Source: Kineosporia corallincola
Lineage (GTDB): Bacteria > Actinomycetota > Actinomycetes > Actinomycetales > Kineosporiaceae
Direction: 5' to 3'
NCBI RefSeq assembly: GCF_018499875.1
Contig: NZ_JAHBAY010000018.1
Span: 62,001 to 126,000 of the forward strand
Length of the DNA: 64,000 nt
Shown: piece by piece, positions 1-64,000 of the stretch
Position numbering within the stretch: position 1 is the first letter of the stretch
How the letters are laid out: each line of letters starts with the position of its first letter
The notes under the pieces: generated by a model
What the model saw: the letters and a program-made list of their open reading frames with translations, nothing else
Told to the model about the DNA's origin: nothing
Database searches by the model: none
Translations under genes and position numbers: made by a program

Positions 1-1252
1 CCATCGTCACGGTCTCGTAGTCGAGCCAGCCGAGCTGGAGCTTCTCCCAGGCACCGATGTCGCCCGGCTTCTCGCCCAGGGCGTCACCCTTGGCCCCGAG
101 CCGGCTCTGCGCCATCAGCGACCACCACTCCACGGCGTTACCCACGCCACCGGAGATGTCGTAGTTGTCGGGCAGCCCCAGGTCGTGGCCGTACTCGTGG
201 GCGAACACGCTGAGCCCGCCGTTCTCCGGCTGGATCGTGTAGTCACCCACCCACAGGCCGGTGTCGCCGATCTGGGTGCCGCCCAGCTTGTTGTCCGCCG
301 GGCCGGTGCTGCCGGCCTGGTTGTAGTTGACGTACCAGCGGTGGCTCCAGATCGCGTCCTCGCCCTGCTGCGGGTCACCGTCGGCCTGGTCGCCACCGGC
401 GTGCACGATCTGGAAGTGGTCGAGGTAACCGTCCGGCTCGTTGAAGTCGCCGTCACCGTCGTAGTCGTACCGGTCCCACTGGTCGAACTCGGCCACCGCC
501 GCCTTGATCTGGGCGTCGGTCTGGCCGGCGGCCTTCTGCTCGTCCACCCACGCGCTCAGCGCGTCTTCGAGCAGGGCCCAGGTGTTGCTGCACGTGGACG
601 ACGCGCACGGGTAGCCGTTCGAGCGGCCGTACCGGGCCTCGTTGTACGGCACCTTGACCCAGTCGGTCACTGTGCCGTCCACGCTGTAGCGGCCCGACGA
701 CTGCGTCTCGTAGTACGTCTTCAGCGAGTCGCCGTCACCGAAATAAAGGTCCTGGTAGTGCTTCTGGTTGTAGTCCGCCTGCCAGACCGTGGAGTTGTCG
801 TCCTTGGCCGGCTCCGGGATCTTGTTGTGCAGCGGCCCCTCGAACGTGGTCGGCCCGGCCGTGGTCGGGTCGGTGTCCTGGTCGGGGTAGTTCGGGTGCC
901 GCTGGTCGCCGAACTCGGCCAGCACCACGAAGATCCGGTCGGTCTGCTCCCGGGCCAGCTCGACGTACTTGTCGTCGTCCTTGCCCTTGCTGCCGGTCAG
1001 CTTCACGACCTGGCTGCCGTTCTTCTCCTGCACCGTCGCGTCGCCGTTCATCACCTGCGCCAGCGCCGACTGCCGCAGGGCCGTGGCCTTGTCCTGCTGC
1101 GGGCTGCTCAAGGCATCGGTGCCGGCGACCTGATCGACGTCGTTGACGGCGGGCTGCCCCAAGGGCGCGGCTGCCACCGCCGTACCGGGAAGCGCGAGAG
1201 CCGCGCTCCCGGCCAGTGAGAGGGTCGCTAGACCCACCAGGACCTTTCGCAC
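1..1252 (-). CDS. M6 family metalloprotease, immune inhibitor A-like (3' end outside window)
   Basis: Secreted zinc endopeptidase of the immune inhibitor A (M6) family. Only the N-terminal 417 or so residues lie in the window. I read it from a GTG at 1252 because GGAGG lies 5 nt upstream and a signal peptide (VRKVLVGLATLSLAGSAALA) follows at once. The zinc motif HEYGHDLGLPD is encoded around 180-215. A calcium-loop-like stretch (DYDGDGDFNEPDGY) precedes it. The protein is closely similar along its whole visible length to the gene at 1452-3875, so the pair arose by tandem duplication. Mature substrates are unknown. The family degrades extracellular proteins. No long minus-strand ORF was listed for it because the frame runs off the window edge, but the translation is continuous. 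Confidence 0.9.
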   Translation of the reverse strand, partial: MRKVLVGLATLSLAGSAALALPGTAVAAAPLGQPAVNDVDQVAGTDALSSPQQDKATALRQSALAQVMNGDATVQEKNGSQVVKLTGSKGKDDDKYVELAREQTDRIFVVLAEFGDQRHPNYPDQDTDPTTAGPTTFEGPLHNKIPEPAKDDNSTVWQADYNQKHYQDLYFGDGDSLKTYYETQSSGRYSVDGTVTDWVKVPYNEARYGRSNGYPCASSTCSNTWALLEDALSAWVDEQKAAGQTDAQIKAAVAEFDQWDRYDYDGDGDFNEPDGYLDHFQIVHAGGDQADGDPQQGEDAIWSHRWYVNYNQAGSTGPADNKLGGTQIGDTGLWVGDYTIQPENGGLSVFAHEYGHDLGLPDNYDISGGVGNAVEWWSLMAQSRLGAKGDALGEKPGDIGAWEKLQLGWLDYETVTM

Positions 1253-1397
1253 ACAGACCTCCGAGTCCAGCGATCCCACGGTCCAGGCGCCGAGGGATTC
1301 TGTGGAGAACCTAAGCAAACTATGTGCGTCCCTTAAAGGTGTTTGCGGTAACTAATCTGGTTCGCGGCAAAAAATTGCGTTACAACCCCTTCGTCAC

Positions 1398-1436
1398 AGG
1401 ACGGCGCCCCCGGGATCGTCCCGAGGGCGCCGTCCT
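1398..1436 (-). terminator. Intrinsic terminator-like hairpin after the second M6 protease
   Basis: Perfect 12-bp inverted repeat (AGGACGGCGCCC, 1398-1409, with its complement at 1425-1436) and a 15-nt loop. It starts 16 bp beyond the stop codon of the 1452-3875 gene. There is no U-tract, as is common in high-GC actinobacteria. It separates the two tandem protease genes, so each probably has its own promoter. Confidence 0.65.
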
Positions 1437-1451
1437 GCCGATGAACCGTGA

Positions 1452-3875
1452 TCAGGGAGTGGTGACCTTGATCGTCATCTGCGTCTTCTTCTGATCCAGC
1501 ACCTCGATCCGCACTCCCGCACCACGCACCTTCACGCCGTGGTCGAGCTGGACCGGGTCGAAGTAGTTCTGTGTGTCGTCGAACACCGGGTTGCCGGGCA
1601 GCCGGCCGACCCGGGCCTTCTCCCCGTCGTCGTGCAGGCCGATGCGGTCGGTCTTCTTCAGGCCGAACGGCGCGTCGTACATCTGCACCCGGGCCCGCCA
1701 GGGATCGCCGTCACTCTGGAACAACGGCGCCGGATGGGCGTCCACGTAGAGGTTGCGGCCCTCCCCCGGGTGCTGACTGACGCTGTTGTCGGACTGCGAC
1801 AGGTCCCAGTAGGAGATGAGAAGCCCTTCCTGGTAAGGGAAGTGCTCCACGTAGTCCGGCTTGGTGGAGGCCCAGCCGAAGTTGTACGGGCCGGTCTTCA
1901 GGTACCGGTCGTAGCTCACGTGCGACCGGTGGCCGGCGATGTAGTAGTTGTCGTAGGCGAGCGTCTCGGAGCCGTTCGTCCGGCTGAAACCGTCCGCGGT
2001 CCAGGCGCTGTCGTCCTGCTCGGCGCCGTCCTCGAAGACCGTGGCGACCTTGATGTCGTCCAGGAACAGCCCGTCCGGCAGCCCTTCCACCTCGCCGCCG
2101 ACGGCCGGGTCGGTGCGGTAGCGGAACCGCAGCTTCACCGTCTTGCCGGCGAAGGCCGACAGGTCGAACGTGGCCGGCTCCCAGCCACCGCTGTACCCCT
2201 CGATCCCGTTGCCCTCATCGGATTTCGTGATCGAGCCGGGCAGCGCCGTGAAGCCGCCACCGGCGTCCACCTCCACGAAGGCCTGGTCGCAGACCTCGTC
2301 GCCGCAGCTCTCGATGTTCCAGTCGGCCTGGAAGGTCAGCTGCGGCTTGCCGGCCGGCAGCTTCACCGAGCGGGTCAGGGTGCTGTCCAGGTCGTCGCCC
2401 GATCCGCTCCACCATTCATAGCTTCCGGTCAGGGGTTTCACCAGCTGCCGGGTGACCTGCTTGGGCGGCAGCACCACCACCGCGGCCTGGGCCCGGGCGG
2501 TGTTGTACTCCTCCGGGCCGAGCTCGATCACCCGCTCCTTGCGGTCGGGCGGCACGATCTCGTAGTCCAGCCAGCCCAGGAACAGCTTGTTCCACGCGCC
2601 GAGATCACCGGCCCGGGTGCCGATCGGCTCGCCCTGGCCGCTCAGACGGCTCTGCGCCATCAGCGACCACCACTCCACCGCGTTGCCCACACCGCCGGCG
2701 ATGTCGTAGTCGTCGGGCAGCCCCAGGTCGTGGCCGTACTCGTGGGCGAACACGTCCATCCCGCCGTTCTCCGGCTGCATCGTGTAATCGCCCACCCACA
2801 GCCCGGTTCCACCGATCTGCGTGCCGCCGAGCCGGTTGCCCGCCGGGCCGGTGCTGCCGGTCGGGTCGAGGTTCACGAACGACCGGTGACTCCAGATCGC
2901 GTCCTCACCCTGCTGCGGGTCCCGGTCGGCCTGGTCGCCACCGGCGTGCACGATCTGGAAGTGGTCGATGTACCCGTCCGGCTCGTTGAAGTTCCCGTCA
3001 CCGTCGTGGTCGTAGCGGTCCCACCGGTCGAACCCGGCCACGTCCTGCTTGATCTGGGCGTCGGTGCGGCCTGCCGCCTTCTGCTGCGCCACCCACGCAG
3101 TCAGGGCGTCCCCGAGCAGGGCGTAGGTGTTGGAGCAGACGATCCCGCCGCACGGGAAGCCGTTCGAGCGGCCGTACCGGGCCTCGTTGTACGGCACCTT
3201 GACCCAGTCGGTCACCTCGCCGTCCACGCTGTAGCGGCCCGAGGACTGCGTCTCGTAATAGGTCTTCAGCGACTCGGCGCCCGGCCAGTCGCCGAAATAC
3301 AGGTCCTGGTAATGCTTCCGGTCGTAGTCCGGCTGCCAGACCGTGCGGTTGTCGTCCGGCCCGGGTCGCGGGATCCGGTTGTGCAGCGGCCCGTCGAAGG
3401 TGGCCGGCCCGGGCGTCGTCGGGTCGGTGTCCTGGTCCGGGTAGTCCGGGTGCCGCTGGTCGCCGAACTCGGCCAGTACCACGAAGATCCGGTCGGTCCG
3501 TTCCCGGGCCAGTTCGACGTACTGCCCGTCGTCGTCCCCGTTGCCCCTGGCGTCACGGGCGCTGAGGGTCTTCACCCCGTCGCCCGCCAGTTTCACCACC
3601 TTGCTGCCGTTGATCTCCTGAACCTCGGCCTCACCGTTCAGCACCTGGCTGAGGGCCTTCTCCTTGAGGGCCCGGGCCTTCTCCTGCAACGGCACCGCCA
3701 GGTCGTCGTGCACCACCTGTTCGGCACGGGCGCCGTCGGGCGGCGCCACCGGGGTCACGGCTCTGGTCGCGACCGGGGCCCCGGTCGCAGCCGAGGCCCC
3801 GGTGGCGCCGGCGGTCAGCGCGGAGCCCCCGATCACGGCCACACTCACTAGTCCCAGCAGGACTTTTCGATTCAA
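1452..3875 (-). CDS. M6 family metalloprotease, immune inhibitor A-like
   Basis: Full-length secreted metalloprotease of 807 residues from a TTG start at 3875. The longer reading from 4010 adds 45 residues of implausible N-terminus. The TTG is preceded by GGGGGA and followed by a clear signal peptide (LNRKVLLGLVSVAVIGGSAL). A pro-region leads to the catalytic domain, with the zinc ligands in HEYGHDLGLPDDYD (first His near residue 378) and a calcium-loop-like DHDGDGNFNEPDGY. The C-terminal part, with SGGWEPATFDLSAFAGKTV, looks like the beta-sandwich accessory domain of this family. The upstream paralogue at 1-1252 has the same architecture. The protein probably acts outside the cell on peptide substrates. 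Confidence 0.93.
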   Translation of the reverse strand: MNRKVLLGLVSVAVIGGSALTAGATGASAATGAPVATRAVTPVAPPDGARAEQVVHDDLAVPLQEKARALKEKALSQVLNGEAEVQEINGSKVVKLAGDGVKTLSARDARGNGDDDGQYVELARERTDRIFVVLAEFGDQRHPDYPDQDTDPTTPGPATFDGPLHNRIPRPGPDDNRTVWQPDYDRKHYQDLYFGDWPGAESLKTYYETQSSGRYSVDGEVTDWVKVPYNEARYGRSNGFPCGGIVCSNTYALLGDALTAWVAQQKAAGRTDAQIKQDVAGFDRWDRYDHDGDGNFNEPDGYIDHFQIVHAGGDQADRDPQQGEDAIWSHRSFVNLDPTGSTGPAGNRLGGTQIGGTGLWVGDYTMQPENGGMDVFAHEYGHDLGLPDDYDIAGGVGNAVEWWSLMAQSRLSGQGEPIGTRAGDLGAWNKLFLGWLDYEIVPPDRKERVIELGPEEYNTARAQAAVVVLPPKQVTRQLVKPLTGSYEWWSGSGDDLDSTLTRSVKLPAGKPQLTFQADWNIESCGDEVCDQAFVEVDAGGGFTALPGSITKSDEGNGIEGYSGGWEPATFDLSAFAGKTVKLRFRYRTDPAVGGEVEGLPDGLFLDDIKVATVFEDGAEQDDSAWTADGFSRTNGSETLAYDNYYIAGHRSHVSYDRYLKTGPYNFGWASTKPDYVEHFPYQEGLLISYWDLSQSDNSVSQHPGEGRNLYVDAHPAPLFQSDGDPWRARVQMYDAPFGLKKTDRIGLHDDGEKARVGRLPGNPVFDDTQNYFDPVQLDHGVKVRGAGVRIEVLDQKKTQMTIKVTTP

Positions 3876-4016
3876 TTCGTCCCCCGACGATCTGGTCGAC
3901 CCGCCTCGTCCCCCATGTGACGAGGTCCCGCCAGATCCTGCCGGTCGGGCGCGGAAGGCGTCCCGCGTGTCACCGCGCATTGATCCGTTTGCCCGGCCGC
4001 CCGCACGCAAACGGAC

Positions 4017-4054
4017 GAGGCGGCCCGGTCCCGTTTCCGGGGCCGGACCGCCTC
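4017..4054 (-). terminator. Hairpin downstream of clpX
   Basis: Inverted repeat GAGGCGGCCCGG / CCGGACCGCCTC with a single mismatch and a 14-nt loop, 19 bp beyond the clpX stop codon. It probably ends the clpP-clpP-clpX transcript before the protease gene. Confidence 0.55.
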
Positions 4055-4072
4055 AGCGTTCTGGTCGGTGGT

Positions 4073-5353
4073 TCAGGCCGACTTGTCGCGCCGCTCCCGC
4101 GGCTTGCGCACCGGCGCCTCACGCGGCACCAGCGTCGGGTTCACGTTCTCCAGCACCACCTCACGCGTGACCACGCAGCGGGCCACGTCGTCACGGCTGG
4201 GCACGTCGAACATCACCGGCAGCAGCACCTCTTCGACGATGGCCCGCAGGCCTCGTGCCCCGGTGCCCCGCAGGATCGCCTGGTCGGCGATCGCCGCGAG
4301 GGCGTCCTCGGTGAACTCCAGCTCCACGCCGTCGATCTCGAACATCCGCTGGTACTGCTTGACCAGGGCGTTCTTCGGCCGGGTGAGGATGCGCACGAGC
4401 GCCTCCCGGTCGAGGTTCGAGACCGTGGTGATCACCGGCAGACGACCGATGAACTCGGGGATCAGCCCGAACTTCAGCAGGTCTTCCGGCATCACGTCGG
4501 CGTACGAGTCGGCGTCGGCCTTGGGCTGGTGCAGCGGGGCACCGAAACCGATGCCGCGCTTGCCCACCCGAGACTGGATGATCTGGTCCAGCCCGGCGAA
4601 CGCCCCACCCACGATGAACAGCACGTTGGTGGTGTCGATCTGGATGAACTCCTGGTGCGGGTGCTTACGGCCACCCTGCGGCGGCACCGACGCGGTGGTG
4701 CCCTCCAGAATCTTCAGCAGGGCCTGCTGAACACCCTCGCCGGAGACGTCCCGGGTGATCGACGGGTTCTCCGACTTGCGGGCGATCTTGTCGACCTCGT
4801 CGATGTAGATGATCCCGGTCTCGGCCTTCTTGACGTCGTAGTCCGCCGCCTGGATCAGCTTCAGCAGGATGTTCTCGACGTCTTCACCCACGTAACCGGC
4901 CTCGGTGAGGGCGGTCGCGTCGGCGATGGCGAACGGCACGTTCAGCATCTTGGCCAGGGTCTGGGCCAGATACGTCTTGCCGCAGCCGGTCGGGCCGATC
5001 AGGAGGATGTTCGACTTGGCGATCTCGACCGGCTCGTCGCCGCGCCGGCCGGGCTCGCCCGCCTGGATCCGCTTGTAGTGGTTGTAGACCGCCACCGCGA
5101 GCGACTTCTTCGCCGGCGTCTGCCCGACCACGTACTGCTCGAGGAAGTCGAAGATCTCCTTCGGCTTCGGCAGCTCGACCAGGCCGAGTTCGCTGGCCTC
5201 GGCCAGCTCCTCCTCGATGATCTCGTTGCACAGGTCGATGCACTCATCGCAGATGTAGACGCCGGGACCGGCGATGAGCTTCTTGACCTGCTTCTGGCTC
5301 TTTCCGCAGAACGAGCACTTCAGCAGGTCGCCACCGTCTCCGATGCGTGCCAC
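4073..5353 (-). CDS. clpX: ATP-dependent Clp protease ATP-binding subunit ClpX
   Basis: AAA+ unfoldase that delivers substrates to ClpP in the cytoplasm. The 426 residues have the family order: an N-terminal zinc finger (C13, C16, C35, C38), then Walker A GPTGCGKT (about 120-127), Walker B with [11 protein letters not shown], the pore-loop/sensor region and a C-terminal small AAA domain. Length is typical. It follows the two clpP genes on the same strand, the usual actinobacterial order, so unfoldase and peptidase are made together. The ATG start has AGGA upstream. Identification is secure. Confidence 0.98.
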
Positions 5354-5472
5354 GCGCTGTCCTTCCTCCGGGGGGCTTGCTGGCGGTCGCCCGTCGGCAT
5401 TCGACCGGCCCCAGCACCATTCAACGCCACTGGGACGCCGCTGTCAGCGGCACCCCCTGTTCAGTCGGCGTG

Positions 5473-6183
5473 TCAGGCGCCGGGCGGGGGCGGCGTGGAG
5501 ACCTGCACGCCCTTACGGCTGGTGAGCACCTGATCGACCAGCCCGTACTCCAGGGCCTGCTGAGCGGTCAGGATCTTGTCGCGCTCGATGTCTTTCTGCA
5601 CCTGCTCCGAGGTCTTGTTGGAGTGCAGTGCGATGGTGTCTTCGAGCCAGGTGCGCATGCGCAGCACCTCGTTGGCCTGGATCTCGATGTCCGAGGCCTG
5701 GCCGTAGTCGCCACCCGACATCGCCGGCTGGTGGATCAGCACCCGGGCGTTCGGCAGCGCCAGGCGCTTGCCCTTGGTGCCGGCCGCCAGGAGCACGGCG
5801 GCGGCCGAGGCCGCCTGGCCCAGGCACACCGTCTGGATCTCCGGCTTGACGTACTGCATGGTGTCGTAGATTGCCGTAAGAGCCGTGAACGAGCCACCCG
5901 GGCTGTTGATGTACAGGGTGATGTCGCGGTCCGGGTCCTGGCTCTCCAGCACGATCAGCTGCGACATGATGTCGTCGGCCGAGGCGTCGTCCACCTGCAC
6001 GCCGAGGAAGATGATGCGGTCCTCGAACAGCTTCGTGTACGGGTCCATCCGCTTGAAGCCGTAGGCCGTGCGCTCCTCGAAGTTCGGGAGCACGTAGCGG
6101 CTGCTGGGCGCCGCGATCTGCGGGGCGGCGCTGCGACCGGAACCCGGCAGGTGAAGGCCTGCGTGGTGGTCGGGGTAGCTCAT
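5473..6183 (-). CDS. clpP: ATP-dependent Clp protease proteolytic subunit (second ClpP)
   Basis: Serine peptidase subunit of the Clp complex, 236 residues from the ATG at 6183. AGGAG lies 8 nt before it, whereas the ORF-maximal start 48 codons upstream has no such site and would run into clpP1. The catalytic Ser (S126, in GQAASAAAV) and His (H151, in LIHQPAM) are present, with the handle helix downstream. In actinobacteria two different ClpP rings form a mixed tetradecamer, so this is probably the ClpP2-type partner of the gene at 6266. It is separated by 82 bp from clpP1 and by 119 bp from clpX. Confidence 0.96.
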
Positions 6184-6265
6184 CGGGTCACTCCTGTCCG
6201 GGAGGTCTTGCTGGGGTGGGGACGTGCGGATCGGGCTGCCGGTGCTGCTGAACTGCTCATGCTGC

Positions 6266-6922
6266 TCAGGCGCCGGTACCGCCGCCACCGCTGACGTCAC
6301 GGGCGGAGCGGACCACGTGGTCGACAATGCCGTATTCCAGGGCTTCCTGCGCGGTGAACCAGCGGTCGCGGTCGGAGTCCTTGGTGATGGTCTCGACCGT
6401 CTGCCCGGTCTGCTCGGCGATCAGCTCGGCCATCTGCCGCTTGATGTGCAGGATCTGCTCGGCCTGGATCTTGATGTCGGTCGCCGAGCCACCGATGCCG
6501 CCCAGCGGCTGGTGCATCATCACGCGGGCGTGCGGGGTGGCGGAACGCTTGCCCTTGGCACCCGCGGTGAGCAGGAACTGCCCCATCGACGCCGCCAGGC
6601 CCATCGCGATGGTCGCGACGTCGCAGGAGACGTACTGCATGGTGTCGTAAATCGCCATGCCGGCGGTCACCGAGCCACCGGGCGAGTTGATGTAGAGGTA
6701 AATGTCCTTGTTCGGGTCTTCCGCCGCGAGCAGCAGCATCTGGGCGCAGATCGCGTTCGCGTTCTCATCGCGCACCTCGGACCCGAGGAAGATGATCCGG
6801 TCTTTCAGCAGGCGGTTGTAGACGTGGTCGTCGTAACCCATACCGGGCGACGCCGTGCGGGCCACCGGCTGGTCGAACGAATTCGTCGCCGGGTTGCTCC
6901 CCGGAACGATCAAGTGGCTCAC
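6266..6922 (-). CDS. clpP1: ATP-dependent Clp protease proteolytic subunit (first ClpP)
   Basis: Clp peptidase subunit of 218 residues. I chose the GTG at 6922 because GGGGAG sits 7 nt upstream. The longer TTG start at 6937 would place that ribosome site inside the gene. The catalytic triad is visible: S112 (LAASMGQ), H137 (VMMHQPL) and an Asp near 182 (KDSDRDRW). First gene of the clpP-clpP-clpX cluster. A match to the ClgR consensus lies about 120 bp upstream, so induction by misfolded-protein stress is likely. Confidence 0.96.
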
Positions 6923-7198
6923 GATGTCGCTCCCCAAAACGTTGGCACCAATCCCCGGGCTACCGGGGAGTCCGGGTGACCACCCGGTGCATTGACCCTA
7001 ACGCGGACCACTCCCGGTGATCCTCCCCTACCGGCCGTTGTTCGCTGTGGGCGCATCAGGGCCAACGGTGCATCAGCCAGATGGCCTCTGACCAGGCGAC
7101 ACGCTGATCGTGACGGGCGCGCCACCGCGACAACGGGCGTCAATCGGCAGTTTTCGCACGCTCTTTTAACGGTGGACGGCGAGAACCGGGATCTGCGG
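6923..7198. other. Intergenic promoter region of the clp cluster
   Basis: 276 bp without a gene between clpP1 and the tig terminator. Apart from the ClgR-type box at 7040-7053 I see an A/T-rich patch near 7150-7170 that may hold a promoter, and no convincing ORF. Confidence 0.6.
7040..7053. promoter_or_regulatory. ClgR-type binding site upstream of clpP1
   Basis: The sequence GTTCGC-TGTGG-GCG matches the GTTCGC-N5-GCG motif reported for the ClgR activator of clp and lon genes in Streptomyces. It lies about 118-131 bp before the clpP1 start, a reasonable place for an activator. The match is seen directly. Function is inferred. Confidence 0.6.
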
Positions 7199-7254
7199 AA
7201 AGCAGAACCGGCACCCCGAGCGGGTCAACTGCCCTGGGGTGCCGGTTCTGCTTT
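7199..7254 (-). terminator. Strong terminator after trigger factor
   Basis: Perfect 19-bp stem (7199-7217 with 7236-7254; core AGCAGAACCGGCACCCC) and an 18-nt loop, starting 18 bp after the tig stop codon. It ends in TTT on either strand and isolates tig from the clp promoter. Confidence 0.85.
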
Positions 7255-7272
7255 CTTGGCGTGAGCTGTGGA

Positions 7273-8655
7273 TCAGAGGGTCGGCAGCGCCGCCGGGTCG
7301 GACGAGGAGGCCTTCTTGCTCTCGGTCTCCTCGGTGCTCTCGGCCTCGACGACCTCGGCCTCGCCGGCCTCCTCCGCCTCGGGGCTGGCCGGGAAAAGGG
7401 CGGACAGGTCGATGGCGTTGCCCGACTCGTCCTTCACCGTGGCGCGCTCGAGCACCTGGGCGAGGGCCTTGCGGCGGCCGACCTCGGCCACCATCGACGG
7501 CACCTGGCCGGCCGAGTCGACGGCCTTGATGAACTCGTTCGGGTCCATCCGGTACTGCTGGGCGCTGGCGAGCAGGTACTCGATCAGCTCCTGCTGGCCG
7601 ACCTGGACCTCTTCCTTCTCGGCGATCGCGTCGAGGAGGAGCTGGGCCTTGAACGCCTTGCGGGCCTCGACCTCGACCTCCTCGCCGTGCGGGTCGCCCT
7701 CTTCCTTGCCCTCCTGCTCGAGGTGCTGCTTGACCTCGGCGGCGATGATGCCGTCGGGCACGGGGATCTCGACACCCTCGAGCAGCTTCTCGAGCAGACG
7801 CTCGCGGGCCTGGATGCCCTGCTGGTACTTCGCCTCCTGCTCGGCCTGCTCGGAGAGGCTGGCGCGCAGCTCCTCCAGCGTGTCGAACTCGGACGCCATC
7901 TGGGCGAACTCGTCGTCGGCCTCGGGCAGCTCGCGCTCCTTCACCGACTGCACGGTGACGGTGACGTGGGCTTCCTCACCGGCGCGCTCGCCACCGGCCA
8001 GCGGGGAGTCGAACGTGGTGGTCTCGCCGGCCGACAGGCCCGGGAGCACGTCGTCCATGCCGGCCAGCATCTCGCCGGAGCCGACCCGGTAGGACACACC
8101 CTTGACCGAGTCGATCTCCTCGTCGCCGATCTTGGCGGAGATGTCGATACTGAGGAAGTCGCCCTCGGCGGCCGGGCGCTCGACGGTGACCAGCGAGCCG
8201 AAGCGCTCGCGCAGCGTGTCGAGACGCTCGTCGACCTGCTCGTCGCCGATCTTCACGTCTTCGACGGTGACCTCGACGGCGTCGAGCTCGGGCAGCTCGA
8301 ACTCGGGACGGACGTCGACCTCGGCGGTGAAGGCGAGGTCGCCACCCTCGGCCGGGTCGGGAACGGAGGTCACGTCGACCTCGGGCTGGCCCAGCGGGCG
8401 GATCTCGGTCTCCTGCACGGCCTGCGTGTAGAAGCCGGGAAGCGCGTTGTTCACGGCCTCCTCGATCACGACGCCGCGGCCGAACCGCTGGTCGATGATG
8501 CGCGGCGGCACCTTGCCCTTACGGAAGCCGGGGACGGTGACCTGCGACGCGATGTTCTTGTAGGCCGCGTCCATGCTCGGCTTGAGTTCGTCGAAGGGCA
8601 CCTCGACGGTGAGCTTGACCCGGGTGGGGTTGAGGGTCTCGACGGCGCTCTTCAC
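7273..8655 (-). CDS. tig: Trigger factor (ribosome-associated chaperone/PPIase)
   Basis: Chaperone that binds the ribosome exit tunnel and folds nascent chains. 460 residues from the GTG at 8655, which has AGGAG 8 nt upstream. The N-terminal ribosome-binding domain carries the signature GFRKGKVP. The FKBP-like PPIase domain follows near 160-240, then the helical C-terminal domain. The tail is unusually rich in Glu, Ala and Ser. Located next to clpP-clpX as in many bacteria, it has its own terminator and probably its own promoter in the 230 bp between it and tRNA-Pro. Confidence 0.96.
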   Translation of the reverse strand: MKSAVETLNPTRVKLTVEVPFDELKPSMDAAYKNIASQVTVPGFRKGKVPPRIIDQRFGRGVVIEEAVNNALPGFYTQAVQETEIRPLGQPEVDVTSVPDPAEGGDLAFTAEVDVRPEFELPELDAVEVTVEDVKIGDEQVDERLDTLRERFGSLVTVERPAAEGDFLSIDISAKIGDEEIDSVKGVSYRVGSGEMLAGMDDVLPGLSAGETTTFDSPLAGGERAGEEAHVTVTVQSVKERELPEADDEFAQMASEFDTLEELRASLSEQAEQEAKYQQGIQARERLLEKLLEGVEIPVPDGIIAAEVKQHLEQEGKEEGDPHGEEVEVEARKAFKAQLLLDAIAEKEEVQVGQQELIEYLLASAQQYRMDPNEFIKAVDSAGQVPSMVAEVGRRKALAQVLERATVKDESGNAIDLSALFPASPEAEEAGEAEVVEAESTEETESKKASSSDPAALPTL

Positions 8656-8887
8656 GAGGGGACTTCTCCTGGCCTTTGGACAACTGAGGACGATGGCCGC
8701 GATGTCGCCCCGGTCCGGCTGTCGCTTCGCGCGTGCCCGAGAGCAGATCGGCATCATGGCCTTCGGCACATCCTAGCCGCGCCGGGAAGACGCGCAGGAC
8801 ATGCCCGGGCCGCCCGTGCCGATTTCTCGGCCGGGCAGCTGGATCAGGACTATGACCAGCCCTGATGCCAACGCATCGCTGCGCTCG

Positions 8888-8961
8888 TCGGGGTACCCGG
8901 ATTCGAACCGGGGGCCTTCCGCTCCCAAAGCGGACGCGCTACCAAGCTGCGCCACACCCCG
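8888..8961 (-). tRNA. tRNA-Pro (anticodon TGG)
   Basis: 74-nt cloverleaf on the minus strand. The acceptor stem is CGGGGTG/TACCCCG with one G-U pair, the anticodon stem TCCGC/GCGGA closes the loop TTTGGGA with anticodon TGG, and the T arm is CCCGG-TTCGAAT-CCGGG. No CCA is encoded. It reads proline CCA codons. Confidence 0.95.
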
Positions 8962-9090
8962 CCAACCCGCCGCCGGAGGCCCATCGTGTGCGACCGACCG
9001 GGTGACAGGCAGTAGGCTACGACACGACGGCTGAGCCGTTCGCCAGGTTTCCGGGTTTGCCTCGGGAACCTGACGGGCGAATCAGCACGT

Positions 9091-9164
9091 GCGGGTGTAG
9101 CTCAATGGTAGAGCCCCAGCCTTCCAAGCTGGTCATGCGGGTTCGATTCCCGTCACCCGCTCCA
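9091..9164 (+). tRNA. tRNA-Gly (anticodon TCC)
   Basis: Complete cloverleaf with the 3' CCA encoded. Acceptor stem GCGGGTG/CACCCGC, anticodon stem CCAGC/GCTGG around the loop CTTCCAA (anticodon TCC), and T arm GCGGG-TTCGATT-CCCGT. It reads GGA and GGG glycine codons. Its 3' end runs straight into the terminator at 9163-9217. Confidence 0.96.
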
Positions 9165-9217
9165 CGACGAAGGGCCAGGTCGGAGGCGCATCGCCTCCGA
9201 CCTGGCCCTTCGTCGTG
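9163..9217 (+). terminator. 26-bp perfect hairpin ending the tRNA-Gly transcript
   Basis: Perfect 26-bp stem (9163-9188 with 9192-9217) and a 3-nt loop (CAT). The left arm begins inside the encoded CCA of tRNA-Gly. This is one of the most stable hairpins in the window. Confidence 0.85.
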
Positions 9218-9264
9218 GAGAGGACCATCGGCCGCCGGGCCACATGGGCCACCGACGGGCCATA

Positions 9265-9278
9265 GTTCTGCGCAGAAC
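9265..9278. promoter_or_regulatory. Palindromic operator candidate before the toxin-antitoxin pair
   Basis: Perfect 14-bp palindrome GTTCTGCGCAGAAC. A -10-like TAATAC at 9301-9306 follows, placing the palindrome across the expected -35 region of the promoter for the 9314 gene. Antitoxins of AbiE-type systems repress their own operon through inverted repeats, so this is the likely operator. Confidence 0.45.
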
Positions 9279-9313
9279 CACTCTGTCCTGGTGTCGTGCT
9301 TAATACTGGTCAG

Positions 9314-9634
9314 GTGGAGAAGCGAGCGAGTTACATGCGACGACGCCCGGTCGCGCTCCCCCAGTGCCTGGCTGAGCTCTCAGGTCCGGTACACGGCCAG
9401 ATCGAACTACCACTGACCCTGGCCTGGACCGGCCGCCGCACCTACGACCTGGACTCCCCTGCCGACCTCGCAGTGCTCTACGAACGCATCATCGTCGAGG
9501 CAACCGGCAGCTCCGACCTGGAAGCCCTGCTGAACGAGGCACTACTCACCCGCATCTGGCACCTGCTCTACCTGCCCGCCCAGACGCGCAACCGCTGGGA
9601 ATCCGAGTTCCCTGAGCTTGCCCAGGCCGCATAA
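9314..9634 (+). CDS. Probable antitoxin/regulator paired with AbiEii-like toxin
   Basis: Small protein of about 106 residues (99 if the ATG at 9335 is used). The GTG at 9314 would be nearly leaderless relative to the -10-like TAATAC at 9301. The protein has no named fold that I can see. Its pattern (a YDLDSPADLAVLYERIIVEA segment and a C-terminal LYLPAQTRNRWESEFP) recalls the small proteins that precede AbiEii-type genes in other actinobacteria. Nine bp separate it from the toxin gene, so the two are cotranscribed. Assignment as antitoxin rests mainly on position. Confidence 0.55.
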   Translation: MEKRASYMRRRPVALPQCLAELSGPVHGQIELPLTLAWTGRRTYDLDSPADLAVLYERIIVEATGSSDLEALLNEALLTRIWHLLYLPAQTRNRWESEFPELAQAA

Positions 9635-9643
9635 ACCACCTCG

Positions 9644-10288
9644 ATGGACGACTTCCACGAGCATCTGGCCCGCACAGCACTGGCTCGTATCGGCCGGTTC
9701 GGCTTCGCCCCGGCCGGCGGATACGCCGTCCAGGCCCACGGTTTCCTCGAACGCCTTTCCGAAGACATCGACCTCTTCACGACCGTGGACGCCGAAGAGC
9801 ACTTCGATGCTGCGGTCGCCGAAGCGATCGGTGCCTATGAAAGCGTCGGCCTCAATGTCGTGATTGCCATTCAGCAGCCAGGTTTCGCCCGGCTGGTAGT
9901 GACCGATCCGGCGGGTGCCCGATCCTCCAAGGTGGAACTGGGAGTGGACTGGCGGGCACACCCACCGGCGACCCTCGATGTCGGGCCGGTGCTGCACCAG
10001 GACGACGCCGTCGCGAACAAAGTCACCGCCCTCTACTCACGAGCTCAAACGCGCGACTACATCGATGTCGACGCGGCTCTGACCTCTGGCCGGTACACCG
10101 GACCCGAACTGCTCGCCCTGGCACTCGAGCACGACCCTGGCTTCGAGCCCAAGCTCTTCGCCAACGCGCTCCACGCCGTGCGTCGCCTTCCAGCCGCCGA
10201 GTTCGCGGCCTACGGCCTCGACGAGCAAGCGACGGCCGACCTCACCTCGCGACTGACAACCTGGGCAATCACCATCACCGACCCCTGA
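9644..10288 (+). CDS. AbiEii/AbiGii-type nucleotidyltransferase toxin
   Basis: 214-residue nucleotidyltransferase of the AbiEii family, the toxin half of type IV-like toxin-antitoxin and abortive-infection systems. The diagnostic block is a GGYAV motif (25-29), then RLSEDIDLF with the metal-binding Asp pair D41 and D43. A KVTALYSRAQTRDYIDVDA segment near 130 is the conserved K...R..DyiD region of the family. Such enzymes transfer nucleotides to RNA. It sits 9 bp after the small partner gene and just beyond a tRNA-Gly, a common place for mobile defence cassettes. Confidence 0.8.
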   Translation: MDDFHEHLARTALARIGRFGFAPAGGYAVQAHGFLERLSEDIDLFTTVDAEEHFDAAVAEAIGAYESVGLNVVIAIQQPGFARLVVTDPAGARSSKVELGVDWRAHPPATLDVGPVLHQDDAVANKVTALYSRAQTRDYIDVDAALTSGRYTGPELLALALEHDPGFEPKLFANALHAVRRLPAAEFAAYGLDEQATADLTSRLTTWAITITDP

Positions 10289-10452
10289 CCGAGGTCGGCG
10301 CCGTGCCAGATACGTGCCATATCGGGAGGACATGTGAGCGCGCTCCAGGCTGCTCAGAGCATCCGACGACGCCGAGAATGCGCGGGTGGAGCCACCGCAT
10401 CGAGGGCTTCTGAGCTAATCGTGCGGGTTCGATCCTGATCAGCGAGGCCCCG

Positions 10453-11109
10453 TTGACCGCCCAGCTCCCGCCGAGCATCCGCCCCGCCGTCCGGACCCTG
10501 TGGGACTACCACGACCTGCACCACGTCCTGAAACCCTCCGACGTCGGGATCGGCCTCGGAAGTCACGACCTGGGCGTGTCCACCTGCACGGCCCAGCTCT
10601 ACTTGGCCGGCACCATCCCGCTGATCGTGTTCACCGGCGCGAACGCCCCCACGACCCTCGAGCGGTTCCCCCGGGGAGAGGCGGTCCACTACCGGGAGCA
10701 CGCGCTGAGCCTTGGTGTGCCGGATGAGGTGATCCTGGTCGAGCCCGAGGCCCGGAACACGGGCGACAACATCACGCTGACACGGGAACTCCTGCGAAGC
10801 CACGGGACCGAGCCGAAGTCCCTCACGCTGGTCTCGCGCCCGTATCAACAGCGCCGGGCGTACGCGACGTGCCGCAAGCTGTGGCCGGAGGTCGAGACCG
10901 TGCAGTGCGCCTCCCTGCCTCTGGCCCTGGACGACTACGTGGCCGGCATCGGGGACGCCGACCGCGTGGTGAACATGCTCGTCGGCGACACCCAGCGGAT
11001 CGAGGTCTACGCCGAAAAGGGTTTCGCCATCGAGCAGCCCATGCCCGACGAGGTGCGCGATGCCTTCCGCCAGCTCGTCGAGGCCGGGTACACGTCCCGT
11101 CTGATCTGA
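10453..11109 (+). CDS. YdcF/SanA-type DUF218 family protein
   Basis: 218 residues from a TTG start with GAGG 6 nt upstream. The DUF218 pattern is clear: IGLGSHDLGVSTCTAQLYL near 33-51, then EPEARNTGDNITLTRELL near 97-114 and LVSRPYQQRRAYATCRKLWP near 124-143. Proteins of this family are small Rossmann-like enzymes of largely unknown chemistry, some implicated in cell-envelope processes. This copy has no transmembrane segment and is probably cytoplasmic. A decayed copy of its 3' half lies at 11955-12035. Confidence 0.8.
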   Translation: MTAQLPPSIRPAVRTLWDYHDLHHVLKPSDVGIGLGSHDLGVSTCTAQLYLAGTIPLIVFTGANAPTTLERFPRGEAVHYREHALSLGVPDEVILVEPEARNTGDNITLTRELLRSHGTEPKSLTLVSRPYQQRRAYATCRKLWPEVETVQCASLPLALDDYVAGIGDADRVVNMLVGDTQRIEVYAEKGFAIEQPMPDEVRDAFRQLVEAGYTSRLI

Positions 11110-11229
11110 CGGCTCACCGGACGCGGACCGCTCTGCTGCTGCGTTGACCTTTGAGAAGTCAAGGCGACCGCTTCGTGGCCGCACCCGCCGGGCGTCCCAG
11201 TGTCTAGCGCCCCAGCAAGGTCGCCGGGG

Positions 11230-11607
11230 CTAACCAATTCTGGCGGCGGTAACCACGCCGTCCACCAACCAGAGATTGGTCCGGTCCGGCCGAAGATCCA
11301 TCCGAAGGTATTGACACCTGCCATCGATGGCCACCGCGCGAGTGGTCCGACCGAGAGCTGCTTCATGACGGTCAGCCTCAGGGCGCGACCTCCCTACGAC
11401 GTCCGGCACGTCTGGGTAGGGACTGCCGATGCGGCACACCGCGGGTCGCGCTCCACTCGGTCCGACAGTGCCATCGATTGCCGCTGAAGCGGACGGACGC
11501 ACCACGGCCTCTTCGGAGGTGACGGATCGGTTCCCAGAGCAGCCAGCCGGCAACATGGCAACGATGCTGAGCGTCCAGGCCACTGAAGAGAGTCGTCTCA
11601 TCCTCAC
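11230..11607 (-). CDS. Putative lipoprotein with I78 protease-inhibitor-like domain
   Basis: 125-residue protein with a lipoprotein signal: a positively charged start (MRMRRL), a hydrophobic stretch and the lipobox LPAGC (Cys 23). The C-terminal half has the shape of the small I78 serine-protease inhibitors: a VGRSRPEAD segment, then YLRMDLRPDRTNLWL and a short strand ending in VTAARIG. The conserved final Cys of typical I78 members is replaced. The start could be the ATG at 11601 instead of the GTG. The gene stands alone in a low-density patch. Assignment is by pattern only. Confidence 0.5.
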   Translation of the reverse strand: MRMRRLSSVAWTLSIVAMLPAGCSGNRSVTSEEAVVRPSASAAIDGTVGPSGARPAVCRIGSPYPDVPDVVGRSRPEADRHEAALGRTTRAVAIDGRCQYLRMDLRPDRTNLWLVDGVVTAARIG

Positions 11608-11662
11608 GGAATCGGAGCACAGTTCAACGCGCTTGACAGGCTAATCACCTGAGGCGCACGGC

Positions 11663-11857
11663 TCACCTTCCGGTACGTTCCCAGCCCCGATTCCGGAAGC
11701 CGACCCACTCCAGAATGCGCTTGGTCCCGGCCCGTACAGCAAAATCGGCTGTGTTCCCGAACTGGCCGAAGTCCTGACTCTCACTGCTGCCCGACTCCTG
11801 CCAGCGGATCTCTAGACGAGAGGCCGCAGGCTCGGCACACCGGCGAGAGCATCTCCT
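11663..11857 (-). pseudogene. Possible C-terminal remnant of an unknown protein
   Basis: Open 64-codon stretch ending in TGA at 11663, with no start codon in frame and a stop just upstream. Its translation looks protein-like (IRWQESGSSESQDFGQFG, then AVRAGTKRILEWVGF), unlike the neighbouring frames. I do not recognise the family. It may be the tail of a gene truncated by the rearrangement in this patch. Confidence 0.3.
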
Positions 11858-11954
11858 TCAGACGAAATCATCTCCGGCACAAAGACATTCGGCCCGTCTC
11901 GGCCACTCTGACGTCACGCCCTCACCAGCAGCGGCGCGCGTAGGAGCAGGCGCG

Positions 11955-12035
11955 GTGCGCCTCGCTGCCGCCGCCTCTGGACGAGTACGTCAGCAGCAAT
12001 TGGTGGACGCCGGTGGCACCTCACGTCTGATCTGA
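11955..12035 (+). pseudogene. Decayed partial copy of the DUF218 gene
   Basis: Two segments match the gene at 10453-11109. The first encodes ASLPPPLDEYV, like CASLPLALDDYV of the intact gene. The second encodes QLVDAGGTSRLI followed by TGA, like QLVEAGYTSRLI and its stop. About 130 bp that separate them in the intact gene are missing. No start is present, so this is a broken duplicate. Confidence 0.65.
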
Positions 12036-12233
12036 GAGTTCTCACCGGGAAACGTGAGGACGGCGCTACCCTGGAACGGCGATCGCATCGTCAAGGGCCT
12101 ATGGGAACGAAGGCGCAGGGATCCGCCGGTGGCCACGCGCCGCCGGAAGCACTGTAACCCGCAAGGGGCGAGCCGGTTCGAGTCCGGTATTCGGTGCGGT
12201 CGCTTCCCATCACGGACGCCATACTCACCTTCC

Positions 12234-12563
12234 ATGGATCTCGACGAGTACCAGCGTGGTGCCCTGCGCACAGCGGCGCCGCGCGACCGGAAGAACGAGC
12301 TGCTGCACCTGGTGCTCGGTCTGGCGGGTGAGTCGGGCGAGGTGGCCGAGAAGTTCAAGAAGTGGGTGCGCGACCTGGACAGCGACGAGTCCCGGCTCGA
12401 CCGGGCCGGTGTGGCCGGGGAACTCGGCGACGTGCTCTGGTACGTGGCCGTTCTCGCCGATCACCTCGACCTCTCCCTCGACGACATCGCGGCGGCCAAT
12501 CTAGCCAAACTGGCCGACCGGCAACGACGTCAGGTGCTGGGCGGCAGCGGCGACGACCGCTGA
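12234..12563 (+). CDS. MazG-like nucleotide pyrophosphohydrolase
   Basis: 109-residue all-alpha NTP pyrophosphatase of the MazG-like superfamily, probably hydrolysing non-canonical or excess nucleoside triphosphates in the cytoplasm. The metal-binding helices are visible: GLAGESGEVAEKFKKW (E-x2-E pattern) near 30-45 and GELGDVLWYVAVLAD (E-x3-D) near 63-77. I chose the ATG at 12234. The upstream open frame translates to unlikely sequence. It stands alone and reads convergently with the next gene. Confidence 0.85.
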   Translation: MDLDEYQRGALRTAAPRDRKNELLHLVLGLAGESGEVAEKFKKWVRDLDSDESRLDRAGVAGELGDVLWYVAVLADHLDLSLDDIAAANLAKLADRQRRQVLGGSGDDR

Positions 12564-12582
12564 CACCCGCTCGCACCGCGGC

Positions 12583-13107
12583 TCAACCGGCCTCCGGCCC
12601 CGGTTCAGGTCCGGTGTCCTGCCCCGAGTGCTGCATCCGTCCCAGTGACCAGCCGTCGACCGCGGCCAGGCGACCGCGCCACAGGATGCCGCCCTCGGGC
12701 ACCAGGCCGTCCGGGCCGGACAGGAGCCGGGCGGCGGCCAGATGGATCCACTCCGGCGACCGGACCAGGCTCATGGCCGCCGCGTAGTCGTCGGCCACCG
12801 TCGCCATCGCCTCGCCGGCCCGGGCCCGGTCCGCGCGCCGGCCCCGGTACTCGTCACCGAGGCTCGCGAACACCGCGGCCAGGGCGGCCTCAGCGGCCGG
12901 GGCGGGCCGGGCTCTGTCGGTGCCCGGCCGGATGACCTCGTCCATCAGCTCGGCCCACCGCCACGAGGCGACCAGGGTGCCCGAGATGACCAGGCCGTTG
13001 ATCGTCAGCATCACGCCGGGTTCGAACACCGACGCCGTCTCCTGCGCCTCGGCGATGTCGACCAGGGCGACCAGCGCCTCGTCCACCGGGCCTGCGTGCT
13101 CCGCCAT
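12583..13107 (-). CDS. Conserved hypothetical protein with GvpU-like segment
   Basis: 174 residues without signal peptide or membrane span. The segment VMLTINGLVISGTLVASWRW near 32-51 follows the pattern of GvpU-like gas-vesicle accessory proteins (TLNVGGLLISGTLVSG). The rest is Ala-rich and helical with a Pro/Gly tail. No gas vesicle genes are in the window, so the role is open. The ATG at 13107 has only a weak ribosome site. Confidence 0.6.
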   Translation of the reverse strand: MAEHAGPVDEALVALVDIAEAQETASVFEPGVMLTINGLVISGTLVASWRWAELMDEVIRPGTDRARPAPAAEAALAAVFASLGDEYRGRRADRARAGEAMATVADDYAAAMSLVRSPEWIHLAAARLLSGPDGLVPEGGILWRGRLAAVDGWSLGRMQHSGQDTGPEPGPEAG

Positions 13108-13339
13108 GGGTCCGCAGCGTAGCCGGGCCGGGCTGCCCGTCCACCGGAATGTCGAGGTGGCTCACGGCGTCCGTGTCCGCCCCGGCGGCGGTTGTCAGCA
13201 ACGTGGTGACCTGACGCCGGTGGGCACGGTTGACCTGCCGCTTCCCGTGCGGGCGGGGCAGGCGGGCGCACTCGTCGTCGAGGTGACCGCGGCGGCGGTC
13301 ACGGGCCTGGTTCAGGAGTTTCTTCTGCTGCGGGGTCAT
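12890..13339 (-). CDS. Uncertain small ORF, basic N-terminus
   Basis: Open frame from the ATG at 13339 (GGAG 10 nt upstream). The first 70 residues look protein-like (MTPQQKKLLNQARDRRR, later VNRAHRRQVTTLL). The second half overlaps the gene at 12583-13107 out of phase and reads like antisense-type GC-rich sequence. Either the real gene is shorter and frameshifted near 13120 or it is spurious. Confidence 0.3.
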   Translation of the reverse strand: MTPQQKKLLNQARDRRRGHLDDECARLPRPHGKRQVNRAHRRQVTTLLTTAAGADTDAVSHLDIPVDGQPGPATLRTHGGARRPGGRGAGRPGRHRRGAGDGVGVRTRRDADDQRPGHLGHPGRLVAVGRADGRGHPAGHRQSPARPGR

Positions 13340-13404
13340 CCTTGCCCCGCTCCGTGTCGTCATGACGCAGAAGCATCACCGCCCCGGGCCCGGCGCGCAA
13401 CGAA

Positions 13405-14226
13405 TTATTTCTCCGCCCCCGGCGGGCGCTGCGCCTGCACCTGATGCTCCACGTCGCGAAACCCCAGCGCCCGGTAGAGCCTGATCGCGTGATAGCCGGG
13501 ATCGGCCACCATGACCAGCTTTTCGGCCTCCAGCCGGTCGAGGCCCCAGCAGCCCAGCCGGTGCACCAGCGCGGAGGCCAGGCCCTGACGGCGGAAGTCC
13601 GGGTGGGTCTCGACGTTCTGGAACCGGGCCACCCCGAGGCCGTCGCTGAAGAGGCCTGCTCCGCAGCGCATCTCACCGTGGACGAAGGCCCCGAACCAGG
13701 CCCCGTGCCCGGCCTCGACGCCGGACCGGTACTCCGCCGCCTTGCGGGCCGCGAACTCGGCGAAGGCGGGATTGTCACCGGCCCCGTGCAGCGCCAGCCG
13801 CAGGCGCACCAGCTGCGCCCAGTCGTCGTCGCCCCGCAGCGCCCGGATCTCGGCGTGATCGGCCGGCCCGGCCGGCGGAACCAGAGCGGTGGCGGTCATC
13901 ACGGTGTCGACCAGAATCTCGAAGCCGAGCGCCGCCAGGCCCGCGCCGTCCTCAATTTCGCCGTCCACGTTGTCGAGCCCCAGGGCCACGTGCGCGGCCT
14001 GCGGGAACTCCCGGGCGAACTCGGCCACCCAGCCCGGCCACTCCCCCACCTGCGGCCGCTCCCGCAACAGCAGGTAATTACCCCACCAGTAGTGCGGATT
14101 GGCCGGGGTGCGCACGACCAGGTGCGAACCCCGGTCCGACACCTGGGAACCGCCCAGGCGACGCATCATCAGGTCAGTGCGATAGCCGAGTGAGGTCACC
14201 TCCACGGCCGGAATTCTAGTGATCAC
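13405..14226 (-). CDS. GNAT family N-acetyltransferase
   Basis: 273-residue acetyltransferase. The C-terminal GNAT fold is clear: FQNVETHPDFRRQGLASALV (near 200-220) contains the acetyl-CoA pyrophosphate loop RRQGLA, followed by a VADPGYHAIRLYRALGF helix-strand. The N-terminal 130 residues (with ANPHYWWGNYLLL) form an extra domain seen in some actinobacterial GNAT proteins. The substrate is unknown. The GTG at 14226 follows GGCGAGG closely. A GTG at 14205 is an alternative. Confidence 0.8.
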   Translation of the reverse strand: MITRIPAVEVTSLGYRTDLMMRRLGGSQVSDRGSHLVVRTPANPHYWWGNYLLLRERPQVGEWPGWVAEFAREFPQAAHVALGLDNVDGEIEDGAGLAALGFEILVDTVMTATALVPPAGPADHAEIRALRGDDDWAQLVRLRLALHGAGDNPAFAEFAARKAAEYRSGVEAGHGAWFGAFVHGEMRCGAGLFSDGLGVARFQNVETHPDFRRQGLASALVHRLGCWGLDRLEAEKLVMVADPGYHAIRLYRALGFRDVEHQVQAQRPPGAEK

Positions 14227-14284
14227 CCCTCGCCCGGAGACGCTCCTCGAAAGAACGGTGCAGATCCGGGGCCATGGAGTGCCG

Positions 14285-15493
14285 TCAGCACGCCGGCAAT
14301 CCCGGGGCCTCCTCCGGCTCGGTGCGGATCCCGATCAACGAAACCGCGTGCCTGACCCGGCTCAGCACCTCGTCCCCCGTGGCCCCGGTCGCCATCACCC
14401 AACCGCACCGGTCGTCCGATCCGCTCAACGGAACCACCAGATCCCCGACCGCCACCATGGTTTCGCAGGCTGTCACCCCCGGTGCCGCCGCGGCCCGGTC
14501 CCATCCCTCCAGCGCCGTCACCCGGCCGGGCCGGGCGGTCACGAACCACACCGCCGCCGCACCGGATCCCGTGCCGACCACGGCGGGCTCGCGCTTCGCG
14601 ATCTGGCGGGCGAACAGATCACGCGGGTCCGCACCGATCACCGACCGCACCAGATCGTTGATCCCGTCACCGCCGTAACGGTTGTGGGACTCGACCACGC
14701 GCGGGCCGGCCGGGGTGAGGATGAGTTCCGTGTGTGCCGGCCCGTCGACGAGCCCCACCCTGCCGAGGAACTCGCGGGTGGCCTCGACGAGCGCGTCCCG
14801 ATCGGCGGCGCTCACCCGGGCCGGCACCAGGTGCCCGGCCTCTACCAGATTCTCCCCGACGAACTTCTCGGTCACCTCCAGCACCTGGTGCACCCCTTCG
14901 AAGCTCAGGGTCTCGACACTGAATTCCGGTCCGTTCAGGAACTCCTCGGCCAGCAGTGTTCCCGGCCGGTCCTCGATCCGGGCCCTGACACCGGGCAGGT
15001 CCTGCGGTCCACGCAGCACCACGACCCCTTCGCTGCCGGTGCCGTCCCGCGGCTTGACGATCACCGGGAACCCGGCCTCCTGCACGAAGAACCGCAGATC
15101 CTCGGGCGTCTCGAGCAACCGGGCCAGCACCCCGGCACCGTTCGCGGCGAGGACCTGGCGCATCACGGCCTTGTCCTTCAGCATCAGGACGGTCTCCAGC
15201 GAGTTCGGCCCGAGCCCCAGGGCGTGGTTGATCCGGGCAGCGCACGAGAGGAACCGCTCACGCAGCGAGACCACCCGACTGAAGGGCGAATCCTGATGCA
15301 GCGCAGTGGCTCTGCGCACCCAGAAGTCCTCGTCGACGGTGTCCGCCAGCCATGCCTCGGCACACACCGCCTGATGACCTCCGGTGAACTCGTCGGGAGT
15401 GCCGGCGAAAATCACCCGGACCCCGGCCCGGTGGAGCGCCCTCGGCAGACGGGTGCCGCCCCCCAGCACGAGAACGGTCGGTGGCTCGCTCAT
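14285..15493 (-). CDS. ATP-grasp ligase (carboxylate-amine ligase type)
   Basis: 402-residue ATP-grasp enzyme that should join a carboxylate to an amine through an acyl phosphate. The short N-terminal Rossmann-like domain (TVLVLGGGTRLPRALHRAG) is followed by the ATP-grasp core: FPVIVKPRDGTGSEGVVVL near 146-164 binds ATP, LLAEEFLNGPEFSVETL is the central strand, and AHTELILT with VVESHNRYGGDG supplies the metal ligands. Start at the ATG 15493, whose ATGA overlaps the stop of the MFS gene. The longer open frame reaching 16435 is an antisense-like shadow. With the second ATP-grasp at 20016 it suggests stepwise ligation of amino acids. Confidence 0.9.
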   Translation of the reverse strand: MSEPPTVLVLGGGTRLPRALHRAGVRVIFAGTPDEFTGGHQAVCAEAWLADTVDEDFWVRRATALHQDSPFSRVVSLRERFLSCAARINHALGLGPNSLETVLMLKDKAVMRQVLAANGAGVLARLLETPEDLRFFVQEAGFPVIVKPRDGTGSEGVVVLRGPQDLPGVRARIEDRPGTLLAEEFLNGPEFSVETLSFEGVHQVLEVTEKFVGENLVEAGHLVPARVSAADRDALVEATREFLGRVGLVDGPAHTELILTPAGPRVVESHNRYGGDGINDLVRSVIGADPRDLFARQIAKREPAVVGTGSGAAAVWFVTARPGRVTALEGWDRAAAAPGVTACETMVAVGDLVVPLSGSDDRCGWVMATGATGDEVLSRVRHAVSLIGIRTEPEEAPGLPAC

Positions 15494-16734
15494 GAAACGC
15501 CTTCCGGTACAGGTGCCGAGGGAACGGGGACGAGACGGATCGCCACCCCGGCGACGGCGAAGATCAACCCGGCCAGCACCCAGCCGGCACCGCCCGCCAG
15601 CGGGCAGAGCGTGAGCAGGACCACGGGGGCCAGGGCGTTGCCGGCGCCCACGCCGGTGCCGAAAACGCCCTGATACCGGCCGATCGCATGGTCCGGGGCC
15701 AGCTCGTAGGAGAACTCGAAAGAGGCTGCCGCGTGCCACAGTTCGCCCAGAGTGTAGACGGCCGTGGTCACCAGGAGCGCGACCGTGGCCCACCAGGCCG
15801 AGAGATGGGCGGTGAGCGCGAACGCCGAGCAGGTGATCAGGAACACCGCGCCCGAACGGGCGAACCACCGGCGGGCCCCGGCCAGACCCGTCGCGGCCCG
15901 GCTGGCGGCCACCTGCAACATGACGATCATGACGGTGTTCAGCACGAGCAACCCGGACACCACCCAGGCCGGGGCCCGGGTGTACTGCACCACCCAGATC
16001 GGCAGCACCGTCGCCAGCACGCCGTAATGCATTGTCATCACACCGTTGACCGCCGTCACCGCCAGGTAGCGGACGTCCGGGAAGTTCCCGGACGGGCCCC
16101 CACCGGGCGCGGGCGGAACCGGCGCGAACCTCGGCAGGAACAGCCCGAAGACGCAGGCCGCCAGCGCGAAGGTGAGAGCATCCAGCAGCAGGGTGGAGCG
16201 GTAGGCCGCAGATGTGTCGAACTGCACGGCGACCCCGGCCGCCAGTGCCCCCAGCGACACGCTCAGATTCGTGGCCGAGCGGATCATCGCCCGCAGCCGC
16301 GCCCGGTCCTGCCCACCGATTCTTCCGGTCAGCACGCTGCGCAGTGTGCGGCTGGCCTGCTCGGTGACCCCGCTCAGGGTGGCGACCAGGAGAAATCCGG
16401 CGACATCGCGCACGACGACCAGCAGGGCCATCCAAACCGCCTCGGCCAGCAGAAAGACCACCGCCAGCCGCCGGGGATCGAACCGGTCTGCCAGGTGCCC
16501 GACCGGGATCCCCACCGCCAGGCCGACCACACCGGCCACGCTCAGGCCCGCCCCGACCTGCCCCAGCGGAAGCCCGACCACCCGGACCAGATAGATGACG
16601 CCCACCACATGGAACAGCCCGGATCCGAAGCTGTTGACGAAAGCCCCTGCCAGGAGGTGTCTCCCGGGTCCCGGGGCAGGAAGGAAGTCAGTCCGCCGGG
16701 GTATCACCCGGCGTAGAGGGAGCACGAACCGCAC
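15490..16734 (-). CDS. MFS transporter, probable product exporter
   Basis: About 414 residues with twelve predicted membrane helices, for example AGAFVNSFGSGLFHVVGVIY as the first and a GHLADRFDPRRLAVVF cytoplasmic loop 2-3 motif typical of MFS drug/proton antiporters. The open frame reaches 16830, but a -10-like TATGAG lies at 16830-16835, so translation must start downstream. The GTG at 16734 fits the expected length before helix 1. The gene is translationally coupled to the ATP-grasp gene (ATGA overlap). It most likely exports or confers resistance to the product of this locus. Confidence 0.85.
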   Translation of the reverse strand: MRFVLPLRRVIPRRTDFLPAPGPGRHLLAGAFVNSFGSGLFHVVGVIYLVRVVGLPLGQVGAGLSVAGVVGLAVGIPVGHLADRFDPRRLAVVFLLAEAVWMALLVVVRDVAGFLLVATLSGVTEQASRTLRSVLTGRIGGQDRARLRAMIRSATNLSVSLGALAAGVAVQFDTSAAYRSTLLLDALTFALAACVFGLFLPRFAPVPPAPGGGPSGNFPDVRYLAVTAVNGVMTMHYGVLATVLPIWVVQYTRAPAWVVSGLLVLNTVMIVMLQVAASRAATGLAGARRWFARSGAVFLITCSAFALTAHLSAWWATVALLVTTAVYTLGELWHAAASFEFSYELAPDHAIGRYQGVFGTGVGAGNALAPVVLLTLCPLAGGAGWVLAGLIFAVAGVAIRLVPVPSAPVPEGVS

Positions 16735-16829
16735 ACCGCCAGCAATCTCATCCGTGGTTCGCACCAGCCGTGACACGAGCCCTGTCGACTCGGACCGATC
16801 CGGCCGAGACGCCCAAATCGGGCTTATCA

Positions 16830-16858
16830 CTCATAGTCCGCAAGTCACATTCGGTCAA
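16830..16858 (-). promoter_or_regulatory. Promoter of the MFS/ATP-grasp operon
   Basis: -35 TTGACC (16858-16853), 17-bp spacer, -10 TATGAG (16835-16830) on the minus strand. The -35 box is 3 bp from the -35 box of the opposite promoter at 16862. Confidence 0.6.
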
Positions 16859-16861
16859 CTA

Positions 16862-16890
16862 TTGACGGAACACTGGGTGACGCTTAGTTT
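16862..16890 (+). promoter_or_regulatory. Promoter of the N-hydroxylase operon
   Basis: -35 TTGACG (16862-16867), 17-bp spacer, -10 TAGTTT (16885-16890). It predicts a leader of about 160 nt before the start at 17057. I see no clear riboswitch or iron box in that leader. Confidence 0.6.
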
Positions 16891-17056
16891 ACCGAGCCGT
16901 AGGAGGATTCCGGCCTGCTCCTGCCCGAGCTCGATCAGGCCGTGTCGGCCCGACTGTTTCGGCAGGCCGCCCCTGTTCACTTCACCGACCGTCGGCCGCG
17001 GCACCCCTTTGCCGAGACCGACCGCAGTGCGCCGTCAGCACGAGGAGATGCTCTTG

Positions 17057-18343
17057 ATGGACGTTTACGACATCGTCGGGGTCGGCTTCGGCCCCTCGAA
17101 CATCGCGGTCGCCATTGCCGCCGAGGAGTCAGGAACACCGCTGTCCATGGCGTTCTTCGACCGCCGGGAGAAGTTCTCCCGGCACGCCGGGCTGATGTTC
17201 GACGGCGCAGAGATGCAGGTTTCCTTCTTGAAAGACCTTGTCACCCAGCGCAATCCGCGAAGCCGCTTCTCGTTCCTCAACTACCTCACCGAGCGTGGCC
17301 GGCTGGCCGACTTCATCAACCTGCGCAGCTTCTACCCCACCCGGGTGGAGTTCAACGACTACTACACCTGGGCCGCCGGGCAGTTCGAGAACTCCGTTCA
17401 CTGGAGCAGCGAAATCGTCTCGGTGGCACCGGTGCCGGACGACGGAGCCGATGACGTCGAGTACCTCGAGGTCACGGTCGAGGACACGGCCACCGGTTCC
17501 CGGCGGACGGTGCGCACCCGCAACCTGGTGATCGCCCCGGGTGGGTCACCACGCGTACCCGAGGGCGTTCACCCCGGGAGCCGGGTGTTCCACGCCAGTC
17601 AGACCGCCGACCGGCTGGCCCGTGACTTCACGGATCACGAGGCGCCCTATCACTTCAACATCGTCGGTGGTGGCCAGACCGCGGCCGATGTGTTCATCCA
17701 TCTGCGCCGCAGCTACCCGCAGGCCCGGATCACCACCAGCATCCGCGGTTTCGCGATACAGGCCGAGGACGACACCCATTTCGTCAACGAGCTCTTCTCG
17801 CCGGAGATGCCCGACTGGTTCCACAGCCGGGAGCCGGAGTTCCGTGAGCGCCTGCTGAAACGCTACTCGCTCGCCGTGCACACCGGAGTGAGCTACGACC
17901 TGATTCCGGCGATCTACCGCGAGTACTACGAGGACAAGGTCACGAACTCCGGCAGACTGCGCATGATGCGGTTCTCCGAGCTGGTCGCCACCCACGAGTC
18001 GGACCTCCGGGTGCGGGCGACGTACCGCGACCTGGAAGGCGGACCGGACACCGAACTGGATTCCGACGCGGTCGTTCTCGCGACCGGTTACGACTATCCG
18101 ACGCCGGTTCCGTTCCTGGCCTCCTGCGAGAAGTTCCTGCATCATGAGGAGGACTCCTCGTACACGGTTCGGCGCGACTACGCGATCGAGACCGGACCGG
18201 CCTTCCGGCCCCGGATCTTCCTCCAGGGATTCGCCGAGAAGACCCACGGTTTCAGCGAGGTGCTGCTGTCGCTGATGCCGTTCCGCGCCGCCGAGATCGT
18301 GGCCTCCCGGTACGACGCCGCCACCCTGGTCGGTGCCGAATGA
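17057..18343 (+). CDS. L-lysine/L-ornithine N-monooxygenase-type flavoenzyme
   Basis: 428-residue FAD and NADPH-dependent N-hydroxylase of the SidA/IucD/PvdA class, which hydroxylates the side-chain amine of ornithine, lysine or a related amine. The FAD motif VGVGFGPSN (7-15), the NADPH motif VGGGQTAAD and the class signature ATGYDYPTP are all present. I chose the ATG at 17057 because GAGGAG lies 9 nt upstream. It is the first gene of an operon. No siderophore synthetase of the NRPS or IucA type follows. Instead come a kinase fusion and an ATP-grasp ligase, so the N-hydroxyamine probably feeds an ATP-grasp product. Confidence 0.92.
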   Translation: MDVYDIVGVGFGPSNIAVAIAAEESGTPLSMAFFDRREKFSRHAGLMFDGAEMQVSFLKDLVTQRNPRSRFSFLNYLTERGRLADFINLRSFYPTRVEFNDYYTWAAGQFENSVHWSSEIVSVAPVPDDGADDVEYLEVTVEDTATGSRRTVRTRNLVIAPGGSPRVPEGVHPGSRVFHASQTADRLARDFTDHEAPYHFNIVGGGQTAADVFIHLRRSYPQARITTSIRGFAIQAEDDTHFVNELFSPEMPDWFHSREPEFRERLLKRYSLAVHTGVSYDLIPAIYREYYEDKVTNSGRLRMMRFSELVATHESDLRVRATYRDLEGGPDTELDSDAVVLATGYDYPTPVPFLASCEKFLHHEEDSSYTVRRDYAIETGPAFRPRIFLQGFAEKTHGFSEVLLSLMPFRAAEIVASRYDAATLVGAE

Positions 18344-20019
18344 CGGCGGCGAGCGCCTCCGACGCACTTCCCGGCGATCTGCTCGCGCCGGGAGCAGGCG
18401 GCCCGTGGCACGGGCGGGCCCGCACGGCCCGCGCCGAGGAGCTGTCGGCCCTGACCGGTGCTCTGAGGCGAGCCGGGACGGTTGTGGAAGAGGACGTCCC
18501 GACAGTGGTTTTCGTCTATCCGGGGCTCGGCGTCGGGCAACGGCACTGTGAGCTGTCCGGCTGCACGAACCAGCTGCTGCTGCTGAGCACCGCGCACGCC
18601 CGCCTCGGCCGCCTCGGCGTGCGTGCCTACGCGGCCTCCACCGAACCCGCCGCGAACCACGCCCACCTGACCGCCCTGCGCGACCGGATCGCCGTGGTGT
18701 CGCCCGAGGAGGCGGCTCGCCTTCCGTTCACCGACCAGGACGACGGCCGCTACCTGCTGCGGACCACGTTCGTCCTCGGCGGTCCCCGGAACGGGCTGGT
18801 GATCGAGGAGATCGACGACAGCGTCGAGCACACCCAGGCGGTGATCGGCACCATGATCACGGATCGGGTCCGGCAGTGGGAGGCCGTCGCCGGCCGGACG
18901 ACGCGGTCGGACGGCAGCGACATCGAGTTCTACCCCAACGGGGCCGACTCCTACGGCATCACCGCCTTCGGCGCCGGCCCGGCGCTGGTGGCCAAGACCG
19001 GTCCCCGCGACGTGATCCTGGCGGAGAGCGACTTCACCGGACGCGTCAACCAGATCCTGACCGCCGCCGGGCATCCGGTGCTGTTTCCCCGGTCCTGGGG
19101 CACCCTGGTCGAGGGAGAGCAGGCGACGGCCCTGATGGAACGGGTCGACCCGCGACCGCTCGACCAGACCGTCTTCCGGGACGAGGCCTGCTGGGAAACG
19201 GTTTCCACCGCGATGTCCGACCTGGAGGGGCACCTGGGTCTTCTGGACAACCTGTACCGCGCCACCTGGCGCCCGGAGTCCCCCGGTGTGGCCCGATACC
19301 TCTACCGGGACCGGTTCCCCGCGATCGTCGCCCATCCGGGGTTCCGGTCGGCGGTGGCCGAGCTCCTTCCCGGCTGGGACACCGCGGACCTGCTCGGGGC
19401 GAAGGTGCTGCTGCCCGGTGGAGCGGTGGTGGCCGGCTGGACCGCGGCCACCACTGCTCTCGCCGGGCACACGGAACGGCTGGTCCCGGACGGCGGATCG
19501 CTCATCCACGGCGATCCGCACCTGCGTAACCTGCTGCGCCGGGACGACGGTGGCGCCTGCCTGGTCGACCCGCGCACGGTCTGGGACGGGCACCGTCGCG
19601 AGGACGCGGGATTCGCCGATCCGGCGTACGACGCCGCCACGCTGCTGCACAGCGTCTTCCCGATGAGTGCCGTCCTGCACGCGGTCGACCGGAACGACCA
19701 CGCCGGCCTGCTCCCTGCCCTGCCCGGGGCCCCCGGCCCGGTACTGGACCTGAGCGGGCTCGCCCTGCCGTCCGCCGCCCTCGACGGCGTACGCGACCTG
19801 GAGCAGGTCCTCGTCACCCACCTGCTCCGGCTGCCCCGGACCGGAACGCCGGAGGTGTATCTCGCCCGGCTCCGGGTCGGAGCGGCCAACGCCCTCGCCG
19901 GATGGTTGAAGTACGCCAGGTCGCTGCCCGATGCCCGGACCTGGCTCGCGGTGTACGGATACACCGTCTGGTACCTCGACCGGGCCCTGAGCGCACTCGC
20001 CCCGCAGGAGTCCCGATGA
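18340..20019 (+). CDS. Fusion of peroxiredoxin-like domain and APH-type kinase
   Basis: 559 residues. The N-terminal 130 or so have a redoxin look: PTVVFVYPGLG then HCELSGCTNQLLLL with C70 and C75, and a GVRAYAASTEP strand, like the AhpC/TSA fold. The C-terminal part is an aminoglycoside-phosphotransferase-like kinase: catalytic loop LIHGDPHLRNLL (H390, D392, N397) and metal-binding VDPR (D410), preceded by an ATP-lobe-like region (ALVAKTGPRDVILAESDF). ATGA overlap with the N-hydroxylase stop shows coupling. A kinase could phosphorylate a pathway intermediate or the product. The redoxin could act on the N-O group. I know no characterised enzyme with this pairing. Confidence 0.75.
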   Translation: MTAASASDALPGDLLAPGAGGPWHGRARTARAEELSALTGALRRAGTVVEEDVPTVVFVYPGLGVGQRHCELSGCTNQLLLLSTAHARLGRLGVRAYAASTEPAANHAHLTALRDRIAVVSPEEAARLPFTDQDDGRYLLRTTFVLGGPRNGLVIEEIDDSVEHTQAVIGTMITDRVRQWEAVAGRTTRSDGSDIEFYPNGADSYGITAFGAGPALVAKTGPRDVILAESDFTGRVNQILTAAGHPVLFPRSWGTLVEGEQATALMERVDPRPLDQTVFRDEACWETVSTAMSDLEGHLGLLDNLYRATWRPESPGVARYLYRDRFPAIVAHPGFRSAVAELLPGWDTADLLGAKVLLPGGAVVAGWTAATTALAGHTERLVPDGGSLIHGDPHLRNLLRRDDGGACLVDPRTVWDGHRREDAGFADPAYDAATLLHSVFPMSAVLHAVDRNDHAGLLPALPGAPGPVLDLSGLALPSAALDGVRDLEQVLVTHLLRLPRTGTPEVYLARLRVGAANALAGWLKYARSLPDARTWLAVYGYTVWYLDRALSALAPQESR

Positions 20020-21230
20020 CCGAGCACGTCGTCATGATCAACTCCGGCAAGGCGGACGCCCTCGACGCCCTGTTGCGGGTAGCCCCGCGGGCGGATGTCG
20101 ACGTCATCACCGAGAAGTCGTACGTCGCCATGTATCCGGCGGGGACCCGGCTGCACCTGGTCGAGGACATCGGCCGGCTCGACCAGGTGCGGGAGACCGC
20201 GCTGCGACTGCACCGGCAACCCATCAGTCACGTGGTGGGCCCGTCGGAGCGCAGCATCCAGGCCGCCGGCTACCTGCGGTCCTTCCTCGGGCTGCCCGGG
20301 ATCCCGTACGACGTCGCCAACCGGATGACGAACAAGGCGGTGATGAAGGGCGCGCTCGCCGCCCGGGGCATCGCGGTGGCCGAGCACCTCAGCGCGGTCT
20401 CCGGACCGGGCATCGTGGCGGCGGCCGAGGCCCTGGGCTGGAACGTCGTGGTGAAACCCGTTCTGGGGACGGGGTCGATGAACACCTTCGCCCTGTCCGG
20501 TGAGGCGGAGGTGCGCCGGTTCGTCGCCTCCGCGCAGGCGTCCACGCTGACCGGGGCGTCCTGCCCGGTGCTGGTAGAGAAGTTCGTCGCCATGCAGGCC
20601 GAGTACCACGTGGATGCCGTGGTGTCCGGCGGGGAGGTGCTCTCGGCCAACGTCTCCCGCTATCTCGAACCGCTGCTGGGGCACATCGCCGACGTCTCCG
20701 GATCGTTCACGATGCCGGCGGACGATCCACGGGTGTCCCGGCTGAGAGCGCTGCACCAGGAGGTGGTCACCGCCCTCGGGCTCGGCACCGGGGTGACGCA
20801 TCTCGAGGCCTACGAAACCGAGGCCGGATTCCTGGTCGGCGAGATCGCCTGCCGTCCCGGTGGCGGCGGCATCGTGGACGCGGTCGAGATGCAGACCGGT
20901 GTCGACCTGTGGCGTTCCTTCATGGAGACCGAGCTCGGGCTTCCTCTCACGCCGCCCCGCCCGGACCCGCCGCACGCGGACCGGCTCGTGGTGAACCTCG
21001 ACCTGCCGATCCGCCCCGGCCGGATCACCCGGATCTCCTCCGCCCAGGAGCTCTCCGGTCTGGACGACCTGATCCGGGTGGACGTCAGGGCGAGCGCCGG
21101 GGACCGGATCGGCACCCGGCTGCACTCCTCGTCGGCGACCGGATTCGTGTTCCTCGCCGTCACCGATCCCGAGACGGCGTACCTGCGGGCGAAGGAACTC
21201 GCGGTGCGGTTCGAACTGAGCGTGGAGTAG
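20016..21230 (+). CDS. Second ATP-grasp ligase of the biosynthetic locus
   Basis: 404-residue ATP-grasp enzyme. After an N-terminal domain the core shows GWNVVVKPVLGTGSMNTFAL near 140-160, PVLVEKFVAMQAEYHVDAV, and the metal site THLEAYETEAGFLVGEIACR with a following RPGGGG loop. AGGAG lies 5 nt before the ATG, and ATGA overlaps the kinase stop. It is distant from the ATP-grasp at 14285, so the two probably catalyse different ligations. Together with the N-hydroxylase this suggests a small peptide or amide bearing an N-hydroxy group. Substrates cannot be read from the sequence. Confidence 0.88.
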   Translation: MTEHVVMINSGKADALDALLRVAPRADVDVITEKSYVAMYPAGTRLHLVEDIGRLDQVRETALRLHRQPISHVVGPSERSIQAAGYLRSFLGLPGIPYDVANRMTNKAVMKGALAARGIAVAEHLSAVSGPGIVAAAEALGWNVVVKPVLGTGSMNTFALSGEAEVRRFVASAQASTLTGASCPVLVEKFVAMQAEYHVDAVVSGGEVLSANVSRYLEPLLGHIADVSGSFTMPADDPRVSRLRALHQEVVTALGLGTGVTHLEAYETEAGFLVGEIACRPGGGGIVDAVEMQTGVDLWRSFMETELGLPLTPPRPDPPHADRLVVNLDLPIRPGRITRISSAQELSGLDDLIRVDVRASAGDRIGTRLHSSSATGFVFLAVTDPETAYLRAKELAVRFELSVE

Positions 21231-21238
21231 GCCGTGCC

Positions 21239-21266
21239 TGGTGGGCCCGGGCATCCGGGCCCACCA
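21239..21266. terminator. Bidirectional terminator between convergent operons
   Basis: Perfect 12-bp stem TGGTGGGCCCGG with its complement and a GCAT tetraloop. It lies 9 bp after the ATP-grasp stop and 8 bp from the stop of the glutamine-synthetase-like gene on the other strand, separating the biosynthetic locus from the catabolic island. Confidence 0.8.
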
Positions 21267-21273
21267 GTACCTC

Positions 21274-22839
21274 TCAGAACATGCCCAGGTACTCGCGCTG
21301 CTCCCAGTCCGAGACGTGTGTGAGGTAGCGGTCGAACTCGCTGCGCTTGATCGCGGCGTACCAGTCGATCACGTCACGCCCGAAGGCCCGCGCGAAGAGC
21401 GGGTCGGCCTCCAGCGCGTCCACCGCCTCGCCGAGCGAGCGCGGCAGGCGCTCGGCGTCGTTCTCGTACGGGTTGCTCGTGGGGGCCCGCAGCTCCAGCT
21501 TCCGCTCCATCCCGTCCAGACCGCTGACCAGCTGGGAGGCGATGTAGAGGTAGGGATTGGCGGAGGGCTCGCCGGAGCGGTTCTCCAGCCGGGTGGCCGG
21601 GTCGCCGGCACCGCCGACCACCCGCACCATCGCCCCCTTGTTGTCGATTCCCCAGGCCACCCGGTCGGGCGCCAGCGAATAGGGCTGGTAACGCTTGAAC
21701 CCGTTGACCGTCGGGGTGCTGAACCCGGCCGCCGCCCGGGCGTGGGTGAGAAGGCCTTCCAGGTAGTGCTTTCCGTTCACAGACAGTGGCCCGGCGTCAC
21801 CGTTCGGCGGAACGAACGAGAGTTCGCCGGTCACTGCCGAGGTGAGCGACTGATGCAGATGCCAGCCGGTCGAGGCGGTTTCGGCGCCCTGCGGCCGTGA
21901 CATGAACGTGGCCTCGTAGCCCAGCCGCCGGGCGATCTGCCGGACGGCGCTGCGGCACAGCACCACCGCGTCCGCCGTGACCGCCGCGTCGGCGGCGTCC
22001 ATCGTGAGTTCCAGCTGGCTGGGCCCGAACTCCAGCTCCAGCGTGCGCAACGGCAGGTCCAGCGCGGTGAGCCCGCGGTACAGCGCCTGCACCAGGTCGT
22101 CGAGGCCGTCGAGGGCCTCCTCGTGCAGCAACTGCGCGCCGGGCGTGGTCGGGTGCACCGTTCCCGGCAGGCCCGGTGCCCCCGGCCGGCCGACCCGGGA
22201 GGCGGCGAACGGGGCCGCGTCGGAACGGAACACGTGTAACTCCAGCTCGGCGCCCACGGTCATCCGGTATCCGGCCAGCTCCAGCCGCCCCAGCTGACGG
22301 CGCAGCAGGTCACGGGTGCTGAAGGCGACCTCGGAGCCGTCCGGGAAACGCAGGTCGCACAGCACCCATCCGGTGCGCTCGGCCCACGGCAGCACCCGGA
22401 ACGTGGTCGGGTCGGGCACCAGCACGATGTCACCGGCACCGGCCAGCTGCCGGACGCCGAGCCCGGCGTCGGGGGTGAACACCGGGAAGACCGACTTGCC
22501 CGAGGTGTCTTTCAGCAGCAGCGAGCTCGGGGCGGTGATGCCCGAGCGCATGGCGGCGGCCACGTTCGAGCGGGTGACGGTCTTGCCGCGCAGCAGGCCG
22601 TGCTGGTCGACGAAGGCGAACCGGATCATCTCCAGGCCGATTTCGTCGATCACCCGGCGCATCTGGGCGGAGGCCGCGTACTGCGCGTCGGTCCACAGGT
22701 CGTGCCGGTCGACGAATCCGCCGCGGTCCTTGGCCAGCATCGGCCGGGCTCCCGGACCGCCGCCGCCCTCGGCGTGATCGCGTCCGTCGTGATTGCGCAA
22801 CGCCGATTCCGGCACGGTCCGCACGTCGTCCTCAGGCAT
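21274..22839 (-). CDS. Glutamine synthetase family gamma-glutamyl-amine ligase
   Basis: 521-residue member of the glutamine synthetase family, but not a housekeeping GlnA. It has the beta-grasp N-terminal part and catalytic blocks such as MTVGAELELHVF, STGWHLHQSL (His of the ATP/ammonium site) and ATRLENRSGEPSANPYLYIA. The regulatory adenylylation Tyr motif of GlnA is not obvious. Relatives (PuuA, aniline TdnQ/AtdA1 type) attach glutamate to amines. Start at 22839 with GGAGG 9 nt upstream, overlapping the Rieske gene by 8 bp, so ligase and oxygenase are made together. I infer that the ligase activates an amine for oxidation or transport. Confidence 0.88.
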   Translation of the reverse strand: MPEDDVRTVPESALRNHDGRDHAEGGGGPGARPMLAKDRGGFVDRHDLWTDAQYAASAQMRRVIDEIGLEMIRFAFVDQHGLLRGKTVTRSNVAAAMRSGITAPSSLLLKDTSGKSVFPVFTPDAGLGVRQLAGAGDIVLVPDPTTFRVLPWAERTGWVLCDLRFPDGSEVAFSTRDLLRRQLGRLELAGYRMTVGAELELHVFRSDAAPFAASRVGRPGAPGLPGTVHPTTPGAQLLHEEALDGLDDLVQALYRGLTALDLPLRTLELEFGPSQLELTMDAADAAVTADAVVLCRSAVRQIARRLGYEATFMSRPQGAETASTGWHLHQSLTSAVTGELSFVPPNGDAGPLSVNGKHYLEGLLTHARAAAGFSTPTVNGFKRYQPYSLAPDRVAWGIDNKGAMVRVVGGAGDPATRLENRSGEPSANPYLYIASQLVSGLDGMERKLELRAPTSNPYENDAERLPRSLGEAVDALEADPLFARAFGRDVIDWYAAIKRSEFDRYLTHVSDWEQREYLGMF

Positions 22840-24178
22840 CGGCGTCGGCCTCCGCCCCGACCGGCGGCACGGTGGCGGCCCACGGCGACGCCTGGCGGCG
22901 CTCCTGCTCGGCGTCCAGCCAGTGCTGCTGCCAGTTCTCGTTCGCGGCCAGGGTGTCGACCGCGAACGGGCCGGTGTAGGTGGCCGCCTCGGTCTCGTCG
23001 AGCGGGTGGGCCGGGATCTTCCCGCCGGCGGCGTGCGCCTCGATCGCCTTCAGCAGCAGGCGCCGGTTCGCCGTCACCGCGCGGTCGGACACGCCGAGTC
23101 GCTCCACGGTGCGGTCCTGGATCGGGCCCATGCTCTCGACCGCCCACTGGTCGTGGACGTTGATGTCGAGACCCATGCCGGTGTAGGTGACGTTCTTCTG
23201 CTCGACCGGGTCGAAACCCCAGTTGTTGGAACGGTTCCGCAACGGCCGGTAGTCCGGCAGGCTGACCTCGGCCAGACGCTGCCGCAGCAGCGTCTCCTTG
23301 TCGGTGGTCTCGGCGTAGTCGTACCAGATCATGTACCAGTAGTGATGGTGGTCGTCGATCGGCACGTGCCACTGGGTGAACACCTTGGTCTTGCCGAACG
23401 GCACCACGAAGGCGTTGGGGAACAGCAGGTTCGTCACCCGCACGTGCTTGATCTGCTCGGTCAGCTGACGCACCGCGAACACCCGCAGGCCGTGCTCGGC
23501 GCTCTCCACCTCGATGTCCGGCCGGAAGTTGTCGCCCACCAGCTTGGACAGCTTCTTCCCGGTGCCCTCGACCTCCTCGCTGAACTGCTGACCATAGGTC
23601 TCGCGCGGGTCCTCCTCGATGAACCGGTGCAGGAAGGACACGTGGCTCGGGTCGATGCCGCCCTCGACGCCCTGGAGCCAGTTGCACTCCCACAGGCCCT
23701 TGAAGGCGAAGGTGTACTCGTCCGGCGCGGTGAAGCAGTCGTAGTCGGGGAACGGGGGCGGGTCACCGGCGCCGAGGTAGGCGAAGATGATGCCGTTCTT
23801 CTCCCGGCAGGGGTAGCTGTCGATGCGGATCTTGTCGGCGAACCGGCTGTGCTCGGGTTCGGCCGGCTGATCGACGCACTGGCCCTGGGAGTCGTAGAGC
23901 CAGCCGTGGTAGAGGCACCGCAGTCCGCCGTCCTCCAGCCGCCCGTACGACAGATCGACGCCGCGGTGCGCGCAGAACCGGCTGATCAGACCCCAGGCTC
24001 CGCCGGGCTTGCGGAAGAGCACCAGGTCCTCGCCGAACATCCGCACGGCCTTGACCGGCTTCTCCTGCGACATCTCCGAGACCAGGGCCGCCGGTTGCCA
24101 GTACGCCCGCATCAGCCCACCGAGCGGGGTACCCGGCCCGGTCTGGGTCAGCTTCTCGTTGTCCTCGCGCTTGAGCAC
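22832..24178 (-). CDS. Rieske-type oxygenase alpha subunit
   Basis: 448-residue Rieske non-heme iron oxygenase of the phthalate-dioxygenase-like, alpha-only class. The 2Fe-2S ligands are C69-x-H71 and C88-x2-H91 (CAHRG and CLYHGW). The mononuclear iron site is in GIDPSHVSFLHRF. No beta subunit is present in the window. The GTG at 24178 follows GGAGGAG. The reductase at 25138 is the likely electron donor. Its promoter holds operator pair A (24208-24234). Relatives hydroxylate aromatic rings or oxidise N-methyl and quaternary amines. The island points to an amine substrate. Confidence 0.92.
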   Translation of the reverse strand: MLKREDNEKLTQTGPGTPLGGLMRAYWQPAALVSEMSQEKPVKAVRMFGEDLVLFRKPGGAWGLISRFCAHRGVDLSYGRLEDGGLRCLYHGWLYDSQGQCVDQPAEPEHSRFADKIRIDSYPCREKNGIIFAYLGAGDPPPFPDYDCFTAPDEYTFAFKGLWECNWLQGVEGGIDPSHVSFLHRFIEEDPRETYGQQFSEEVEGTGKKLSKLVGDNFRPDIEVESAEHGLRVFAVRQLTEQIKHVRVTNLLFPNAFVVPFGKTKVFTQWHVPIDDHHHYWYMIWYDYAETTDKETLLRQRLAEVSLPDYRPLRNRSNNWGFDPVEQKNVTYTGMGLDINVHDQWAVESMGPIQDRTVERLGVSDRAVTANRRLLLKAIEAHAAGGKIPAHPLDETEAATYTGPFAVDTLAANENWQQHWLDAEQERRQASPWAATVPPVGAEADADA

Positions 24179-24207
24179 TGACGCTCCTCCGGATAGCGAC
24201 TCAGAAT

Positions 24208-24234
24208 GGATCCCAACTTAGCATTGATGGATCC
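24208..24234. promoter_or_regulatory. Operator pair A (GGATCC x2, 21 bp apart)
   Basis: TGGATCCCA occurs twice, with GGATCC at 24208-24213 and 24229-24234. On the minus strand a -10-like TAAGTT lies between the copies. The pair is 30-56 bp before the Rieske start and also faces the GntR regulator gene, consistent with repression and autoregulation. Confidence 0.75.
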
Positions 24235-24367
24235 CATTCAATAGAATTCATAGCCAGAACTGCTGGAACGGGGTCCATCTGTGGGTGTTCTGCTAGCGTT
24301 TTGCTTCACAGGCGCCGCAGCAGGCGCGCAACCGCGCCGGACCGTGCGCGAGGGGAGAACCGCGATC

Positions 24368-25087
24368 ATGGTGGACACCACCGGCCTGGCCGGCACGGAG
24401 AAATCGGGCAATGCCCTGGTGGACGACGTCGCGGCCCGCATCCGCGAACGCATCATGTCGGGCGAGATCCCGATCGGCGCGCAGCTGCGACAGGCCGAGC
24501 TGGCCAGCGACTTCGGCGTGAGCCGTACCCCGATCCGCGAGGCCCTGCGCCAGTTGCAGAGCGGTGGCCTGATCGAGGTGCTGCCCAATCGCGGTGCCGT
24601 GGTGCGGGTTCCGGCGCCGTGGGAGGTCCGGGAGGCCTACGAGGTGCGCGCCGAGCTGGAGTCCCTGGCCGCCACCCGCGCGGTCAGCCGCATCACCCAG
24701 GCCGAGCTGGAAGAGCTACGCCAGGCGAATCAGTCGATGTACGACCACTCCTCGGCCCTGTCCCGGGGCGAGAACCCGGCCTCGGCCGACCGCCCGGCGA
24801 ACGACGTGTTCCACACCCTGATCCTCACCATCGCCGCGAACGCCCGCCTGGCCAAGGCGGTGAACGACATCAACGAGACCTTCCCGCGCAACGTCTCGTC
24901 GGCGCTGATCGTCAACGACGCCCGGCAGCGCGAGGAGAACCACCGCGAGCACGAGCGCATCATCGCCGCCATGGTCGCGGGCGACACCGAGACCGCCGGC
25001 CGGGAGATGCGCGAGCACGTCCTCAAGGCCGGCGAGCACCTGGCGCACTGGTACGAGCGCCGATCGTCCACCGTTTTCCGGGGTTGA
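24368..25087 (+). CDS. GntR family transcriptional regulator, FCD subfamily
   Basis: 239 residues from the ATG at 24368 (GGGGAG 10 nt upstream). An N-terminal winged helix-turn-helix, with ASDFGVSRTPIREALRQLQ as recognition helix region (near 50-68) and GLIEVLPNRGAVV as wing, precedes a C-terminal helical FCD ligand domain (from about 90; metal-binding His and Asp residues such as DVFHTLI and EHERII). FCD regulators usually repress catabolic genes until a small carboxylate or amine-derived ligand binds. It lies divergent to the Rieske gene and is the only regulator in the island, so it is the natural binder of the five GGATCC pairs. Confidence 0.92.
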   Translation: MVDTTGLAGTEKSGNALVDDVAARIRERIMSGEIPIGAQLRQAELASDFGVSRTPIREALRQLQSGGLIEVLPNRGAVVRVPAPWEVREAYEVRAELESLAATRAVSRITQAELEELRQANQSMYDHSSALSRGENPASADRPANDVFHTLILTIAANARLAKAVNDINETFPRNVSSALIVNDARQREENHREHERIIAAMVAGDTETAGREMREHVLKAGEHLAHWYERRSSTVFRG

Positions 25088-25137
25088 CCGGTCGGAAGGC
25101 GGCTCACCGCAACAATTTTCCCGACGGCCGCCGGTGC

Positions 25138-26076
25138 TCAGAGGTCGAGCACCAGCAGGCCCGAGGCCCTCGACACACAGACCATCATGCAGTCGCCCGC
25201 CTCCTTCTCGGTCCGGGTCAGCACATGGTCACGGTGCTCGACAGTTCCTGACACCACCCGGGTTTCGCAGGTCCCGCAGATTCCCTCCTCACAGTCGCGC
25301 AGGATGTCGGCCCCCGCCTCACCGGTGAGCACGTCGAGCAGCGTCCGGTCCGCGTCCACCCTGAGTTCCCGCCCGGACGTGGCCAGTCGCACGGTGAACG
25401 CACCGGTCTCGGCCTCCTCGTCGGTGGCCGGGGCACTGAAGTACTCCTGTCGCAGGTCGTCGCCGAGGCCCCGGGCCTCCAGAACCTCCCGCACGCCGTC
25501 CATCAGGCGGGCCGGGCCGCAGGTGTACACGAGCGTCCCCGGCTCGACCGGGCTCAGGAGATCGGCGAGCGGGGGACGCCCGGGGGCATCGGCGGGCAGC
25601 AGCCGCACCCGGTCGCCGTACCCGGCCAGACGCTCCCGGAAGGGCATGGTCGCGAGCGTCCGGCCGAAGTAGAGCAGCTCCCAGGCGGCACCGTCCGCCG
25701 CGGCCTTCTCCAGCATCGGCAGCAGCGGGGTGATGCCGATGCCGCCGGCCACGAAGAGGTAGCGCCCGGAGTCCTCGAGGACGAAATGGTTGCGCGGGCC
25801 GCGGATTTGCACCGTCCAGCCCGGGCGCAGCACGTCATGGATCCAGCTGGATCCGCCGCTGCCCGTGGCCTCGTGCCGCACCGCGATCGTCAGCGACCCG
25901 GACTGCCCACCGCAGACCGAGAACTGGCGGGTGGTGCCGTCGCCGACCGTCACGTCGATGTGGGCGCCGGGCTCCCAGACCACGGCGGACCCCCGCGGTT
26001 CCAGTTCGACGAGCATGACCCCGTCCGCCACGATGTGCATGCCCCGCACGAAATACGGGGAGAACGTGTCGTCCAT
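25138..26076 (-). CDS. Phthalate dioxygenase reductase-type ferredoxin reductase
   Basis: 312-residue electron-transfer flavoprotein that passes electrons from NAD(P)H through FMN to a C-terminal plant-type 2Fe-2S centre and on to the Rieske oxygenase. Flavin binding is seen in RQFSVCG, the NAD site in VAGGIGITPLLPML (109-122), and the cluster ligands in DCEEGICGTCETRV with a fourth Cys (C262, C267, C270, C300). ATG at 26076 with AAGGA upstream. It lies after a strong terminator behind the amine oxidase gene, so it may have a weaker supply of transcript or a promoter of its own. Confidence 0.92.
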   Translation of the reverse strand: MDDTFSPYFVRGMHIVADGVMLVELEPRGSAVVWEPGAHIDVTVGDGTTRQFSVCGGQSGSLTIAVRHEATGSGGSSWIHDVLRPGWTVQIRGPRNHFVLEDSGRYLFVAGGIGITPLLPMLEKAAADGAAWELLYFGRTLATMPFRERLAGYGDRVRLLPADAPGRPPLADLLSPVEPGTLVYTCGPARLMDGVREVLEARGLGDDLRQEYFSAPATDEEAETGAFTVRLATSGRELRVDADRTLLDVLTGEAGADILRDCEEGICGTCETRVVSGTVEHRDHVLTRTEKEAGDCMMVCVSRASGLLVLDL

Positions 26077-26121
26077 GTCGAGTCCTTCGTGGGTTCCGGG
26101 CAGAACGTTCCGGGCAGAACA

Positions 26122-26162
26122 GGGGACGCCCGCCCGCTCGGGTCGAGCGGGCGGGCGTCCCC
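26122..26162 (-). terminator. Strong hairpin between amine oxidase and reductase genes
   Basis: Perfect 18-bp stem (26122-26139 with 26145-26162) and a 5-nt loop, 11 bp beyond the copper amine oxidase stop. It lies within a co-directional gene set, so it may reduce rather than abolish expression of the reductase gene. Confidence 0.75.
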
Positions 26163-26172
26163 CGGCTGTACG

Positions 26173-28074
26173 TCAGTGGCAGCAGGCGTCCCCGCCGTCG
26201 GAGCTGCTGTGGCTCATCGGGGCCGGCAGGTCGAGCGAGGGGTTGCGGTCGAAGAAGCCGTCCGGCTCCAGGCGCATGCCCAGGCGGTGCACCGGCATGA
26301 TCGGCCACTCCTCCGGACGCGGCACGTGGTGCACACCGATGACCGGCCAGAGCACGAGCTCGGCGCCGTCGAGCGACCGGTCGGCCTGCTGCCAGGCCTG
26401 CACCCCGTCGGCCCCCAGGTCGGCCTGGTTCGGGTACTCGCCGGCGATGAAGCGCTCGCTGCCGTCGAACGGCGTGGCCCACAGGTGCTGCGCGACGAAG
26501 GGGGCCTTGCGCTCGACCACACTGCCCGGCTTGGCGAAGAGCCTGGCGGTGTTCTGGATCGACAGCCGGTAGGCGGTCTTGTCGCCGAACCGGTTCACCG
26601 TGTCGTCGCTCTCGACCAGCCAGTACGTGGAGGTGGCCGGATTCGACCGGCGGGCGGCCTGTTTCTCGGTGGCGAGCTGGGTGCGCACCATCTTGCAGGC
26701 GTTGCCGTAGGGGTTGAGCTCCTCGTCCTCCTCGACCTCGGCGTGCACCTCGTACAGCCGGTTGACCGGGCCGTCGACGCCCATGTCGAGCCGCATGCCG
26801 AAGTAGTGCTGGTGGTTCGGGGCCTGCACGTTGGGGCTGACCATCCGCCCGTAGGTGGGGTTCTCGCCGTCGGCGATGCCGGACACCGACATCACCCCGG
26901 TCAGCTTGATCTCCAGCTCGATCATGCCGTCCTGGTACAGCGACCAGTAGAAGCCGTAGTCGTAGTTGGCCACGGTGGCGAAGAACGAGACCACCAGACG
27001 CCGGGCGCGGCGCACGTCGGCCTCACCGGTGCGGGTGTTCACGTGCTTCCAGAGGATCGAGTGGTCCTCCTCGTGCAGGCACACCGCGTTCTTGATGGTG
27101 CGGGCGTCACCGTGACCGTTGACCACCGCGGCATCGAAATACCGGATCTCGCCGAGGCAGTCGCAGCCCAGTTCGAGCGAGGCGGTGAGCGGGCCGGCGC
27201 CGTACTCGCCCCAGTCGAAGAAGTTCTTGCGGTAGGCCGTGGGGTCCGGGTCGAGGTACGGCACGTACATCTCGTTCACCGCAGCGCGTTTCATGATCGG
27301 GCGCCCGGCGTACTCGATGTCGTGCAGCACCATGCCCTCGCGGTGCGTGAAGCCGATCCGGAAGGCCCAGTTCTGCCAGGTGACCAGCTGCCCGTCGATG
27401 CCGAAACCGGGCCCCTGCGGCTGGATGATCTCCAGCGGCGCGACCTCCCGGTCGGGGCCCCAGGTGCCGGACCGGTAGTTGCCGGTCTCCGAGGCCATCG
27501 GCAGCACGCCGTGGTCCTCGATCGCGATGACCTCCAGCGTCTCCAGGTCGACGATCGGCACCAGGCCGGCCACCGGACGGGCGTAGCCGTTGTCGTCCTC
27601 GGTCTCCCGGTGCCACACGGTGCCCCACGAAAGGCGGCGGTCCTCATAGCCTTCCGGCTCGAACCCGGTGATCGACTCGGGGTCGACCCAGACCAGCGAG
27701 ACGTCGTGGATGCCACGCTTGGCCAGCGCGTCCTTCAGGCCCTGGTCCTCCCGGCAGGCCGCCGCCACCATCCGGGCCTCCTCGCTGGAGACGCCGGGAC
27801 GCTTGGCGTCCACGTCGCGCCAGCTGGTGATCGAGGCCTCGCGGTCGGTGCCGGCGGTCCAGGCGGCCACCTCCCAGGCGGCGTGGGCGTCCGGGTTCAT
27901 CACCACGGTGCGCACCGGACGGCCCTGGCCGGGGGCCAGTGCCCGGGCCAGCGCCTCGTCCACGGCGATGCCCCAGAACCGCGGCCTGTCGCCGATCCGC
28001 TCGTCGGCGCGCACCAGGGCGATCACCGTGGCGATCTCGTCCTCGGTCAGGGGGTCGTTCCAGTGGCGGGTCAC
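26173..28074 (-). CDS. Copper-containing primary-amine oxidase (TPQ enzyme)
   Basis: 633-residue copper amine oxidase, converting a primary amine plus O2 to an aldehyde, ammonia and H2O2. The topaquinone precursor is Tyr 371 in the consensus VANYDYGFYW. A copper-ligand-like His-x-His is seen in NHQHYFGMRLDMGVDG, and the catalytic-base region precedes in FDAAVVNGHGD. Length is normal for the family. GTG at 28074 with AAGGAG 5 nt upstream. The C-terminus ends in a Cys/His pair (GGDACCH). The aldehyde made here is the natural substrate for the aldehyde dehydrogenase at 32864. Agmatine, putrescine and aromatic amines are candidate substrates. Confidence 0.95.
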   Translation of the reverse strand: MTRHWNDPLTEDEIATVIALVRADERIGDRPRFWGIAVDEALARALAPGQGRPVRTVVMNPDAHAAWEVAAWTAGTDREASITSWRDVDAKRPGVSSEEARMVAAACREDQGLKDALAKRGIHDVSLVWVDPESITGFEPEGYEDRRLSWGTVWHRETEDDNGYARPVAGLVPIVDLETLEVIAIEDHGVLPMASETGNYRSGTWGPDREVAPLEIIQPQGPGFGIDGQLVTWQNWAFRIGFTHREGMVLHDIEYAGRPIMKRAAVNEMYVPYLDPDPTAYRKNFFDWGEYGAGPLTASLELGCDCLGEIRYFDAAVVNGHGDARTIKNAVCLHEEDHSILWKHVNTRTGEADVRRARRLVVSFFATVANYDYGFYWSLYQDGMIELEIKLTGVMSVSGIADGENPTYGRMVSPNVQAPNHQHYFGMRLDMGVDGPVNRLYEVHAEVEEDEELNPYGNACKMVRTQLATEKQAARRSNPATSTYWLVESDDTVNRFGDKTAYRLSIQNTARLFAKPGSVVERKAPFVAQHLWATPFDGSERFIAGEYPNQADLGADGVQAWQQADRSLDGAELVLWPVIGVHHVPRPEEWPIMPVHRLGMRLEPDGFFDRNPSLDLPAPMSHSSSDGGDACCH

Positions 28075-28114
28075 TCGGTCTCCTTCGAAATCATGGACGG
28101 CGAAAACCTCTACC

Positions 28115-29206
28115 TCAGGTCGTGATCCGGCGCTGTACGCCGATGAAATCCAGGTCGGGCCGGGGCCGGCCGAGCACCAGGTCGGCCACCGCCTCCCCGA
28201 CGGCGGGGCCGAACTTGAAGCCGTGCCCGGAACAGGCCGCCGCCACGGTCACGTTCGGCGCCCAGGGCAGGGTACCGATCACGAACCGCTTGTCGGCGGT
28301 CATCGTGTACAGGCAGGCGGCCACCTCGGTCACCTCCGGGGCGATGCCGGGCACGTAGGCGGTCATCAGGCCGGTCAGCTCGTCGATCTCGGCCTGTGAC
28401 GGCGCGGCGACCGGGACCTCCGGGTCCCAGACCGGCCCGGCGTCGACGCCGGCCTTGAACCCGTTGCCGGCCGCGTCGGGAATGCCGAATACCAGGCCCT
28501 CGGGCCGGTCGACGGAGAAACAGCCGAGCCGGGGCGGCATTCCGTCGGCCTGGCCGGCGGCCAGGGTGACGGTGACGATGCGCCAGACCTCGAAGAGGTG
28601 GGCCAGCTCGGGCACCAGCTGCCCGGACCACGACCCGGCCGTCAGAACCAGCCGGTTGCAGCGAATCTCGCGACGGTCGGTGGTGACCACACAGCCGTCG
28701 CCCTCCGGGCGCCAGGACAGCACGTTCTCGCCGAACACCAGTTCGGCGCCGTCGGCCCGGGCCCCGGCCCGGGCGACCTCCAGGGCCGTCGACGCCTCCA
28801 GCACGCCGGCGTTCGGGTCGTGGACCGCGCCGTAGCCGTCTGGCACCCGGAATCCCGGCATCAGGTCGGACATCTCGGCCGGATCGGTCACGGCCCGGCA
28901 GTCCCGCCCCTGCATCGAGGCGGCGCCACGATGTGCGTACAGGCCACCGGTGCGGTGAATCAGCGTGCGACCGCCGGCCGCCTCCCAGCGCGCCCAGCCG
29001 TCGAAGGCCCGCTCCACGAACGGATTCCAGGCCGGGTTCGGGTAGGCCCGGCGAATCATCCGGGTGCGCCCGTGCGAGGACCCGCGCCCGTGCCCCTCCT
29101 CGAAGCGGTCCAGGCCGAGCACGTCCACCCCCTGCCGGGCGAGCTCGAAAACGGTTGCGGAACCGTGCACGCCGAGACCGGCCACGAGCACATCGACGTC
29201 CACCAT
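28115..29206 (-). CDS. Sarcosine oxidase/N-methyltryptophan oxidase-like flavoprotein
   Basis: 363-residue FAD-dependent amine oxidase of the monomeric sarcosine oxidase family, oxidising secondary amines. The Rossmann motif LVAGLGVHGSATVFELA opens the protein, GSSHGRTRMIRRAY is the second flavin-binding signature, and C298 in VAACLYTMTADKRF is the conserved site of covalent FAD attachment. The C-terminal GHGFKFGPAVGEAVADL completes the FAD fold. GGAGG is 9 nt upstream of the ATG, within the end of the preceding class V PLP enzyme gene. It probably removes an N-alkyl group or oxidises an imino acid in the pathway. Confidence 0.9.
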   Translation of the reverse strand: MVDVDVLVAGLGVHGSATVFELARQGVDVLGLDRFEEGHGRGSSHGRTRMIRRAYPNPAWNPFVERAFDGWARWEAAGGRTLIHRTGGLYAHRGAASMQGRDCRAVTDPAEMSDLMPGFRVPDGYGAVHDPNAGVLEASTALEVARAGARADGAELVFGENVLSWRPEGDGCVVTTDRREIRCNRLVLTAGSWSGQLVPELAHLFEVWRIVTVTLAAGQADGMPPRLGCFSVDRPEGLVFGIPDAAGNGFKAGVDAGPVWDPEVPVAAPSQAEIDELTGLMTAYVPGIAPEVTEVAACLYTMTADKRFVIGTLPWAPNVTVAAACSGHGFKFGPAVGEAVADLVLGRPRPDLDFIGVQRRITT

Positions 29207-29210
29207 TGAC

Positions 29211-30446
29211 TCAGACCTCCTGGGCGATCAGGGTGACCGCATCGATCAGCGCCGACATGTCCGACCCGTCGGTGTAGACGTGCGGCGAGGCCCGCACCAC
29301 GGCGTCCACACCCCGGGCCCCGAGGTCCCACTGCGCGTGCGAGGCGGGCACCGACACGGTGCGCACGTCGTGCGCGGCCAGCCGCTCGTTCACCTGCCGC
29401 GCGGGCTTCCCGTCGACGGTGAAGGTCACGATCGCCGACGGCGAGGCCGGCGGGTCCTGCACGGTGACCGCCGGGATCTCGCCCAGCGTCTCCCGCAGCC
29501 CGGCGGCCATCGTCACGAGATGGTCCTCGGTGCGCGCGGTCCCGAGCTCCAGCGCCTCGGCCAGCGCCACGCCCAGCCCGATCCGGCCGGCGATCGACGC
29601 CTCCCAGGTCTCGAACCGGCGCGCACCGTCTTTCAGCTCCCATTTCCGGGACGACGTCCAGACCGCGCCGCGCACGTCCGGCGCCGTCGGTGCCAGCGAG
29701 CTCACCAGATCCGCTCCGACATAGGCGAAACCGGTGCCGCGCGGGGCACGCAGGAACTTGCGGCCGGTGGTGACCAGCGCGTCGCAGCCGATCCGGGTCA
29801 CGTCCAGCGCCAGCTGGCCCACCGACTGGGTCGCGTCGAGCACGTACCGGGCACCGTAACGCCGTGCCAGTGCGCCGATCTCGGCGACCGGCTCGACCAG
29901 GCCGGAGGAGGTGGGGATGTGGGCCACGCAGAGGATCGCCGGGGCGCCGCCGGCCAGTTCCAGGTCCAGGGCCTCCAGGTCCACCGCACCGTCCGGGCCG
30001 TTCGGCACCACGACCAGCTCGACGTCGTGCTCACGGCCCAGGCTCATCAGGTGCAGCGCGTGGCTGACGTAGGTGGACCGGCTGACCAGCAGCCGGTGGC
30101 CGGTGCCGAGCCGCAGCGCGTCGATGATCGTGCGCAGGCCGGTGGAAGCGCTGTCGAACAGGGCGATCTCGCCCGGATCGGCGTTCAGCAGCCGGGCCGC
30201 GTCGCGGTAGGCGTCCTCGATCCGGTCGGCGACCTGATGGGCGGCCTCGTACCCGCCGATCTGCTCCTCCAGCCGCAGGTGGTCGACCACCGACTGGACG
30301 ACCGGGGCCGAGGGCAGCGCGGCCCCCGCGGCGTTGAAGTGGTGGGCGACCGCGGTGCCCGGCGTGCGCGCCCGCTCGGCGGCCACGTCGACGGGTACGG
30401 CGCGCTCCTGGAGCACAGCCGGTCCCGCATCGAGAGAGCTCTCCAC
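29211..30446 (-). CDS. Class V PLP-dependent enzyme (aminotransferase/desulfurase fold)
   Basis: 411 residues from the GTG at 30446 (GAGG 8 nt upstream). The open frame extends to 30500, but that start lies inside operator pair B. PLP-binding features are present: STGLRTIIDALRLG, YVLDATQSVGQLALDV with the conserved Asp and Gln, and the Schiff-base Lys in VTTGRKFLRAPRGTGFAYV. No catalytic Cys loop typical of IscS/SufS is evident, so an aminotransferase or lyase role fits better. First gene of the operon continuing with the two amine oxidases. Confidence 0.85.
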   Translation of the reverse strand: MESSLDAGPAVLQERAVPVDVAAERARTPGTAVAHHFNAAGAALPSAPVVQSVVDHLRLEEQIGGYEAAHQVADRIEDAYRDAARLLNADPGEIALFDSASTGLRTIIDALRLGTGHRLLVSRSTYVSHALHLMSLGREHDVELVVVPNGPDGAVDLEALDLELAGGAPAILCVAHIPTSSGLVEPVAEIGALARRYGARYVLDATQSVGQLALDVTRIGCDALVTTGRKFLRAPRGTGFAYVGADLVSSLAPTAPDVRGAVWTSSRKWELKDGARRFETWEASIAGRIGLGVALAEALELGTARTEDHLVTMAAGLRETLGEIPAVTVQDPPASPSAIVTFTVDGKPARQVNERLAAHDVRTVSVPASHAQWDLGARGVDAVVRASPHVYTDGSDMSALIDAVTLIAQEV

Positions 30447-30471
30447 ACCAACCGCCTCTAGTCGAAACTTC

Positions 30472-30498
30472 GGATCCGAAAATAACACGATTGGATCC
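30472..30498. promoter_or_regulatory. Operator pair B (GGATCC x2, 21 bp apart)
   Basis: GGATCC at 30472-30477, within the 12-bp palindrome TTCGGATCCGAA, and at 30493-30498 within TTGGATCCAC. On the minus strand a -10-like TTATTT lies between them. The pair ends 26 bp before the class V enzyme start at 30446. Confidence 0.75.
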
Positions 30499-30544
30499 AC
30501 TGTAGTACGGGCGAAAGCCTCTAGCGTCCACTCGTAGGTGATGT

Positions 30545-30571
30545 GGATACGATCCTATGGTGAGTGGATAC
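30545..30571. promoter_or_regulatory. Operator pair C (variant GGATAC x2, 21 bp apart)
   Basis: TGGATACGATC occurs twice, at 30544-30554 and 30565-30575, again 21 bp apart, with one change from the GGATCC core. A -10-like TATGGT lies between the copies on the plus strand. The pair is 21-47 bp before the MFS start at 30592. Confidence 0.65.
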
Positions 30572-30591
30572 GATCTGAACAGGTGTCGTTG

Positions 30592-31776
30592 ATGCGCCGT
30601 CCCGCGACCACGGTCACGTTCTGGCTCGTCTTCGGTGCGTCGACGCTGGAGAACGCCACCTTCAACGGCACCTCACCGGTCATCGCCCGGTTCGTCACCG
30701 GCTCCTTCGGGGCGAGCCCGGCGGCGGCCGGGGTGATCGCGGCCCTCGCACCCCTCAGCTCGCTGGTCTGGCAGCCGATCGCCGGGCACGCCGCCGACCG
30801 CTACGGATACCGCCTGGTCGGCGTCGCGGGCGCCGTGGCCGCGCTGGCCGGTTTTCTGCTCACCCTGCTGACCACGGTCGGCCCGCAGACACTCGCACTG
30901 GCCGGGCTGGGGCGGATCCTGATCGGCGGGGGCGGAGCCAGCGTGGCCACCGTCGCGACCGCCTGGGTGGTGGCCACGTCACCGCGGGCCAGCCGGGGTC
31001 AGGCCCTGAGCATCTTCGGGCTGAGCGTCTGGATCGCCTTCGCCCTCGGCCCGGTGATCGGCGAGAACGTCTACCAGACGAGCGGATTCGCGGCGGTCTG
31101 GCTGGTGTTCGCGGCGATGACGGCGGCCATGCTGTTCTGCGTGGCGTTCGCCGTGGAACCGGTGCGCCCGGAACCGGCCGGCGCGATGACCCTCTCCGGG
31201 TTGCGCGAGGTGGTGTCGACGGTCAGCCGCCCCGGTGTGGTCGCGGCGGCGGCCTGGGCCGGGCAGGCGGTGATCACCACCTATCTGGTGGTGCTGCTGG
31301 AGAGCCGGGGCCTGGCGACGGACGGGTGGTTCGGCGCCGCCAGCCTTTTCCCGGTGTTCGCCGTCTGCCTGATCGCCTCCCGGGTGCTGTTCAGCCGGCT
31401 GACCGACACCACTCCCCCACGCCCGATCGCGATCGGCGGCCTGCTCGGGATCACCGCCGGGCTGCTGATCCTCAGCGCCACCTCGTCATTCTGGACGGCC
31501 GCGCTGGGTGCCGCCCTGCTCGGGTTCGTCTACGCCCCGATGTATCCGGCCCTGACCCTGCTGGCCAGCGACGGCCTGCCCGCCGACCACCGGGCGGTGG
31601 GGCTCGGGGTGTTCAGTTCGTTCACCGCCCTGGGCATGGCCGCCGGCCAGTTCATGGGTGGCTTCGTGGACGAGTGGCTGGGCCTGGGCTGGGTTTTCGT
31701 CGTGACGGCGGCCCTCCAGCTCCTGGCCCTCCCGGCTCTGCCGCCCAGCGCCCGGACCGCACCCCCGGCCCCCTGA
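30592..31776 (+). CDS. MFS transporter, probable amine/substrate uptake
   Basis: 394 residues with twelve hydrophobic segments and the MFS loop motif GHAADRYGYRLVG after helix 2. I start it at the ATG 30592 (AGGTG about 7 nt upstream), because the longer frame from 30538 would place operator pair C inside the coding region. It is divergent from the amine oxidase operon and controlled by the same operator type, so uptake of the catabolic substrate is the likely job. Export of a toxic intermediate is an alternative. Confidence 0.85.
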   Translation: MRRPATTVTFWLVFGASTLENATFNGTSPVIARFVTGSFGASPAAAGVIAALAPLSSLVWQPIAGHAADRYGYRLVGVAGAVAALAGFLLTLLTTVGPQTLALAGLGRILIGGGGASVATVATAWVVATSPRASRGQALSIFGLSVWIAFALGPVIGENVYQTSGFAAVWLVFAAMTAAMLFCVAFAVEPVRPEPAGAMTLSGLREVVSTVSRPGVVAAAAWAGQAVITTYLVVLLESRGLATDGWFGAASLFPVFAVCLIASRVLFSRLTDTTPPRPIAIGGLLGITAGLLILSATSSFWTAALGAALLGFVYAPMYPALTLLASDGLPADHRAVGLGVFSSFTALGMAAGQFMGGFVDEWLGLGWVFVVTAALQLLALPALPPSARTAPPAP

Positions 31777-31821
31777 CGACCGGACGCGCACCGCACCGTC
31801 CCGCATCGTCATGCACTGGAG

Positions 31822-32697
31822 TCACGAAGCTCCACTCCACGTCGTCCGGAGGCCGTCCGGGCCGATGATCGTGCCCGGAGCCAGATCCGGCAGCAGGCAG
31901 GCCCGCAGAACCGGCCCGGCCGTGTCCAGGTCTGACGGATTCGGCGAGGTGGCCGGCCTTGGCCGAGTGGCCGGCGTCGGCGGCACGACCGGGGTCGGCG
32001 AGGGGTCCGGCGTCGGCGAGGGGTCCGGCGAGGGGTCCGGGTTCGGCGAGGGGTGCGGATGGCCCGGATCGGCCAGGACCGCGGTGATACCCATGCTGGC
32101 CTGGCGGGCCGTGCCGTCCAGCACCCAGGCGAGGTCGGCCGACCCGGCGCCCTCCGGTGTCGCCTGCCGGACCGCGCCGGGGACGACATGCACGACCCGG
32201 CCCGGCGCATGGGTCGCCAGCGTGGGCAGCAACGCCTCGGTGAGCAGGCGCGGGCCGAGATACTCGAGCACGAGGGACGTCTGGACGGTCCCGAAATTGT
32301 TCACCAGCAGGTGCAGTTCACCGGTCATGGGCAGCCAGGCGCCCAGCTCGTGCACCGCGTCCAGCGACGACAGATCGGTCTCGACGAAGTCGTAGCGCTC
32401 GCCGGCACCGTCGGCCAGGAGCTGCCTGAGCGCCCGCACGCCCGCCTCCTCGTCACCGTCCACCACGGTCACGGACCAGCCCCGACGTCCCAGTTCCAGA
32501 GCCGTGGCAAGACCCGGCCCGGCCGCGATCCCGGCGACGACCGCCCGTCTGCTCTCCCGCCCGAAGCCTTCGAGCACAGGCTCCTCGGCCACAGTCTTCT
32601 CGGCCACAGTCTTCTCGGACGCTGGCTTCCCGGTCACGGGCTCCTCGGTCACGGGCTTCCCGGTCACGGGTTCCTCGGTCACGGGCTCCTCGGTCAT
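31822..32697 (-). CDS. Atypical SDR-like protein with repeat-rich ends
   Basis: 291 residues. The core resembles a short-chain dehydrogenase: VVAGIAAGPGLATALELGRRG as nucleotide loop, ETDLSSLDAV and LHLLVNNFGTV as the acidic and NNxG motifs. The usual Ser and Tyr-x3-Lys active site is not visible after VVHVVPGAVRQAT, so catalysis is doubtful. The N-terminus is a run of EEPVTGKP-type repeats encoded by 15-bp tandem units (32582-32697). A Pro-Asp-Ser-rich insert (PNPDPSPDPSP) interrupts the C-terminal part. The true start may lie after the N-terminal repeats. It may be a decaying or structural relative. Confidence 0.6.
   Translation of the reverse strand: MTEEPVTEEPVTGKPVTEEPVTGKPASEKTVAEKTVAEEPVLEGFGRESRRAVVAGIAAGPGLATALELGRRGWSVTVVDGDEEAGVRALRQLLADGAGERYDFVETDLSSLDAVHELGAWLPMTGELHLLVNNFGTVQTSLVLEYLGPRLLTEALLPTLATHAPGRVVHVVPGAVRQATPEGAGSADLAWVLDGTARQASMGITAVLADPGHPHPSPNPDPSPDPSPTPDPSPTPVVPPTPATRPRPATSPNPSDLDTAGPVLRACLLPDLAPGTIIGPDGLRTTWSGAS
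31975..32050. repeat. Tandem repeats in the SDR-like gene
   Basis: Units built on GGCGAGGGGTCCGG recur several times between 31995 and 32050, encoding the Pro-Asp-Ser-Pro insert. The copies differ slightly in length, as expected for replication slippage. Confidence 0.6.
32582..32697. repeat. 15-bp tandem repeats at the 5' end of the SDR-like gene
   Basis: About seven imperfect 15-bp units (GTCACGGGCTCCTCG and variants) encode alternating EEPVT and GKPVT pentapeptides immediately after the annotated start. Confidence 0.65.
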
Positions 32698-32765
32698 GGG
32701 CCGAGTCTGCCGCCCCGGCAGGCTCCCCCACGACTCGCCCTCTCCGGCCCGGCGGCGAGGAACCC

Positions 32766-32814
32766 TTTCGTTTTTGACACCACCATGGGCGCGTTGACGG
32801 TGTCAAAAACGAAA
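32766..32814 (-). terminator. Terminator after the aldehyde dehydrogenase gene
   Basis: Perfect 16-bp stem (TTTCGTTTTTGACACC at 32766-32781 with its complement at 32799-32814), 17-nt loop, unusually A/T-rich for the window. It lies 50 bp past the ALDH stop and before the SDR-like gene. Confidence 0.75.
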
Positions 32815-32863
32815 AGCATCTCCCACGCGGAGGTCGGTGACGACGCCCGGCACAGCGGAAGCC

Positions 32864-34324
32864 TCAGAGGGCGATGACCACGGCCTTGGTCTCGGTGAAG
32901 CCGAGCAGTGCCTCGTCGCCCAGGTCGCGGCCCAGGCCGGAGTCCTTGACCCCGCCGAAGCCGAGGGCCGGGTCGAACACGTTGTAGGTGTTCACCCAGA
33001 TCGTGCCGGCGTCGATCGCGGCGGCCACGCGGTGGGCGCGGCGCAGGTCGTTGGTCCAGACTCCGCCGGCCAGGCCGTAGGTGGAGTCGTTGGCGATGGC
33101 GATCGCCTCGTCCTCGTCCTCGAAACCGAGCACGCCGACCACCGGGCCGAAGATCTCCTCGCGGGCGATCACCATGTCGTTGCGCACGCCGGTGAACAGG
33201 GTGGGCTCGACGTAATAGCCCGGCCGGTCCGGGGTCCCGCCGCCGCTCACCAGCTCGGCGCCGTCGGCCTTCCCCTTCTCGATGTAGCCGAGCACCTGCT
33301 CGCGCTGCTCCTGCGAGACCAGCGGGCCGACCGAGACACCGCCGGCCAGGCCGTCTCCCAGCGGCACCCTGGCGACCGCGGCGGCGAGCCGTTCCGTCAT
33401 CTCCGGCAGGATCGAGTTCTGCACCAGCAGACGGCTTCCCGCGGTGCACATCTGGCCGGAGTGGCCGAACGACGCGCGCATGGCGGTGGTCACCGCGGCG
33501 TCCAGGTCGGCGTCGGCGAACACGATGTTGGCGCTCTTGCCGCCCAGTTCGAGCGTCACCCGCTTGAACGTCTCCGCCGCGGTGCGGCCCACGATGCGGC
33601 CCACCGACGTGCTGCCGGTGAACGACACCTTGGCCACGCCCGGGTGCTCGACCAGCGCGGCGCCCACCCGCCCGTCACCGGTGAGCACGCTGACCACACC
33701 GTCGGGCACGCCCGCCTCACGCATGATCGCGGCCAGCCGGAGCATGGTCAGCGGGGTCTGCTCGGCCGGCTTGACCACGATCGAGCAGCCCGCGGCCAGG
33801 GCCGGGGCGATCTTGAAGGCGCCGGTCATGATCGGGAAGTTCCAGGGCAGGATCAGCGCCGCCACCCCGACCGGGTTCAGCGTGGTGTACACGTGGTGCC
33901 CGTCGCCGATCGGCACGGTGGCGCCGGCCAACCGCGACGGGGCGCCCGCGTAGTGCCGGAAAGTCGCTGCGGCCTGGGCGGTGTCGGCCCGCGAGCGCTC
34001 GATCGGCTTGCCGTTGTCGCGGGTCTCGAGGATCGCCAGGTCTTCGAGGGCGTCCTCGATCAGGTCGGCGATCCGGTTCATGATGCGGGCGCGCTCGAGC
34101 GGGGCCAGGCCCGTCCAGGCCCGGTCCTTCAGGGCTTTCACGCCGGCCCGCACAGCGGCGTCGACATCGGCGGTGGACGCCTGGGGCACCTGGGTGAGTC
34201 GTTCCTCGGTGGCGGGGTCGAGGACGCCGAACAGCTCTCGCCCGTCCGCCACCCACTCCCCGGCCAGCAGGAACGGGGTGATGTCGGGCAGCGTGGGCAG
34301 CCCTTCGCGCAGCGTCTGGGACAC
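32864..34324 (-). CDS. NAD(P)-dependent aldehyde dehydrogenase
   Basis: 486-residue aldehyde dehydrogenase oxidising the aldehyde made by amine oxidase to an acid. The catalytic Glu is in VTLELGGKSANIVF, the nucleophilic Cys in GHSGQMCTAGSRLLV, and the cofactor loop in SFTGSTSVGR. I use the GTG at 34324 (AGGAG 6 nt upstream). The frame continues to 34765 but only through operator pair D and unlikely sequence. The protein resembles betaine/gamma-aminobutyraldehyde dehydrogenases in overall pattern. The substrate is inferred from the neighbouring amine oxidases and the shared operators. Confidence 0.93.
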   Translation of the reverse strand: MSQTLREGLPTLPDITPFLLAGEWVADGRELFGVLDPATEERLTQVPQASTADVDAAVRAGVKALKDRAWTGLAPLERARIMNRIADLIEDALEDLAILETRDNGKPIERSRADTAQAAATFRHYAGAPSRLAGATVPIGDGHHVYTTLNPVGVAALILPWNFPIMTGAFKIAPALAAGCSIVVKPAEQTPLTMLRLAAIMREAGVPDGVVSVLTGDGRVGAALVEHPGVAKVSFTGSTSVGRIVGRTAAETFKRVTLELGGKSANIVFADADLDAAVTTAMRASFGHSGQMCTAGSRLLVQNSILPEMTERLAAAVARVPLGDGLAGGVSVGPLVSQEQREQVLGYIEKGKADGAELVSGGGTPDRPGYYVEPTLFTGVRNDMVIAREEIFGPVVGVLGFEDEDEAIAIANDSTYGLAGGVWTNDLRRAHRVAAAIDAGTIWVNTYNVFDPALGFGGVKDSGLGRDLGDEALLGFTETKAVVIAL

Positions 34325-34357
34325 CTGGTTCTCCTTGCGATCGACCCGTTCCGATTT

Positions 34358-34384
34358 GGATCCAAAATCTACACTGATGGATCC
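34358..34384. promoter_or_regulatory. Operator pair D (GGATCC x2, 21 bp apart)
   Basis: GGATCC at 34358-34363, within the perfect palindrome TTTGGATCCAAA, and at 34379-34384. On the minus strand TAGATT lies between the copies as a -10 candidate. The pair is 34-60 bp before the ALDH start and could also affect the divergent protease gene. Confidence 0.75.
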
Positions 34385-34553
34385 TACTCCGGAAGGCTGC
34401 CTCGCGACCGGCTGTCCGCAGCCCTCACGGCGCCCTCCGGAAGTGCACCCAGGTCTGCCCTTTCGGTACTCGAAAAAGATCGCCGTCGATCGGGCTGCTG
34501 TTAGCATTTCCGGGCAAAAACGACACGCGCCTCTCTCTCCTGGACAGGAAAAC

Positions 34554-37500
34554 GTGATCAGACAAGCCCTTTCGCGACGCCACCGCATTGCAGCGGTCGT
34601 CGCGGGCAGCCTGGCCGCGGCCGTAGCCGTAGCCGCTGGTGTCACCCTGACGACCGGTGACTCCTCCCCGAGCACCACGACGACATCTGCTGCGTCACCC
34701 GACGTCTCCACCGGGATCCAGCAGGCCGACTGGGACGCGTCCGACCAGGCCGGAAAGCCGATCAAGGGCAGCTACGTCGTCCGGTTCTCCGACAGCGCCG
34801 ACCTTCGTACGCCGGCCCAGCTGAAGAAGGCCGCCCGGCACCTGACGGACGAGGTGGGCGGCCGGGTGACCACCGTCTACAGCACCGCGCTGCACGGCTT
34901 CGCCGTGAAGATGAACGCCCAGCAGGCCAAGAGGATGGCAGCGCAGCCGCGGGTGAAGTCGGTGACCCAGGACCTCACGGTCGCCTCCCTGGCCACCGGC
35001 GACACCGATCCGGACAGCGCCGCCCACCAGACCGACGCCTCCTGGAACCTGGACCGGTCCGACCAGGCGAGCCTGCCGCTGAGCGGTACCTACGACTACG
35101 ACTCCAACGACGGCGCCGGCGTGGACATCTACGTCCTGGACAGCGGCCTGCGCATCACCCACGAGTCGTTCGGCGGCCGGGCCGCCCTCAGCGGCCCGAA
35201 CCCGGACGACGCCGAGGACTGCGGGGGTCACGGCACCGCGGTCGGCGGCGTGGCTGCCGGTGACACCTACGGGGTGGCGAGGAAGGCCAACATTCTGGGC
35301 ATCCGGGTGATCGGGTGCGACAACCTGGCGGCCGCGACCGACGCTCTCGCCGCTCTCGACTGGATCGACGCGAACGCCGCCGGCCCTTCCGTGATCAACG
35401 CCAGCTGGGGCACCGGCGCCTACGCGCCGCTGGACGAGGCGGTCCAGGCGACCATCGCCTCCGGCGTCGTCTTCGTCGTGGCGGCCGGGAACAGTGCCGA
35501 CGACGCCTGCACCCGTTCGCCGGCGCGGGTCCCCGAGGCCATCACGGTCGGTGCCACCGACCCGGACGACAACCGGTCCAGCTACTCGTCCTACGGTTCG
35601 TGCCTCGACCTGTTCGCACCCGGCAACGACGTCCAGACCGCCTCGTACACCAGTGACACTGCGTCCGAGACCACCGGAGGGACCTCGTTCTCGGCCCCGC
35701 TGGTGGCCGGGGCCGCCGCCGTCTACCTGTCCGACCACCCGTCAGCCACCCCGGCCCAGGTGAGCCAGGCCCTGACGGACTGCGCCGTGCCCGGCATCAT
35801 CGCCGACGCCAAGGCCGGTTCGCCCAACCTGCTGATGCAGAGCCGGTGCCACTCGGGCCTGGTCCTGAGCAACCCGGGCCGGCAGAAGACGACGTTCGGC
35901 CAGCAGGTGTCCCTGCCGGTCACCGCCTCCGGCACCAGCGGAACGGTCACGTTCAAGGCCACCGGCCTGCCCGACGGGATCACCATGAACACCTCCACCG
36001 GAAAGATCACCGGCGCCGTCACCTCGTCCGCGGCCGCGACCAACCTGGTCACGATCACGGCCACCGACAGCGCGGGAAGCACCACCGAGACGTTCCAGTG
36101 GGATGTCGTCGTGGGGCTCGGCTACGTGAAGGGGGTCGGCGGGTACTGCCTGGACGACGACAACTCGCAGACCGCCGAGGGCACCAAGATCCAGATCCAT
36201 CTGTGCAACCAGAACTGGCTGCTGCCGATCGACGGCACCATCCGCTTCTACCAACGTGACGTGACCAAGTGCGTGAGTGCCGCCGGCGCCGACTCCGCGG
36301 ACGGTCGGCTGATCGTGCTGAACAGTTGTGACGACGGGGACGACCAGGTCTGGAAGCAGGATTCCGCCGGGCAGCTGGTGAACCCGGCGACCGGTCAATG
36401 CCTCACCGCCCCGCGCGCCGGCGAGGCGGTCCAGCTCACCCTGGCCGCCTGCACCGGGGCCGACGGCCAGAAGTGGGAACTGCCCTCCGGCATGCCGACG
36501 ACGATCACCTTCACCAATCCGGGCAGCCAGGTGACCCACCGCGGCACCGTGGTGAGCCGGCGGATCCGGGCCTCGAGCCTCGACACCACGGCGACGTTCA
36601 CCTACACGGCCACCGGCCTGCCGGCCGGCCTCTCCATCGACAAGAACTCCGGCCTGGTCAGCGGCACGGTGACGACGCACCAGGACGCCAGTACCGCGAC
36701 GGTCACGGCGACCGGCAGCAACGGTGCCACCGGCAGTGTCTCGTTCACCTGGAAGGTGGCCGACGGACAGATCGCCGGCGCCGCCTCGTGGTGCGCGGAC
36801 GACTACTACGGCAAGACCGACGAGGACAACCCGGTCGTGGTGTGGCCGTGCGACAAAAGCACCGACACCCAGGCGTGGACCGTTCGCGACGACGGCACCT
36901 TCGAGGTCAAGGGGGTCTGCCTGACCGTCGACGGCACCGCCGAGGCGGGCGCCGCGGTCGGGGTGGGTGACTGCTCCGGCGCATCCACCTGGGCCCAGAA
37001 GGGCGACGCCACCGTGGAGTCAGGCTCGGGTCTGTGCCTGAACGCGCCCGCCTTCACCACGGCGACCCAGTTCACCCTGGCGACCTGCGACGGCAGCACC
37101 CGCCAGTGGTGGCACCTGCCCACCCCCGACGGTGACACCTCGGTCCCGACGCCGACCTCCACCGGTGAGCCGACCACCAGCCCGACGTCGACCTCTACCC
37201 CGACGTCCACGGGCGACCCGACGTCCACCCCGACGTCCACCCCGACATCCACCAGCGACCCGACCGGCACCGGGACGTCGTCGCCGACGTCCACCGCGCC
37301 GGCGGAGGGTGGCCCGATCGCCACCCCGGACGCCAGCTGGTGCGCAGACGTCCGCGACGTGGTCTGGCTGTGGGACTGCAACGGTTCTGCCGCACAAAAA
37401 TTCGTTCTCGACGACGACGGGCGCCTGAGCCGGTCCGACGCCTGTCTGACGCCCTCGCCGGACAGCGACGGCCGGGTGGCCATGGCCGGCTGCGACGCCG

Positions 37501-37661
37501 ACGACGAGTCGCAGGTCTGGGAGCAGGCCGCGGACGGAACGGTGGTCAACACTGCATCGGGTCAGTGCCTGACGGCTTCCGAGTTCGCCTACGGGGCGTC
37601 GTTCGGCCTCAAGGCGTGCACCGCTGCCACCGAGCAGCTGTGGACGTTGCCCGCAGCCTGA
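34554..37661 (+). CDS. Secreted S8 subtilisin-like protease with lectin-like domains
   Basis: 1035-residue secreted protease from the GTG at 34554 (AGGA 4 nt upstream). A signal peptide is followed by an I9-type propeptide (SYVVRFSDSADL), then the subtilisin domain with Asp 196 (YVLDSGLRITH), His 226 (CGGHGTAVGG) and Ser 378 (GGTSFSAPLV). After about residue 440 come two He_PIG/Ig-like segments (FKATGLPDGITMNTSTGKI and a second copy) alternating with ricin-type beta-trefoil-like blocks rich in Cys and Trp. A Thr/Ser/Pro linker (37135-37310) precedes the last lectin-like block. It probably binds polysaccharide while degrading protein outside the cell. It is not an obvious part of amine catabolism. 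Confidence 0.92.
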   Translation: MIRQALSRRHRIAAVVAGSLAAAVAVAAGVTLTTGDSSPSTTTTSAASPDVSTGIQQADWDASDQAGKPIKGSYVVRFSDSADLRTPAQLKKAARHLTDEVGGRVTTVYSTALHGFAVKMNAQQAKRMAAQPRVKSVTQDLTVASLATGDTDPDSAAHQTDASWNLDRSDQASLPLSGTYDYDSNDGAGVDIYVLDSGLRITHESFGGRAALSGPNPDDAEDCGGHGTAVGGVAAGDTYGVARKANILGIRVIGCDNLAAATDALAALDWIDANAAGPSVINASWGTGAYAPLDEAVQATIASGVVFVVAAGNSADDACTRSPARVPEAITVGATDPDDNRSSYSSYGSCLDLFAPGNDVQTASYTSDTASETTGGTSFSAPLVAGAAAVYLSDHPSATPAQVSQALTDCAVPGIIADAKAGSPNLLMQSRCHSGLVLSNPGRQKTTFGQQVSLPVTASGTSGTVTFKATGLPDGITMNTSTGKITGAVTSSAAATNLVTITATDSAGSTTETFQWDVVVGLGYVKGVGGYCLDDDNSQTAEGTKIQIHLCNQNWLLPIDGTIRFYQRDVTKCVSAAGADSADGRLIVLNSCDDGDDQVWKQDSAGQLVNPATGQCLTAPRAGEAVQLTLAACTGADGQKWELPSGMPTTITFTNPGSQVTHRGTVVSRRIRASSLDTTATFTYTATGLPAGLSIDKNSGLVSGTVTTHQDASTATVTATGSNGATGSVSFTWKVADGQIAGAASWCADDYYGKTDEDNPVVVWPCDKSTDTQAWTVRDDGTFEVKGVCLTVDGTAEAGAAVGVGDCSGASTWAQKGDATVESGSGLCLNAPAFTTATQFTLATCDGSTRQWWHLPTPDGDTSVPTPTSTGEPTTSPTSTSTPTSTGDPTSTPTSTPTSTSDPTGTGTSSPTSTAPAEGGPIATPDASWCADVRDVVWLWDCNGSAAQKFVLDDDGRLSRSDACLTPSPDSDGRVAMAGCDADDESQVWEQAADGTVVNTASGQCLTASEFAYGASFGLKACTAATEQLWTLPAA
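37140..37310. repeat. Low-complexity Thr/Ser/Pro linker repeat
   Basis: Repeated ACGTCCACC/CCGACGTCC-type units encode a PTSTPTST linker between the lectin-like blocks of the S8 protease. It is likely glycosylated or flexible in the mature protein. Confidence 0.6.
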
Positions 37662-37675
37662 GCGCATCCGCGTCG

Positions 37676-37710
37676 AGGGCCCCGGACGTGCACGTCACAT
37701 CCGGGGCCCT
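37676..37710 (+). terminator. Terminator after the S8 protease gene
   Basis: Perfect 11-bp stem AGGGCCCCGGA / TCCGGGGCCCT with a 13-nt loop, 14 bp after the stop codon and directly before operator pair E. Confidence 0.75.
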
Positions 37711-37717
37711 ATTCACT

Positions 37718-37744
37718 GGATCCTTCACCGGCTAAGTTGGATCC
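37718..37744. promoter_or_regulatory. Operator pair E (GGATCC x2, 21 bp apart)
   Basis: GGATCC at 37718-37723 and 37739-37744, the second within TTGGATCCA. A -10-like TAAGTT at 37733-37738 abuts the second copy. The same hexamer is used in pair A. The pair is 28-54 bp before the first DUF1989 gene. Confidence 0.75.
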
Positions 37745-37771
37745 ACTTCCATCGACGCAGAGTGAGGGCAC

Positions 37772-38635
37772 GTGGATACAGCAGCGGCCACCGGCTCGCA
37801 TGACACCCGTAACACCGCCAGCGTGCTGGCGGCCCGCGCCGATGCCCGGGCCCAGGGCGACCAGCAGTCCGCGTGGATGCCCTACCTGCCCGCGTCGAGC
37901 ACGCCGTTCCCGCCCGAGGACGTCGACCCGGCGCTCCTGGTCTGGGCGGAAACCGTTGCCCCGGGCGGGTACACGCACAAGGTGCTGGCCCGCGGCAGCC
38001 AGGTCCGGCTGGACGACCCGACCGGTGACGCCTGCGCCCACGTTCTGCTCTACAACGCCCTGGAGCCGGTGGAGCGGCTGAACGTGGCCGACACCCGCAA
38101 GATCCCCTGGCAGGCCTACCTTTCCGACGACCACCCGCTGCTGTCCAACGACGGCCGGGTGCTGGCCACCGTCACCCGCGACACCTCGGGCCGCCACGAC
38201 ACGTTCTGCGGCACCAGCAGCGACGCCTGGAACCTGCACAAGTACGGCGACGCGCGGCCGGAGGGCCCCTCGCCGTCCGGCATGGCGCAGTTCACCCTCG
38301 CCGCCGCGAAACACGGCCTGGGGCCGCGTGATCTGCCCCCCGCGGTGTCGTTCTTCCAGGGTGTGCACGTCGCCGCCGACGGCGGCTTCGAGTGGCTGGG
38401 CTCGGCCGGGCCGGCGTCGTCCGTCGACCTGATCGCCGAGCTGCCGCTGATCGTGCTGGTCGCGAACGTGGCCCATCCTCTCGACCCGCGCGAGAACTAC
38501 CAGGTCGGACCGCTGCGCGTGCATGCCTGGCGGAGCACCCCGACCGGTCCGGGTGACACCGCCTACGAGGCCTCGCCGGAACGCCGGCGGGCCTATCTGA
38601 ACACCGTCGACTACGTTTCGGCCCGGGGGTTGTGA
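37772..38635 (+). CDS. DUF1989 protein, carboxyguanidine deiminase subunit type (UAAP1-like)
   Basis: 287 residues. DUF1989 proteins were long labelled urea carboxylase-associated; two together are now known as carboxyguanidine deiminase (CgdAB), which turns carboxyguanidine into allophanate and ammonia. The conserved blocks are seen: RGSQVRLDDPTGDACAHVLL near 70-90 and RHDTFCGTSSDAWN near 145-158 with a conserved Cys, and VSFFQGVHVAADGGFEW. GTG start with GAGGG just upstream. First gene of a three-gene coupled operon under operator pair E. No guanidine carboxylase is in the window, so the carboxylated substrate must come from elsewhere. Confidence 0.85.
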   Translation: MDTAAATGSHDTRNTASVLAARADARAQGDQQSAWMPYLPASSTPFPPEDVDPALLVWAETVAPGGYTHKVLARGSQVRLDDPTGDACAHVLLYNALEPVERLNVADTRKIPWQAYLSDDHPLLSNDGRVLATVTRDTSGRHDTFCGTSSDAWNLHKYGDARPEGPSPSGMAQFTLAAAKHGLGPRDLPPAVSFFQGVHVAADGGFEWLGSAGPASSVDLIAELPLIVLVANVAHPLDPRENYQVGPLRVHAWRSTPTGPGDTAYEASPERRRAYLNTVDYVSARGL

Positions 38636-39324
38636 TGGCGGAAAGCACGGTTCCGGTGGGCTATTCGTATCCACCGGAGACGGTTCTGGACTGGTCGGAG
38701 CCGCTGGTGGCCGGCCGGATCGTGCTCGACGAGCGGATCGCGGCGCGCGGCGCCTGGTCGGCCGTCGTGCGGGCCGGTGACGTCCTCACCCTGGTCGACG
38801 TCGGTGGCAACCAGTCGGGCGACTGCCTGATCTACTCCGCGGCCGACACCGCCGAGCACTACAGCGTGCCGGACACCCTGCACTGGCAGGGAAACGCCTA
38901 CGTGCGCACGGGAACCGTGCTGCGCAGCCAGTTCGGCAACCCGCTGATGACGGTCGTGGGCAACGAGGTGGAACGGCAGGACACGATCGGCGGGGCCTGC
39001 TCCAAGGAGTCGAACACCCTGCGCTACGGACACCACACCGCGTTCGAGCACGGCTGCCGGGAGAACTTCCTGGCCGAGGGCATCCGGCACGGGCTGGGCG
39101 CGGGCGACATCGTGTCGAACCTGAACTGGTTCATGAATGTGCCGGTGGAGCAGGACGGTTCGCTCGGCATCGTCGACGGCATGTCGGCCCCGGGCCGCCG
39201 CGTGGCCCTGCGTGCCGACCAGGACGTGCTGGTGCTGATCTCGAACTGCCCGCAGATGAACAATCCCTGCAACGACTTCAACCCCACGCCCCTGCGGGCC
39301 GTCGTCACCCGGACCACGGAATGA
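38632..39324 (+). CDS. DUF1989 protein, carboxyguanidine deiminase second subunit (UAAP2-like)
   Basis: 230 residues. Partner of the preceding DUF1989 protein, with VDVGGNQSGDCLIYSAADTA (near 57-76), GGACSKESNTLRYG, ENFLAEGIRHGLGAGDIVSN and a C-terminal NCPQMNNPCNDFNPTPL, which carry the conserved Cys, His, Glu and Asp residues of the family. The GTG at 38632 overlaps the upstream stop by 4 bp. An ATG at 38635 is the alternative. Coupling to the next gene, allophanate hydrolase, by ATGA supports the route carboxyguanidine to allophanate to ammonia and CO2. Confidence 0.86.
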   Translation: MMAESTVPVGYSYPPETVLDWSEPLVAGRIVLDERIAARGAWSAVVRAGDVLTLVDVGGNQSGDCLIYSAADTAEHYSVPDTLHWQGNAYVRTGTVLRSQFGNPLMTVVGNEVERQDTIGGACSKESNTLRYGHHTAFEHGCRENFLAEGIRHGLGAGDIVSNLNWFMNVPVEQDGSLGIVDGMSAPGRRVALRADQDVLVLISNCPQMNNPCNDFNPTPLRAVVTRTTE

Positions 39325-41024
39325 GCTCCACCGCAAGGGTTTCGGCCGCCTACCGAAAAATGGTGGACGACGATCATCCCGCGATCTGGATCACCCTGCG
39401 TCCCGAGGCCGAGGCACTGGCCGAGGCGCGGGAGATCGACCGGCGGGTGGCCGACGGTGAGCACCTGCCGCTGGCCGGGCTGGTCGCGGCGGTGAAGGAC
39501 AACATCGACGTGGCCGGGCTGCCCACCACGGCCGGCGCCCGCTCGTACGAGTACCACCCGGCTGCCGACGCCACGGCCGTGGCCCGGCTGCGCGCGGCCG
39601 GTGCGGTGGTGATCGGCAAGACCAACCTGGACCAGTTCGCCACCGGCCTGGTCGGCACCCGCAGCCCGTTCGGCGCGGTGCCGAACGCCTGGGACCGCTC
39701 GCGCATCTCGGGCGGATCGAGCTCGGGGTCCGCGGTCGCGGTGGCCCTCGGGCAGGTCGACCTGGCCCTGGGCACCGACACGGCCGGCTCCGGCCGAGTA
39801 CCCGCGGCGCTCAACGGCATCGTCGGGGTGAAGCCCACCCGCGGCCTGGTGCCGACCACCGGTGTGGTGCCCGCCTGCCGGAGCCTGGACTGCGTCACGG
39901 TTTTCGCCCGGCGCCTCGACCTGGCCCGGCTGGCGGCGGAGATCATGGCCGAACCGGACGGCCCCGGACCGCCGGCGAACCCCGGGACCCCGGTGCCGGT
40001 GGCGGGCGTCCCACGGATCGCCGTCCCCACGCGTGAGCACCTGGACGGGCTGGCCCCCGGGTGGGCCGAACGATTCGGCGAGGTCGTGCAGGGGCTGCGG
40101 CGCTGCGGGGTGCGGATCGTCGAGGTGGACATCGCACCGCTGCTGGAGGCCGCCTCGCTGCTGTACCAGGGGGCGTTCGTGGCCGAGCGGACGGCGGCGG
40201 TGGGCGACCACCTGGCCGGGCACGCCGGCCTGATCGGCACCGACCTGGACCCGACCGTCGCGGCGATCATCAACGCCGGGCACCAGATCGGCGCCGTGCA
40301 GGTGTTCCGCGACCAGGAGAAGCTGGAGCGGCTCGGGCAGGCCGGCCGGGAGCTGCTGGCCGGCACCGACGCGCTGCTGACCCCCACCACCACCTGGCAC
40401 CCGACGCTGGCCGAGGTGGCCGCCGACCCGGTCGGCGCGAACAGCCGGATGGGCCGCTACACGAACTTCGCCAATTTGCTCGACCTGGCCGCCCTCGCGG
40501 TGCCCGCCGGTGCGGTGAACGGCCTGCCGTTCGGCGTCATGCTGACCGGCCCCGCCCACAGCGACCAGGCGCTGGCCGCCCTGGCCGGCCGGATCGGCTT
40601 CGACGACGTGGACCTGCTGGTGGTCGGGGCGCACCTGTCCGGCCAGCCGCTGAACGGCGACCTGGTGCGGGCCGGCGGTTCGCTGGTCGGCGCGGTGCGC
40701 ACCACGGATGCCTACCGGCTGTACGCCCTGGACACCACGCCGCCCAAACCCGGCCTGGTGCGGGCACTTCCCGGTGAACCCGACAGCACCGGCACCGCGG
40801 GCATCGCCGGTGAGGTGTGGCGCCTGCCGGCGGCGGGCTTCGGGGCGTTCGTGGCCGCGCTGCCCCGGCCGATGGCGATCGGCCGGGTCGACCTGGACGA
40901 CGGGCGGCAGGTGAGCGGGTTCCTCTGCGAGCCCTCCGCACTGGCCGGTGCGACCGAGATCACCCGGCACGGCGGCTGGCTCGCCCACCTGGATGCGGTC
41001 AGGAGCCGGCCGAGCTCATCGTGA
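39321..41024 (+). CDS. atzF: Allophanate hydrolase
   Basis: 567-residue amidase-signature enzyme hydrolysing allophanate to two ammonia and two CO2. The N-terminal domain has the catalytic Lys (AAVKDNIDVAG) and the Ser-cisSer-Lys signature ISGGSSSGSAVAVALG with TDTAGSGRVPAALNG. The C-terminal domain, with GIAGEVWRLPAAGFGAF and IGRVDLDDGRQVSGFLCEP, is the AtzF/DUR1,2-specific extension, so this is not a generic amidase. ATGA overlap with the upstream gene. It releases nitrogen at the end of the pathway. No urea or guanidine carboxylase gene is adjacent. Confidence 0.93.
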   Translation: MSSTARVSAAYRKMVDDDHPAIWITLRPEAEALAEAREIDRRVADGEHLPLAGLVAAVKDNIDVAGLPTTAGARSYEYHPAADATAVARLRAAGAVVIGKTNLDQFATGLVGTRSPFGAVPNAWDRSRISGGSSSGSAVAVALGQVDLALGTDTAGSGRVPAALNGIVGVKPTRGLVPTTGVVPACRSLDCVTVFARRLDLARLAAEIMAEPDGPGPPANPGTPVPVAGVPRIAVPTREHLDGLAPGWAERFGEVVQGLRRCGVRIVEVDIAPLLEAASLLYQGAFVAERTAAVGDHLAGHAGLIGTDLDPTVAAIINAGHQIGAVQVFRDQEKLERLGQAGRELLAGTDALLTPTTTWHPTLAEVAADPVGANSRMGRYTNFANLLDLAALAVPAGAVNGLPFGVMLTGPAHSDQALAALAGRIGFDDVDLLVVGAHLSGQPLNGDLVRAGGSLVGAVRTTDAYRLYALDTTPPKPGLVRALPGEPDSTGTAGIAGEVWRLPAAGFGAFVAALPRPMAIGRVDLDDGRQVSGFLCEPSALAGATEITRHGGWLAHLDAVRSRPSSS

Positions 41025-41123
41025 TCTTCGGTCGGCAGAACGGAGAGTCGACCTGGCGGTGCGAGCATCCCGCCTCGCCTGACCCGGGCCCCCGAGAAGC
41101 CAAGGGCAGAGCGGGTTCTGGCG

Positions 41124-42026
41124 TCAGTTCTGCTTGATCACGTCTTTGCCGGGTCCACCCAGCAGGGTGTCGGTGCCCGTGCCGCCGTACAGCTTGTCGT
41201 TGCCGCTGTTGCCGTAGATCGTGTCGGCACCGGCGTCGCCGTACAGCCGGTCGTCACCCCGGCCGCCGGTGATCTCGTCACGCCCGGAACCGCCGTGGAT
41301 CAGGTCGTTGCCGTCACCACCGGCCAGGTCGTCCTGCCCGGCGCCGCCGTAGATGGTGTCGTTGCCGGCACCGCCGTCGATGTTCCAGGCCTCGCCCTTG
41401 GTCACCCGGATCGTGTCGTTGCCCTTGTCGCCGTGCACCCCGGTCAGGTCGCCGCCGGCCCGGCCGACGGTGATCTTGTCGTTACCGGTGCCACCGTAGA
41501 TCTTTCCGCCGTCGAGGTGGGTGTCCGGGCTGGTGTAGGTGTCGTTGCCCAGGCCCAGGAACCATTCGTCGGGGCTGTAGGTGTCGTCGGTCGGGTTCAC
41601 GAACCGGACCGAGTCGTTCTTGTCGCCCAGCTTGAAAGTGCCCACGTAGCCAGGGTCCTGGCCCATCAGCACGTTCCAGGTGCAGGAGATCCGGGTGCGG
41701 TCGCCGCTCTTCGGGTAGGTGCAGTACTCGCTGGCCGAGGTGATCTCGACGGAATCGTCGATCACGTAGGTGAACTCGAGCTCGCCGTAGCCGGAGTGGT
41801 CGTCTTCGACCCCCTTCGAGGTCTTGGTGACGGTGAGCTTGTTGGTCTGGCCGCCGGCCGCCTGGTAGGTCAGTTTCTGGCCGTTGGCGCTGATGCTGAC
41901 GGTGGCCGGCTTGGCCGCGGCCTGCGCGCCGCTCGCCAGGAGCACCGGTGAAAGACCCACAGCCAGCAGCGATGTGGTGGTCACGGCCAGTGCGGGCAGG
42001 CCTGGGCGGCCTCTGCGTCGGGTCAT
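41124..42026 (-). CDS. Secreted RTX-type calcium-binding repeat protein 1
   Basis: 300 residues from the ATG at 42026 (GGAGG 8 nt upstream). A twin-arginine-like signal start (MTRRRGRPG) leads to a cleavable signal peptide ([11 protein letters not shown]), then a beta-rich domain with two Cys (near 110-125), and from about residue 150 a series of calcium-binding nonapeptides ([20 protein letters not shown] and similar) ending in [16 protein letters not shown] repeats fold on calcium outside the cell. No enzymatic domain is seen. Tandem paralogue of the next gene, with the same layout and the same C-terminus. Confidence 0.9.
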
Positions 42027-42059
42027 GCGGAATACCTCCGTGCGGGATTCGAGCCGTAT

Positions 42060-42073
42060 GGGGGTTTTACCCC
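42060..42073. promoter_or_regulatory. G-tract/C-tract palindrome before RTX gene 1
   Basis: GGGGGTTTTACCCC lies 34 bp upstream of the RTX gene 1 start. A matching element precedes RTX gene 2 at almost the same distance, so it is a candidate shared operator. Confidence 0.45.
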
Positions 42074-42159
42074 GATACCTCACGCTCTCAGATCCACCGC
42101 GTCCCCGTCCCCGGAACGGCCGAAAAAGTCCGGTCCGGCTCCCGACGGCCCAAACCCGG

Positions 42160-42194
42160 GTCCCGCCAACCGCATCCGCTGCGGCCGGCGGGAC
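42160..42194 (-). terminator. Terminator after RTX gene 2
   Basis: Interrupted stem GTCCCGCC / GGCGGGAC with an inner CCGCA/TGCGG pairing, 21 bp past the stop of the 42215-43105 gene. Confidence 0.55.
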
Positions 42195-42214
42195 GGGGGT
42201 ACGAACCGGGATCG

Positions 42215-43105
42215 TCAGTTCTGCTTGATCACGTTCTTGCCGGAACCGCCGAGCAGCGTGTCGGTGCCCTTGCCGCCGTACAGCTTGTCGTTGCCGCTGT
42301 TGCCGTAGATCTGGTCGGCGCCGTCGTTGCCGTAGAGCGTGTCGTTGCCCTTGCCACCGGTGATCACGTCGGCCCCGGAACCGCCCTTGATCAGGTCGTT
42401 CCCGGCGTCACCGTTCAGGTACTGGGTGCCCTTGCCACCGGTGATCGTGTCGTTGCCGGCGCCGCCGTTGATGAACCAGCTGGTACCGCTCTTCACCTGG
42501 ACGGTGTCGTTGCCGGTACCGCCCAGCACCCCGCCCAGGTCACCGGAGATCTTGTCGATGGTGACCTTGTCGTTGCCGGGACCGGCCTCGATGCGGCTGC
42601 CGTCGGCGTACTTCGTGCTGACGTAGGTGTCGTTGCCGGCGCCCAGGTAGAACGTCTCGGCGTCGTAGGTGTCCCCCTTCGGGTTCACGAACGTGACCTT
42701 GTCGTTCTTGTCGCCCAGCTTGATCGCCGAGACGTAGTCCGGGTCCTGCCCGGCCTCCACGATCCAGGTGCAGACCACCTTGGTGTGGTCCGAGCTGACC
42801 GGGTAGGAGCACCGGTCGTCGGTGAACGTGATCGTGACGACGTCGTCGAGCGTGTAGGTGTACTCCGACGCACCGTACGCGGAGTTGTCGTCCTCCACGC
42901 CGGCCGTCGTCTTGGTCAGGGTGAGCTTGTTGGTCTGCCCGGCGGCCGCCTGGTAGGTCAGCCCCTGCCCCTGGAAGGTGACGGTGGCCGACGTGGCCGC
43001 CGCCTGCGCGTTTCCCGCCAGGGCGAGAGCACCCGCGCCCCCGGCCACCAGGACCGCGGTCGCTCCCAGTGCAGGCAGCGCGACCCGGCGTCGTCTGAAA
43101 GCCAT
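42215..43105 (-). CDS. Secreted RTX-type calcium-binding repeat protein 2
   Basis: 296 residues from the ATG at 43105 (GGAGG 8 nt upstream). Signal peptide with an RRRR start ([20 protein letters not shown]), a non-repeat domain with two Cys and the segment [15 protein letters not shown], then RTX nonapeptides ([20 protein letters not shown]) ending in [13 protein letters not shown]. It aligns with the gene at 41124 over its whole length, including the non-repeat domain, so the pair is a tandem duplication. The function of the non-repeat domain is unknown to me. Confidence 0.9.
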
Positions 43106-43140
43106 GTGTTGATCCTCCGGGTTGGGATTCGTGTCGGTAC

Positions 43141-43154
43141 GGGGGTTTTCCCCC
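43141..43154. promoter_or_regulatory. G5-T4-C5 palindrome before RTX gene 2
   Basis: Perfect GGGGGTTTTCCCCC, 36 bp upstream of the RTX gene 2 start, the counterpart of 42060-42073. Surrounding sequence (GAAACGGCGAAAAG against GAACGGCCGAAAAAG) is also shared between the two promoters. Confidence 0.5.
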
Positions 43155-43239
43155 GCGGCGGCACGCTGCCAGATCGCGGGGACCCGCACACCCGAAACGG
43201 CGAAAAGTTCACTTTCGGCGGGATCGGCGCCAAAACGCC

Positions 43240-43276
43240 GAGGACGCCGAGGGCCTCACGGCCCGTCGACGTCCTC
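43240..43276 (-). terminator. Hairpin after the sulfotransferase-like gene
   Basis: Stem GAGGACG / CGTCCTC with an inner GGGCC/GGCCC pairing, about 28 bp downstream of the stop codon. Confidence 0.45.
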
Positions 43277-43303
43277 TGCTGTGTTCTTGAAGGTTCTCGG
43301 AGG

Positions 43304-44227
43304 TCAGTAGCCCCAGCGCTCGCACATCGGGCGCAGCTCGACCGGCACGTCGGAGATGTCGGGCAGGGGGCGGCCCTGCTGGATGGTGCCGGTCTTGATC
43401 TTGTCTTTCCAGTCCCCGATGCCCTTCACGAAGCCACCGTGGTCCTGCTTGCCGTACTCCAGCATGCCGGGTTCCCACTCCAGGCCGAGGAATTCACAGA
43501 TCAGCTGGGTCTGCTTGGCCGGCTCGCTGGTCAGGTCCTCGTACCGCAGGGTGAGGCCGGCCCGCTTGTTCCGGGCCTTCTCCAGGTATTCCATGTAGTT
43601 GAGGGTGTGGTGAATGGCCTTCTTCAGCGGCCGCTTCTCCGGGTCGCCCTCGTGCCAGGACTGCGCGATCGACCAGGGATGGCGGATCAGGTAGATGAAT
43701 TTGGCCTTGGGCCAGGCGGTGGCGAGCCGGTCGGCGACGAACACGTTGCTCGGGGTCTTCTCCACCAGCACCGACTTGCCGCTCTGCACCAGCTCACGGT
43801 GGAGCATGCGGTCCCAGAGCAGGTGCTCCAGGTCGCGCTCGTTCAGGTCCAGGTGCTCCAGGGCCTGCTGCACCGGCTCGGTGTAGGCGATCACCTGGGT
43901 GCGGCGGAAGTGCATCTCGTGCGGGGAGTGGATCTGCGAGTGGCTGTTCAGGATCACCCGGGAGAGCGTCGATCCCGAGCGCACCGAGGAGAGCAGGAAC
44001 ACCGGGCGCTGCACCAGCCGGTCACGCGGGTCGGCCGGGCGGCGCACGGGAATGCGCGGCTTCGGGGCCTCGACGGGCGGCGGAACCTCCTCCGGCGCCT
44101 CGTCTTCCTTGATCCGCACCACGCGGAACCCGAAGCGTTGCTCGAGTTCCCGGTTGACCGCTGCTACCACCTTGCGTCGCTGTGCCACGCGGAGAGAGGT
44201 TACGCAGTTTCTCTGTGCGTTGTACAT
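43304..44227 (-). CDS. Sulfotransferase family protein
   Basis: 307-residue protein with the PAPS-dependent sulfotransferase fold. The 5' phosphosulfate loop is VFLLSSVRSGSTLSRVIL near 76-93, and the 3' phosphate region includes KFIYLIRHPWSIAQSWHEG. A YEDLTSEPAKQTQLICEFLGL segment, frequent in carbohydrate and actinobacterial sulfotransferases, follows. An N-terminal 70-residue basic and Pro-rich extension precedes the domain, and no signal peptide is seen. It could sulfate a glycolipid or small molecule. Start at the ATG 44227; a GTG at 44188 is possible but lacks a ribosome site. Confidence 0.85.
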   Translation of the reverse strand: MYNAQRNCVTSLRVAQRRKVVAAVNRELEQRFGFRVVRIKEDEAPEEVPPPVEAPKPRIPVRRPADPRDRLVQRPVFLLSSVRSGSTLSRVILNSHSQIHSPHEMHFRRTQVIAYTEPVQQALEHLDLNERDLEHLLWDRMLHRELVQSGKSVLVEKTPSNVFVADRLATAWPKAKFIYLIRHPWSIAQSWHEGDPEKRPLKKAIHHTLNYMEYLEKARNKRAGLTLRYEDLTSEPAKQTQLICEFLGLEWEPGMLEYGKQDHGGFVKGIGDWKDKIKTGTIQQGRPLPDISDVPVELRPMCERWGY

Positions 44228-44316
44228 GCAGGACCTGTGTTGAGACAGACTTGGTACAAAATTTGAACACAGCCTGCACGAATGCCGGGTTTCACGCTCC
44301 GGACGGTGGATCTGCG

Positions 44317-45768
44317 ATGAATTCGAATACCGATCGGTTACGCACCGGTGAAGCGGAACAACTCGATGTCCTGATCATCGGCGCCGGGCTGTCCGGCATC
44401 GCGACGGCATGTCACCTTGAGCGTTCGCTCCCGCACACCAGGTACGCCGTGCTGGAGGCCCGGCCGGACACCGGCGGAACCTGGGACCTGTTCCGCTATC
44501 CCGGTGTTCGATCCGACTCGGACATGTTCACGCTCGGCTACTCGTTCCGTCCGTGGCGTGGCCGATCCGCCGTCGCCGACGGCGGATCGGTGCTGAACTA
44601 CCTGCGCGAGACCGCGGAAGAGTACGGCGTCAGTTCCAGAATTCGCCTCGGGCACCGGGTTTTTTCGGCGTCCTGGTCGGGCGAGCGGGCCCGCTGGCTG
44701 GTGCGGGTGCGGCTGGAGGACGACGAGGAGCTGGTGATCAGTTGCGGCTTTCTCTGCCTGAACACCGGGTACTACGACTACGAGCAGCCCCACCTGCCGG
44801 AATTCCCCGGCCGCGAGCGGTTCACCGGCCGGCTCGTGCATCCCCAGCTGTGGCCGGACGACCTGTCCTGGGCCGGGCAGGACGTGGTGGTGATCGGCAG
44901 CGGGGCGACCGCGGTCTCGATGGTGCCGGCGCTCGCCCCGGCCGCCCGCCGGGTGATCATGCTCCAGCGCTCCCCCGGCTACCTGATCTCGCTGCCCGCC
45001 CGCATCCCCTGGACCGGCCGCCGGCCGAAGCTGGAACGTCTGCGCAGCGCCACCGTGACCTCCCTGTTCTGGCACCTGTGCCGGCTGGCCCCGCGGTCCA
45101 GCGCGCGGTGGCTGATCGGCCGGGTGCGGCGCCTGCTGCCCCCGGGCTACCCGGTGCACGAGCACTTCACACCCCGCTACCGGCCCTGGGACCAGCGGCT
45201 GTGCCTGGTGCCCGACGCCGACCTGTTCACCGCCCTCGCGTCGGGCGACGCGGAAGTGGTGACCGGCACCGTCGACACCCTCACCGAGCGCGGCGTGCGG
45301 CTCACCGACGGCCGTGAGCTGCCGGCCACGCTGATCGTCGCGGCCACCGGCCTGCGGCTGAAACTGCTCGGCGGGATCGCGCTCGACCTGGACGGCGAAC
45401 CGGTCGATCCGGGGTCGACCGTGATGTACAAGGGCTCGATGCTGAGCGGGGTGCCCAACCTGTCGGTGACCGTGGGCTACCCGAACGCCTCGTGGACGCT
45501 GAAGGCCGAGCTCACCGCCCGGTTCGTGGTGCGGGTGCTGCGGCACCGGCGCCGGTGCGGGTACCGGGTGGCGGTGGCATCACCCCCGCCGTCCCCCCAG
45601 CGGTTGCCGTTGATGCCGCTGACCTCGGGTTACCTGCTGCGCTCGGCCCGTTCGGTGCCCCGCCAGGGCGGCCGGTGGCCGTGGCGGCTGTACCACTCGT
45701 TCTGGATCGACACCGTTCTGGTGCGGGGCGGACGGGTCAACGGCGAGGGGCTCACCTTCCGCCGCTGA
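44317..45768 (+). CDS. Baeyer-Villiger-type flavin monooxygenase (EthA-like)
   Basis: 483 residues. FAD motif LIIGAGLSGIATACHL near 20-35, NADPH motif VVIGSGATAVSMVP, and between them FTGRLVHPQLWPD, which follows the FxGxxxHxxxW fingerprint of Baeyer-Villiger monooxygenases and related flavin monooxygenases, and GTWDLFRYPGVRSDSDMFT of the EthA branch. It oxidises ketones or sulfides using NADPH and O2. ATG at 44317 with GGTGGA upstream. It stands between a divergent sulfotransferase gene and the chemosensory operon; the 42-bp gap to cheW leaves cotranscription possible. Confidence 0.92.
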   Translation: MNSNTDRLRTGEAEQLDVLIIGAGLSGIATACHLERSLPHTRYAVLEARPDTGGTWDLFRYPGVRSDSDMFTLGYSFRPWRGRSAVADGGSVLNYLRETAEEYGVSSRIRLGHRVFSASWSGERARWLVRVRLEDDEELVISCGFLCLNTGYYDYEQPHLPEFPGRERFTGRLVHPQLWPDDLSWAGQDVVVIGSGATAVSMVPALAPAARRVIMLQRSPGYLISLPARIPWTGRRPKLERLRSATVTSLFWHLCRLAPRSSARWLIGRVRRLLPPGYPVHEHFTPRYRPWDQRLCLVPDADLFTALASGDAEVVTGTVDTLTERGVRLTDGRELPATLIVAATGLRLKLLGGIALDLDGEPVDPGSTVMYKGSMLSGVPNLSVTVGYPNASWTLKAELTARFVVRVLRHRRRCGYRVAVASPPPSPQRLPLMPLTSGYLLRSARSVPRQGGRWPWRLYHSFWIDTVLVRGGRVNGEGLTFRR

Positions 45769-45810
45769 TCCCGGGTCAAGCCGCGGCTGCGGGGTGCCGA
45801 CACCTCCGGG

Positions 45811-46287
45811 GTGAAGCCGGGGGTCGATCAGGGTGTTCGGGGCGTCTCCCTGCTGGTCTGCGGGACCGGCGGGAAGACCTTCGCGGTGCCGCTGGGTGCC
45901 GTGCGCGAGACTCTGCGCCCGTTGCCGGTCTCGCCGGTGCCGGGCATGCCCGGCTTCGTGCTCGGGGTCGCCCGGGTGCGGGGGTCCGCGGTGCCGGTGG
46001 TGGACGCCGGGGTGCTGACCGGGGGACGCCCGGTGGAGGCCACCCGCTGGATCACCCTGAGCGCGGACGCCCACCGGTCCGTGGCGCTGGCGGTGGCCGC
46101 CGTGACCGGCATCCGCACGCTGCCCATGAGCGACCTGGAGCAGTTGCCGCCGTTGCTCGGCGGTGAGGGCCCCCAGCTGTTCTCCGGGATCGCCTCCCGG
46201 GACGGCGAGTTCCTGCTCGCCCTGGAGGCCTCGCACCTGGTGCCGGACGGGCTCTGGGACCGGCTGGCGGGGGTGACGTCATCCTGA
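45811..46287 (+). CDS. CheW-like coupling protein 1
   Basis: 158 residues forming a CheW-type SH3-like coupling domain that links receptor and kinase: FAVPLGAVRETLRPLPVSPV, VLGVARVRGSAVPVVD and FLLALEASHLV follow the family pattern. GTG start; no strong ribosome site is seen. First gene of the seven-gene chemosensory operon and 2 bp from cheR. In Wsp-like systems two CheW proteins link receptor to kinase, which fits the second copy at 47756. Confidence 0.85.
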   Translation: MKPGVDQGVRGVSLLVCGTGGKTFAVPLGAVRETLRPLPVSPVPGMPGFVLGVARVRGSAVPVVDAGVLTGGRPVEATRWITLSADAHRSVALAVAAVTGIRTLPMSDLEQLPPLLGGEGPQLFSGIASRDGEFLLALEASHLVPDGLWDRLAGVTSS

Positions 46288-46289
46288 CC

Positions 46290-47759
46290 GTGAAGCGGCC
46301 GGGCCGCCGGCGTCCCTCGTCGGCCGTCACAACGGTGGACGACGAGGAGCTGGACCGCTTCGCCCAGATCGTCGAACGCCAGCTCGGGCTCACCTTCGGG
46401 ACCGCCGACCGGGCCCGGCTGGCCCAGGCGCTGCACCACCGGCTCGACACCGGAACCGGTGGGCGGACGTCCGGCTACCTGGACCGGCTGGAGGGCGGCG
46501 GGGCGACACGCGCCCAGGAGCTCGCCGGGCTGGCCGGCGAGCTGACCGTGGGCGAGACCTACTTTCTGCGGCAGGCCGAGCAGTTCCGGGTGCTCACCCA
46601 GCAGGTGCTGCCGGAACGACTGGGACAGGCCACGCGGCCGCTGTCACCGTTGCGGGTGCTGTCCGCCGGGTGCGCCAGCGGCGAGGAGCCCTACTCGCTG
46701 GCCATCGCGCTGGCCGAGGCCGGGCACCCGGAGAGCCGGATCACCGGGATCGACGTGAACCCGCTGGCCCTGGCCAAGGCCCGCACCGGGCACTACACGC
46801 CGTGGTCGATGCGGGTCGTGCCGCCGCTGGTGCAGCGACGCTGGTTCGTCAAGGAGGGCAACGGCTTCCAGATCGTGCCGCGGCTGCGCGAGAACGTGGA
46901 GTTCCGGCAGGCCAACCTGGCGGCCGACGATCCCGCCCTGGTGCGGCACGGGTTCGACGTGATCTTCTGCCGCAACGTGCTGATGTACTTCGCGCCGGAC
47001 AAGATGGCCGAGGTGGTGGCGCGTTTCGCCACCGCGCTGCTGCCCGGCGGCTACCTCTTCCTCGGGTCGGCCGAGACGCTGCGGGGCGTGTCCGGCGACT
47101 TCGACCTCCGGGAGAGCGGCAACACCTTCTACTACCAGCTCGCCGACCGGCACCGGCGCATCCCGGAAACCCGTGCCCACCGGTCGGTTCCGCCCCGGCC
47201 CCGGGCGCCGCACGACCCCCCGCCGGGACCCGGGCCCGCCGACCGGGAGTCGTTCGGGCAGGTGCTCGATCTGGTGCGGGCCGAGCGGTTCGGGGCGGCG
47301 CTCGGCGTGCTCGGGCTGATCGACCTGCCGGTCCCGCCGCCGCGCACGCCCTGGGAGACCGAGGTGCTGCTGGTGCGGGCCGTGCTGCTGGCCCACTCCG
47401 GCGACCTGACCGGCGCCGGGCGGGACGCCCAGCGGCTGATCGGCCGCGGCGGCCCGGTGGTCGCCGACGCGCACGCGGTGCTGGCCACCTGCCGGGAGGC
47501 CGACGCCGACGCCCGCGGCTCGCTGCTGCACTGGCGGGCCGCCACCGAGGCGGACCCTCGTTTCGCCATCGCCCACCTGCATCTGGGTCGTCTCGTCCGG
47601 GGCACCGGTGACCTGGCCGGGTCCGGTCGCTCCTACGACCGGGCGGCGGCCCTGCTGCCGCACGAGAGCGAGCGGCGGATGCTGCTCTTCGGCGGGGGTT
47701 TCGACCGGGACGCCCTGCTGTCGGTGTGCCGCACGATGTCGCGGGAGGGGTCCGCATGA
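46290..47759 (+). CDS. cheR: CheR methyltransferase with C-terminal TPR region
   Basis: 489 residues. An N-terminal helical domain (FAQIVERQLGLTFG) is followed by the SAM-dependent methyltransferase: VLSAGCASGEEPYSLAIAL, TGIDVNPLALAKARTG and FDVIFCRNVLMYF. It methylates glutamates of the receptor. After about residue 300 comes a Pro-rich linker and a TPR-like region (ATEADPRFAIAHLHLGRLV), as in WspC-type CheR proteins. The GTG start is 2 bp after the cheW stop. Confidence 0.92.
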   Translation: MKRPGRRRPSSAVTTVDDEELDRFAQIVERQLGLTFGTADRARLAQALHHRLDTGTGGRTSGYLDRLEGGGATRAQELAGLAGELTVGETYFLRQAEQFRVLTQQVLPERLGQATRPLSPLRVLSAGCASGEEPYSLAIALAEAGHPESRITGIDVNPLALAKARTGHYTPWSMRVVPPLVQRRWFVKEGNGFQIVPRLRENVEFRQANLAADDPALVRHGFDVIFCRNVLMYFAPDKMAEVVARFATALLPGGYLFLGSAETLRGVSGDFDLRESGNTFYYQLADRHRRIPETRAHRSVPPRPRAPHDPPPGPGPADRESFGQVLDLVRAERFGAALGVLGLIDLPVPPPRTPWETEVLLVRAVLLAHSGDLTGAGRDAQRLIGRGGPVVADAHAVLATCREADADARGSLLHWRAATEADPRFAIAHLHLGRLVRGTGDLAGSGRSYDRAAALLPHESERRMLLFGGGFDRDALLSVCRTMSREGSA

Positions 47760-48232
47760 TCACCGACGAACGGGTCGAGCTCTCCCACCGGGCCCGGCTG
47801 ATGCGCGAGGAGTTCGACACCGGGTTCGCCGAGATGCCCGGTCAGGTGGTGGCCGACACCGAGGACGTGCTGCTGGTCCGGATCGGCGACGAGGAACGGG
47901 TGGTGCCGCTCGGCGAGGTGGCCGGCGTGGCCGCCCGGCCGCTGATCACGGCCGTCCCCACGACGCAGCCGGCGATGATCGGGCTGATCAGCGACCGCGG
48001 CAACGTCACGGCCGTCTGGGACCTCGGGCAGCTGCTCGGGCTTCCTGCCGAGAACCCGCGCTGGTTGGTGATTCCCGCGATCGAGAAGAGCGTCGCGTTC
48101 ACCTTCGACCACTTCGCCGGCTTTCTGCGCGTCGAGCAGGAGCAGATCGCGGACGACCAGAGACTCTCGCTGGCCGGGCTGGTCGAGACCATCCGTGAGC
48201 TGGCCGGAACCGGATCGAGAGGCACGACATGA
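47756..48232 (+). CDS. cheW: CheW-like coupling protein 2
   Basis: 158 residues; RIGDEERVVPLGEVAGVAAR, MIGLISDRGNVTAVWDLGQL and AFTFDHFAGFLRVEQEQI match the CheW fold. ATGA overlap with cheR and with the receptor downstream, and a GGGAGGGG ribosome site. It lies immediately before the receptor gene, so it probably belongs to the same receptor array. Confidence 0.88.
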   Translation: MITDERVELSHRARLMREEFDTGFAEMPGQVVADTEDVLLVRIGDEERVVPLGEVAGVAARPLITAVPTTQPAMIGLISDRGNVTAVWDLGQLLGLPAENPRWLVIPAIEKSVAFTFDHFAGFLRVEQEQIADDQRLSLAGLVETIRELAGTGSRGTT

Positions 48233-49923
48233 GAACGAACTGGACGTTCGGCCGGTCCCTGGGGGTCGGCTTCGCCCTGGTGCTGCTGCTGAACGTGATC
48301 GGCGGGGCGGTGGCGCTGTTCGGGCTGAACGAGGTGGTGCGGGCCAAGGACCGGGTGATCGAGGTGGACAGCCGGCTGGAACTGATCGCCCAGAAGATGA
48401 TCTCGGCCCGGGCCGAGCGGGCGGCGGACGCGCGGGCGTACCTGCTGACCGGCGACACCGACTTCCGGCAGGACGCGGAGAACGGCACCGACAGGTTCGA
48501 GGCGCTCCTGCGGGAGGCCGGCGGTGTGGTGCACACCGACCGCGGACGGTCGCTGCTGGCGACGATCCGCTCGGTGGAACAGACGGTCGTCGAGGTGCAG
48601 GCCGACCTGTTCGAGGTGCGCGCGAACGGCACCACGCTGGAGTCGGCCCAGGCGTTCGTCGGGGCCCGCAACACCCGGGTGGCGTTGCAGAAGGCCCTGA
48701 CCGACTTCGCCGACTACGAGGAGGCCCTGACCGAGGAGGGGATCCGGGCGGCCGAATCGGCCCAGCGACGCGACATCATCACGATCGTCGTGGTGATCGC
48801 GGGCGCCGTGCTGGCGACGGCGCTGATCGGCCTGTTCATCACCCGGCGGATGCGCCGGCGGATCGGCACCGCGGTCGGCGACGTGCAGGCTTCCTCGGCC
48901 GAGCTCCAGACCACCGCGAACCAGCAGGCCGTGGGGGCGATGGAGCAGGCCACGGCGATGAGCGAGATCTCCACCACGATCAACGAGCTGCTGGCCACCT
49001 CGCGGCAGATCACCGAGAGCGCGCAACGGGTGTCCGACGTGGCCGAGCAGACCGCGGAGGCGGGCGGCTCGGGCCGCAGCACGCTGGCCACGGCGCAGCA
49101 GTCGATGGACGAGATCAGCGGCCAGGTGGACGTGATCGTCGGGCACATGCTGGAACTGGGCGAGAAGTCGCAGCAGATCGGCGCCGTGCTGGGGATCGTG
49201 TCGGAACTGGCCGAGCAGACCAACATCCTGGCGATCAACTCGACCATCGAGGCGGCCGGGGCGGGCGAGTCCGGCCGGCGGTTCGGGGTGGTGGCCGACG
49301 AGATCCGCAAGCTGGCCGACCGGGTGGCCGAGTCGACCAAGGAGATCCGCACGCTGATCGACGAGGTGCGCGGCGCGGTGCACACCACCGTGCTGGCCAC
49401 CGAGATCGGCAAGAAGTCGGTGGACGCCGGCACCGCCCAGTTCGAGAGCGTGGCGGCACAGTTCGAGCAGATCGTCGACCTGGTGCAGACCACCACCGAG
49501 GCAGCCCGGGAGATCGAGCTCTCGACCAAGCAGCAGACGTCGGCGGTGGAGCAGGTGAACTTCGCCGTCGGGAACGTCACCCAGACCACCCGGGACAACG
49601 AGGCCGGATCGGCCCAGACCCTGGTCACCGCGTCGCAGCTGGCCGAGTTGTCGTCACGGCTGCGGATGCTGATCGAGCCCGGCACCCTGGCCCACCCCGA
49701 GCTGGTGGGTGCCGCGGCCGGCCGGTCGCACGCGTCTTCGGGCTCGCCCGGGTCCTCCGGCTCGCACAGGTCCCCGGGATCGCACAGTTCTTCCGGATCG
49801 CAGGGTTTTTCGGGATCGCACGGGCTGCTCGGCCCGCCGGACCGGGACGACCTGGGTGACCTGAACAGCCGGGACGACCGGGACGACCGGGACGAGCCGC
49901 CGGACCGGACGGCCGACCGGTGA
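48229..49923 (+). CDS. Methyl-accepting chemotaxis protein
   Basis: 564-residue receptor. Membrane segments lie near 10-32 (GVGFALVLLLNVIGGAVALF) and 181-205 (IITIVVVIAGAVLATALIGL), enclosing an extracytoplasmic sensor domain of about 150 residues that is mostly helical (4HB or CHASE3 type). No clear HAMP follows. The cytoplasmic hairpin tip is ELAEQTNILAINSTIEAAG, with the conserved FGVVADEIRKLADR after it. The C-terminal 60 residues are an unusual Gly/Ser/His then Asp/Arg repeat (GSPGSSGSH, DDRDDRDE) and not a CheR-binding pentapeptide. Coupled by ATGA overlaps to its neighbours. Confidence 0.93.
   Translation: MRTNWTFGRSLGVGFALVLLLNVIGGAVALFGLNEVVRAKDRVIEVDSRLELIAQKMISARAERAADARAYLLTGDTDFRQDAENGTDRFEALLREAGGVVHTDRGRSLLATIRSVEQTVVEVQADLFEVRANGTTLESAQAFVGARNTRVALQKALTDFADYEEALTEEGIRAAESAQRRDIITIVVVIAGAVLATALIGLFITRRMRRRIGTAVGDVQASSAELQTTANQQAVGAMEQATAMSEISTTINELLATSRQITESAQRVSDVAEQTAEAGGSGRSTLATAQQSMDEISGQVDVIVGHMLELGEKSQQIGAVLGIVSELAEQTNILAINSTIEAAGAGESGRRFGVVADEIRKLADRVAESTKEIRTLIDEVRGAVHTTVLATEIGKKSVDAGTAQFESVAAQFEQIVDLVQTTTEAAREIELSTKQQTSAVEQVNFAVGNVTQTTRDNEAGSAQTLVTASQLAELSSRLRMLIEPGTLAHPELVGAAAGRSHASSGSPGSSGSHRSPGSHSSSGSQGFSGSHGLLGPPDRDDLGDLNSRDDRDDRDEPPDRTADR
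49735..49905. repeat. Repeats encoding the receptor tail
   Basis: Imperfect 15- to 18-bp units (GGATCGCACAG and TCCGGATCGCA types) followed by GGGACGACC-type units encode the Gly/Ser/His and Asp/Arg tail of the chemoreceptor. Confidence 0.55.
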
Positions 49924-52193
49924 ACGATCTCGAGCAGTACTTCCGGATCGAGGCCCGCGAGCTCATCGACGAGCTGAGCGTGGCCCTGTCCGAGCTGTCC
50001 GCGGGCGGTCCGGCGGGCGGTCCGGCCGGGGTCGCGCTGCGGCACGCCCATACCCTGAAGGGCGCGGCCCGGGTGGTGGGACGCGTCGCCATGGCCGACC
50101 AGGTGCACGAGCTGGAGGAGTTGCTCGGGCCGTACCGGAACTCCGCCGAGCCGGTGCAGAGCGCGTTGCTGGGCCGCATGCAGGTGCTGGTGGACTCGCT
50201 CAGCGACGATCTGGAGGGCCACTCCGGCGAACCGGCGGCCGCGGAGGAGGAGAGTCCGGGGCCGGCGATACCAGAGCCGGTGATTCCGGGGCCGCGGGCC
50301 GAGAGTCCCTCCCCCTCGGGCCGACCCGCCGACGCGGGCGTCCCGGTGGCCTCTCCCACCGAAGAGCTCCAGGCGTCCCCCGGCAACGCGCCGGAGGCGC
50401 GAGACCACCCGTCCACCACCACGATCGAGACCACCCGCACCGAGGAACTGGCCAACACCGCCCAGACCGCCCGGGCGTCGCTGACCGAGATCGACAACGT
50501 GATCGACGGGGTCGGCCAGACCCGGATCGAGCTGGGGGCGGTGCGTGACGCCGCCCGCCGCGTCTGGCAGCTGCGCGCGGAGGCCGGGCCGGGCGGTCCC
50601 GGTCCCGGCGGCAACCGGCTGACCGAGAAGCAGTCCGACGAACTGGCCGCGCTGGCCAGGATTCTCGGCAGCAGCGCGGACCGGATGGAGCGCGAGCTGC
50701 GTGAGGTGTACACCACCGCCGAACGGTTGCGGCTGATCCCGGTGACCACCATCGTCCCGGATCTGGAGCGGGGCGTGCGGGACGTCACCGCGGCCCAGGG
50801 CAAGCTGGCCCGGCTGGAGGTGCGCGGCGCCGAGATCGCCCTGGACGCCAATGTTCTGGCGGGGGCGCAGACCGCGCTGCGGCAGATCGTCCGCAACGCG
50901 GTGGCGCACGGGGTGGAGACGCCCGCCGAACGACTGTCCCGGGGCAAGAGCGAGACCGGGCTGGTGCGGGTGGAGGTGACGCACGGCGCGGCCGGGGTGC
51001 GGTTCCGCTGCACCGACGACGGCCGGGGCATCGACATCGGCGCGGTGCGGACCAAGATGATGCAGTCCGGGCGCACGCCGGACAACTCGCTCGGCGACGC
51101 CGACATCCTGAAACTCCTTCTGGGCAGCGGGATCAGCACGGCGTCCACGGTCAGTGAGATCTCCGGCCACGGGATCGGCCTGGACGTGGTGCAAGACGTG
51201 GTGCGGCGGATCGGCGGACGGATCGAGATCCACACCGAGCCCGGCCGGGGCACCACGATCGACCTCACCGCACCGGCGTCGATGACCGCCCAGGAGGTGG
51301 TGCTGGTCCGCCCGCAGACGGAGCAGCAGGAGTTCGACGACCCGGACCCGGCGGGCTCCGACGACGCCGGGCCGCTGGTCGCGCTGCCGCTGCACGCGAT
51401 CCGGCAGGCCAGAAGGGTCACCCGACAGGACTTCTCGGGAGCGATGGCGGTGATGCACGACGGGCGCCGCATCCCCTACGCACCACTGCCCGACGTGCTC
51501 GGGCTGCCCTCCACCGAGCGGGACGGCCCGGCGGGATCGGGCGGACGCACCGTGCTGGTGCTGGACGGGGCGAACGGGCCGGTCGCGGTGGGGGTCGGCC
51601 GGTTGGTCGGTACCGCCGAGGTGGCGGTGCGCACGGTGCCCGCCCTGGCTCCGGTTCCGCCTCTGGTGTGCGGGGTCTGGATCGACATCGACGGGCGGCC
51701 CCGGCCGGTGCTGGACCCGGTGCACCTGGCGGCGGAGGCCACCGCCCGGCGGATGCCCCGGTCCCCGGTGGCCGATCTCGTCCCGGTACCGGTTGCCCGC
51801 AACGGCATCTCGCGCCGGGCCACGATCCTGATCGTCGACGACTCGCTGACCACCCGGATGCTGGAGCGCAGCATCCTGGAGTCGGCCGGGTACCGGGTGG
51901 AGCAGGCCGGGTCGGCGGAGGAGGGCCTGGCGATGGCCGCCCGCAAGCGGTACGCGGTGGCCGTGGTCGACGTGGAGATGCCCGGGATGGACGGCTTCGG
52001 CTTCATCGAGCAGACCCGCACCCGGGCCGAACTGAGGCACATGCCGTGCATTCTCGTCACCTCGAAGGCTTCGCCGCAGGACCGCGAGCGGGGCCGGGCG
52101 GCCGGGGCGCGGGCGCACATCGACAAGGGCGAGTTCCACCAGAGCACACTGCTGGACCGGGTGGCCGAGCTGGTCGCCGAGGGGGAACGATGA
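49920..52193 (+). CDS. cheA: CheA histidine kinase with C-terminal receiver (hybrid)
   Basis: 757 residues: N-terminal Hpt with phosphorylated His 44 (HAHTLKGAARVVG); a Pro-rich linker; dimerisation helices; HATPase with QIVRNAVAHGVETPAERL, FRCTDDGRGIDI and GHGIGLDVVQ; a CheW-like domain near 455-605; and a receiver with phospho-acceptor Asp 684 (VAVVDVEMPGMDG). The P2 CheY-binding domain is absent, and the fused receiver replaces a free CheY, as in WspE. It phosphorylates its own receiver and the downstream CheB and output protein. GTG start overlapping the receptor stop. Confidence 0.93.
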   Translation: MNDLEQYFRIEARELIDELSVALSELSAGGPAGGPAGVALRHAHTLKGAARVVGRVAMADQVHELEELLGPYRNSAEPVQSALLGRMQVLVDSLSDDLEGHSGEPAAAEEESPGPAIPEPVIPGPRAESPSPSGRPADAGVPVASPTEELQASPGNAPEARDHPSTTTIETTRTEELANTAQTARASLTEIDNVIDGVGQTRIELGAVRDAARRVWQLRAEAGPGGPGPGGNRLTEKQSDELAALARILGSSADRMERELREVYTTAERLRLIPVTTIVPDLERGVRDVTAAQGKLARLEVRGAEIALDANVLAGAQTALRQIVRNAVAHGVETPAERLSRGKSETGLVRVEVTHGAAGVRFRCTDDGRGIDIGAVRTKMMQSGRTPDNSLGDADILKLLLGSGISTASTVSEISGHGIGLDVVQDVVRRIGGRIEIHTEPGRGTTIDLTAPASMTAQEVVLVRPQTEQQEFDDPDPAGSDDAGPLVALPLHAIRQARRVTRQDFSGAMAVMHDGRRIPYAPLPDVLGLPSTERDGPAGSGGRTVLVLDGANGPVAVGVGRLVGTAEVAVRTVPALAPVPPLVCGVWIDIDGRPRPVLDPVHLAAEATARRMPRSPVADLVPVPVARNGISRRATILIVDDSLTTRMLERSILESAGYRVEQAGSAEEGLAMAARKRYAVAVVDVEMPGMDGFGFIEQTRTRAELRHMPCILVTSKASPQDRERGRAAGARAHIDKGEFHQSTLLDRVAELVAEGER

Positions 52194-53287
52194 CGGCCGG
52201 GCGGACGGTGCGGGTGCTGGTGGTCGAGGACTCGCGCACCGTGCGGGCCCGGATCGTGGCCGCGCTGCGCTCGGACCCGGCGATCGAGGTGGTGGGCGAG
52301 GCCGGTGACGGGCAGGCCGCCGTCGACGAGTGCACCCGGCTGCGACCCGACGTGGTGACGATGGACATGATGCTGCCCGGGATGTCCGGCCTGGCCGCCA
52401 CCGAGCACCTGATGCAGTACTGCCCCACACCGATTCTGGTGATCTCCAGCGCCGACAACCGGGCCGGATTCATCGACACGATGGCCGCGCTGGAGGCCGG
52501 TGCGGTGGACGTGCTGGAGAAGCCGCTGGGCCGCGACCCGGGCGGCGGGAACGACGCCTGGGACCGCGAGTTCCTGCGCACCGTCAAGCTGGTCGCCAAG
52601 ATCAAGGTGATCCGGCGGATCGGCCACCACCCGGTGCCCGCCGACCGGCAGCCCGCCCTGCGCGCGCCCGCGCCCGACCCGGCGCGCCCCTACTCGGTCG
52701 TGGCGATCGGTGCCTCGACCGGCGGCCCGACCGCGGTGGCCACGGTGCTGCGCACTCTGCCGGCGACCTTCGCCCTGCCGCTGCTGCTGGTGCTGCACGT
52801 GCACGAGTCGTTCGGCACCGCCTTCGCGTCGTGGCTCCAGGAGGCCACCGAGCGCCGGGTGCGGCTGGCGACGAGCGGCGAGCCGCTGAGCCACGTGCGG
52901 CCGGGTGAGGTGGTGATGGCCCCGCCCGGGCGGCACCTGCGGGTGCGCAGCAACGCCCTGCTGCTCAGCGACGAGCCCGAAAGACATTCCTGCCGGCCCA
53001 GTGTCGATGTGCTGTTCGACTCGCTCGCGGCCTCGCACGGCCCCCGGGTGGCGGCCGTGCTGCTGACCGGGATGGGCAAGGACGGCGCCACCGGGCTGCT
53101 GGAGATCGACAAGGCCGGTGGCCTGACCATCGCCCAGGACGAGGCCACCTCGGCCGTGTTCGGGATGCCCGGCGAGGCGGTGCGTCTGGGCGCCGCGCAG
53201 CACGTCCTCGGTATCGACGAGATCGGCCCCGCACTGGGCCGTCTCACCGTTCCCTTCGATCTGGCAGCGCGGGTGAGGCCACGATGA
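52190..53287 (+). CDS. cheB: CheB methylesterase
   Basis: 365 residues. N-terminal receiver with acidic pocket VEDSRTVR and phospho-acceptor Asp 59 (VVTMDMMLPGMSG), then a methylesterase domain with Ser 176 (AIGASTGGPTAV), His 203 (LLVLHVHESFG) and Asp in LLTGMGKDGATG. It removes methyl groups from the receptor and gives adaptation. ATGA overlaps on both sides. Its start lies well inside a longer open frame that belongs to cheA in another phase. Confidence 0.95.
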   Translation: MTAGRTVRVLVVEDSRTVRARIVAALRSDPAIEVVGEAGDGQAAVDECTRLRPDVVTMDMMLPGMSGLAATEHLMQYCPTPILVISSADNRAGFIDTMAALEAGAVDVLEKPLGRDPGGGNDAWDREFLRTVKLVAKIKVIRRIGHHPVPADRQPALRAPAPDPARPYSVVAIGASTGGPTAVATVLRTLPATFALPLLLVLHVHESFGTAFASWLQEATERRVRLATSGEPLSHVRPGEVVMAPPGRHLRVRSNALLLSDEPERHSCRPSVDVLFDSLAASHGPRVAAVLLTGMGKDGATGLLEIDKAGGLTIAQDEATSAVFGMPGEAVRLGAAQHVLGIDEIGPALGRLTVPFDLAARVRPR

Positions 53288-55272
53288 GCACCGACCATCC
53301 GGAGAGCATCGGCACGGTGCTCATCCTGGACGACAGCCTGACCGTGCGGATGGACCTGGTGCGGGCGTTCGAGGAGGCGGGCTGGCGGACCATGCCCTGC
53401 GCCACGGTGGCCACCGCCTGGGAGCGACTGGCCGCGGAGCCGGTGGACTGCGTGGTGCTGGACGTGGTGCTGCCCGACGGCAACGGCGTGGACGTGCTGC
53501 GGCAGCTACGCACCGACCCGGGCACGGCGGCCCTGCCGGTGCTGATGCTCAGCACCGAGGCCGAGGTGCAGGACCGGATCCGGGGTCTGCGCACCGGGGC
53601 CGACGAGTACCTCGGAAAGCCCTACGACTCGGGCTATCTGGTGGCCCGGGCGCAGGAGCTGATCGCCTCCGGCACGGCCGTGCCGGAGGCCGGGGCCGAG
53701 CACGTGGTGCGGGTGCTGGTGATCGACGACAGCCCGGACGTGCGGGACCGGTTCGCCGACCTGTTGCGGGCGAGCGGGTACGAGGTGGTGCAGGCCGATT
53801 CGGGGCTGGCCGGGCTGCGTCTGGCGGCGGCCCGGCGACCGGACGCGGTGCTGGTGGACGCCGAGCTGCCGGACATCGACGGGGCCACGGTGATCCGCCG
53901 GATCCGCCTGGACTCGGCGTTGCGTGGGCTGCCCTGCCTGCTGCTCGCCGCCTCGGAGGACGCCGGGGCCGAGCTGACCGCCCTGGACGCCGGGGCGGAC
54001 GCCTTCGTGGGGGCGGGCACGGACGCCGACGTGGTGCTGGCCAAGCTCAGTGCCGCGCTGCGGCAGACCGTGGTGGCGGGGCCGGTGGTCGACACCGCCA
54101 GCCTCCAGCGACTGAAGAAGGTGGTGGCGGTCGGTTCCACGGTGGTCGCCTCGCACGCCGAGCACCTGCGCGGCGAGGGGTTCGACGTGGTGCAGGCGCA
54201 CACCGGCGACGAGGCGCTGGAACTGCTGGCCTTCCAGGGCTGCGACTGCATCCTGATCGAGCTGTCCGCCGACGACGGCCCGGTGCAGCTCGAGGTCTGC
54301 CAGAAGGTCAAGGCGGCTCCGGGTGTTCGCGACGTCCCCCTGATCGTGATCGGTGACGACGACCAGCGGCAGACGATGGTGGACGCGCTGGCGGCCGGGG
54401 CCGACGACTACGTGAACGCCTCGGCCGACGTCCGGGTGCTGCTCGCCCGCATCCGCGCGCAGCTCCAGCGCAAGCAGATCGCCGACGAGTACCGGCAGAT
54501 CCGGGAGAGTCTGCTGCGCCGCGAGATCGAGGCCGCGCAGGCCCGGGCGGACGCCGAGATCGCCCAGACCAAGGCCGCGATGGTGGAGGAACTGGAGCGC
54601 AAGAACCAGGAGCTGGAGGCGTTCAGCTACTCGGTCTCGCACGACCTGCGCAGTCCGCTGCGGGCGATCGACGGGTTCACCACGATGCTGATCGAGGTGG
54701 TGGACGAGCACCTGGACGAGAGCAGCCGGCACTACGCCGACCGGATCCGGGCGTCGGTGAAGCGGATGAACGAGATGATCGACGACCTGATCCAGCTCTC
54801 CCGCGTGGGCCGGGCCGAGATCGCCCGCCGGCCGGTGGATCTGGCCACGATGGCGAACGAGATCCTGACCGACCTGGCGGCCGGCTCCCCCGGCCGTCAG
54901 GTGGAGCGGTCGATCGGCGACGGGCTCACCGCGAGCGCCGACGCCCGGCTGCTGCGCAACGTGCTGGAGAACCTGCTGGGCAACGCCTGGAAGTTCAGCG
55001 GCCAGGCGGAGAGCCCGCGGATCGAGGTGGGGCGGGCCGGGAACGGCGACTTCTTCGTGCGGGACAACGGTTCCGGGTTCGACATGAGCCAGGCCGGGCG
55101 GCTGTTCTCGCCGTTCCAGCGGTTGCACAAGCAGACCGATTTCCCCGGCACCGGCATCGGGCTGGCCACCGTGCACCGGATCATCGAGCGGCACGGCGGG
55201 CGGATCTGGGCCGAGTCGGCACCGGGGCAGGGGGCCACGTTCTGGTTCACCCTGCCGGAGGGGACGGGCTAG
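53284..55272 (+). CDS. REC-REC-REC-histidine kinase output protein
   Basis: 662 residues: three receiver domains and a C-terminal histidine kinase. Receiver 1 (LILDDSLTVRMD; Asp 60 in VVLDVVLPDGNG) and receiver 2 (VIDDSPDVRDR; Asp 192 in VLVDAELPDIDG) keep the acidic pocket. Receiver 3 lacks it and has Glu 326 where the phospho-acceptor should be (CILIELSADD). A coiled coil (about 410-445) leads to HisKA with His 453 (SYSVSHDLRSPLRAIDG) and HATPase (LLGNAWKFSG, DNGSGFDM, GTGIGLATVHRI). It replaces the diguanylate cyclase that ends Wsp operons, so the signal passes to another, unlinked response regulator. Its TAG stop overlaps the stop of the convergent gene. Confidence 0.93.
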   Translation: MSTDHPESIGTVLILDDSLTVRMDLVRAFEEAGWRTMPCATVATAWERLAAEPVDCVVLDVVLPDGNGVDVLRQLRTDPGTAALPVLMLSTEAEVQDRIRGLRTGADEYLGKPYDSGYLVARAQELIASGTAVPEAGAEHVVRVLVIDDSPDVRDRFADLLRASGYEVVQADSGLAGLRLAAARRPDAVLVDAELPDIDGATVIRRIRLDSALRGLPCLLLAASEDAGAELTALDAGADAFVGAGTDADVVLAKLSAALRQTVVAGPVVDTASLQRLKKVVAVGSTVVASHAEHLRGEGFDVVQAHTGDEALELLAFQGCDCILIELSADDGPVQLEVCQKVKAAPGVRDVPLIVIGDDDQRQTMVDALAAGADDYVNASADVRVLLARIRAQLQRKQIADEYRQIRESLLRREIEAAQARADAEIAQTKAAMVEELERKNQELEAFSYSVSHDLRSPLRAIDGFTTMLIEVVDEHLDESSRHYADRIRASVKRMNEMIDDLIQLSRVGRAEIARRPVDLATMANEILTDLAAGSPGRQVERSIGDGLTASADARLLRNVLENLLGNAWKFSGQAESPRIEVGRAGNGDFFVRDNGSGFDMSQAGRLFSPFQRLHKQTDFPGTGIGLATVHRIIERHGGRIWAESAPGQGATFWFTLPEGTG

Positions 55273-56306
55273 CCGGAGTGCACCTCCAGCTCACCCAGCT
55301 GGGCGTTCGGCCAGCCGCTGTTGGCGCTGAAAACCAGCTTCAGATAACGGGTGCTGGCCGAGACCGAAACCGTGACGCTGTTGTTCGAGCCGTTGTTCGC
55401 GTCGAACGTGTAGCCGGTGGCTCCCTTGATCGAGGAGTACGAGCTGCCGTTGCGGCTGCCCTGCACGGCGATCGTCTGGGTGCGGCTGTTCCAGTCCGAG
55501 ACCGGCGGCAGCGAGAGCACCAGCCGGCCGACCTTCTGCACCGAGCCGAGGTCCACCGTGAGGGTCTGCGGGAAGCCCTCTTCCGCCTCCCAGTAGGTGC
55601 CGGCGCTGCCGTCGGTGACGTTGCTGGCGGCGTAGTCCTGGGTGTGACTGCTCTCCTGCACCCAGCGCCCGGACACCAGGTTCACCGACGCGTCGGCGGT
55701 GACCACCGAGCTGGTGGCCTTCGTGGTGCTGCTGCTCGCCTTCGTGGTGGTGCTGCTGCTCGTCGTCCTGCGGGTGGCCGGGGCGTCCGCGGACGGGGCA
55801 CTGGTCGCCTTGGGCTCGCCGGTCTTCTCGGGCGCAGCCTTCTTCGTCGCCTTCTTGCTGGGCGTGGCGCTCGGGGTGGCGGTGGCCGTGACGCCGGCCG
55901 TGGTGGTCTCCGAGACCGTCGGGATGGTCACGTTCAGCTGCTGTTCCGAGGACAGGTTGTCGGGGTCGTCGCCGGAGATCGACTGCACCGCCAGCATTCC
56001 GCCGACGATCACGGCCACCACCGCGGCGACCGACCCGCCGATCACCGCGCCGCCGCGCAGACCGGGCACCGGTACCCCCAGCCAGGTACGCCGGGTCGCG
56101 CGGCCCGCCCACGAGGACACGAAGTCCTCGTGCGCGTTCCGGGGGCCCTGGGCGTCCTTGAGGTTCGGGGTGTTCCGGGTACTCCGGTCGGTACTCCGGT
56201 CGATACCCCGGGCACCCCGGTCGTTCCGGACGACCTCCTGGGCCTCACGGCGACGCCGGGCCGCCCGGCCCTCCGTCGTGCCCGGCGCCGGTTCGCTGGT
56301 CTTCAC
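55269..56306 (-). CDS. Membrane-anchored protein with F5/8 type C (discoidin) domain
   Basis: 345 residues from the GTG at 56306 (GGAG 9 nt upstream). A basic cytoplasmic N-terminus ends with FVSSWAGRATRRTWLGVP, then one membrane span (AVIGGSVAAVVAVIVGGMLA), a Thr/Ser/Ala/Lys-rich linker, and a C-terminal galactose-binding-like fold (NVTDGSAGTYWEAEEGFPQ, LTVDLGSVQKVGRLVLSL, YLKLVFSANSGWPNAQLGEL) typical of carbohydrate-binding discoidin/CBM32 modules. It probably sits in the membrane with the module outside. Shares its N-terminal motif with the two following genes. Confidence 0.88.
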   Translation of the reverse strand: MKTSEPAPGTTEGRAARRRREAQEVVRNDRGARGIDRSTDRSTRNTPNLKDAQGPRNAHEDFVSSWAGRATRRTWLGVPVPGLRGGAVIGGSVAAVVAVIVGGMLAVQSISGDDPDNLSSEQQLNVTIPTVSETTTAGVTATATPSATPSKKATKKAAPEKTGEPKATSAPSADAPATRRTTSSSTTTKASSSTTKATSSVVTADASVNLVSGRWVQESSHTQDYAASNVTDGSAGTYWEAEEGFPQTLTVDLGSVQKVGRLVLSLPPVSDWNSRTQTIAVQGSRNGSSYSSIKGATGYTFDANNGSNNSVTVSVSASTRYLKLVFSANSGWPNAQLGELEVHSG

Positions 56307-56481
56307 GCTCTGCGTCTCCCACGACTTCCACGACACGGCAGCAATGGCGGGTCAGATACGCCATGAGCGTGGCAGATCCGTTTCGGCCTGATTCGCGCCG
56401 GGAACAGGATTTCCCTTTCGGCCACGCAGAACTGCCCCGTCGGACCTACCGGTCCGGCGGGGCAGCGTCGGTGAAACCGGC

Positions 56482-57444
56482 TCAGCCGGTGAAGGTCCAG
56501 ATGTGGTCGTCGTCCGGGGAGCAGGTGTACAGGGTCAGCTCCTGGTCGGGCTGGTCGTGGGCGTTGTTGATGTTCGAGACGTCCAGGCACAGGCCGCTCT
56601 TCACGTTGACCAGGTAGAAGCCGCCGCCCTGGGCCTGCTTCCGGAACATCTGGTTGTCCGTGTCACCCGGCAGGCAGGCGTGCGTGATCACATTGGTGCC
56701 GGCCGCGACGCTGCCCGAGCCACCGACGTCCAGGCAGTACTGGGACTTGACCTCGCGCAGCAGGAAAGTGCCGTCGGCCTGGGTGATCGTCTCGTAGCGC
56801 TGGTTGTCGTCCGCGCTCGAGTCGCAGTAGTACTGAGTGACGTTCACGTCGCCGGCCACCGCGCCGTAACCGGGCAGGTCCACGCAGAACCCGGTGACCA
56901 GGTTCTTGATCGCGCCGACCGACGCCGTGGTGGCTCCCGGCTTCTTCTCCGCCTTCTCGGCGGCCGCCGTGGCCTTCTTCTTCTGCGCCGCCGTCTGTTT
57001 CTCGCTCTGCTTGACGGTCTGCTTCGGCGTGCTGGTGGCCTCCTCCGTCACCGTCCGGGTGTGGACGGGGACAGCGGCCTCCTTGGTCTTCGTCTTCTTC
57101 GGGTCCTTGGTGGCCGTGGCCGTGGGCTCCGCCGTCGCGGTCGCCGTCGGCGAGGGCGAGGTGGTGCTGCCGAGACCGGCCGAGGTGAGCGCGGCGGTGT
57201 CGGACGTGCCGTCACCCGACCTGGTGAACGCCTGAACCGCCATCACGCCGCCGATCACGATCCCGACCACCAGGGCGGCCGAGGCACCGATCACGACCAC
57301 GCCGCTCAGGCCCCTGGTCGGCACCCCGATCACGGGGCGGCGGCCGAGCATGGAGCTCTTCCAGGAGGAGAGGAACTCGGTGTGCTCGTCCGGCTCGCTC
57401 TCGCTCTCCGGGCGACGGCCGGAACCCGGCTCGCTGGAACTCAC
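56482..57444 (-). CDS. Membrane-anchored ricin-type lectin protein A
   Basis: 320 residues from the GTG at 57444 (GGGAG 6 nt upstream). Cytoplasmic N-terminus with TEFLSSWKSSMLGRRPVIGV, one membrane span (VVVIGASAALVVGIVIGGVM), a Thr/Ala/Lys linker with coiled-coil character (KKKATAAAEKAEKKPG), and a C-terminal beta-trefoil-like lectin domain with repeated Cys-and-Gln/Trp blocks (NLVTGFCVDLPG, SQYCLDVGGSGSVAAG, KSGLCLDVSN). Likely binds cell-surface or environmental glycans. Paralogous to the next gene. Confidence 0.9.
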   Translation of the reverse strand: MSSSEPGSGRRPESESEPDEHTEFLSSWKSSMLGRRPVIGVPTRGLSGVVVIGASAALVVGIVIGGVMAVQAFTRSGDGTSDTAALTSAGLGSTTSPSPTATATAEPTATATKDPKKTKTKEAAVPVHTRTVTEEATSTPKQTVKQSEKQTAAQKKKATAAAEKAEKKPGATTASVGAIKNLVTGFCVDLPGYGAVAGDVNVTQYYCDSSADDNQRYETITQADGTFLLREVKSQYCLDVGGSGSVAAGTNVITHACLPGDTDNQMFRKQAQGGGFYLVNVKSGLCLDVSNINNAHDQPDQELTLYTCSPDDDHIWTFTG

Positions 57445-57603
57445 GGTCTACTCCCACTCACGACGGCGGCTGACCTCAGGGTCGTGGAACGCTCCACGGT
57501 GACAGGCCCGGTCCGCACCCACCGAACCGGGGCCACGGCCCTTTCCCTTTAGCCCCCGCAACCGTGCCCGGAAGTACCGGGAACCCAGGTCCGCCGAGCA
57601 ACG

Positions 57604-58500
57604 TCAGGACCCGAAGCTCCAGACCTGGTTGTCGGCCGAGGAGCAGGCCACCAGGGCCAGGCTGGTGTCGACCGGGCTGCTGTCCTTGTCGGTGCCCTGC
57701 GGGTCCAGGCACAGGCCGCTCTTCACGTTCACCAGGTAGAAACCGCTGCCCTGAGCCTGCTTCCGGAACATCTGGTTGTCCGCGGCCCCCCGCACGCAGG
57801 TGCTGACGGCCACCGTGCTGTTCGCCGCGACGCTGTCGGTGCCGTCCACGTCGAGGCACAGGTTGGACTTCAGGTTACGCAGCAGGAAGGTGCCGTTCGA
57901 CTGGGTGACGGTCTGGAACTCCTGGTTGTCGGTGTCACCGGGATAGCAGTTCGTCTGGAGGGCCTGGCTGCCCGCGCCGACCGCCTCCAGTCCGGTGAGG
58001 TCCACGCAGTAGCCGGTGACCAGGTTCCTGATGACGCCGACCGTCGCCGTGACCGGGGCGGCGACGGTCTTCTTCGGCGTCGCCTTGGTAGTGGTCTTCT
58101 TCGGCGTGGCGGTCGCCGTCGGCGTCGCCTCGCGGGTGACCGTGCGGGTACGGGTCTCCGCCGTGGCCGCCTTCTCGGTCTTCGTCTTCTTCGGCTTCTC
58201 GGTGGGCGACGCGGTCGGCGTGCCGGTGACGGTGGGCTCCGGGGTCGTCGTCTTCAGGCCGGCGGACGTCAGCGCGGCCGTGTCCGAGTTGTCCGGCCCG
58301 GTCGCGGTGGCCGCCTGGATCGCCATCGTGCCGCCGACCACCACGCCCACCACGACGGCGACCGAGGCGACGATCACCACCACGCCGCGCAGGCCCCGGG
58401 TCGGCACACCGATCGCGGGACGGCGGCCCAGCATCGAGCCCTTCCACGAGTCCAGGAACTCGGTGTGCTGATCGGGTTCCGGGTCACTCGACGACTTCAC
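57604..58500 (-). CDS. Membrane-anchored ricin-type lectin protein B
   Basis: 298 residues from the GTG at 58500 (AGGAG 7 nt upstream). Same layout as protein A: TEFLDSWKGSMLGRRPAIGV, membrane span, Thr/Pro/Lys linker, then ricin-type blocks NLVTGYCVDLTG, KSNLCLDVDGTDSVAA and KSGLCLDPQGTDK. The conserved motif before the membrane is almost identical between the two, more than the linkers, which suggests an interaction partner in the cytoplasm. Confidence 0.9.
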   Translation of the reverse strand: MKSSSDPEPDQHTEFLDSWKGSMLGRRPAIGVPTRGLRGVVVIVASVAVVVGVVVGGTMAIQAATATGPDNSDTAALTSAGLKTTTPEPTVTGTPTASPTEKPKKTKTEKAATAETRTRTVTREATPTATATPKKTTTKATPKKTVAAPVTATVGVIRNLVTGYCVDLTGLEAVGAGSQALQTNCYPGDTDNQEFQTVTQSNGTFLLRNLKSNLCLDVDGTDSVAANSTVAVSTCVRGAADNQMFRKQAQGSGFYLVNVKSGLCLDPQGTDKDSSPVDTSLALVACSSADNQVWSFGS

Positions 58501-58692
58501 GGTTCTTCTCCTGCCAGGGGTACGTCTGCACAGTCAGGCAGTTGTCAGGGATGCGGCGATGCAACGCACCACCGTGGCAGCCCCGGCCGCGGCACGGCAC
58601 ACCCGCCGCCGCGACCTTCCCTTTCGCCCGTCCGGAGTTGCCCGGAAGTCTTCCGGCACAAGATCATCCGGGCGAGTCCGCGCCGGTCGGCC

Positions 58693-58756
58693 CTCGCACC
58701 GGTCAGACCTCGCACCGGTCAGACCTCGCTCCGGTCAGACCTCGCTCCGGTCAGAC
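58693..58756. repeat. Four 16-bp tandem repeats at the 3' end of the AAA gene
   Basis: CTCGCACCGGTCAGAC occurs twice, then CTCGCTCCGGTCAGAC twice, head to tail without gaps. The last copy covers the stop codon (TCA at 58751-58753 on this strand) of the beta-helix/AAA gene. Confidence 0.85.
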
Positions 58757-61510
58757 CGAGTGCGGCGGGATGTCGGCCGGCTCGATCCGCTGGAGCACCT
58801 CGTTGGTGGTCGTGTCGTCCAGATCCATGTCGGCGAGCCGGGCGGCCTGCCGCTCGGTCATCGTCTGGAACAGCTGCCGGGCCACCCGGCCGTTGCCGAA
58901 GCCGGTGTTGCGGGGCAGCGAGTCGAAGTACTCGACCAGCGACGCTCGGGTCTTCGGGGTGAGCTCGTACTCGTGGTGGTCCGCCTGCATCCCGACGATC
59001 CGGGTGAGCTCCTCCGAGCTGTAGTCGACGAACTCCAGCGTGCGCGAGAACCGGGACTTCAGGCCGGGGTTCGAGCTGAGGAACCGGGACATCTCGTTGG
59101 AGTACCCGGCCACGATCACCACGATCTCGTCGCGGTAGTCCTCCATCAGCTTCATCAGCGTGACGATGGCCTCCTGGCCGAAGTCGTTCGACTGCCCGGG
59201 CGGGGCCAGCGAGTACGCCTCGTCGAGGAACAGCACGCCGCCCAGCGCCTTACGGAACACCGCCTCGGTCTTCGGCGCGGTGTGACCGACGTACGACCCG
59301 ACCAGCGCACCCCGGTCGGCCTCGACCAGGTGCCCCTTCTCCAGCACCCCGAGCCGGGCGAGCAGGCCACCGTACAGCCGGGCCACCGTCGTCTTACCGG
59401 TACCCGGGTTACCGGCGAACACCAGGTGCCGGCTCAGCGGCGGCGCGGCCAGCCCGGCCTCCTGCCGGCGGCGCACCATCTGCATCAGCTTGACCAGCGC
59501 CGTCACGTCGGCCTTGACCTGCTCCAGGCCGACCAGCTCGGTCAGTTTGCCGCGCAGTTCGTCGAGCGAGCCCTCCGGCTCGGCACCGGCCGAGACGTCG
59601 ACGCCGAGCTCCGCCTCGGTCGGGCCGTTGACCGTGGCCTTCTTCTTGTCTGAGGCACCGCTGCGCTCGCTGACCCCGGACTCCGGGATCGTCGAGGTCT
59701 CGACGTTGCTGATGACGTTCTTGCTGAACTCCGGTCTGGCGTCCTCGTCCTGGCTGAGGTCCGCCTCGGTGTCGTGGATGCGCCAGCCGGTCACGGTCGG
59801 TGTGGCCTTCTTGCCCACGTGCAGCGCGGGGAAGCCGGTGGCCGAGACGTCGCAGTCCTCATAGGTTCCCGCCGCGCCGTCGCCGACGAAGACGCCGTTC
59901 TTCGTGGTGTCGCGAACGGTCAGCCGGGTCACCGTGGGCTTCGCGCCGGTCCAGACGACCAGCCCGGAACCACCCGCGCCGTCCACCTGACAGCCCTCGA
60001 AAGTGCCCCGCGCGTCTTTCTCCAGCACGATCCCGGCGGTACCGGCCCGGCGCACCCTGGCGTCGCGCACGGTGGCGTTCGCCCCCGGGCCGACCTGCAC
60101 GGCGGAGCGCTCGCTGTCGTTGACGACGATCTTCTCGACCTTGGCCTCCTGCCTGGAAACCATCGAGACCCCGACGCCGCAGCGCTCGAGCTCCAGCCCG
60201 GACAGGTCGAGTTCGGCCTCGCCCTCGGTCTGCACACCGGACAGCCCGGCGCCCCGCACCGTGCCACCGCGCACCCGCCCGGTCGCCCGGCCCTTGAGAT
60301 GCAGCCCGTGTTCCGGGGTCTCGAGCACGCCGAGGCCGGTGGCGTCGAGCTGGGCGGAGTCACCGACGCAGACCGCGCTGAACGTGGCGGACTCGACCGT
60401 GACGTCTTTCAGCTGGGCTCCGGAGGTGCCGGACAGGAAGATCCCGTTCGCCCCGCTGCGCCGGATCGTGCCGTCGCTGAACTGGACCTGGGCCTTGTCG
60501 CGGGCAACCACGCCGGTGCTGGTGACCCGGTCGAGGACACAGTTCTCCAGGATCAGCGAGCTGGTGCCGGCCGCGACCAGGCCGGAGCGCTTGGTGATCT
60601 CGATCCGGCAGTCGTTCAGCCGGGCCTCACCGGCCCCGATCAGCAGGCCGTCGCCGCCCGCGCGCTCGATCACGCAGTCGGTGAGCTGCACGCCGGTCGG
60701 TTCGCTGTCGGCCTTCGAGGCCGCGGAACCGGTGCTGCTGCCCAGGATTCGCAGGCCCTCGGCGCCCGAGCGCTCGATGCGGCAGCCGTGGAGCACGACC
60801 GAGGCGGCGTCTTCGACCAGCACGCCGCTGCGGCCGGTGCGGGAGATCTCGCAGTCCTCGGCCCGGGCCAGGCCCTTGCCCCGCACCCGCAGGCCGGACC
60901 CCTTGGTCGAGCGGATCTGGGTGCCGGACATCGCCAGCTGTGCGGAGTCGCTGACCACCACGCCGGTGCCGTCGATCGCGGTGATCACGCAGGAGTCGAG
61001 CACGGCGCGGCTGGAGGCGGTCAGGTGCACGCCGACCATCGGGGCGCTGCTGATCCGGCAGCTGGTCAGCCGGACCGCGGCCTCGCCCTCGGCGTCGACG
61101 CGGCCGGCCAGCAGGTCGCACTCGCTCAGCTCGGCGTAGCCGGCCCGCACCCGCACCAGCGGGTTGCCGTCGGCGGCGCCGGTGAGCACCAGGCCGTGCA
61201 GCCGGGCCGGGGCGGTGACGGTCAGGCCCGCCGGGCCGGTGATCCGGACCGTGCCTGAGCCGGCCTCGGCGACCACCGCCACGGCGCGGTCGATCACCAG
61301 GCTCTCGGCGTAGACGCCGGGCGAGATCGCGACGGTCTGGCCCTCCGCCGCGGCGGCCAGGGCCTCGCCGACGGTGGCGAAGAACTTCGGGTCGCCGGGG
61401 ACGACCCGCAGGATGCCGTCGGCCGAGGCCTGCGGGGTCTCCGGTTTCGCCGGCCTGCCGAGCTTCGGGGACTTCGGCTGCTGCCGGGGTTCGCGGGATC
61501 CGATCCTCAC
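58751..61510 (-). CDS. Right-handed beta-helix protein fused to an AAA+ ATPase
   Basis: 919 residues. After a basic start, residues 40-620 form a pectate-lyase-like parallel beta-helix of about 20 irregular repeats (for example GVVVSDSAQLAMSGTQIRST). The C-terminal 280 residues are a CbxX/CfxQ (SpoVK, EccA-like) AAA+ domain with Walker A LVFAGNPGTGKTTVAR, Walker B GGVLFLDEAYSLA and sensor GRVARQLFQTM. No signal peptide, so the helix is probably cytoplasmic and could be a scaffold or substrate receptor for the ATPase. GTGA overlap with the YbaB-like gene. Similar ATPases accompany type VII secretion, but no ESX gene is in the window. Confidence 0.88.
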   Translation of the reverse strand: MRIGSREPRQQPKSPKLGRPAKPETPQASADGILRVVPGDPKFFATVGEALAAAAEGQTVAISPGVYAESLVIDRAVAVVAEAGSGTVRITGPAGLTVTAPARLHGLVLTGAADGNPLVRVRAGYAELSECDLLAGRVDAEGEAAVRLTSCRISSAPMVGVHLTASSRAVLDSCVITAIDGTGVVVSDSAQLAMSGTQIRSTKGSGLRVRGKGLARAEDCEISRTGRSGVLVEDAASVVLHGCRIERSGAEGLRILGSSTGSAASKADSEPTGVQLTDCVIERAGGDGLLIGAGEARLNDCRIEITKRSGLVAAGTSSLILENCVLDRVTSTGVVARDKAQVQFSDGTIRRSGANGIFLSGTSGAQLKDVTVESATFSAVCVGDSAQLDATGLGVLETPEHGLHLKGRATGRVRGGTVRGAGLSGVQTEGEAELDLSGLELERCGVGVSMVSRQEAKVEKIVVNDSERSAVQVGPGANATVRDARVRRAGTAGIVLEKDARGTFEGCQVDGAGGSGLVVWTGAKPTVTRLTVRDTTKNGVFVGDGAAGTYEDCDVSATGFPALHVGKKATPTVTGWRIHDTEADLSQDEDARPEFSKNVISNVETSTIPESGVSERSGASDKKKATVNGPTEAELGVDVSAGAEPEGSLDELRGKLTELVGLEQVKADVTALVKLMQMVRRRQEAGLAAPPLSRHLVFAGNPGTGKTTVARLYGGLLARLGVLEKGHLVEADRGALVGSYVGHTAPKTEAVFRKALGGVLFLDEAYSLAPPGQSNDFGQEAIVTLMKLMEDYRDEIVVIVAGYSNEMSRFLSSNPGLKSRFSRTLEFVDYSSEELTRIVGMQADHHEYELTPKTRASLVEYFDSLPRNTGFGNGRVARQLFQTMTERQAARLADMDLDDTTTNEVLQRIEPADIPPHSV

Positions 61511-61908
61511 CGGTTGCCCGGCCGGAAGATCGCGTCGAGACCGGCGAGCGCGTCCCCCAGCGGGTCGCCGGGGACCAGGGTGTCTGCCAGACCGGGGCCC
61601 TGGGCCAGCGGGCCGGCCAGTTCCGCCGCCCGCGCGGCGGCGGTACGGCGGGCACGGTCGAGCAGTTCCAGCAGGACCGCGGCCAGTTCGGAGGCCGCCA
61701 GGTCGCGGTGCGAGTCGTCCTTGAAGCGCAGGCCGGTGATCGTGCCGCTGAGCGTGCTGGACACGGTGATCAGGCCGTCGTCGCTGGTGACGTCGACCGT
61801 CGTGGTCTCCAGGGTGCGGGTCAGCTCCGCCAGCTGGTCGCGCTGCCGGGCGAACTCCGCGACCGCTGCCGCCATCTCCTCGGCCATGGGGTCGCCCGGT
61901 GAGTTCAT
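61507..61908 (-). CDS. YbaB/EbfC family protein
   Basis: 133 residues: an N-terminal helix (EMAAAVAEFARQRDQLAEL) followed by a small beta-sheet (TVDVTSDDGLITVSSTLSG) and further helices, the YbaB/EbfC pattern. Family members bind DNA or act as partners in ESX-like operons of actinobacteria. GGAGAG lies upstream of the ATG. Coupled to the AAA gene by a 4-bp overlap, so the two proteins probably work together. Confidence 0.85.
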   Translation of the reverse strand: MNSPGDPMAEEMAAAVAEFARQRDQLAELTRTLETTTVDVTSDDGLITVSSTLSGTITGLRFKDDSHRDLAASELAAVLLELLDRARRTAAARAAELAGPLAQGPGLADTLVPGDPLGDALAGLDAIFRPGNR

Positions 61909-62006
61909 CGTTCGTCGCTCTCCGTGTCAGGTCTCGTGGGGTCAGACAGCATCTTTCCCCTTTTCGACGATCGGTCCAACGCTGGAACGGATCCGAGTGC
62001 GTTCGG

Positions 62007-64000
62007 TCACTTCTTCCCGTCCTCCGGGGGCAGAGCGAGCAGCGCCAGGGCGTCGGTCACCGGATTGTCAACGGTGGACGACGCGGGCGCCGCCGCCGTG
62101 CCGTCCGCACGGGTGCCGGCGTCGGCGTCACTGTCGGCGTCGTTGTGGTTGTCGCTGTCGTTGTCGGCGTCGTCGTCGTTGTCGGCGTCGTTGTCGGCGT
62201 CGTCGTCGTTGTCGGCGTCGTCGTCGTTGTCGGCGTCGTCGTCGTTGTCGGCGTCGTCGTTGTCGGCGTCGTCGACCGGGCCCGGGTGCACCGGGGGGAC
62301 CACCGCCGGAGCCGATTCTTCCTTCCCGGCGACGGGACCGGAGGCCGGGGTCGGTTCGGAGCCGGCCGACGGAAGCGGGCCGGCCGACGGAAGCGGGCTG
62401 GTCGGCGCGGCGGTACCGGCGAGCAGAGCCCCGAGCACGTCCGCGCCGGTCGCGCCGCTGCGCTGCTGGGGACCGGTCTCCTCGTGCACCACCGGCGGCT
62501 TCACCGGGGCCGCGGCCTTCGCCGGCTTCGGCCGGGCCACCGGCCGGCCCAGCTCGAAGTAGTGCTCGATCAGCTGGGTGGCGAGCTCGCCGACCGGGAG
62601 TGCGCGCTCCGGGGTCATCGGCTCGGTCTCCGGCGTCTCGTCGTCGTCGGTGCCGAGGCCGAGGCGTTCCTCCAGCAGCAGCACCGCCAGAATCCGGGAC
62701 AGGTCAGAGCGGATCTGGTTACGGGTCTCCGGGTCGAGCAGCGCGCCGCCGGGGGCGTCGTCGAGGCGCGACAGCACCATCTTGCCTGCCGCGATCGACA
62801 TCCGGACCCGGGCCGCGATGGTGTACTCCTCGGCCTGTTCCAGTGCCTGCGCGGTCACGGCCTCCCACCAGCGGTCCCGGGCCGGAGCGCGCCCGGGGCC
62901 GATCAGCCCGGCGAACTGCCGGGTCAGGCTGGTCACCTCGAGGCGTCCGACGGCCGTGGCGTCACCCACCGGCCCGGCGTCATCCTGGACGGCAGCTCGG
63001 TTCCGGTCGGCGGCGTTCACGGGTTCGGTCACGGGTGTGGGCTCCTCCTGGGCGTCGGGTTCGACGGCCTCACCGTAGGGGGTATGCCCACCGAAGGCGT
63101 TCCCGGCCAGGGTCTCCGGCTCGATCACCGTTGAACTGGGCTCCTCCTCGATCGTCTCCAGAACGGTTCGCTTCACGACCACCGTTGCGGCAGGCTCCTC
63201 GACCTCCGCCAGAACGGGCCCATCCTCGACGTCCGTCGGCTCAGGCTCCTCCTCGTTCACCGGCACGGCGGGGCCGTCGAAGAAGCCGGCGAACTCCGGC
63301 CGCGCTCCCAGCACCATGACCGCCGCGGCGGGCAGCCGGCCGATGAAGCCGGCCGGCACGTCCACCGCCAGGTGCGCGCCCCGGGCACCGTGCAGCGCCA
63401 CGGTCACGTCGAAGGCGAAGTACACGTACTCCTGGGTCTTTTCGAAGTTCCGCTCCAGCACGTTCCGGGAGTCGCTGGCGAACGCCGCCGAGGTCTCGGT
63501 GTCGGTGCCGAGGCCCAGTTCGCCCTCATCGGCGCGGTGCTGCTCGTGGTGGTGCTCACCGGCGAGCGCGTCGACGCGGAAGTGCAGGCCCCTCGAGGAC
63601 TCCCGCTCGTGCTCCACGTCCGTGGCCGTCTGCACGTAGTTGCGGCCCTTGATCTCGGCCTCGGTCAGCCGCACCGCGCGGTTGACCCGCAGGCCGATCG
63701 TCACGTCGCCCTTGGCCAGCGGAACCGTGTGCGTGTGCGCCAGCATCTTCATCGCCCGCGCCCGCAGGCTGGTGCTGCCGGTCGCCTCGGCCAGCACCGC
63801 CCCACGACCGGTGGCCAGCTCGTAGCCGCGCGGCCCGGCGGCCGGATCCAGCGACAGGTGCTCGGGTTTCACGGTGACCAGCGGCGCGTAGGCGGCGATC
63901 ACCAGGTCGGCGGGCAGCGCCACCGGCTGGACCACCTCCGCCACCCCGGCGCTGACCGGGTCGGCGGCGATGTCCTGTGCCCGGGCGTCCTGGCCCGGGC
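62007..64000 (-). CDS. Large hypothetical protein with acidic repeat tail (5' end outside window)
   Basis: The frame is open to the window edge, so more than 660 residues are visible and the start lies beyond 64000. A GTG at 63944 is probably internal, because the sequence before it is also protein-like. The N-terminal half has beta-rich sequence (VTIGLRVNRAVRLTEAEIK, FAFDVTVALHGARGAHLAVD). A Glu/Pro linker, a helical region (SIAAGKMVLSRLDD) and a Pro/Ala-rich region follow, ending in a DADNDD acidic repeat. I do not recognise the family. Position upstream of the YbaB-like and AAA genes suggests a shared role. Confidence 0.75.
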   Translation of the reverse strand, partial: PGQDARAQDIAADPVSAGVAEVVQPVALPADLVIAAYAPLVTVKPEHLSLDPAAGPRGYELATGRGAVLAEATGSTSLRARAMKMLAHTHTVPLAKGDVTIGLRVNRAVRLTEAEIKGRNYVQTATDVEHERESSRGLHFRVDALAGEHHHEQHRADEGELGLGTDTETSAAFASDSRNVLERNFEKTQEYVYFAFDVTVALHGARGAHLAVDVPAGFIGRLPAAAVMVLGARPEFAGFFDGPAVPVNEEEPEPTDVEDGPVLAEVEEPAATVVVKRTVLETIEEEPSSTVIEPETLAGNAFGGHTPYGEAVEPDAQEEPTPVTEPVNAADRNRAAVQDDAGPVGDATAVGRLEVTSLTRQFAGLIGPGRAPARDRWWEAVTAQALEQAEEYTIAARVRMSIAAGKMVLSRLDDAPGGALLDPETRNQIRSDLSRILAVLLLEERLGLGTDDDETPETEPMTPERALPVGELATQLIEHYFELGRPVARPKPAKAAAPVKPPVVHEETGPQQRSGATGADVLGALLAGTAAPTSPLPSAGPLPSAGSEPTPASGPVAGKEESAPAVVPPVHPGPVDDADNDDADNDDDADNDDDADNDDDADNDADNDDDADNDSDNHNDADSDADAGTRADGTAAAPASSTVDNPVTDALALLALPPEDGKK
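62130..62280. repeat. Tandem repeats encoding an Asp/Asn/Ala tail
   Basis: Units of GTCGTCGTTGTCGGC type (15-21 bp) are repeated about eight times and encode DADNDD on the minus strand. The tail could bind calcium or basic partners. Confidence 0.75.

Follow-up and report, generated by a model that had tools for sequence, protein, structure and literature searches.

Paired GGATMC sites 21 bp apart as predicted operators of a VanR-group GntR/FCD regulator in a Kineosporia corallincola gene island

The gene island and its paired sites

The window, the whole 64,000-nucleotide stretch of Kineosporia corallincola DNA that was analysed, contains a gene island built around a GntR/FCD regulator (24368..25087, plus strand). 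To its left on the minus strand lie a glutamine-synthetase-like ligase (21274..22839) and a Rieske oxygenase alpha subunit (22832..24178; Rieske and LigXa_C domains). To its right, also on the minus strand, follow a ferredoxin-type oxidoreductase presumed to be the reductase partner (25138..26076), a copper-type primary-amine oxidase (26173..28074; match above the curated cut-off), an FAD amine oxidase of the N-methyltryptophan/sarcosine oxidase type (28115..29206) and a class V PLP enzyme of the EgtE/cysteine-desulfurase type (29211..30446). Next come an MFS transporter (30592..31776, plus strand), a short-chain dehydrogenase (31822..32697, minus strand) and an aldehyde dehydrogenase (ALDH; 32864..34324, minus strand), and the right end holds the plus-strand genes UAAP1 (37772..38635) and UAAP2 (38632..39324), both matched above curated cut-offs and which we take together to be DUF1989, and an allophanate hydrolase of the AtzF type (39321..41024). 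By their families, the island genes point to amine catabolism and not to vanillate.

A pattern search of the window for GGATMC-N15-GGATMC returned, with zero mismatches, all five pairs that the earlier note had reported. Predicted operator 1 (24208..24234, minus strand) precedes the Rieske oxygenase gene and is common to the divergent GntR gene, operators 2 (30472..30498, minus strand) and 3 (30545..30571, plus strand) precede the class V PLP enzyme and MFS transporter genes, respectively, and operators 4 (34358..34384, minus strand) and 5 (37718..37744, plus strand) precede the ALDH gene and UAAP1, respectively. The 21-bp step was rightly described as two helical turns. The description of the sites as GGATCC palindromes holds for the four GGATCC/GGATCC pairs; operator 3 is a GGATAC/GGATAC variant, and GGATAC is not itself palindromic. 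Single GGATCC words occur at 29 places in the window against 27.2 expected from shuffles, and because the lone word is not over-represented, the pairing is the signal.

Start codons were chosen from the reading frames and Shine-Dalgarno-like sequence, and the bases between pair and start number 29 (Rieske), 25 (class V enzyme), 20 (MFS), 33 (ALDH) and 27 (UAAP1), which fits the 21-34 bp noted earlier by counting to the start itself; the first pair is 133 bases away from the regulator start. The pairs agree with the chosen starts and do not prove them.

The K. corallincola genome has 11 occurrences of the pattern, of which five belong to the island and six lie outside it. One of the outside pairs (L002) precedes a ridA-type gene and another (L005) a solute-binding-protein (SBP5) gene; the SBP5 pair is kept in 4/4 relatives and the ridA pair, counting strict sites, in only 1/4. 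These two and L001, at a membrane-protein gene, look like real sites, and L003, L004 and L006, for which no assignment was reached, may be chance. The regulon is predicted to be wider than the island and to take in the ridA-type and SBP5 genes.

Conservation and distribution

Orthologous islands in the genus keep sites before orthologous genes. Operator 1 lies between the GntR and Rieske genes in all four relatives with a GntR ortholog, operator 2 is kept at the PLP-enzyme gene in relative genome G002 and in Kineosporia rhizophila (L059), operator 4 is kept in G002, G005 and K. rhizophila (L059), and operator 5 is kept before UAAP1 in G002 and G004. The exception is the PLP-enzyme gene of G005, which has no pair of its own and there follows the ALDH gene. 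GntR paralogs of 55-58% identity have one pair each at their own start, and no pair occurs in 23 more distant GntR-type loci examined from the genus. G001, a genome of the same genus lacking the GntR ortholog, shows the pattern at 8 places spread over 8 contigs, and most of the spacers are GC-rich. Pattern places L141 (G004) and L146 (G005) have no match to the queried genes, and L140 and L142 have a weak membrane-protein match (47% and 62%, respectively) with a projected start that does not fit the pair.

Spacing was compared in 62 named actinobacterial loci (1.24 Mb in total) encoding this GntR/FCD protein; they were picked via the protein and many are closely related, so that their counts are not independent. 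Cores spaced 21 bp apart form 113 pairs, with at least one pair in 61/62 loci, against 0-2 pairs per set in ten simulated sets. Spacing by 22 bp gave 16 pairs, and the remaining spacings in the 12-65 bp range averaged 1.5 pairs with a maximum of 9. Measured from the projected start of an island, ridA or SBP5 homolog, 99/113 of the 21-bp pairs fall in the range from 330 bp upstream to 40 bp downstream. Neighbour families were named via one representative per cluster, since the simple gene caller used yields some spurious frames. The distance from pair end to projected start codon has a median of 27 bp (middle half 17-51). The half-site consensus is TTGGATCCAA, with matching bases flanking the core on either side; triple arrays (21+21 bp) occur, and a single pair can sit between divergent genes. 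Self-control is not universal, because 12/62 loci have no pair at 21 or 22 bp inside 400 bp of the GntR start. A -10-like TANNNT word is enriched between the cores at offsets 11-15 (forward 31/86, reverse 32/86; shuffle mean 13.7, largest 23), and these near-equal forward and reverse counts do not establish a strand-specific -10 box there.

Among 197 genomes of a class sample, the three with a GntR ortholog, on which this class-wide count rests, have 3, 3 and 4 strict pairs, and of the 194 lacking it ten have one strict pair each and none has more. In a larger class sample the protein was found in 4/394 genomes, the fourth also with a pair beside the ortholog. A Rieske search of seven genomes (E-value limit 1e-50) gave no match in three Rathayibacter and two Demequina genomes, all five of which have the GntR protein and pairs; one Pseudonocardia genome has a Rieske match, and G001 has neither the GntR protein nor a Rieske match. 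No pair lies in the locus or on the plasmid of a Caballeronia Rieske gene that is 50% identical and has a glutamine-synthetase-family gene and a different GntR as neighbours. An assignment of the pairs to the Rieske pathway was rejected on these five genomes and the Caballeronia gene, and on the genomes compared the pairs are judged to follow the GntR protein rather than that pathway. Since the paired sign goes with one repressor protein across bacteria, the pairs are very probably where this protein docks. The naming of this protein as the binder is strongly supported by the comparison, pair and protein occurring together and the pairs in genomes lacking the protein being single and chance-like.

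The regulator and its known relatives

The regulator has an N-terminal GntR winged helix (PF00392) and a C-terminal FCD domain (PF07729), both over cut-offs, and its predicted model has a mean pLDDT of 87.1. The nearest solved structures are PmiR and Atu1419/VanR. Ranked by E-value, Foldseek placed PmiR, Atu1419, Brucella GntR, Lar/MouR, McbR and TM0439 first, DhdR (group not checked) at rank 22 and NanR, LldR and FadR at ranks 40-42, with modest TM-scores (0.5-0.8). By this ranking the modelled fold is nearer the VanR-group than the FadR-group structures, in the group names used in PMC7797058. PmiR of Pseudomonas aeruginosa (PDB 7xp0, 7xp1) is the best PDB match both by sequence and by Foldseek E-value, with 28-29% identity in structural alignment. 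In 42 sequences H149, H195 and H217 are invariant and N145 is present in at least 90%; these residues align with the Asn and three His of PDB 6z74 and form a candidate metal site, of the three His plus Asn/Asp kind known from some VanR-group members.

In the half-site ATTGGATCCAAT we recognise the operator type (VanO) of VanR, the vanillate repressor of Caulobacter crescentus and its proteobacterial relatives, likewise an FCD-GntR protein whose gene adjoins a Rieske oxygenase as it does here. ATTGGATCCAAT is present in a vanillate-induced Caulobacter construct, where the cores are 39 bp apart as against 21 bp here, and PMC6538847 is among the papers matching it. Sites of this type lie beside GntR/Rieske gene pairs in Sphingomonas (one), Sphingobium (two, at 21 bp) and Acinetobacter (two, at 63 bp); with its 21-bp step, the pair of one Sphingobium vanA-like promoter is spaced as in the island. 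The island GntR was compared with the Sphingomonas relative (32% identical) and the Acinetobacter relative (29%), both encoded beside vanA-like genes. The island Rieske protein belongs to another branch (29% over 183 residues to that of Sphingomonas), and the neighbours of the island GntR are this Rieske gene and amine-oxidase and glutamine-synthetase-like genes, the vanAB vanillate O-demethylase genes not being adjacent. Because the half-site is the VanR operator type, we are dealing with a known kind of repressor and a known operator and not with a new operator system. Of the "new GntR regulon" first proposed, the gene set is new, and the operator is a known one, since promoters next to VanR-like GntR genes of proteobacteria have ATTGGATCCAAT-type sites, some of them likewise doubled.

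Atu1419 of Agrobacterium fabrum (PDB 6z74) is a VanR-group FCD repressor that, in the available text of PMC7797058, binds a 10-bp palindrome that in two target genes overlaps the -10 box; the half-site predicted as operator here is also a short palindrome. Its operator ATGTATACAT occurs there singly or far apart (190 bp), with a tetramer and looping, and a 21-bp pair is not among the operators which that text describes.

Readings of the pairs

The pairs are most probably operators of the island's GntR/FCD protein acting as a VanR-group repressor, with two dimers per site released by a small pathway molecule (probability about 0.9, from sequence comparison). Each half-site, a short palindrome of the ATTGGATCCAAT type, would be bound by one dimer, and with the 21-bp step both dimers would sit on one side of the helix. 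Once bound, they would cover the promoter and the first transcribed bases of each operon, until a small molecule of the pathway, probably an amine or its breakdown product, released the repressor.

It is unlikely that another VanR-group GntR of the same genome uses the pairs and the island GntR has a different job. The genome has 29 GntR-type matches, and the group shares its code, since the half-site recurs with relatives of only 29-32% identity; however, the next best match by score in the genome reaches just 35% identity over some 200 residues, and genomes without the ortholog lack multiple pairs despite their GntR-type candidates (103 in G001 by a loose search). Slightly less probable again is an activator bound at the pairs. 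The sign of control is argued from position and kinship: with a median of 27 bp from their end to the projected start, the pairs sit where repressors typically would, and the related Atu1419 (PMC7797058) and VanR (PMC13154678) are repressors.

The fixed spacing and closeness to start codons would also suit promoter elements of an alternative sigma factor, with GGATCC as -35/-10-like boxes, but this is very improbable given matching flanks on both sides of each core, the triple arrays, the service of one pair between divergent genes and a half-site equal to a known repressor operator. Chance, or a genome-wide GGATCC-based repeat, could account for the pairs with GC-rich spacers seen at a few per genome, yet both were rejected, at scarcely any remaining probability, on the 21-bp peak in the spacing spectrum, the simulations and the conserved positions before orthologous genes, along with the ordinary frequency of single GGATCC in the window.

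Beyond the repressor reading, we tentatively suggest, at somewhat less than even odds, that one repressor-operator code with a two-turn double site persists across phyla, in Actinomycetota and in a sphingomonad, even as its protein drifted to about 30% identity and the controlled pathway became a different one. The code would control, in Actinomycetota, an undescribed route: the glutamine-synthetase-like ligase would gamma-glutamylate an amine, the Rieske oxygenase would attack it, and the amine oxidases, ALDH and RidA would finish the breakdown; no description of this regulon or route was found in the literature searched. If so, every gene of that amine route could be located through the pairs, a DNA sign for tracing genes of a widespread catabolic pathway even far from the island. 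With the same operator in two phyla and proteins about 30% identical, the DNA code of VanR-group regulators can be put to the test. The pairs could also serve as natural operators in vanillate-type switches, where cross-talk calls for caution. Among eight plasmid GntR loci (L127-L134), 7/8 have no TTGGATCC-type word of those searched; the Thermus locus (L131) has one isolated TTGGATCC-type word, some 2.5 kb away from where its GntR gene starts, and the Azospirillum locus (L127) has TGTATACA sites instead.

Paired sites in the window and in related genomes

Five pairs of GGATMC cores start at 24208, 30472, 30545, 34358 and 37718, the second core beginning 21 bp on in each case; the earlier note was right about the pairs, their positions and the constant step, which are strongly conserved in relatives. 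The pairs are separated by 20 to 33 bases from the start codons of the Rieske oxygenase, class V PLP enzyme, MFS transporter, aldehyde dehydrogenase (ALDH) and UAAP1 genes, and the short distance claimed there is thus confirmed at all five leader genes. The first pair also lies 133 bases from the start of the GntR/FCD regulator gene (24368..25087, +; our GntR). Single GGATCC sites are no more frequent in the window than expected by chance. The remaining island genes come after the leader genes on the same strands, so each presumed operon plausibly has a pair of its own. The proposed whole-genome search for GGATMC-N15-GGATMC located 11 places: the five of the island, one 18 bases ahead of a RidA/YjgF-family gene (L002; family taken from a relative of that gene), one 64 bases upstream of a family-5 solute-binding protein (SBP5) gene (L005), one before a small membrane-protein gene (L001), and three left unassigned.

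Conservation in orthologous islands was checked in five other genomes of the genus (G001-G005). Four carry an ortholog of our GntR (88-96% identity), and in all four a pair still lies between that gene and the Rieske gene. Among the relatives examined, pairs also precede ALDH (G002, G005), UAAP1 (G002, G004), ridA (G003), the SBP5 gene (G002, G003, G004, G005), the PLP enzyme gene (G002, not G005) and, at a less exact position, the membrane-protein gene (G002, G003, G004). G001 lacks the ortholog (best match 41%) and has eight pattern places on eight contigs, most with GC-rich spacers.

A scan of named genomes across Actinomycetota yielded 64 loci, of which two (L120 and L121, distant and without a pair) were left out, giving 62 loci of 52-96% identity and 1.24 Mb. 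With cores defined as GGATMC or GKATCC, the 21-bp step occurs 113 times, in 61 of these loci, versus 0, 1, 0, 2, 0, 0, 0, 0, 0 and 1 pairs in ten simulated sets; the one remaining locus (L093) has a 22-bp pair instead. The 22-bp spacing accounts for 16 pairs, and the others between 12 and 65 bp have a mean of 1.5 (maximum 9, at spacing 42, with triple arrays counted in). The half-site consensus is ATTGGATCCAAT, and in the variants GGATAC and GTATCC one half-site changes from GGAT to GTAT. Taking the projected starts of homologs of the queried genes, 99 of the 113 pairs fall within 330 bp upstream or 40 bp past such a start, and 14 fall outside. In twelve of the 62 loci the 400 bp ahead of the GntR start contain neither a 21-bp nor a 22-bp pair, and each of the twelve has a 21-bp pair at another place in the locus. 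Triple core arrays at 21+21 bp stand ahead of ridA-type genes in Curtobacterium (L074, L076, L081, L083, L087).

Regulator or Rieske gene

In an even draw of 197 genomes of the class, searched with the stricter pattern GGATCCW-N13-WGGATCC, three genomes carry a GntR ortholog (E up to 1e-60) and have 3, 3 and 4 strict-pattern places; among the 194 without it, ten have one place and none has more. Rieske orthologs (E up to 1e-120) occur in the same three genomes, so this sample cannot separate the two genes. In five genomes, three of Rathayibacter and two of Demequina, the GntR and pairs are present and a search for the Rieske gene at E up to 1e-50 gave no match. In Caballeronia a 50% identical Rieske gene adjoins a gene of the glutamine-synthetase family and a different GntR, which shares 32% identity with ours, and neither that locus nor the rest of its plasmid contains a pair. 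These cases argue that the pairs go with the regulator and not with the Rieske gene, and comparison across genomes makes our GntR very probably the protein that acts at them. None of 23 distant GntR loci extracted from the genus has a pair, unlike GntR paralogs at 55-58% identity, which have one at their own start; in G004 (L149, contig C3) and G002 (L150, contig C19) the same paired site overlaps the paralog's projected start. Cross-talk between our GntR and this paralog is possible.

Operator, regulator and proposed mechanism

ATTGGATCCAAT is the VanR operator, and BamHI recognizes GGATCC. The former is supported by a vanillate-induced Caulobacter construct, which in PMC6538847 has two ATTGGATCCAAT-type sites 39 bp apart in a stretch read as its vanillate promoter, and by the BamHI site that PMC4920640 places in VanO. 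Natural relatives bear this out: beside Rieske genes, a Sphingobium GntR gene has two cores 21 bp apart, as in the island, a Sphingomonas GntR gene has one ATTGGATCCAAT and an Acinetobacter one has two sites 63 bp apart. The Sphingomonas protein shares 32% identity with our GntR and the Acinetobacter protein 29%. Of eight plasmid loci that are more distant, seven have no such site and the eighth has one isolated match. The "new GntR regulon" of the earlier note is therefore new only in part: the operator kind is already known, and no description of the regulon or pathway was found in the open-access papers searched.

Our GntR has Pfam domains GntR and FCD, and among solved structures PmiR and Atu1419 come closest to it in sequence. 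In a Foldseek search with its predicted model (mean pLDDT 87.1), these and other VanR-group structures rank first, DhdR stands at rank 22, and NanR, LldR and FadR at 40-42; TM-scores are modest. Across 42 sequences three His are invariant and one Asn is kept in at least 90%; these four residues are matched by His and Asn in the alignment with 6z74, and a metal site of such residues is reported in PMC7797058, by whose description the invariant S52, R53, T54, P55 and R57 (same 42 sequences) align with the Atu1419 recognition helix. The GTAT of the variant cores is the half-site of the Atu1419 operator, given there as ATGTATACAT.

Most likely, two dimers would sit side by side on one helix face, covering the promoter and start region, and would obstruct RNA polymerase until released by ligand. 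TANNNT occurs between the cores in 31 of 86 spacers, compared with a mean of 13.7 in shuffled spacers; it is as frequent on the opposite strand (32), and so does not itself locate the promoter. A single tetramer might also bridge the two halves. Atu1419 forms a tetramer with about 10 nm between its two DNA sites (PMC7797058), a distance that would exceed 21 bp of straight DNA.

Genes of the island and regulon

Conserved neighbours include homologs of a GS-like ligase, Rieske oxygenase, reductase, copper amine oxidase, FAD amine oxidase, PLP enzyme, ALDH, RidA and SBP5, along with amidohydrolase, isochorismatase-type amidase, gamma-glutamyltransferase, amidase, phosphotriesterase, GMC oxidoreductase and creatininase families (each of these named from a single representative). 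In aniline degradation a GS-like ligase and a Rieske enzyme act in sequence, and those of the island may do likewise. The GS/Rieske gene pair also occurs outside Actinomycetota, on a Caballeronia insecticola plasmid (L128:1-3717), and one Rieske ortholog match from the class sample (L152, G118:C234:112290-113627) contains one TGA. Carboxyguanidine deiminase has UAAP1 and UAAP2 as its subunits; at another place in the genome, on contig C1, lies a gene for a urea-carboxylase-family protein that scores above the family cut-off.

Between the ALDH and UAAP1 operons, at about 34555-37661, the translation reads as a subtilase-like secreted protease with repeat and lectin-like regions. Two adjacent secreted-looking proteins are encoded at 41124-43189, and their glycine/aspartate-rich repeats resemble, by reading, the calcium-binding RTX type.
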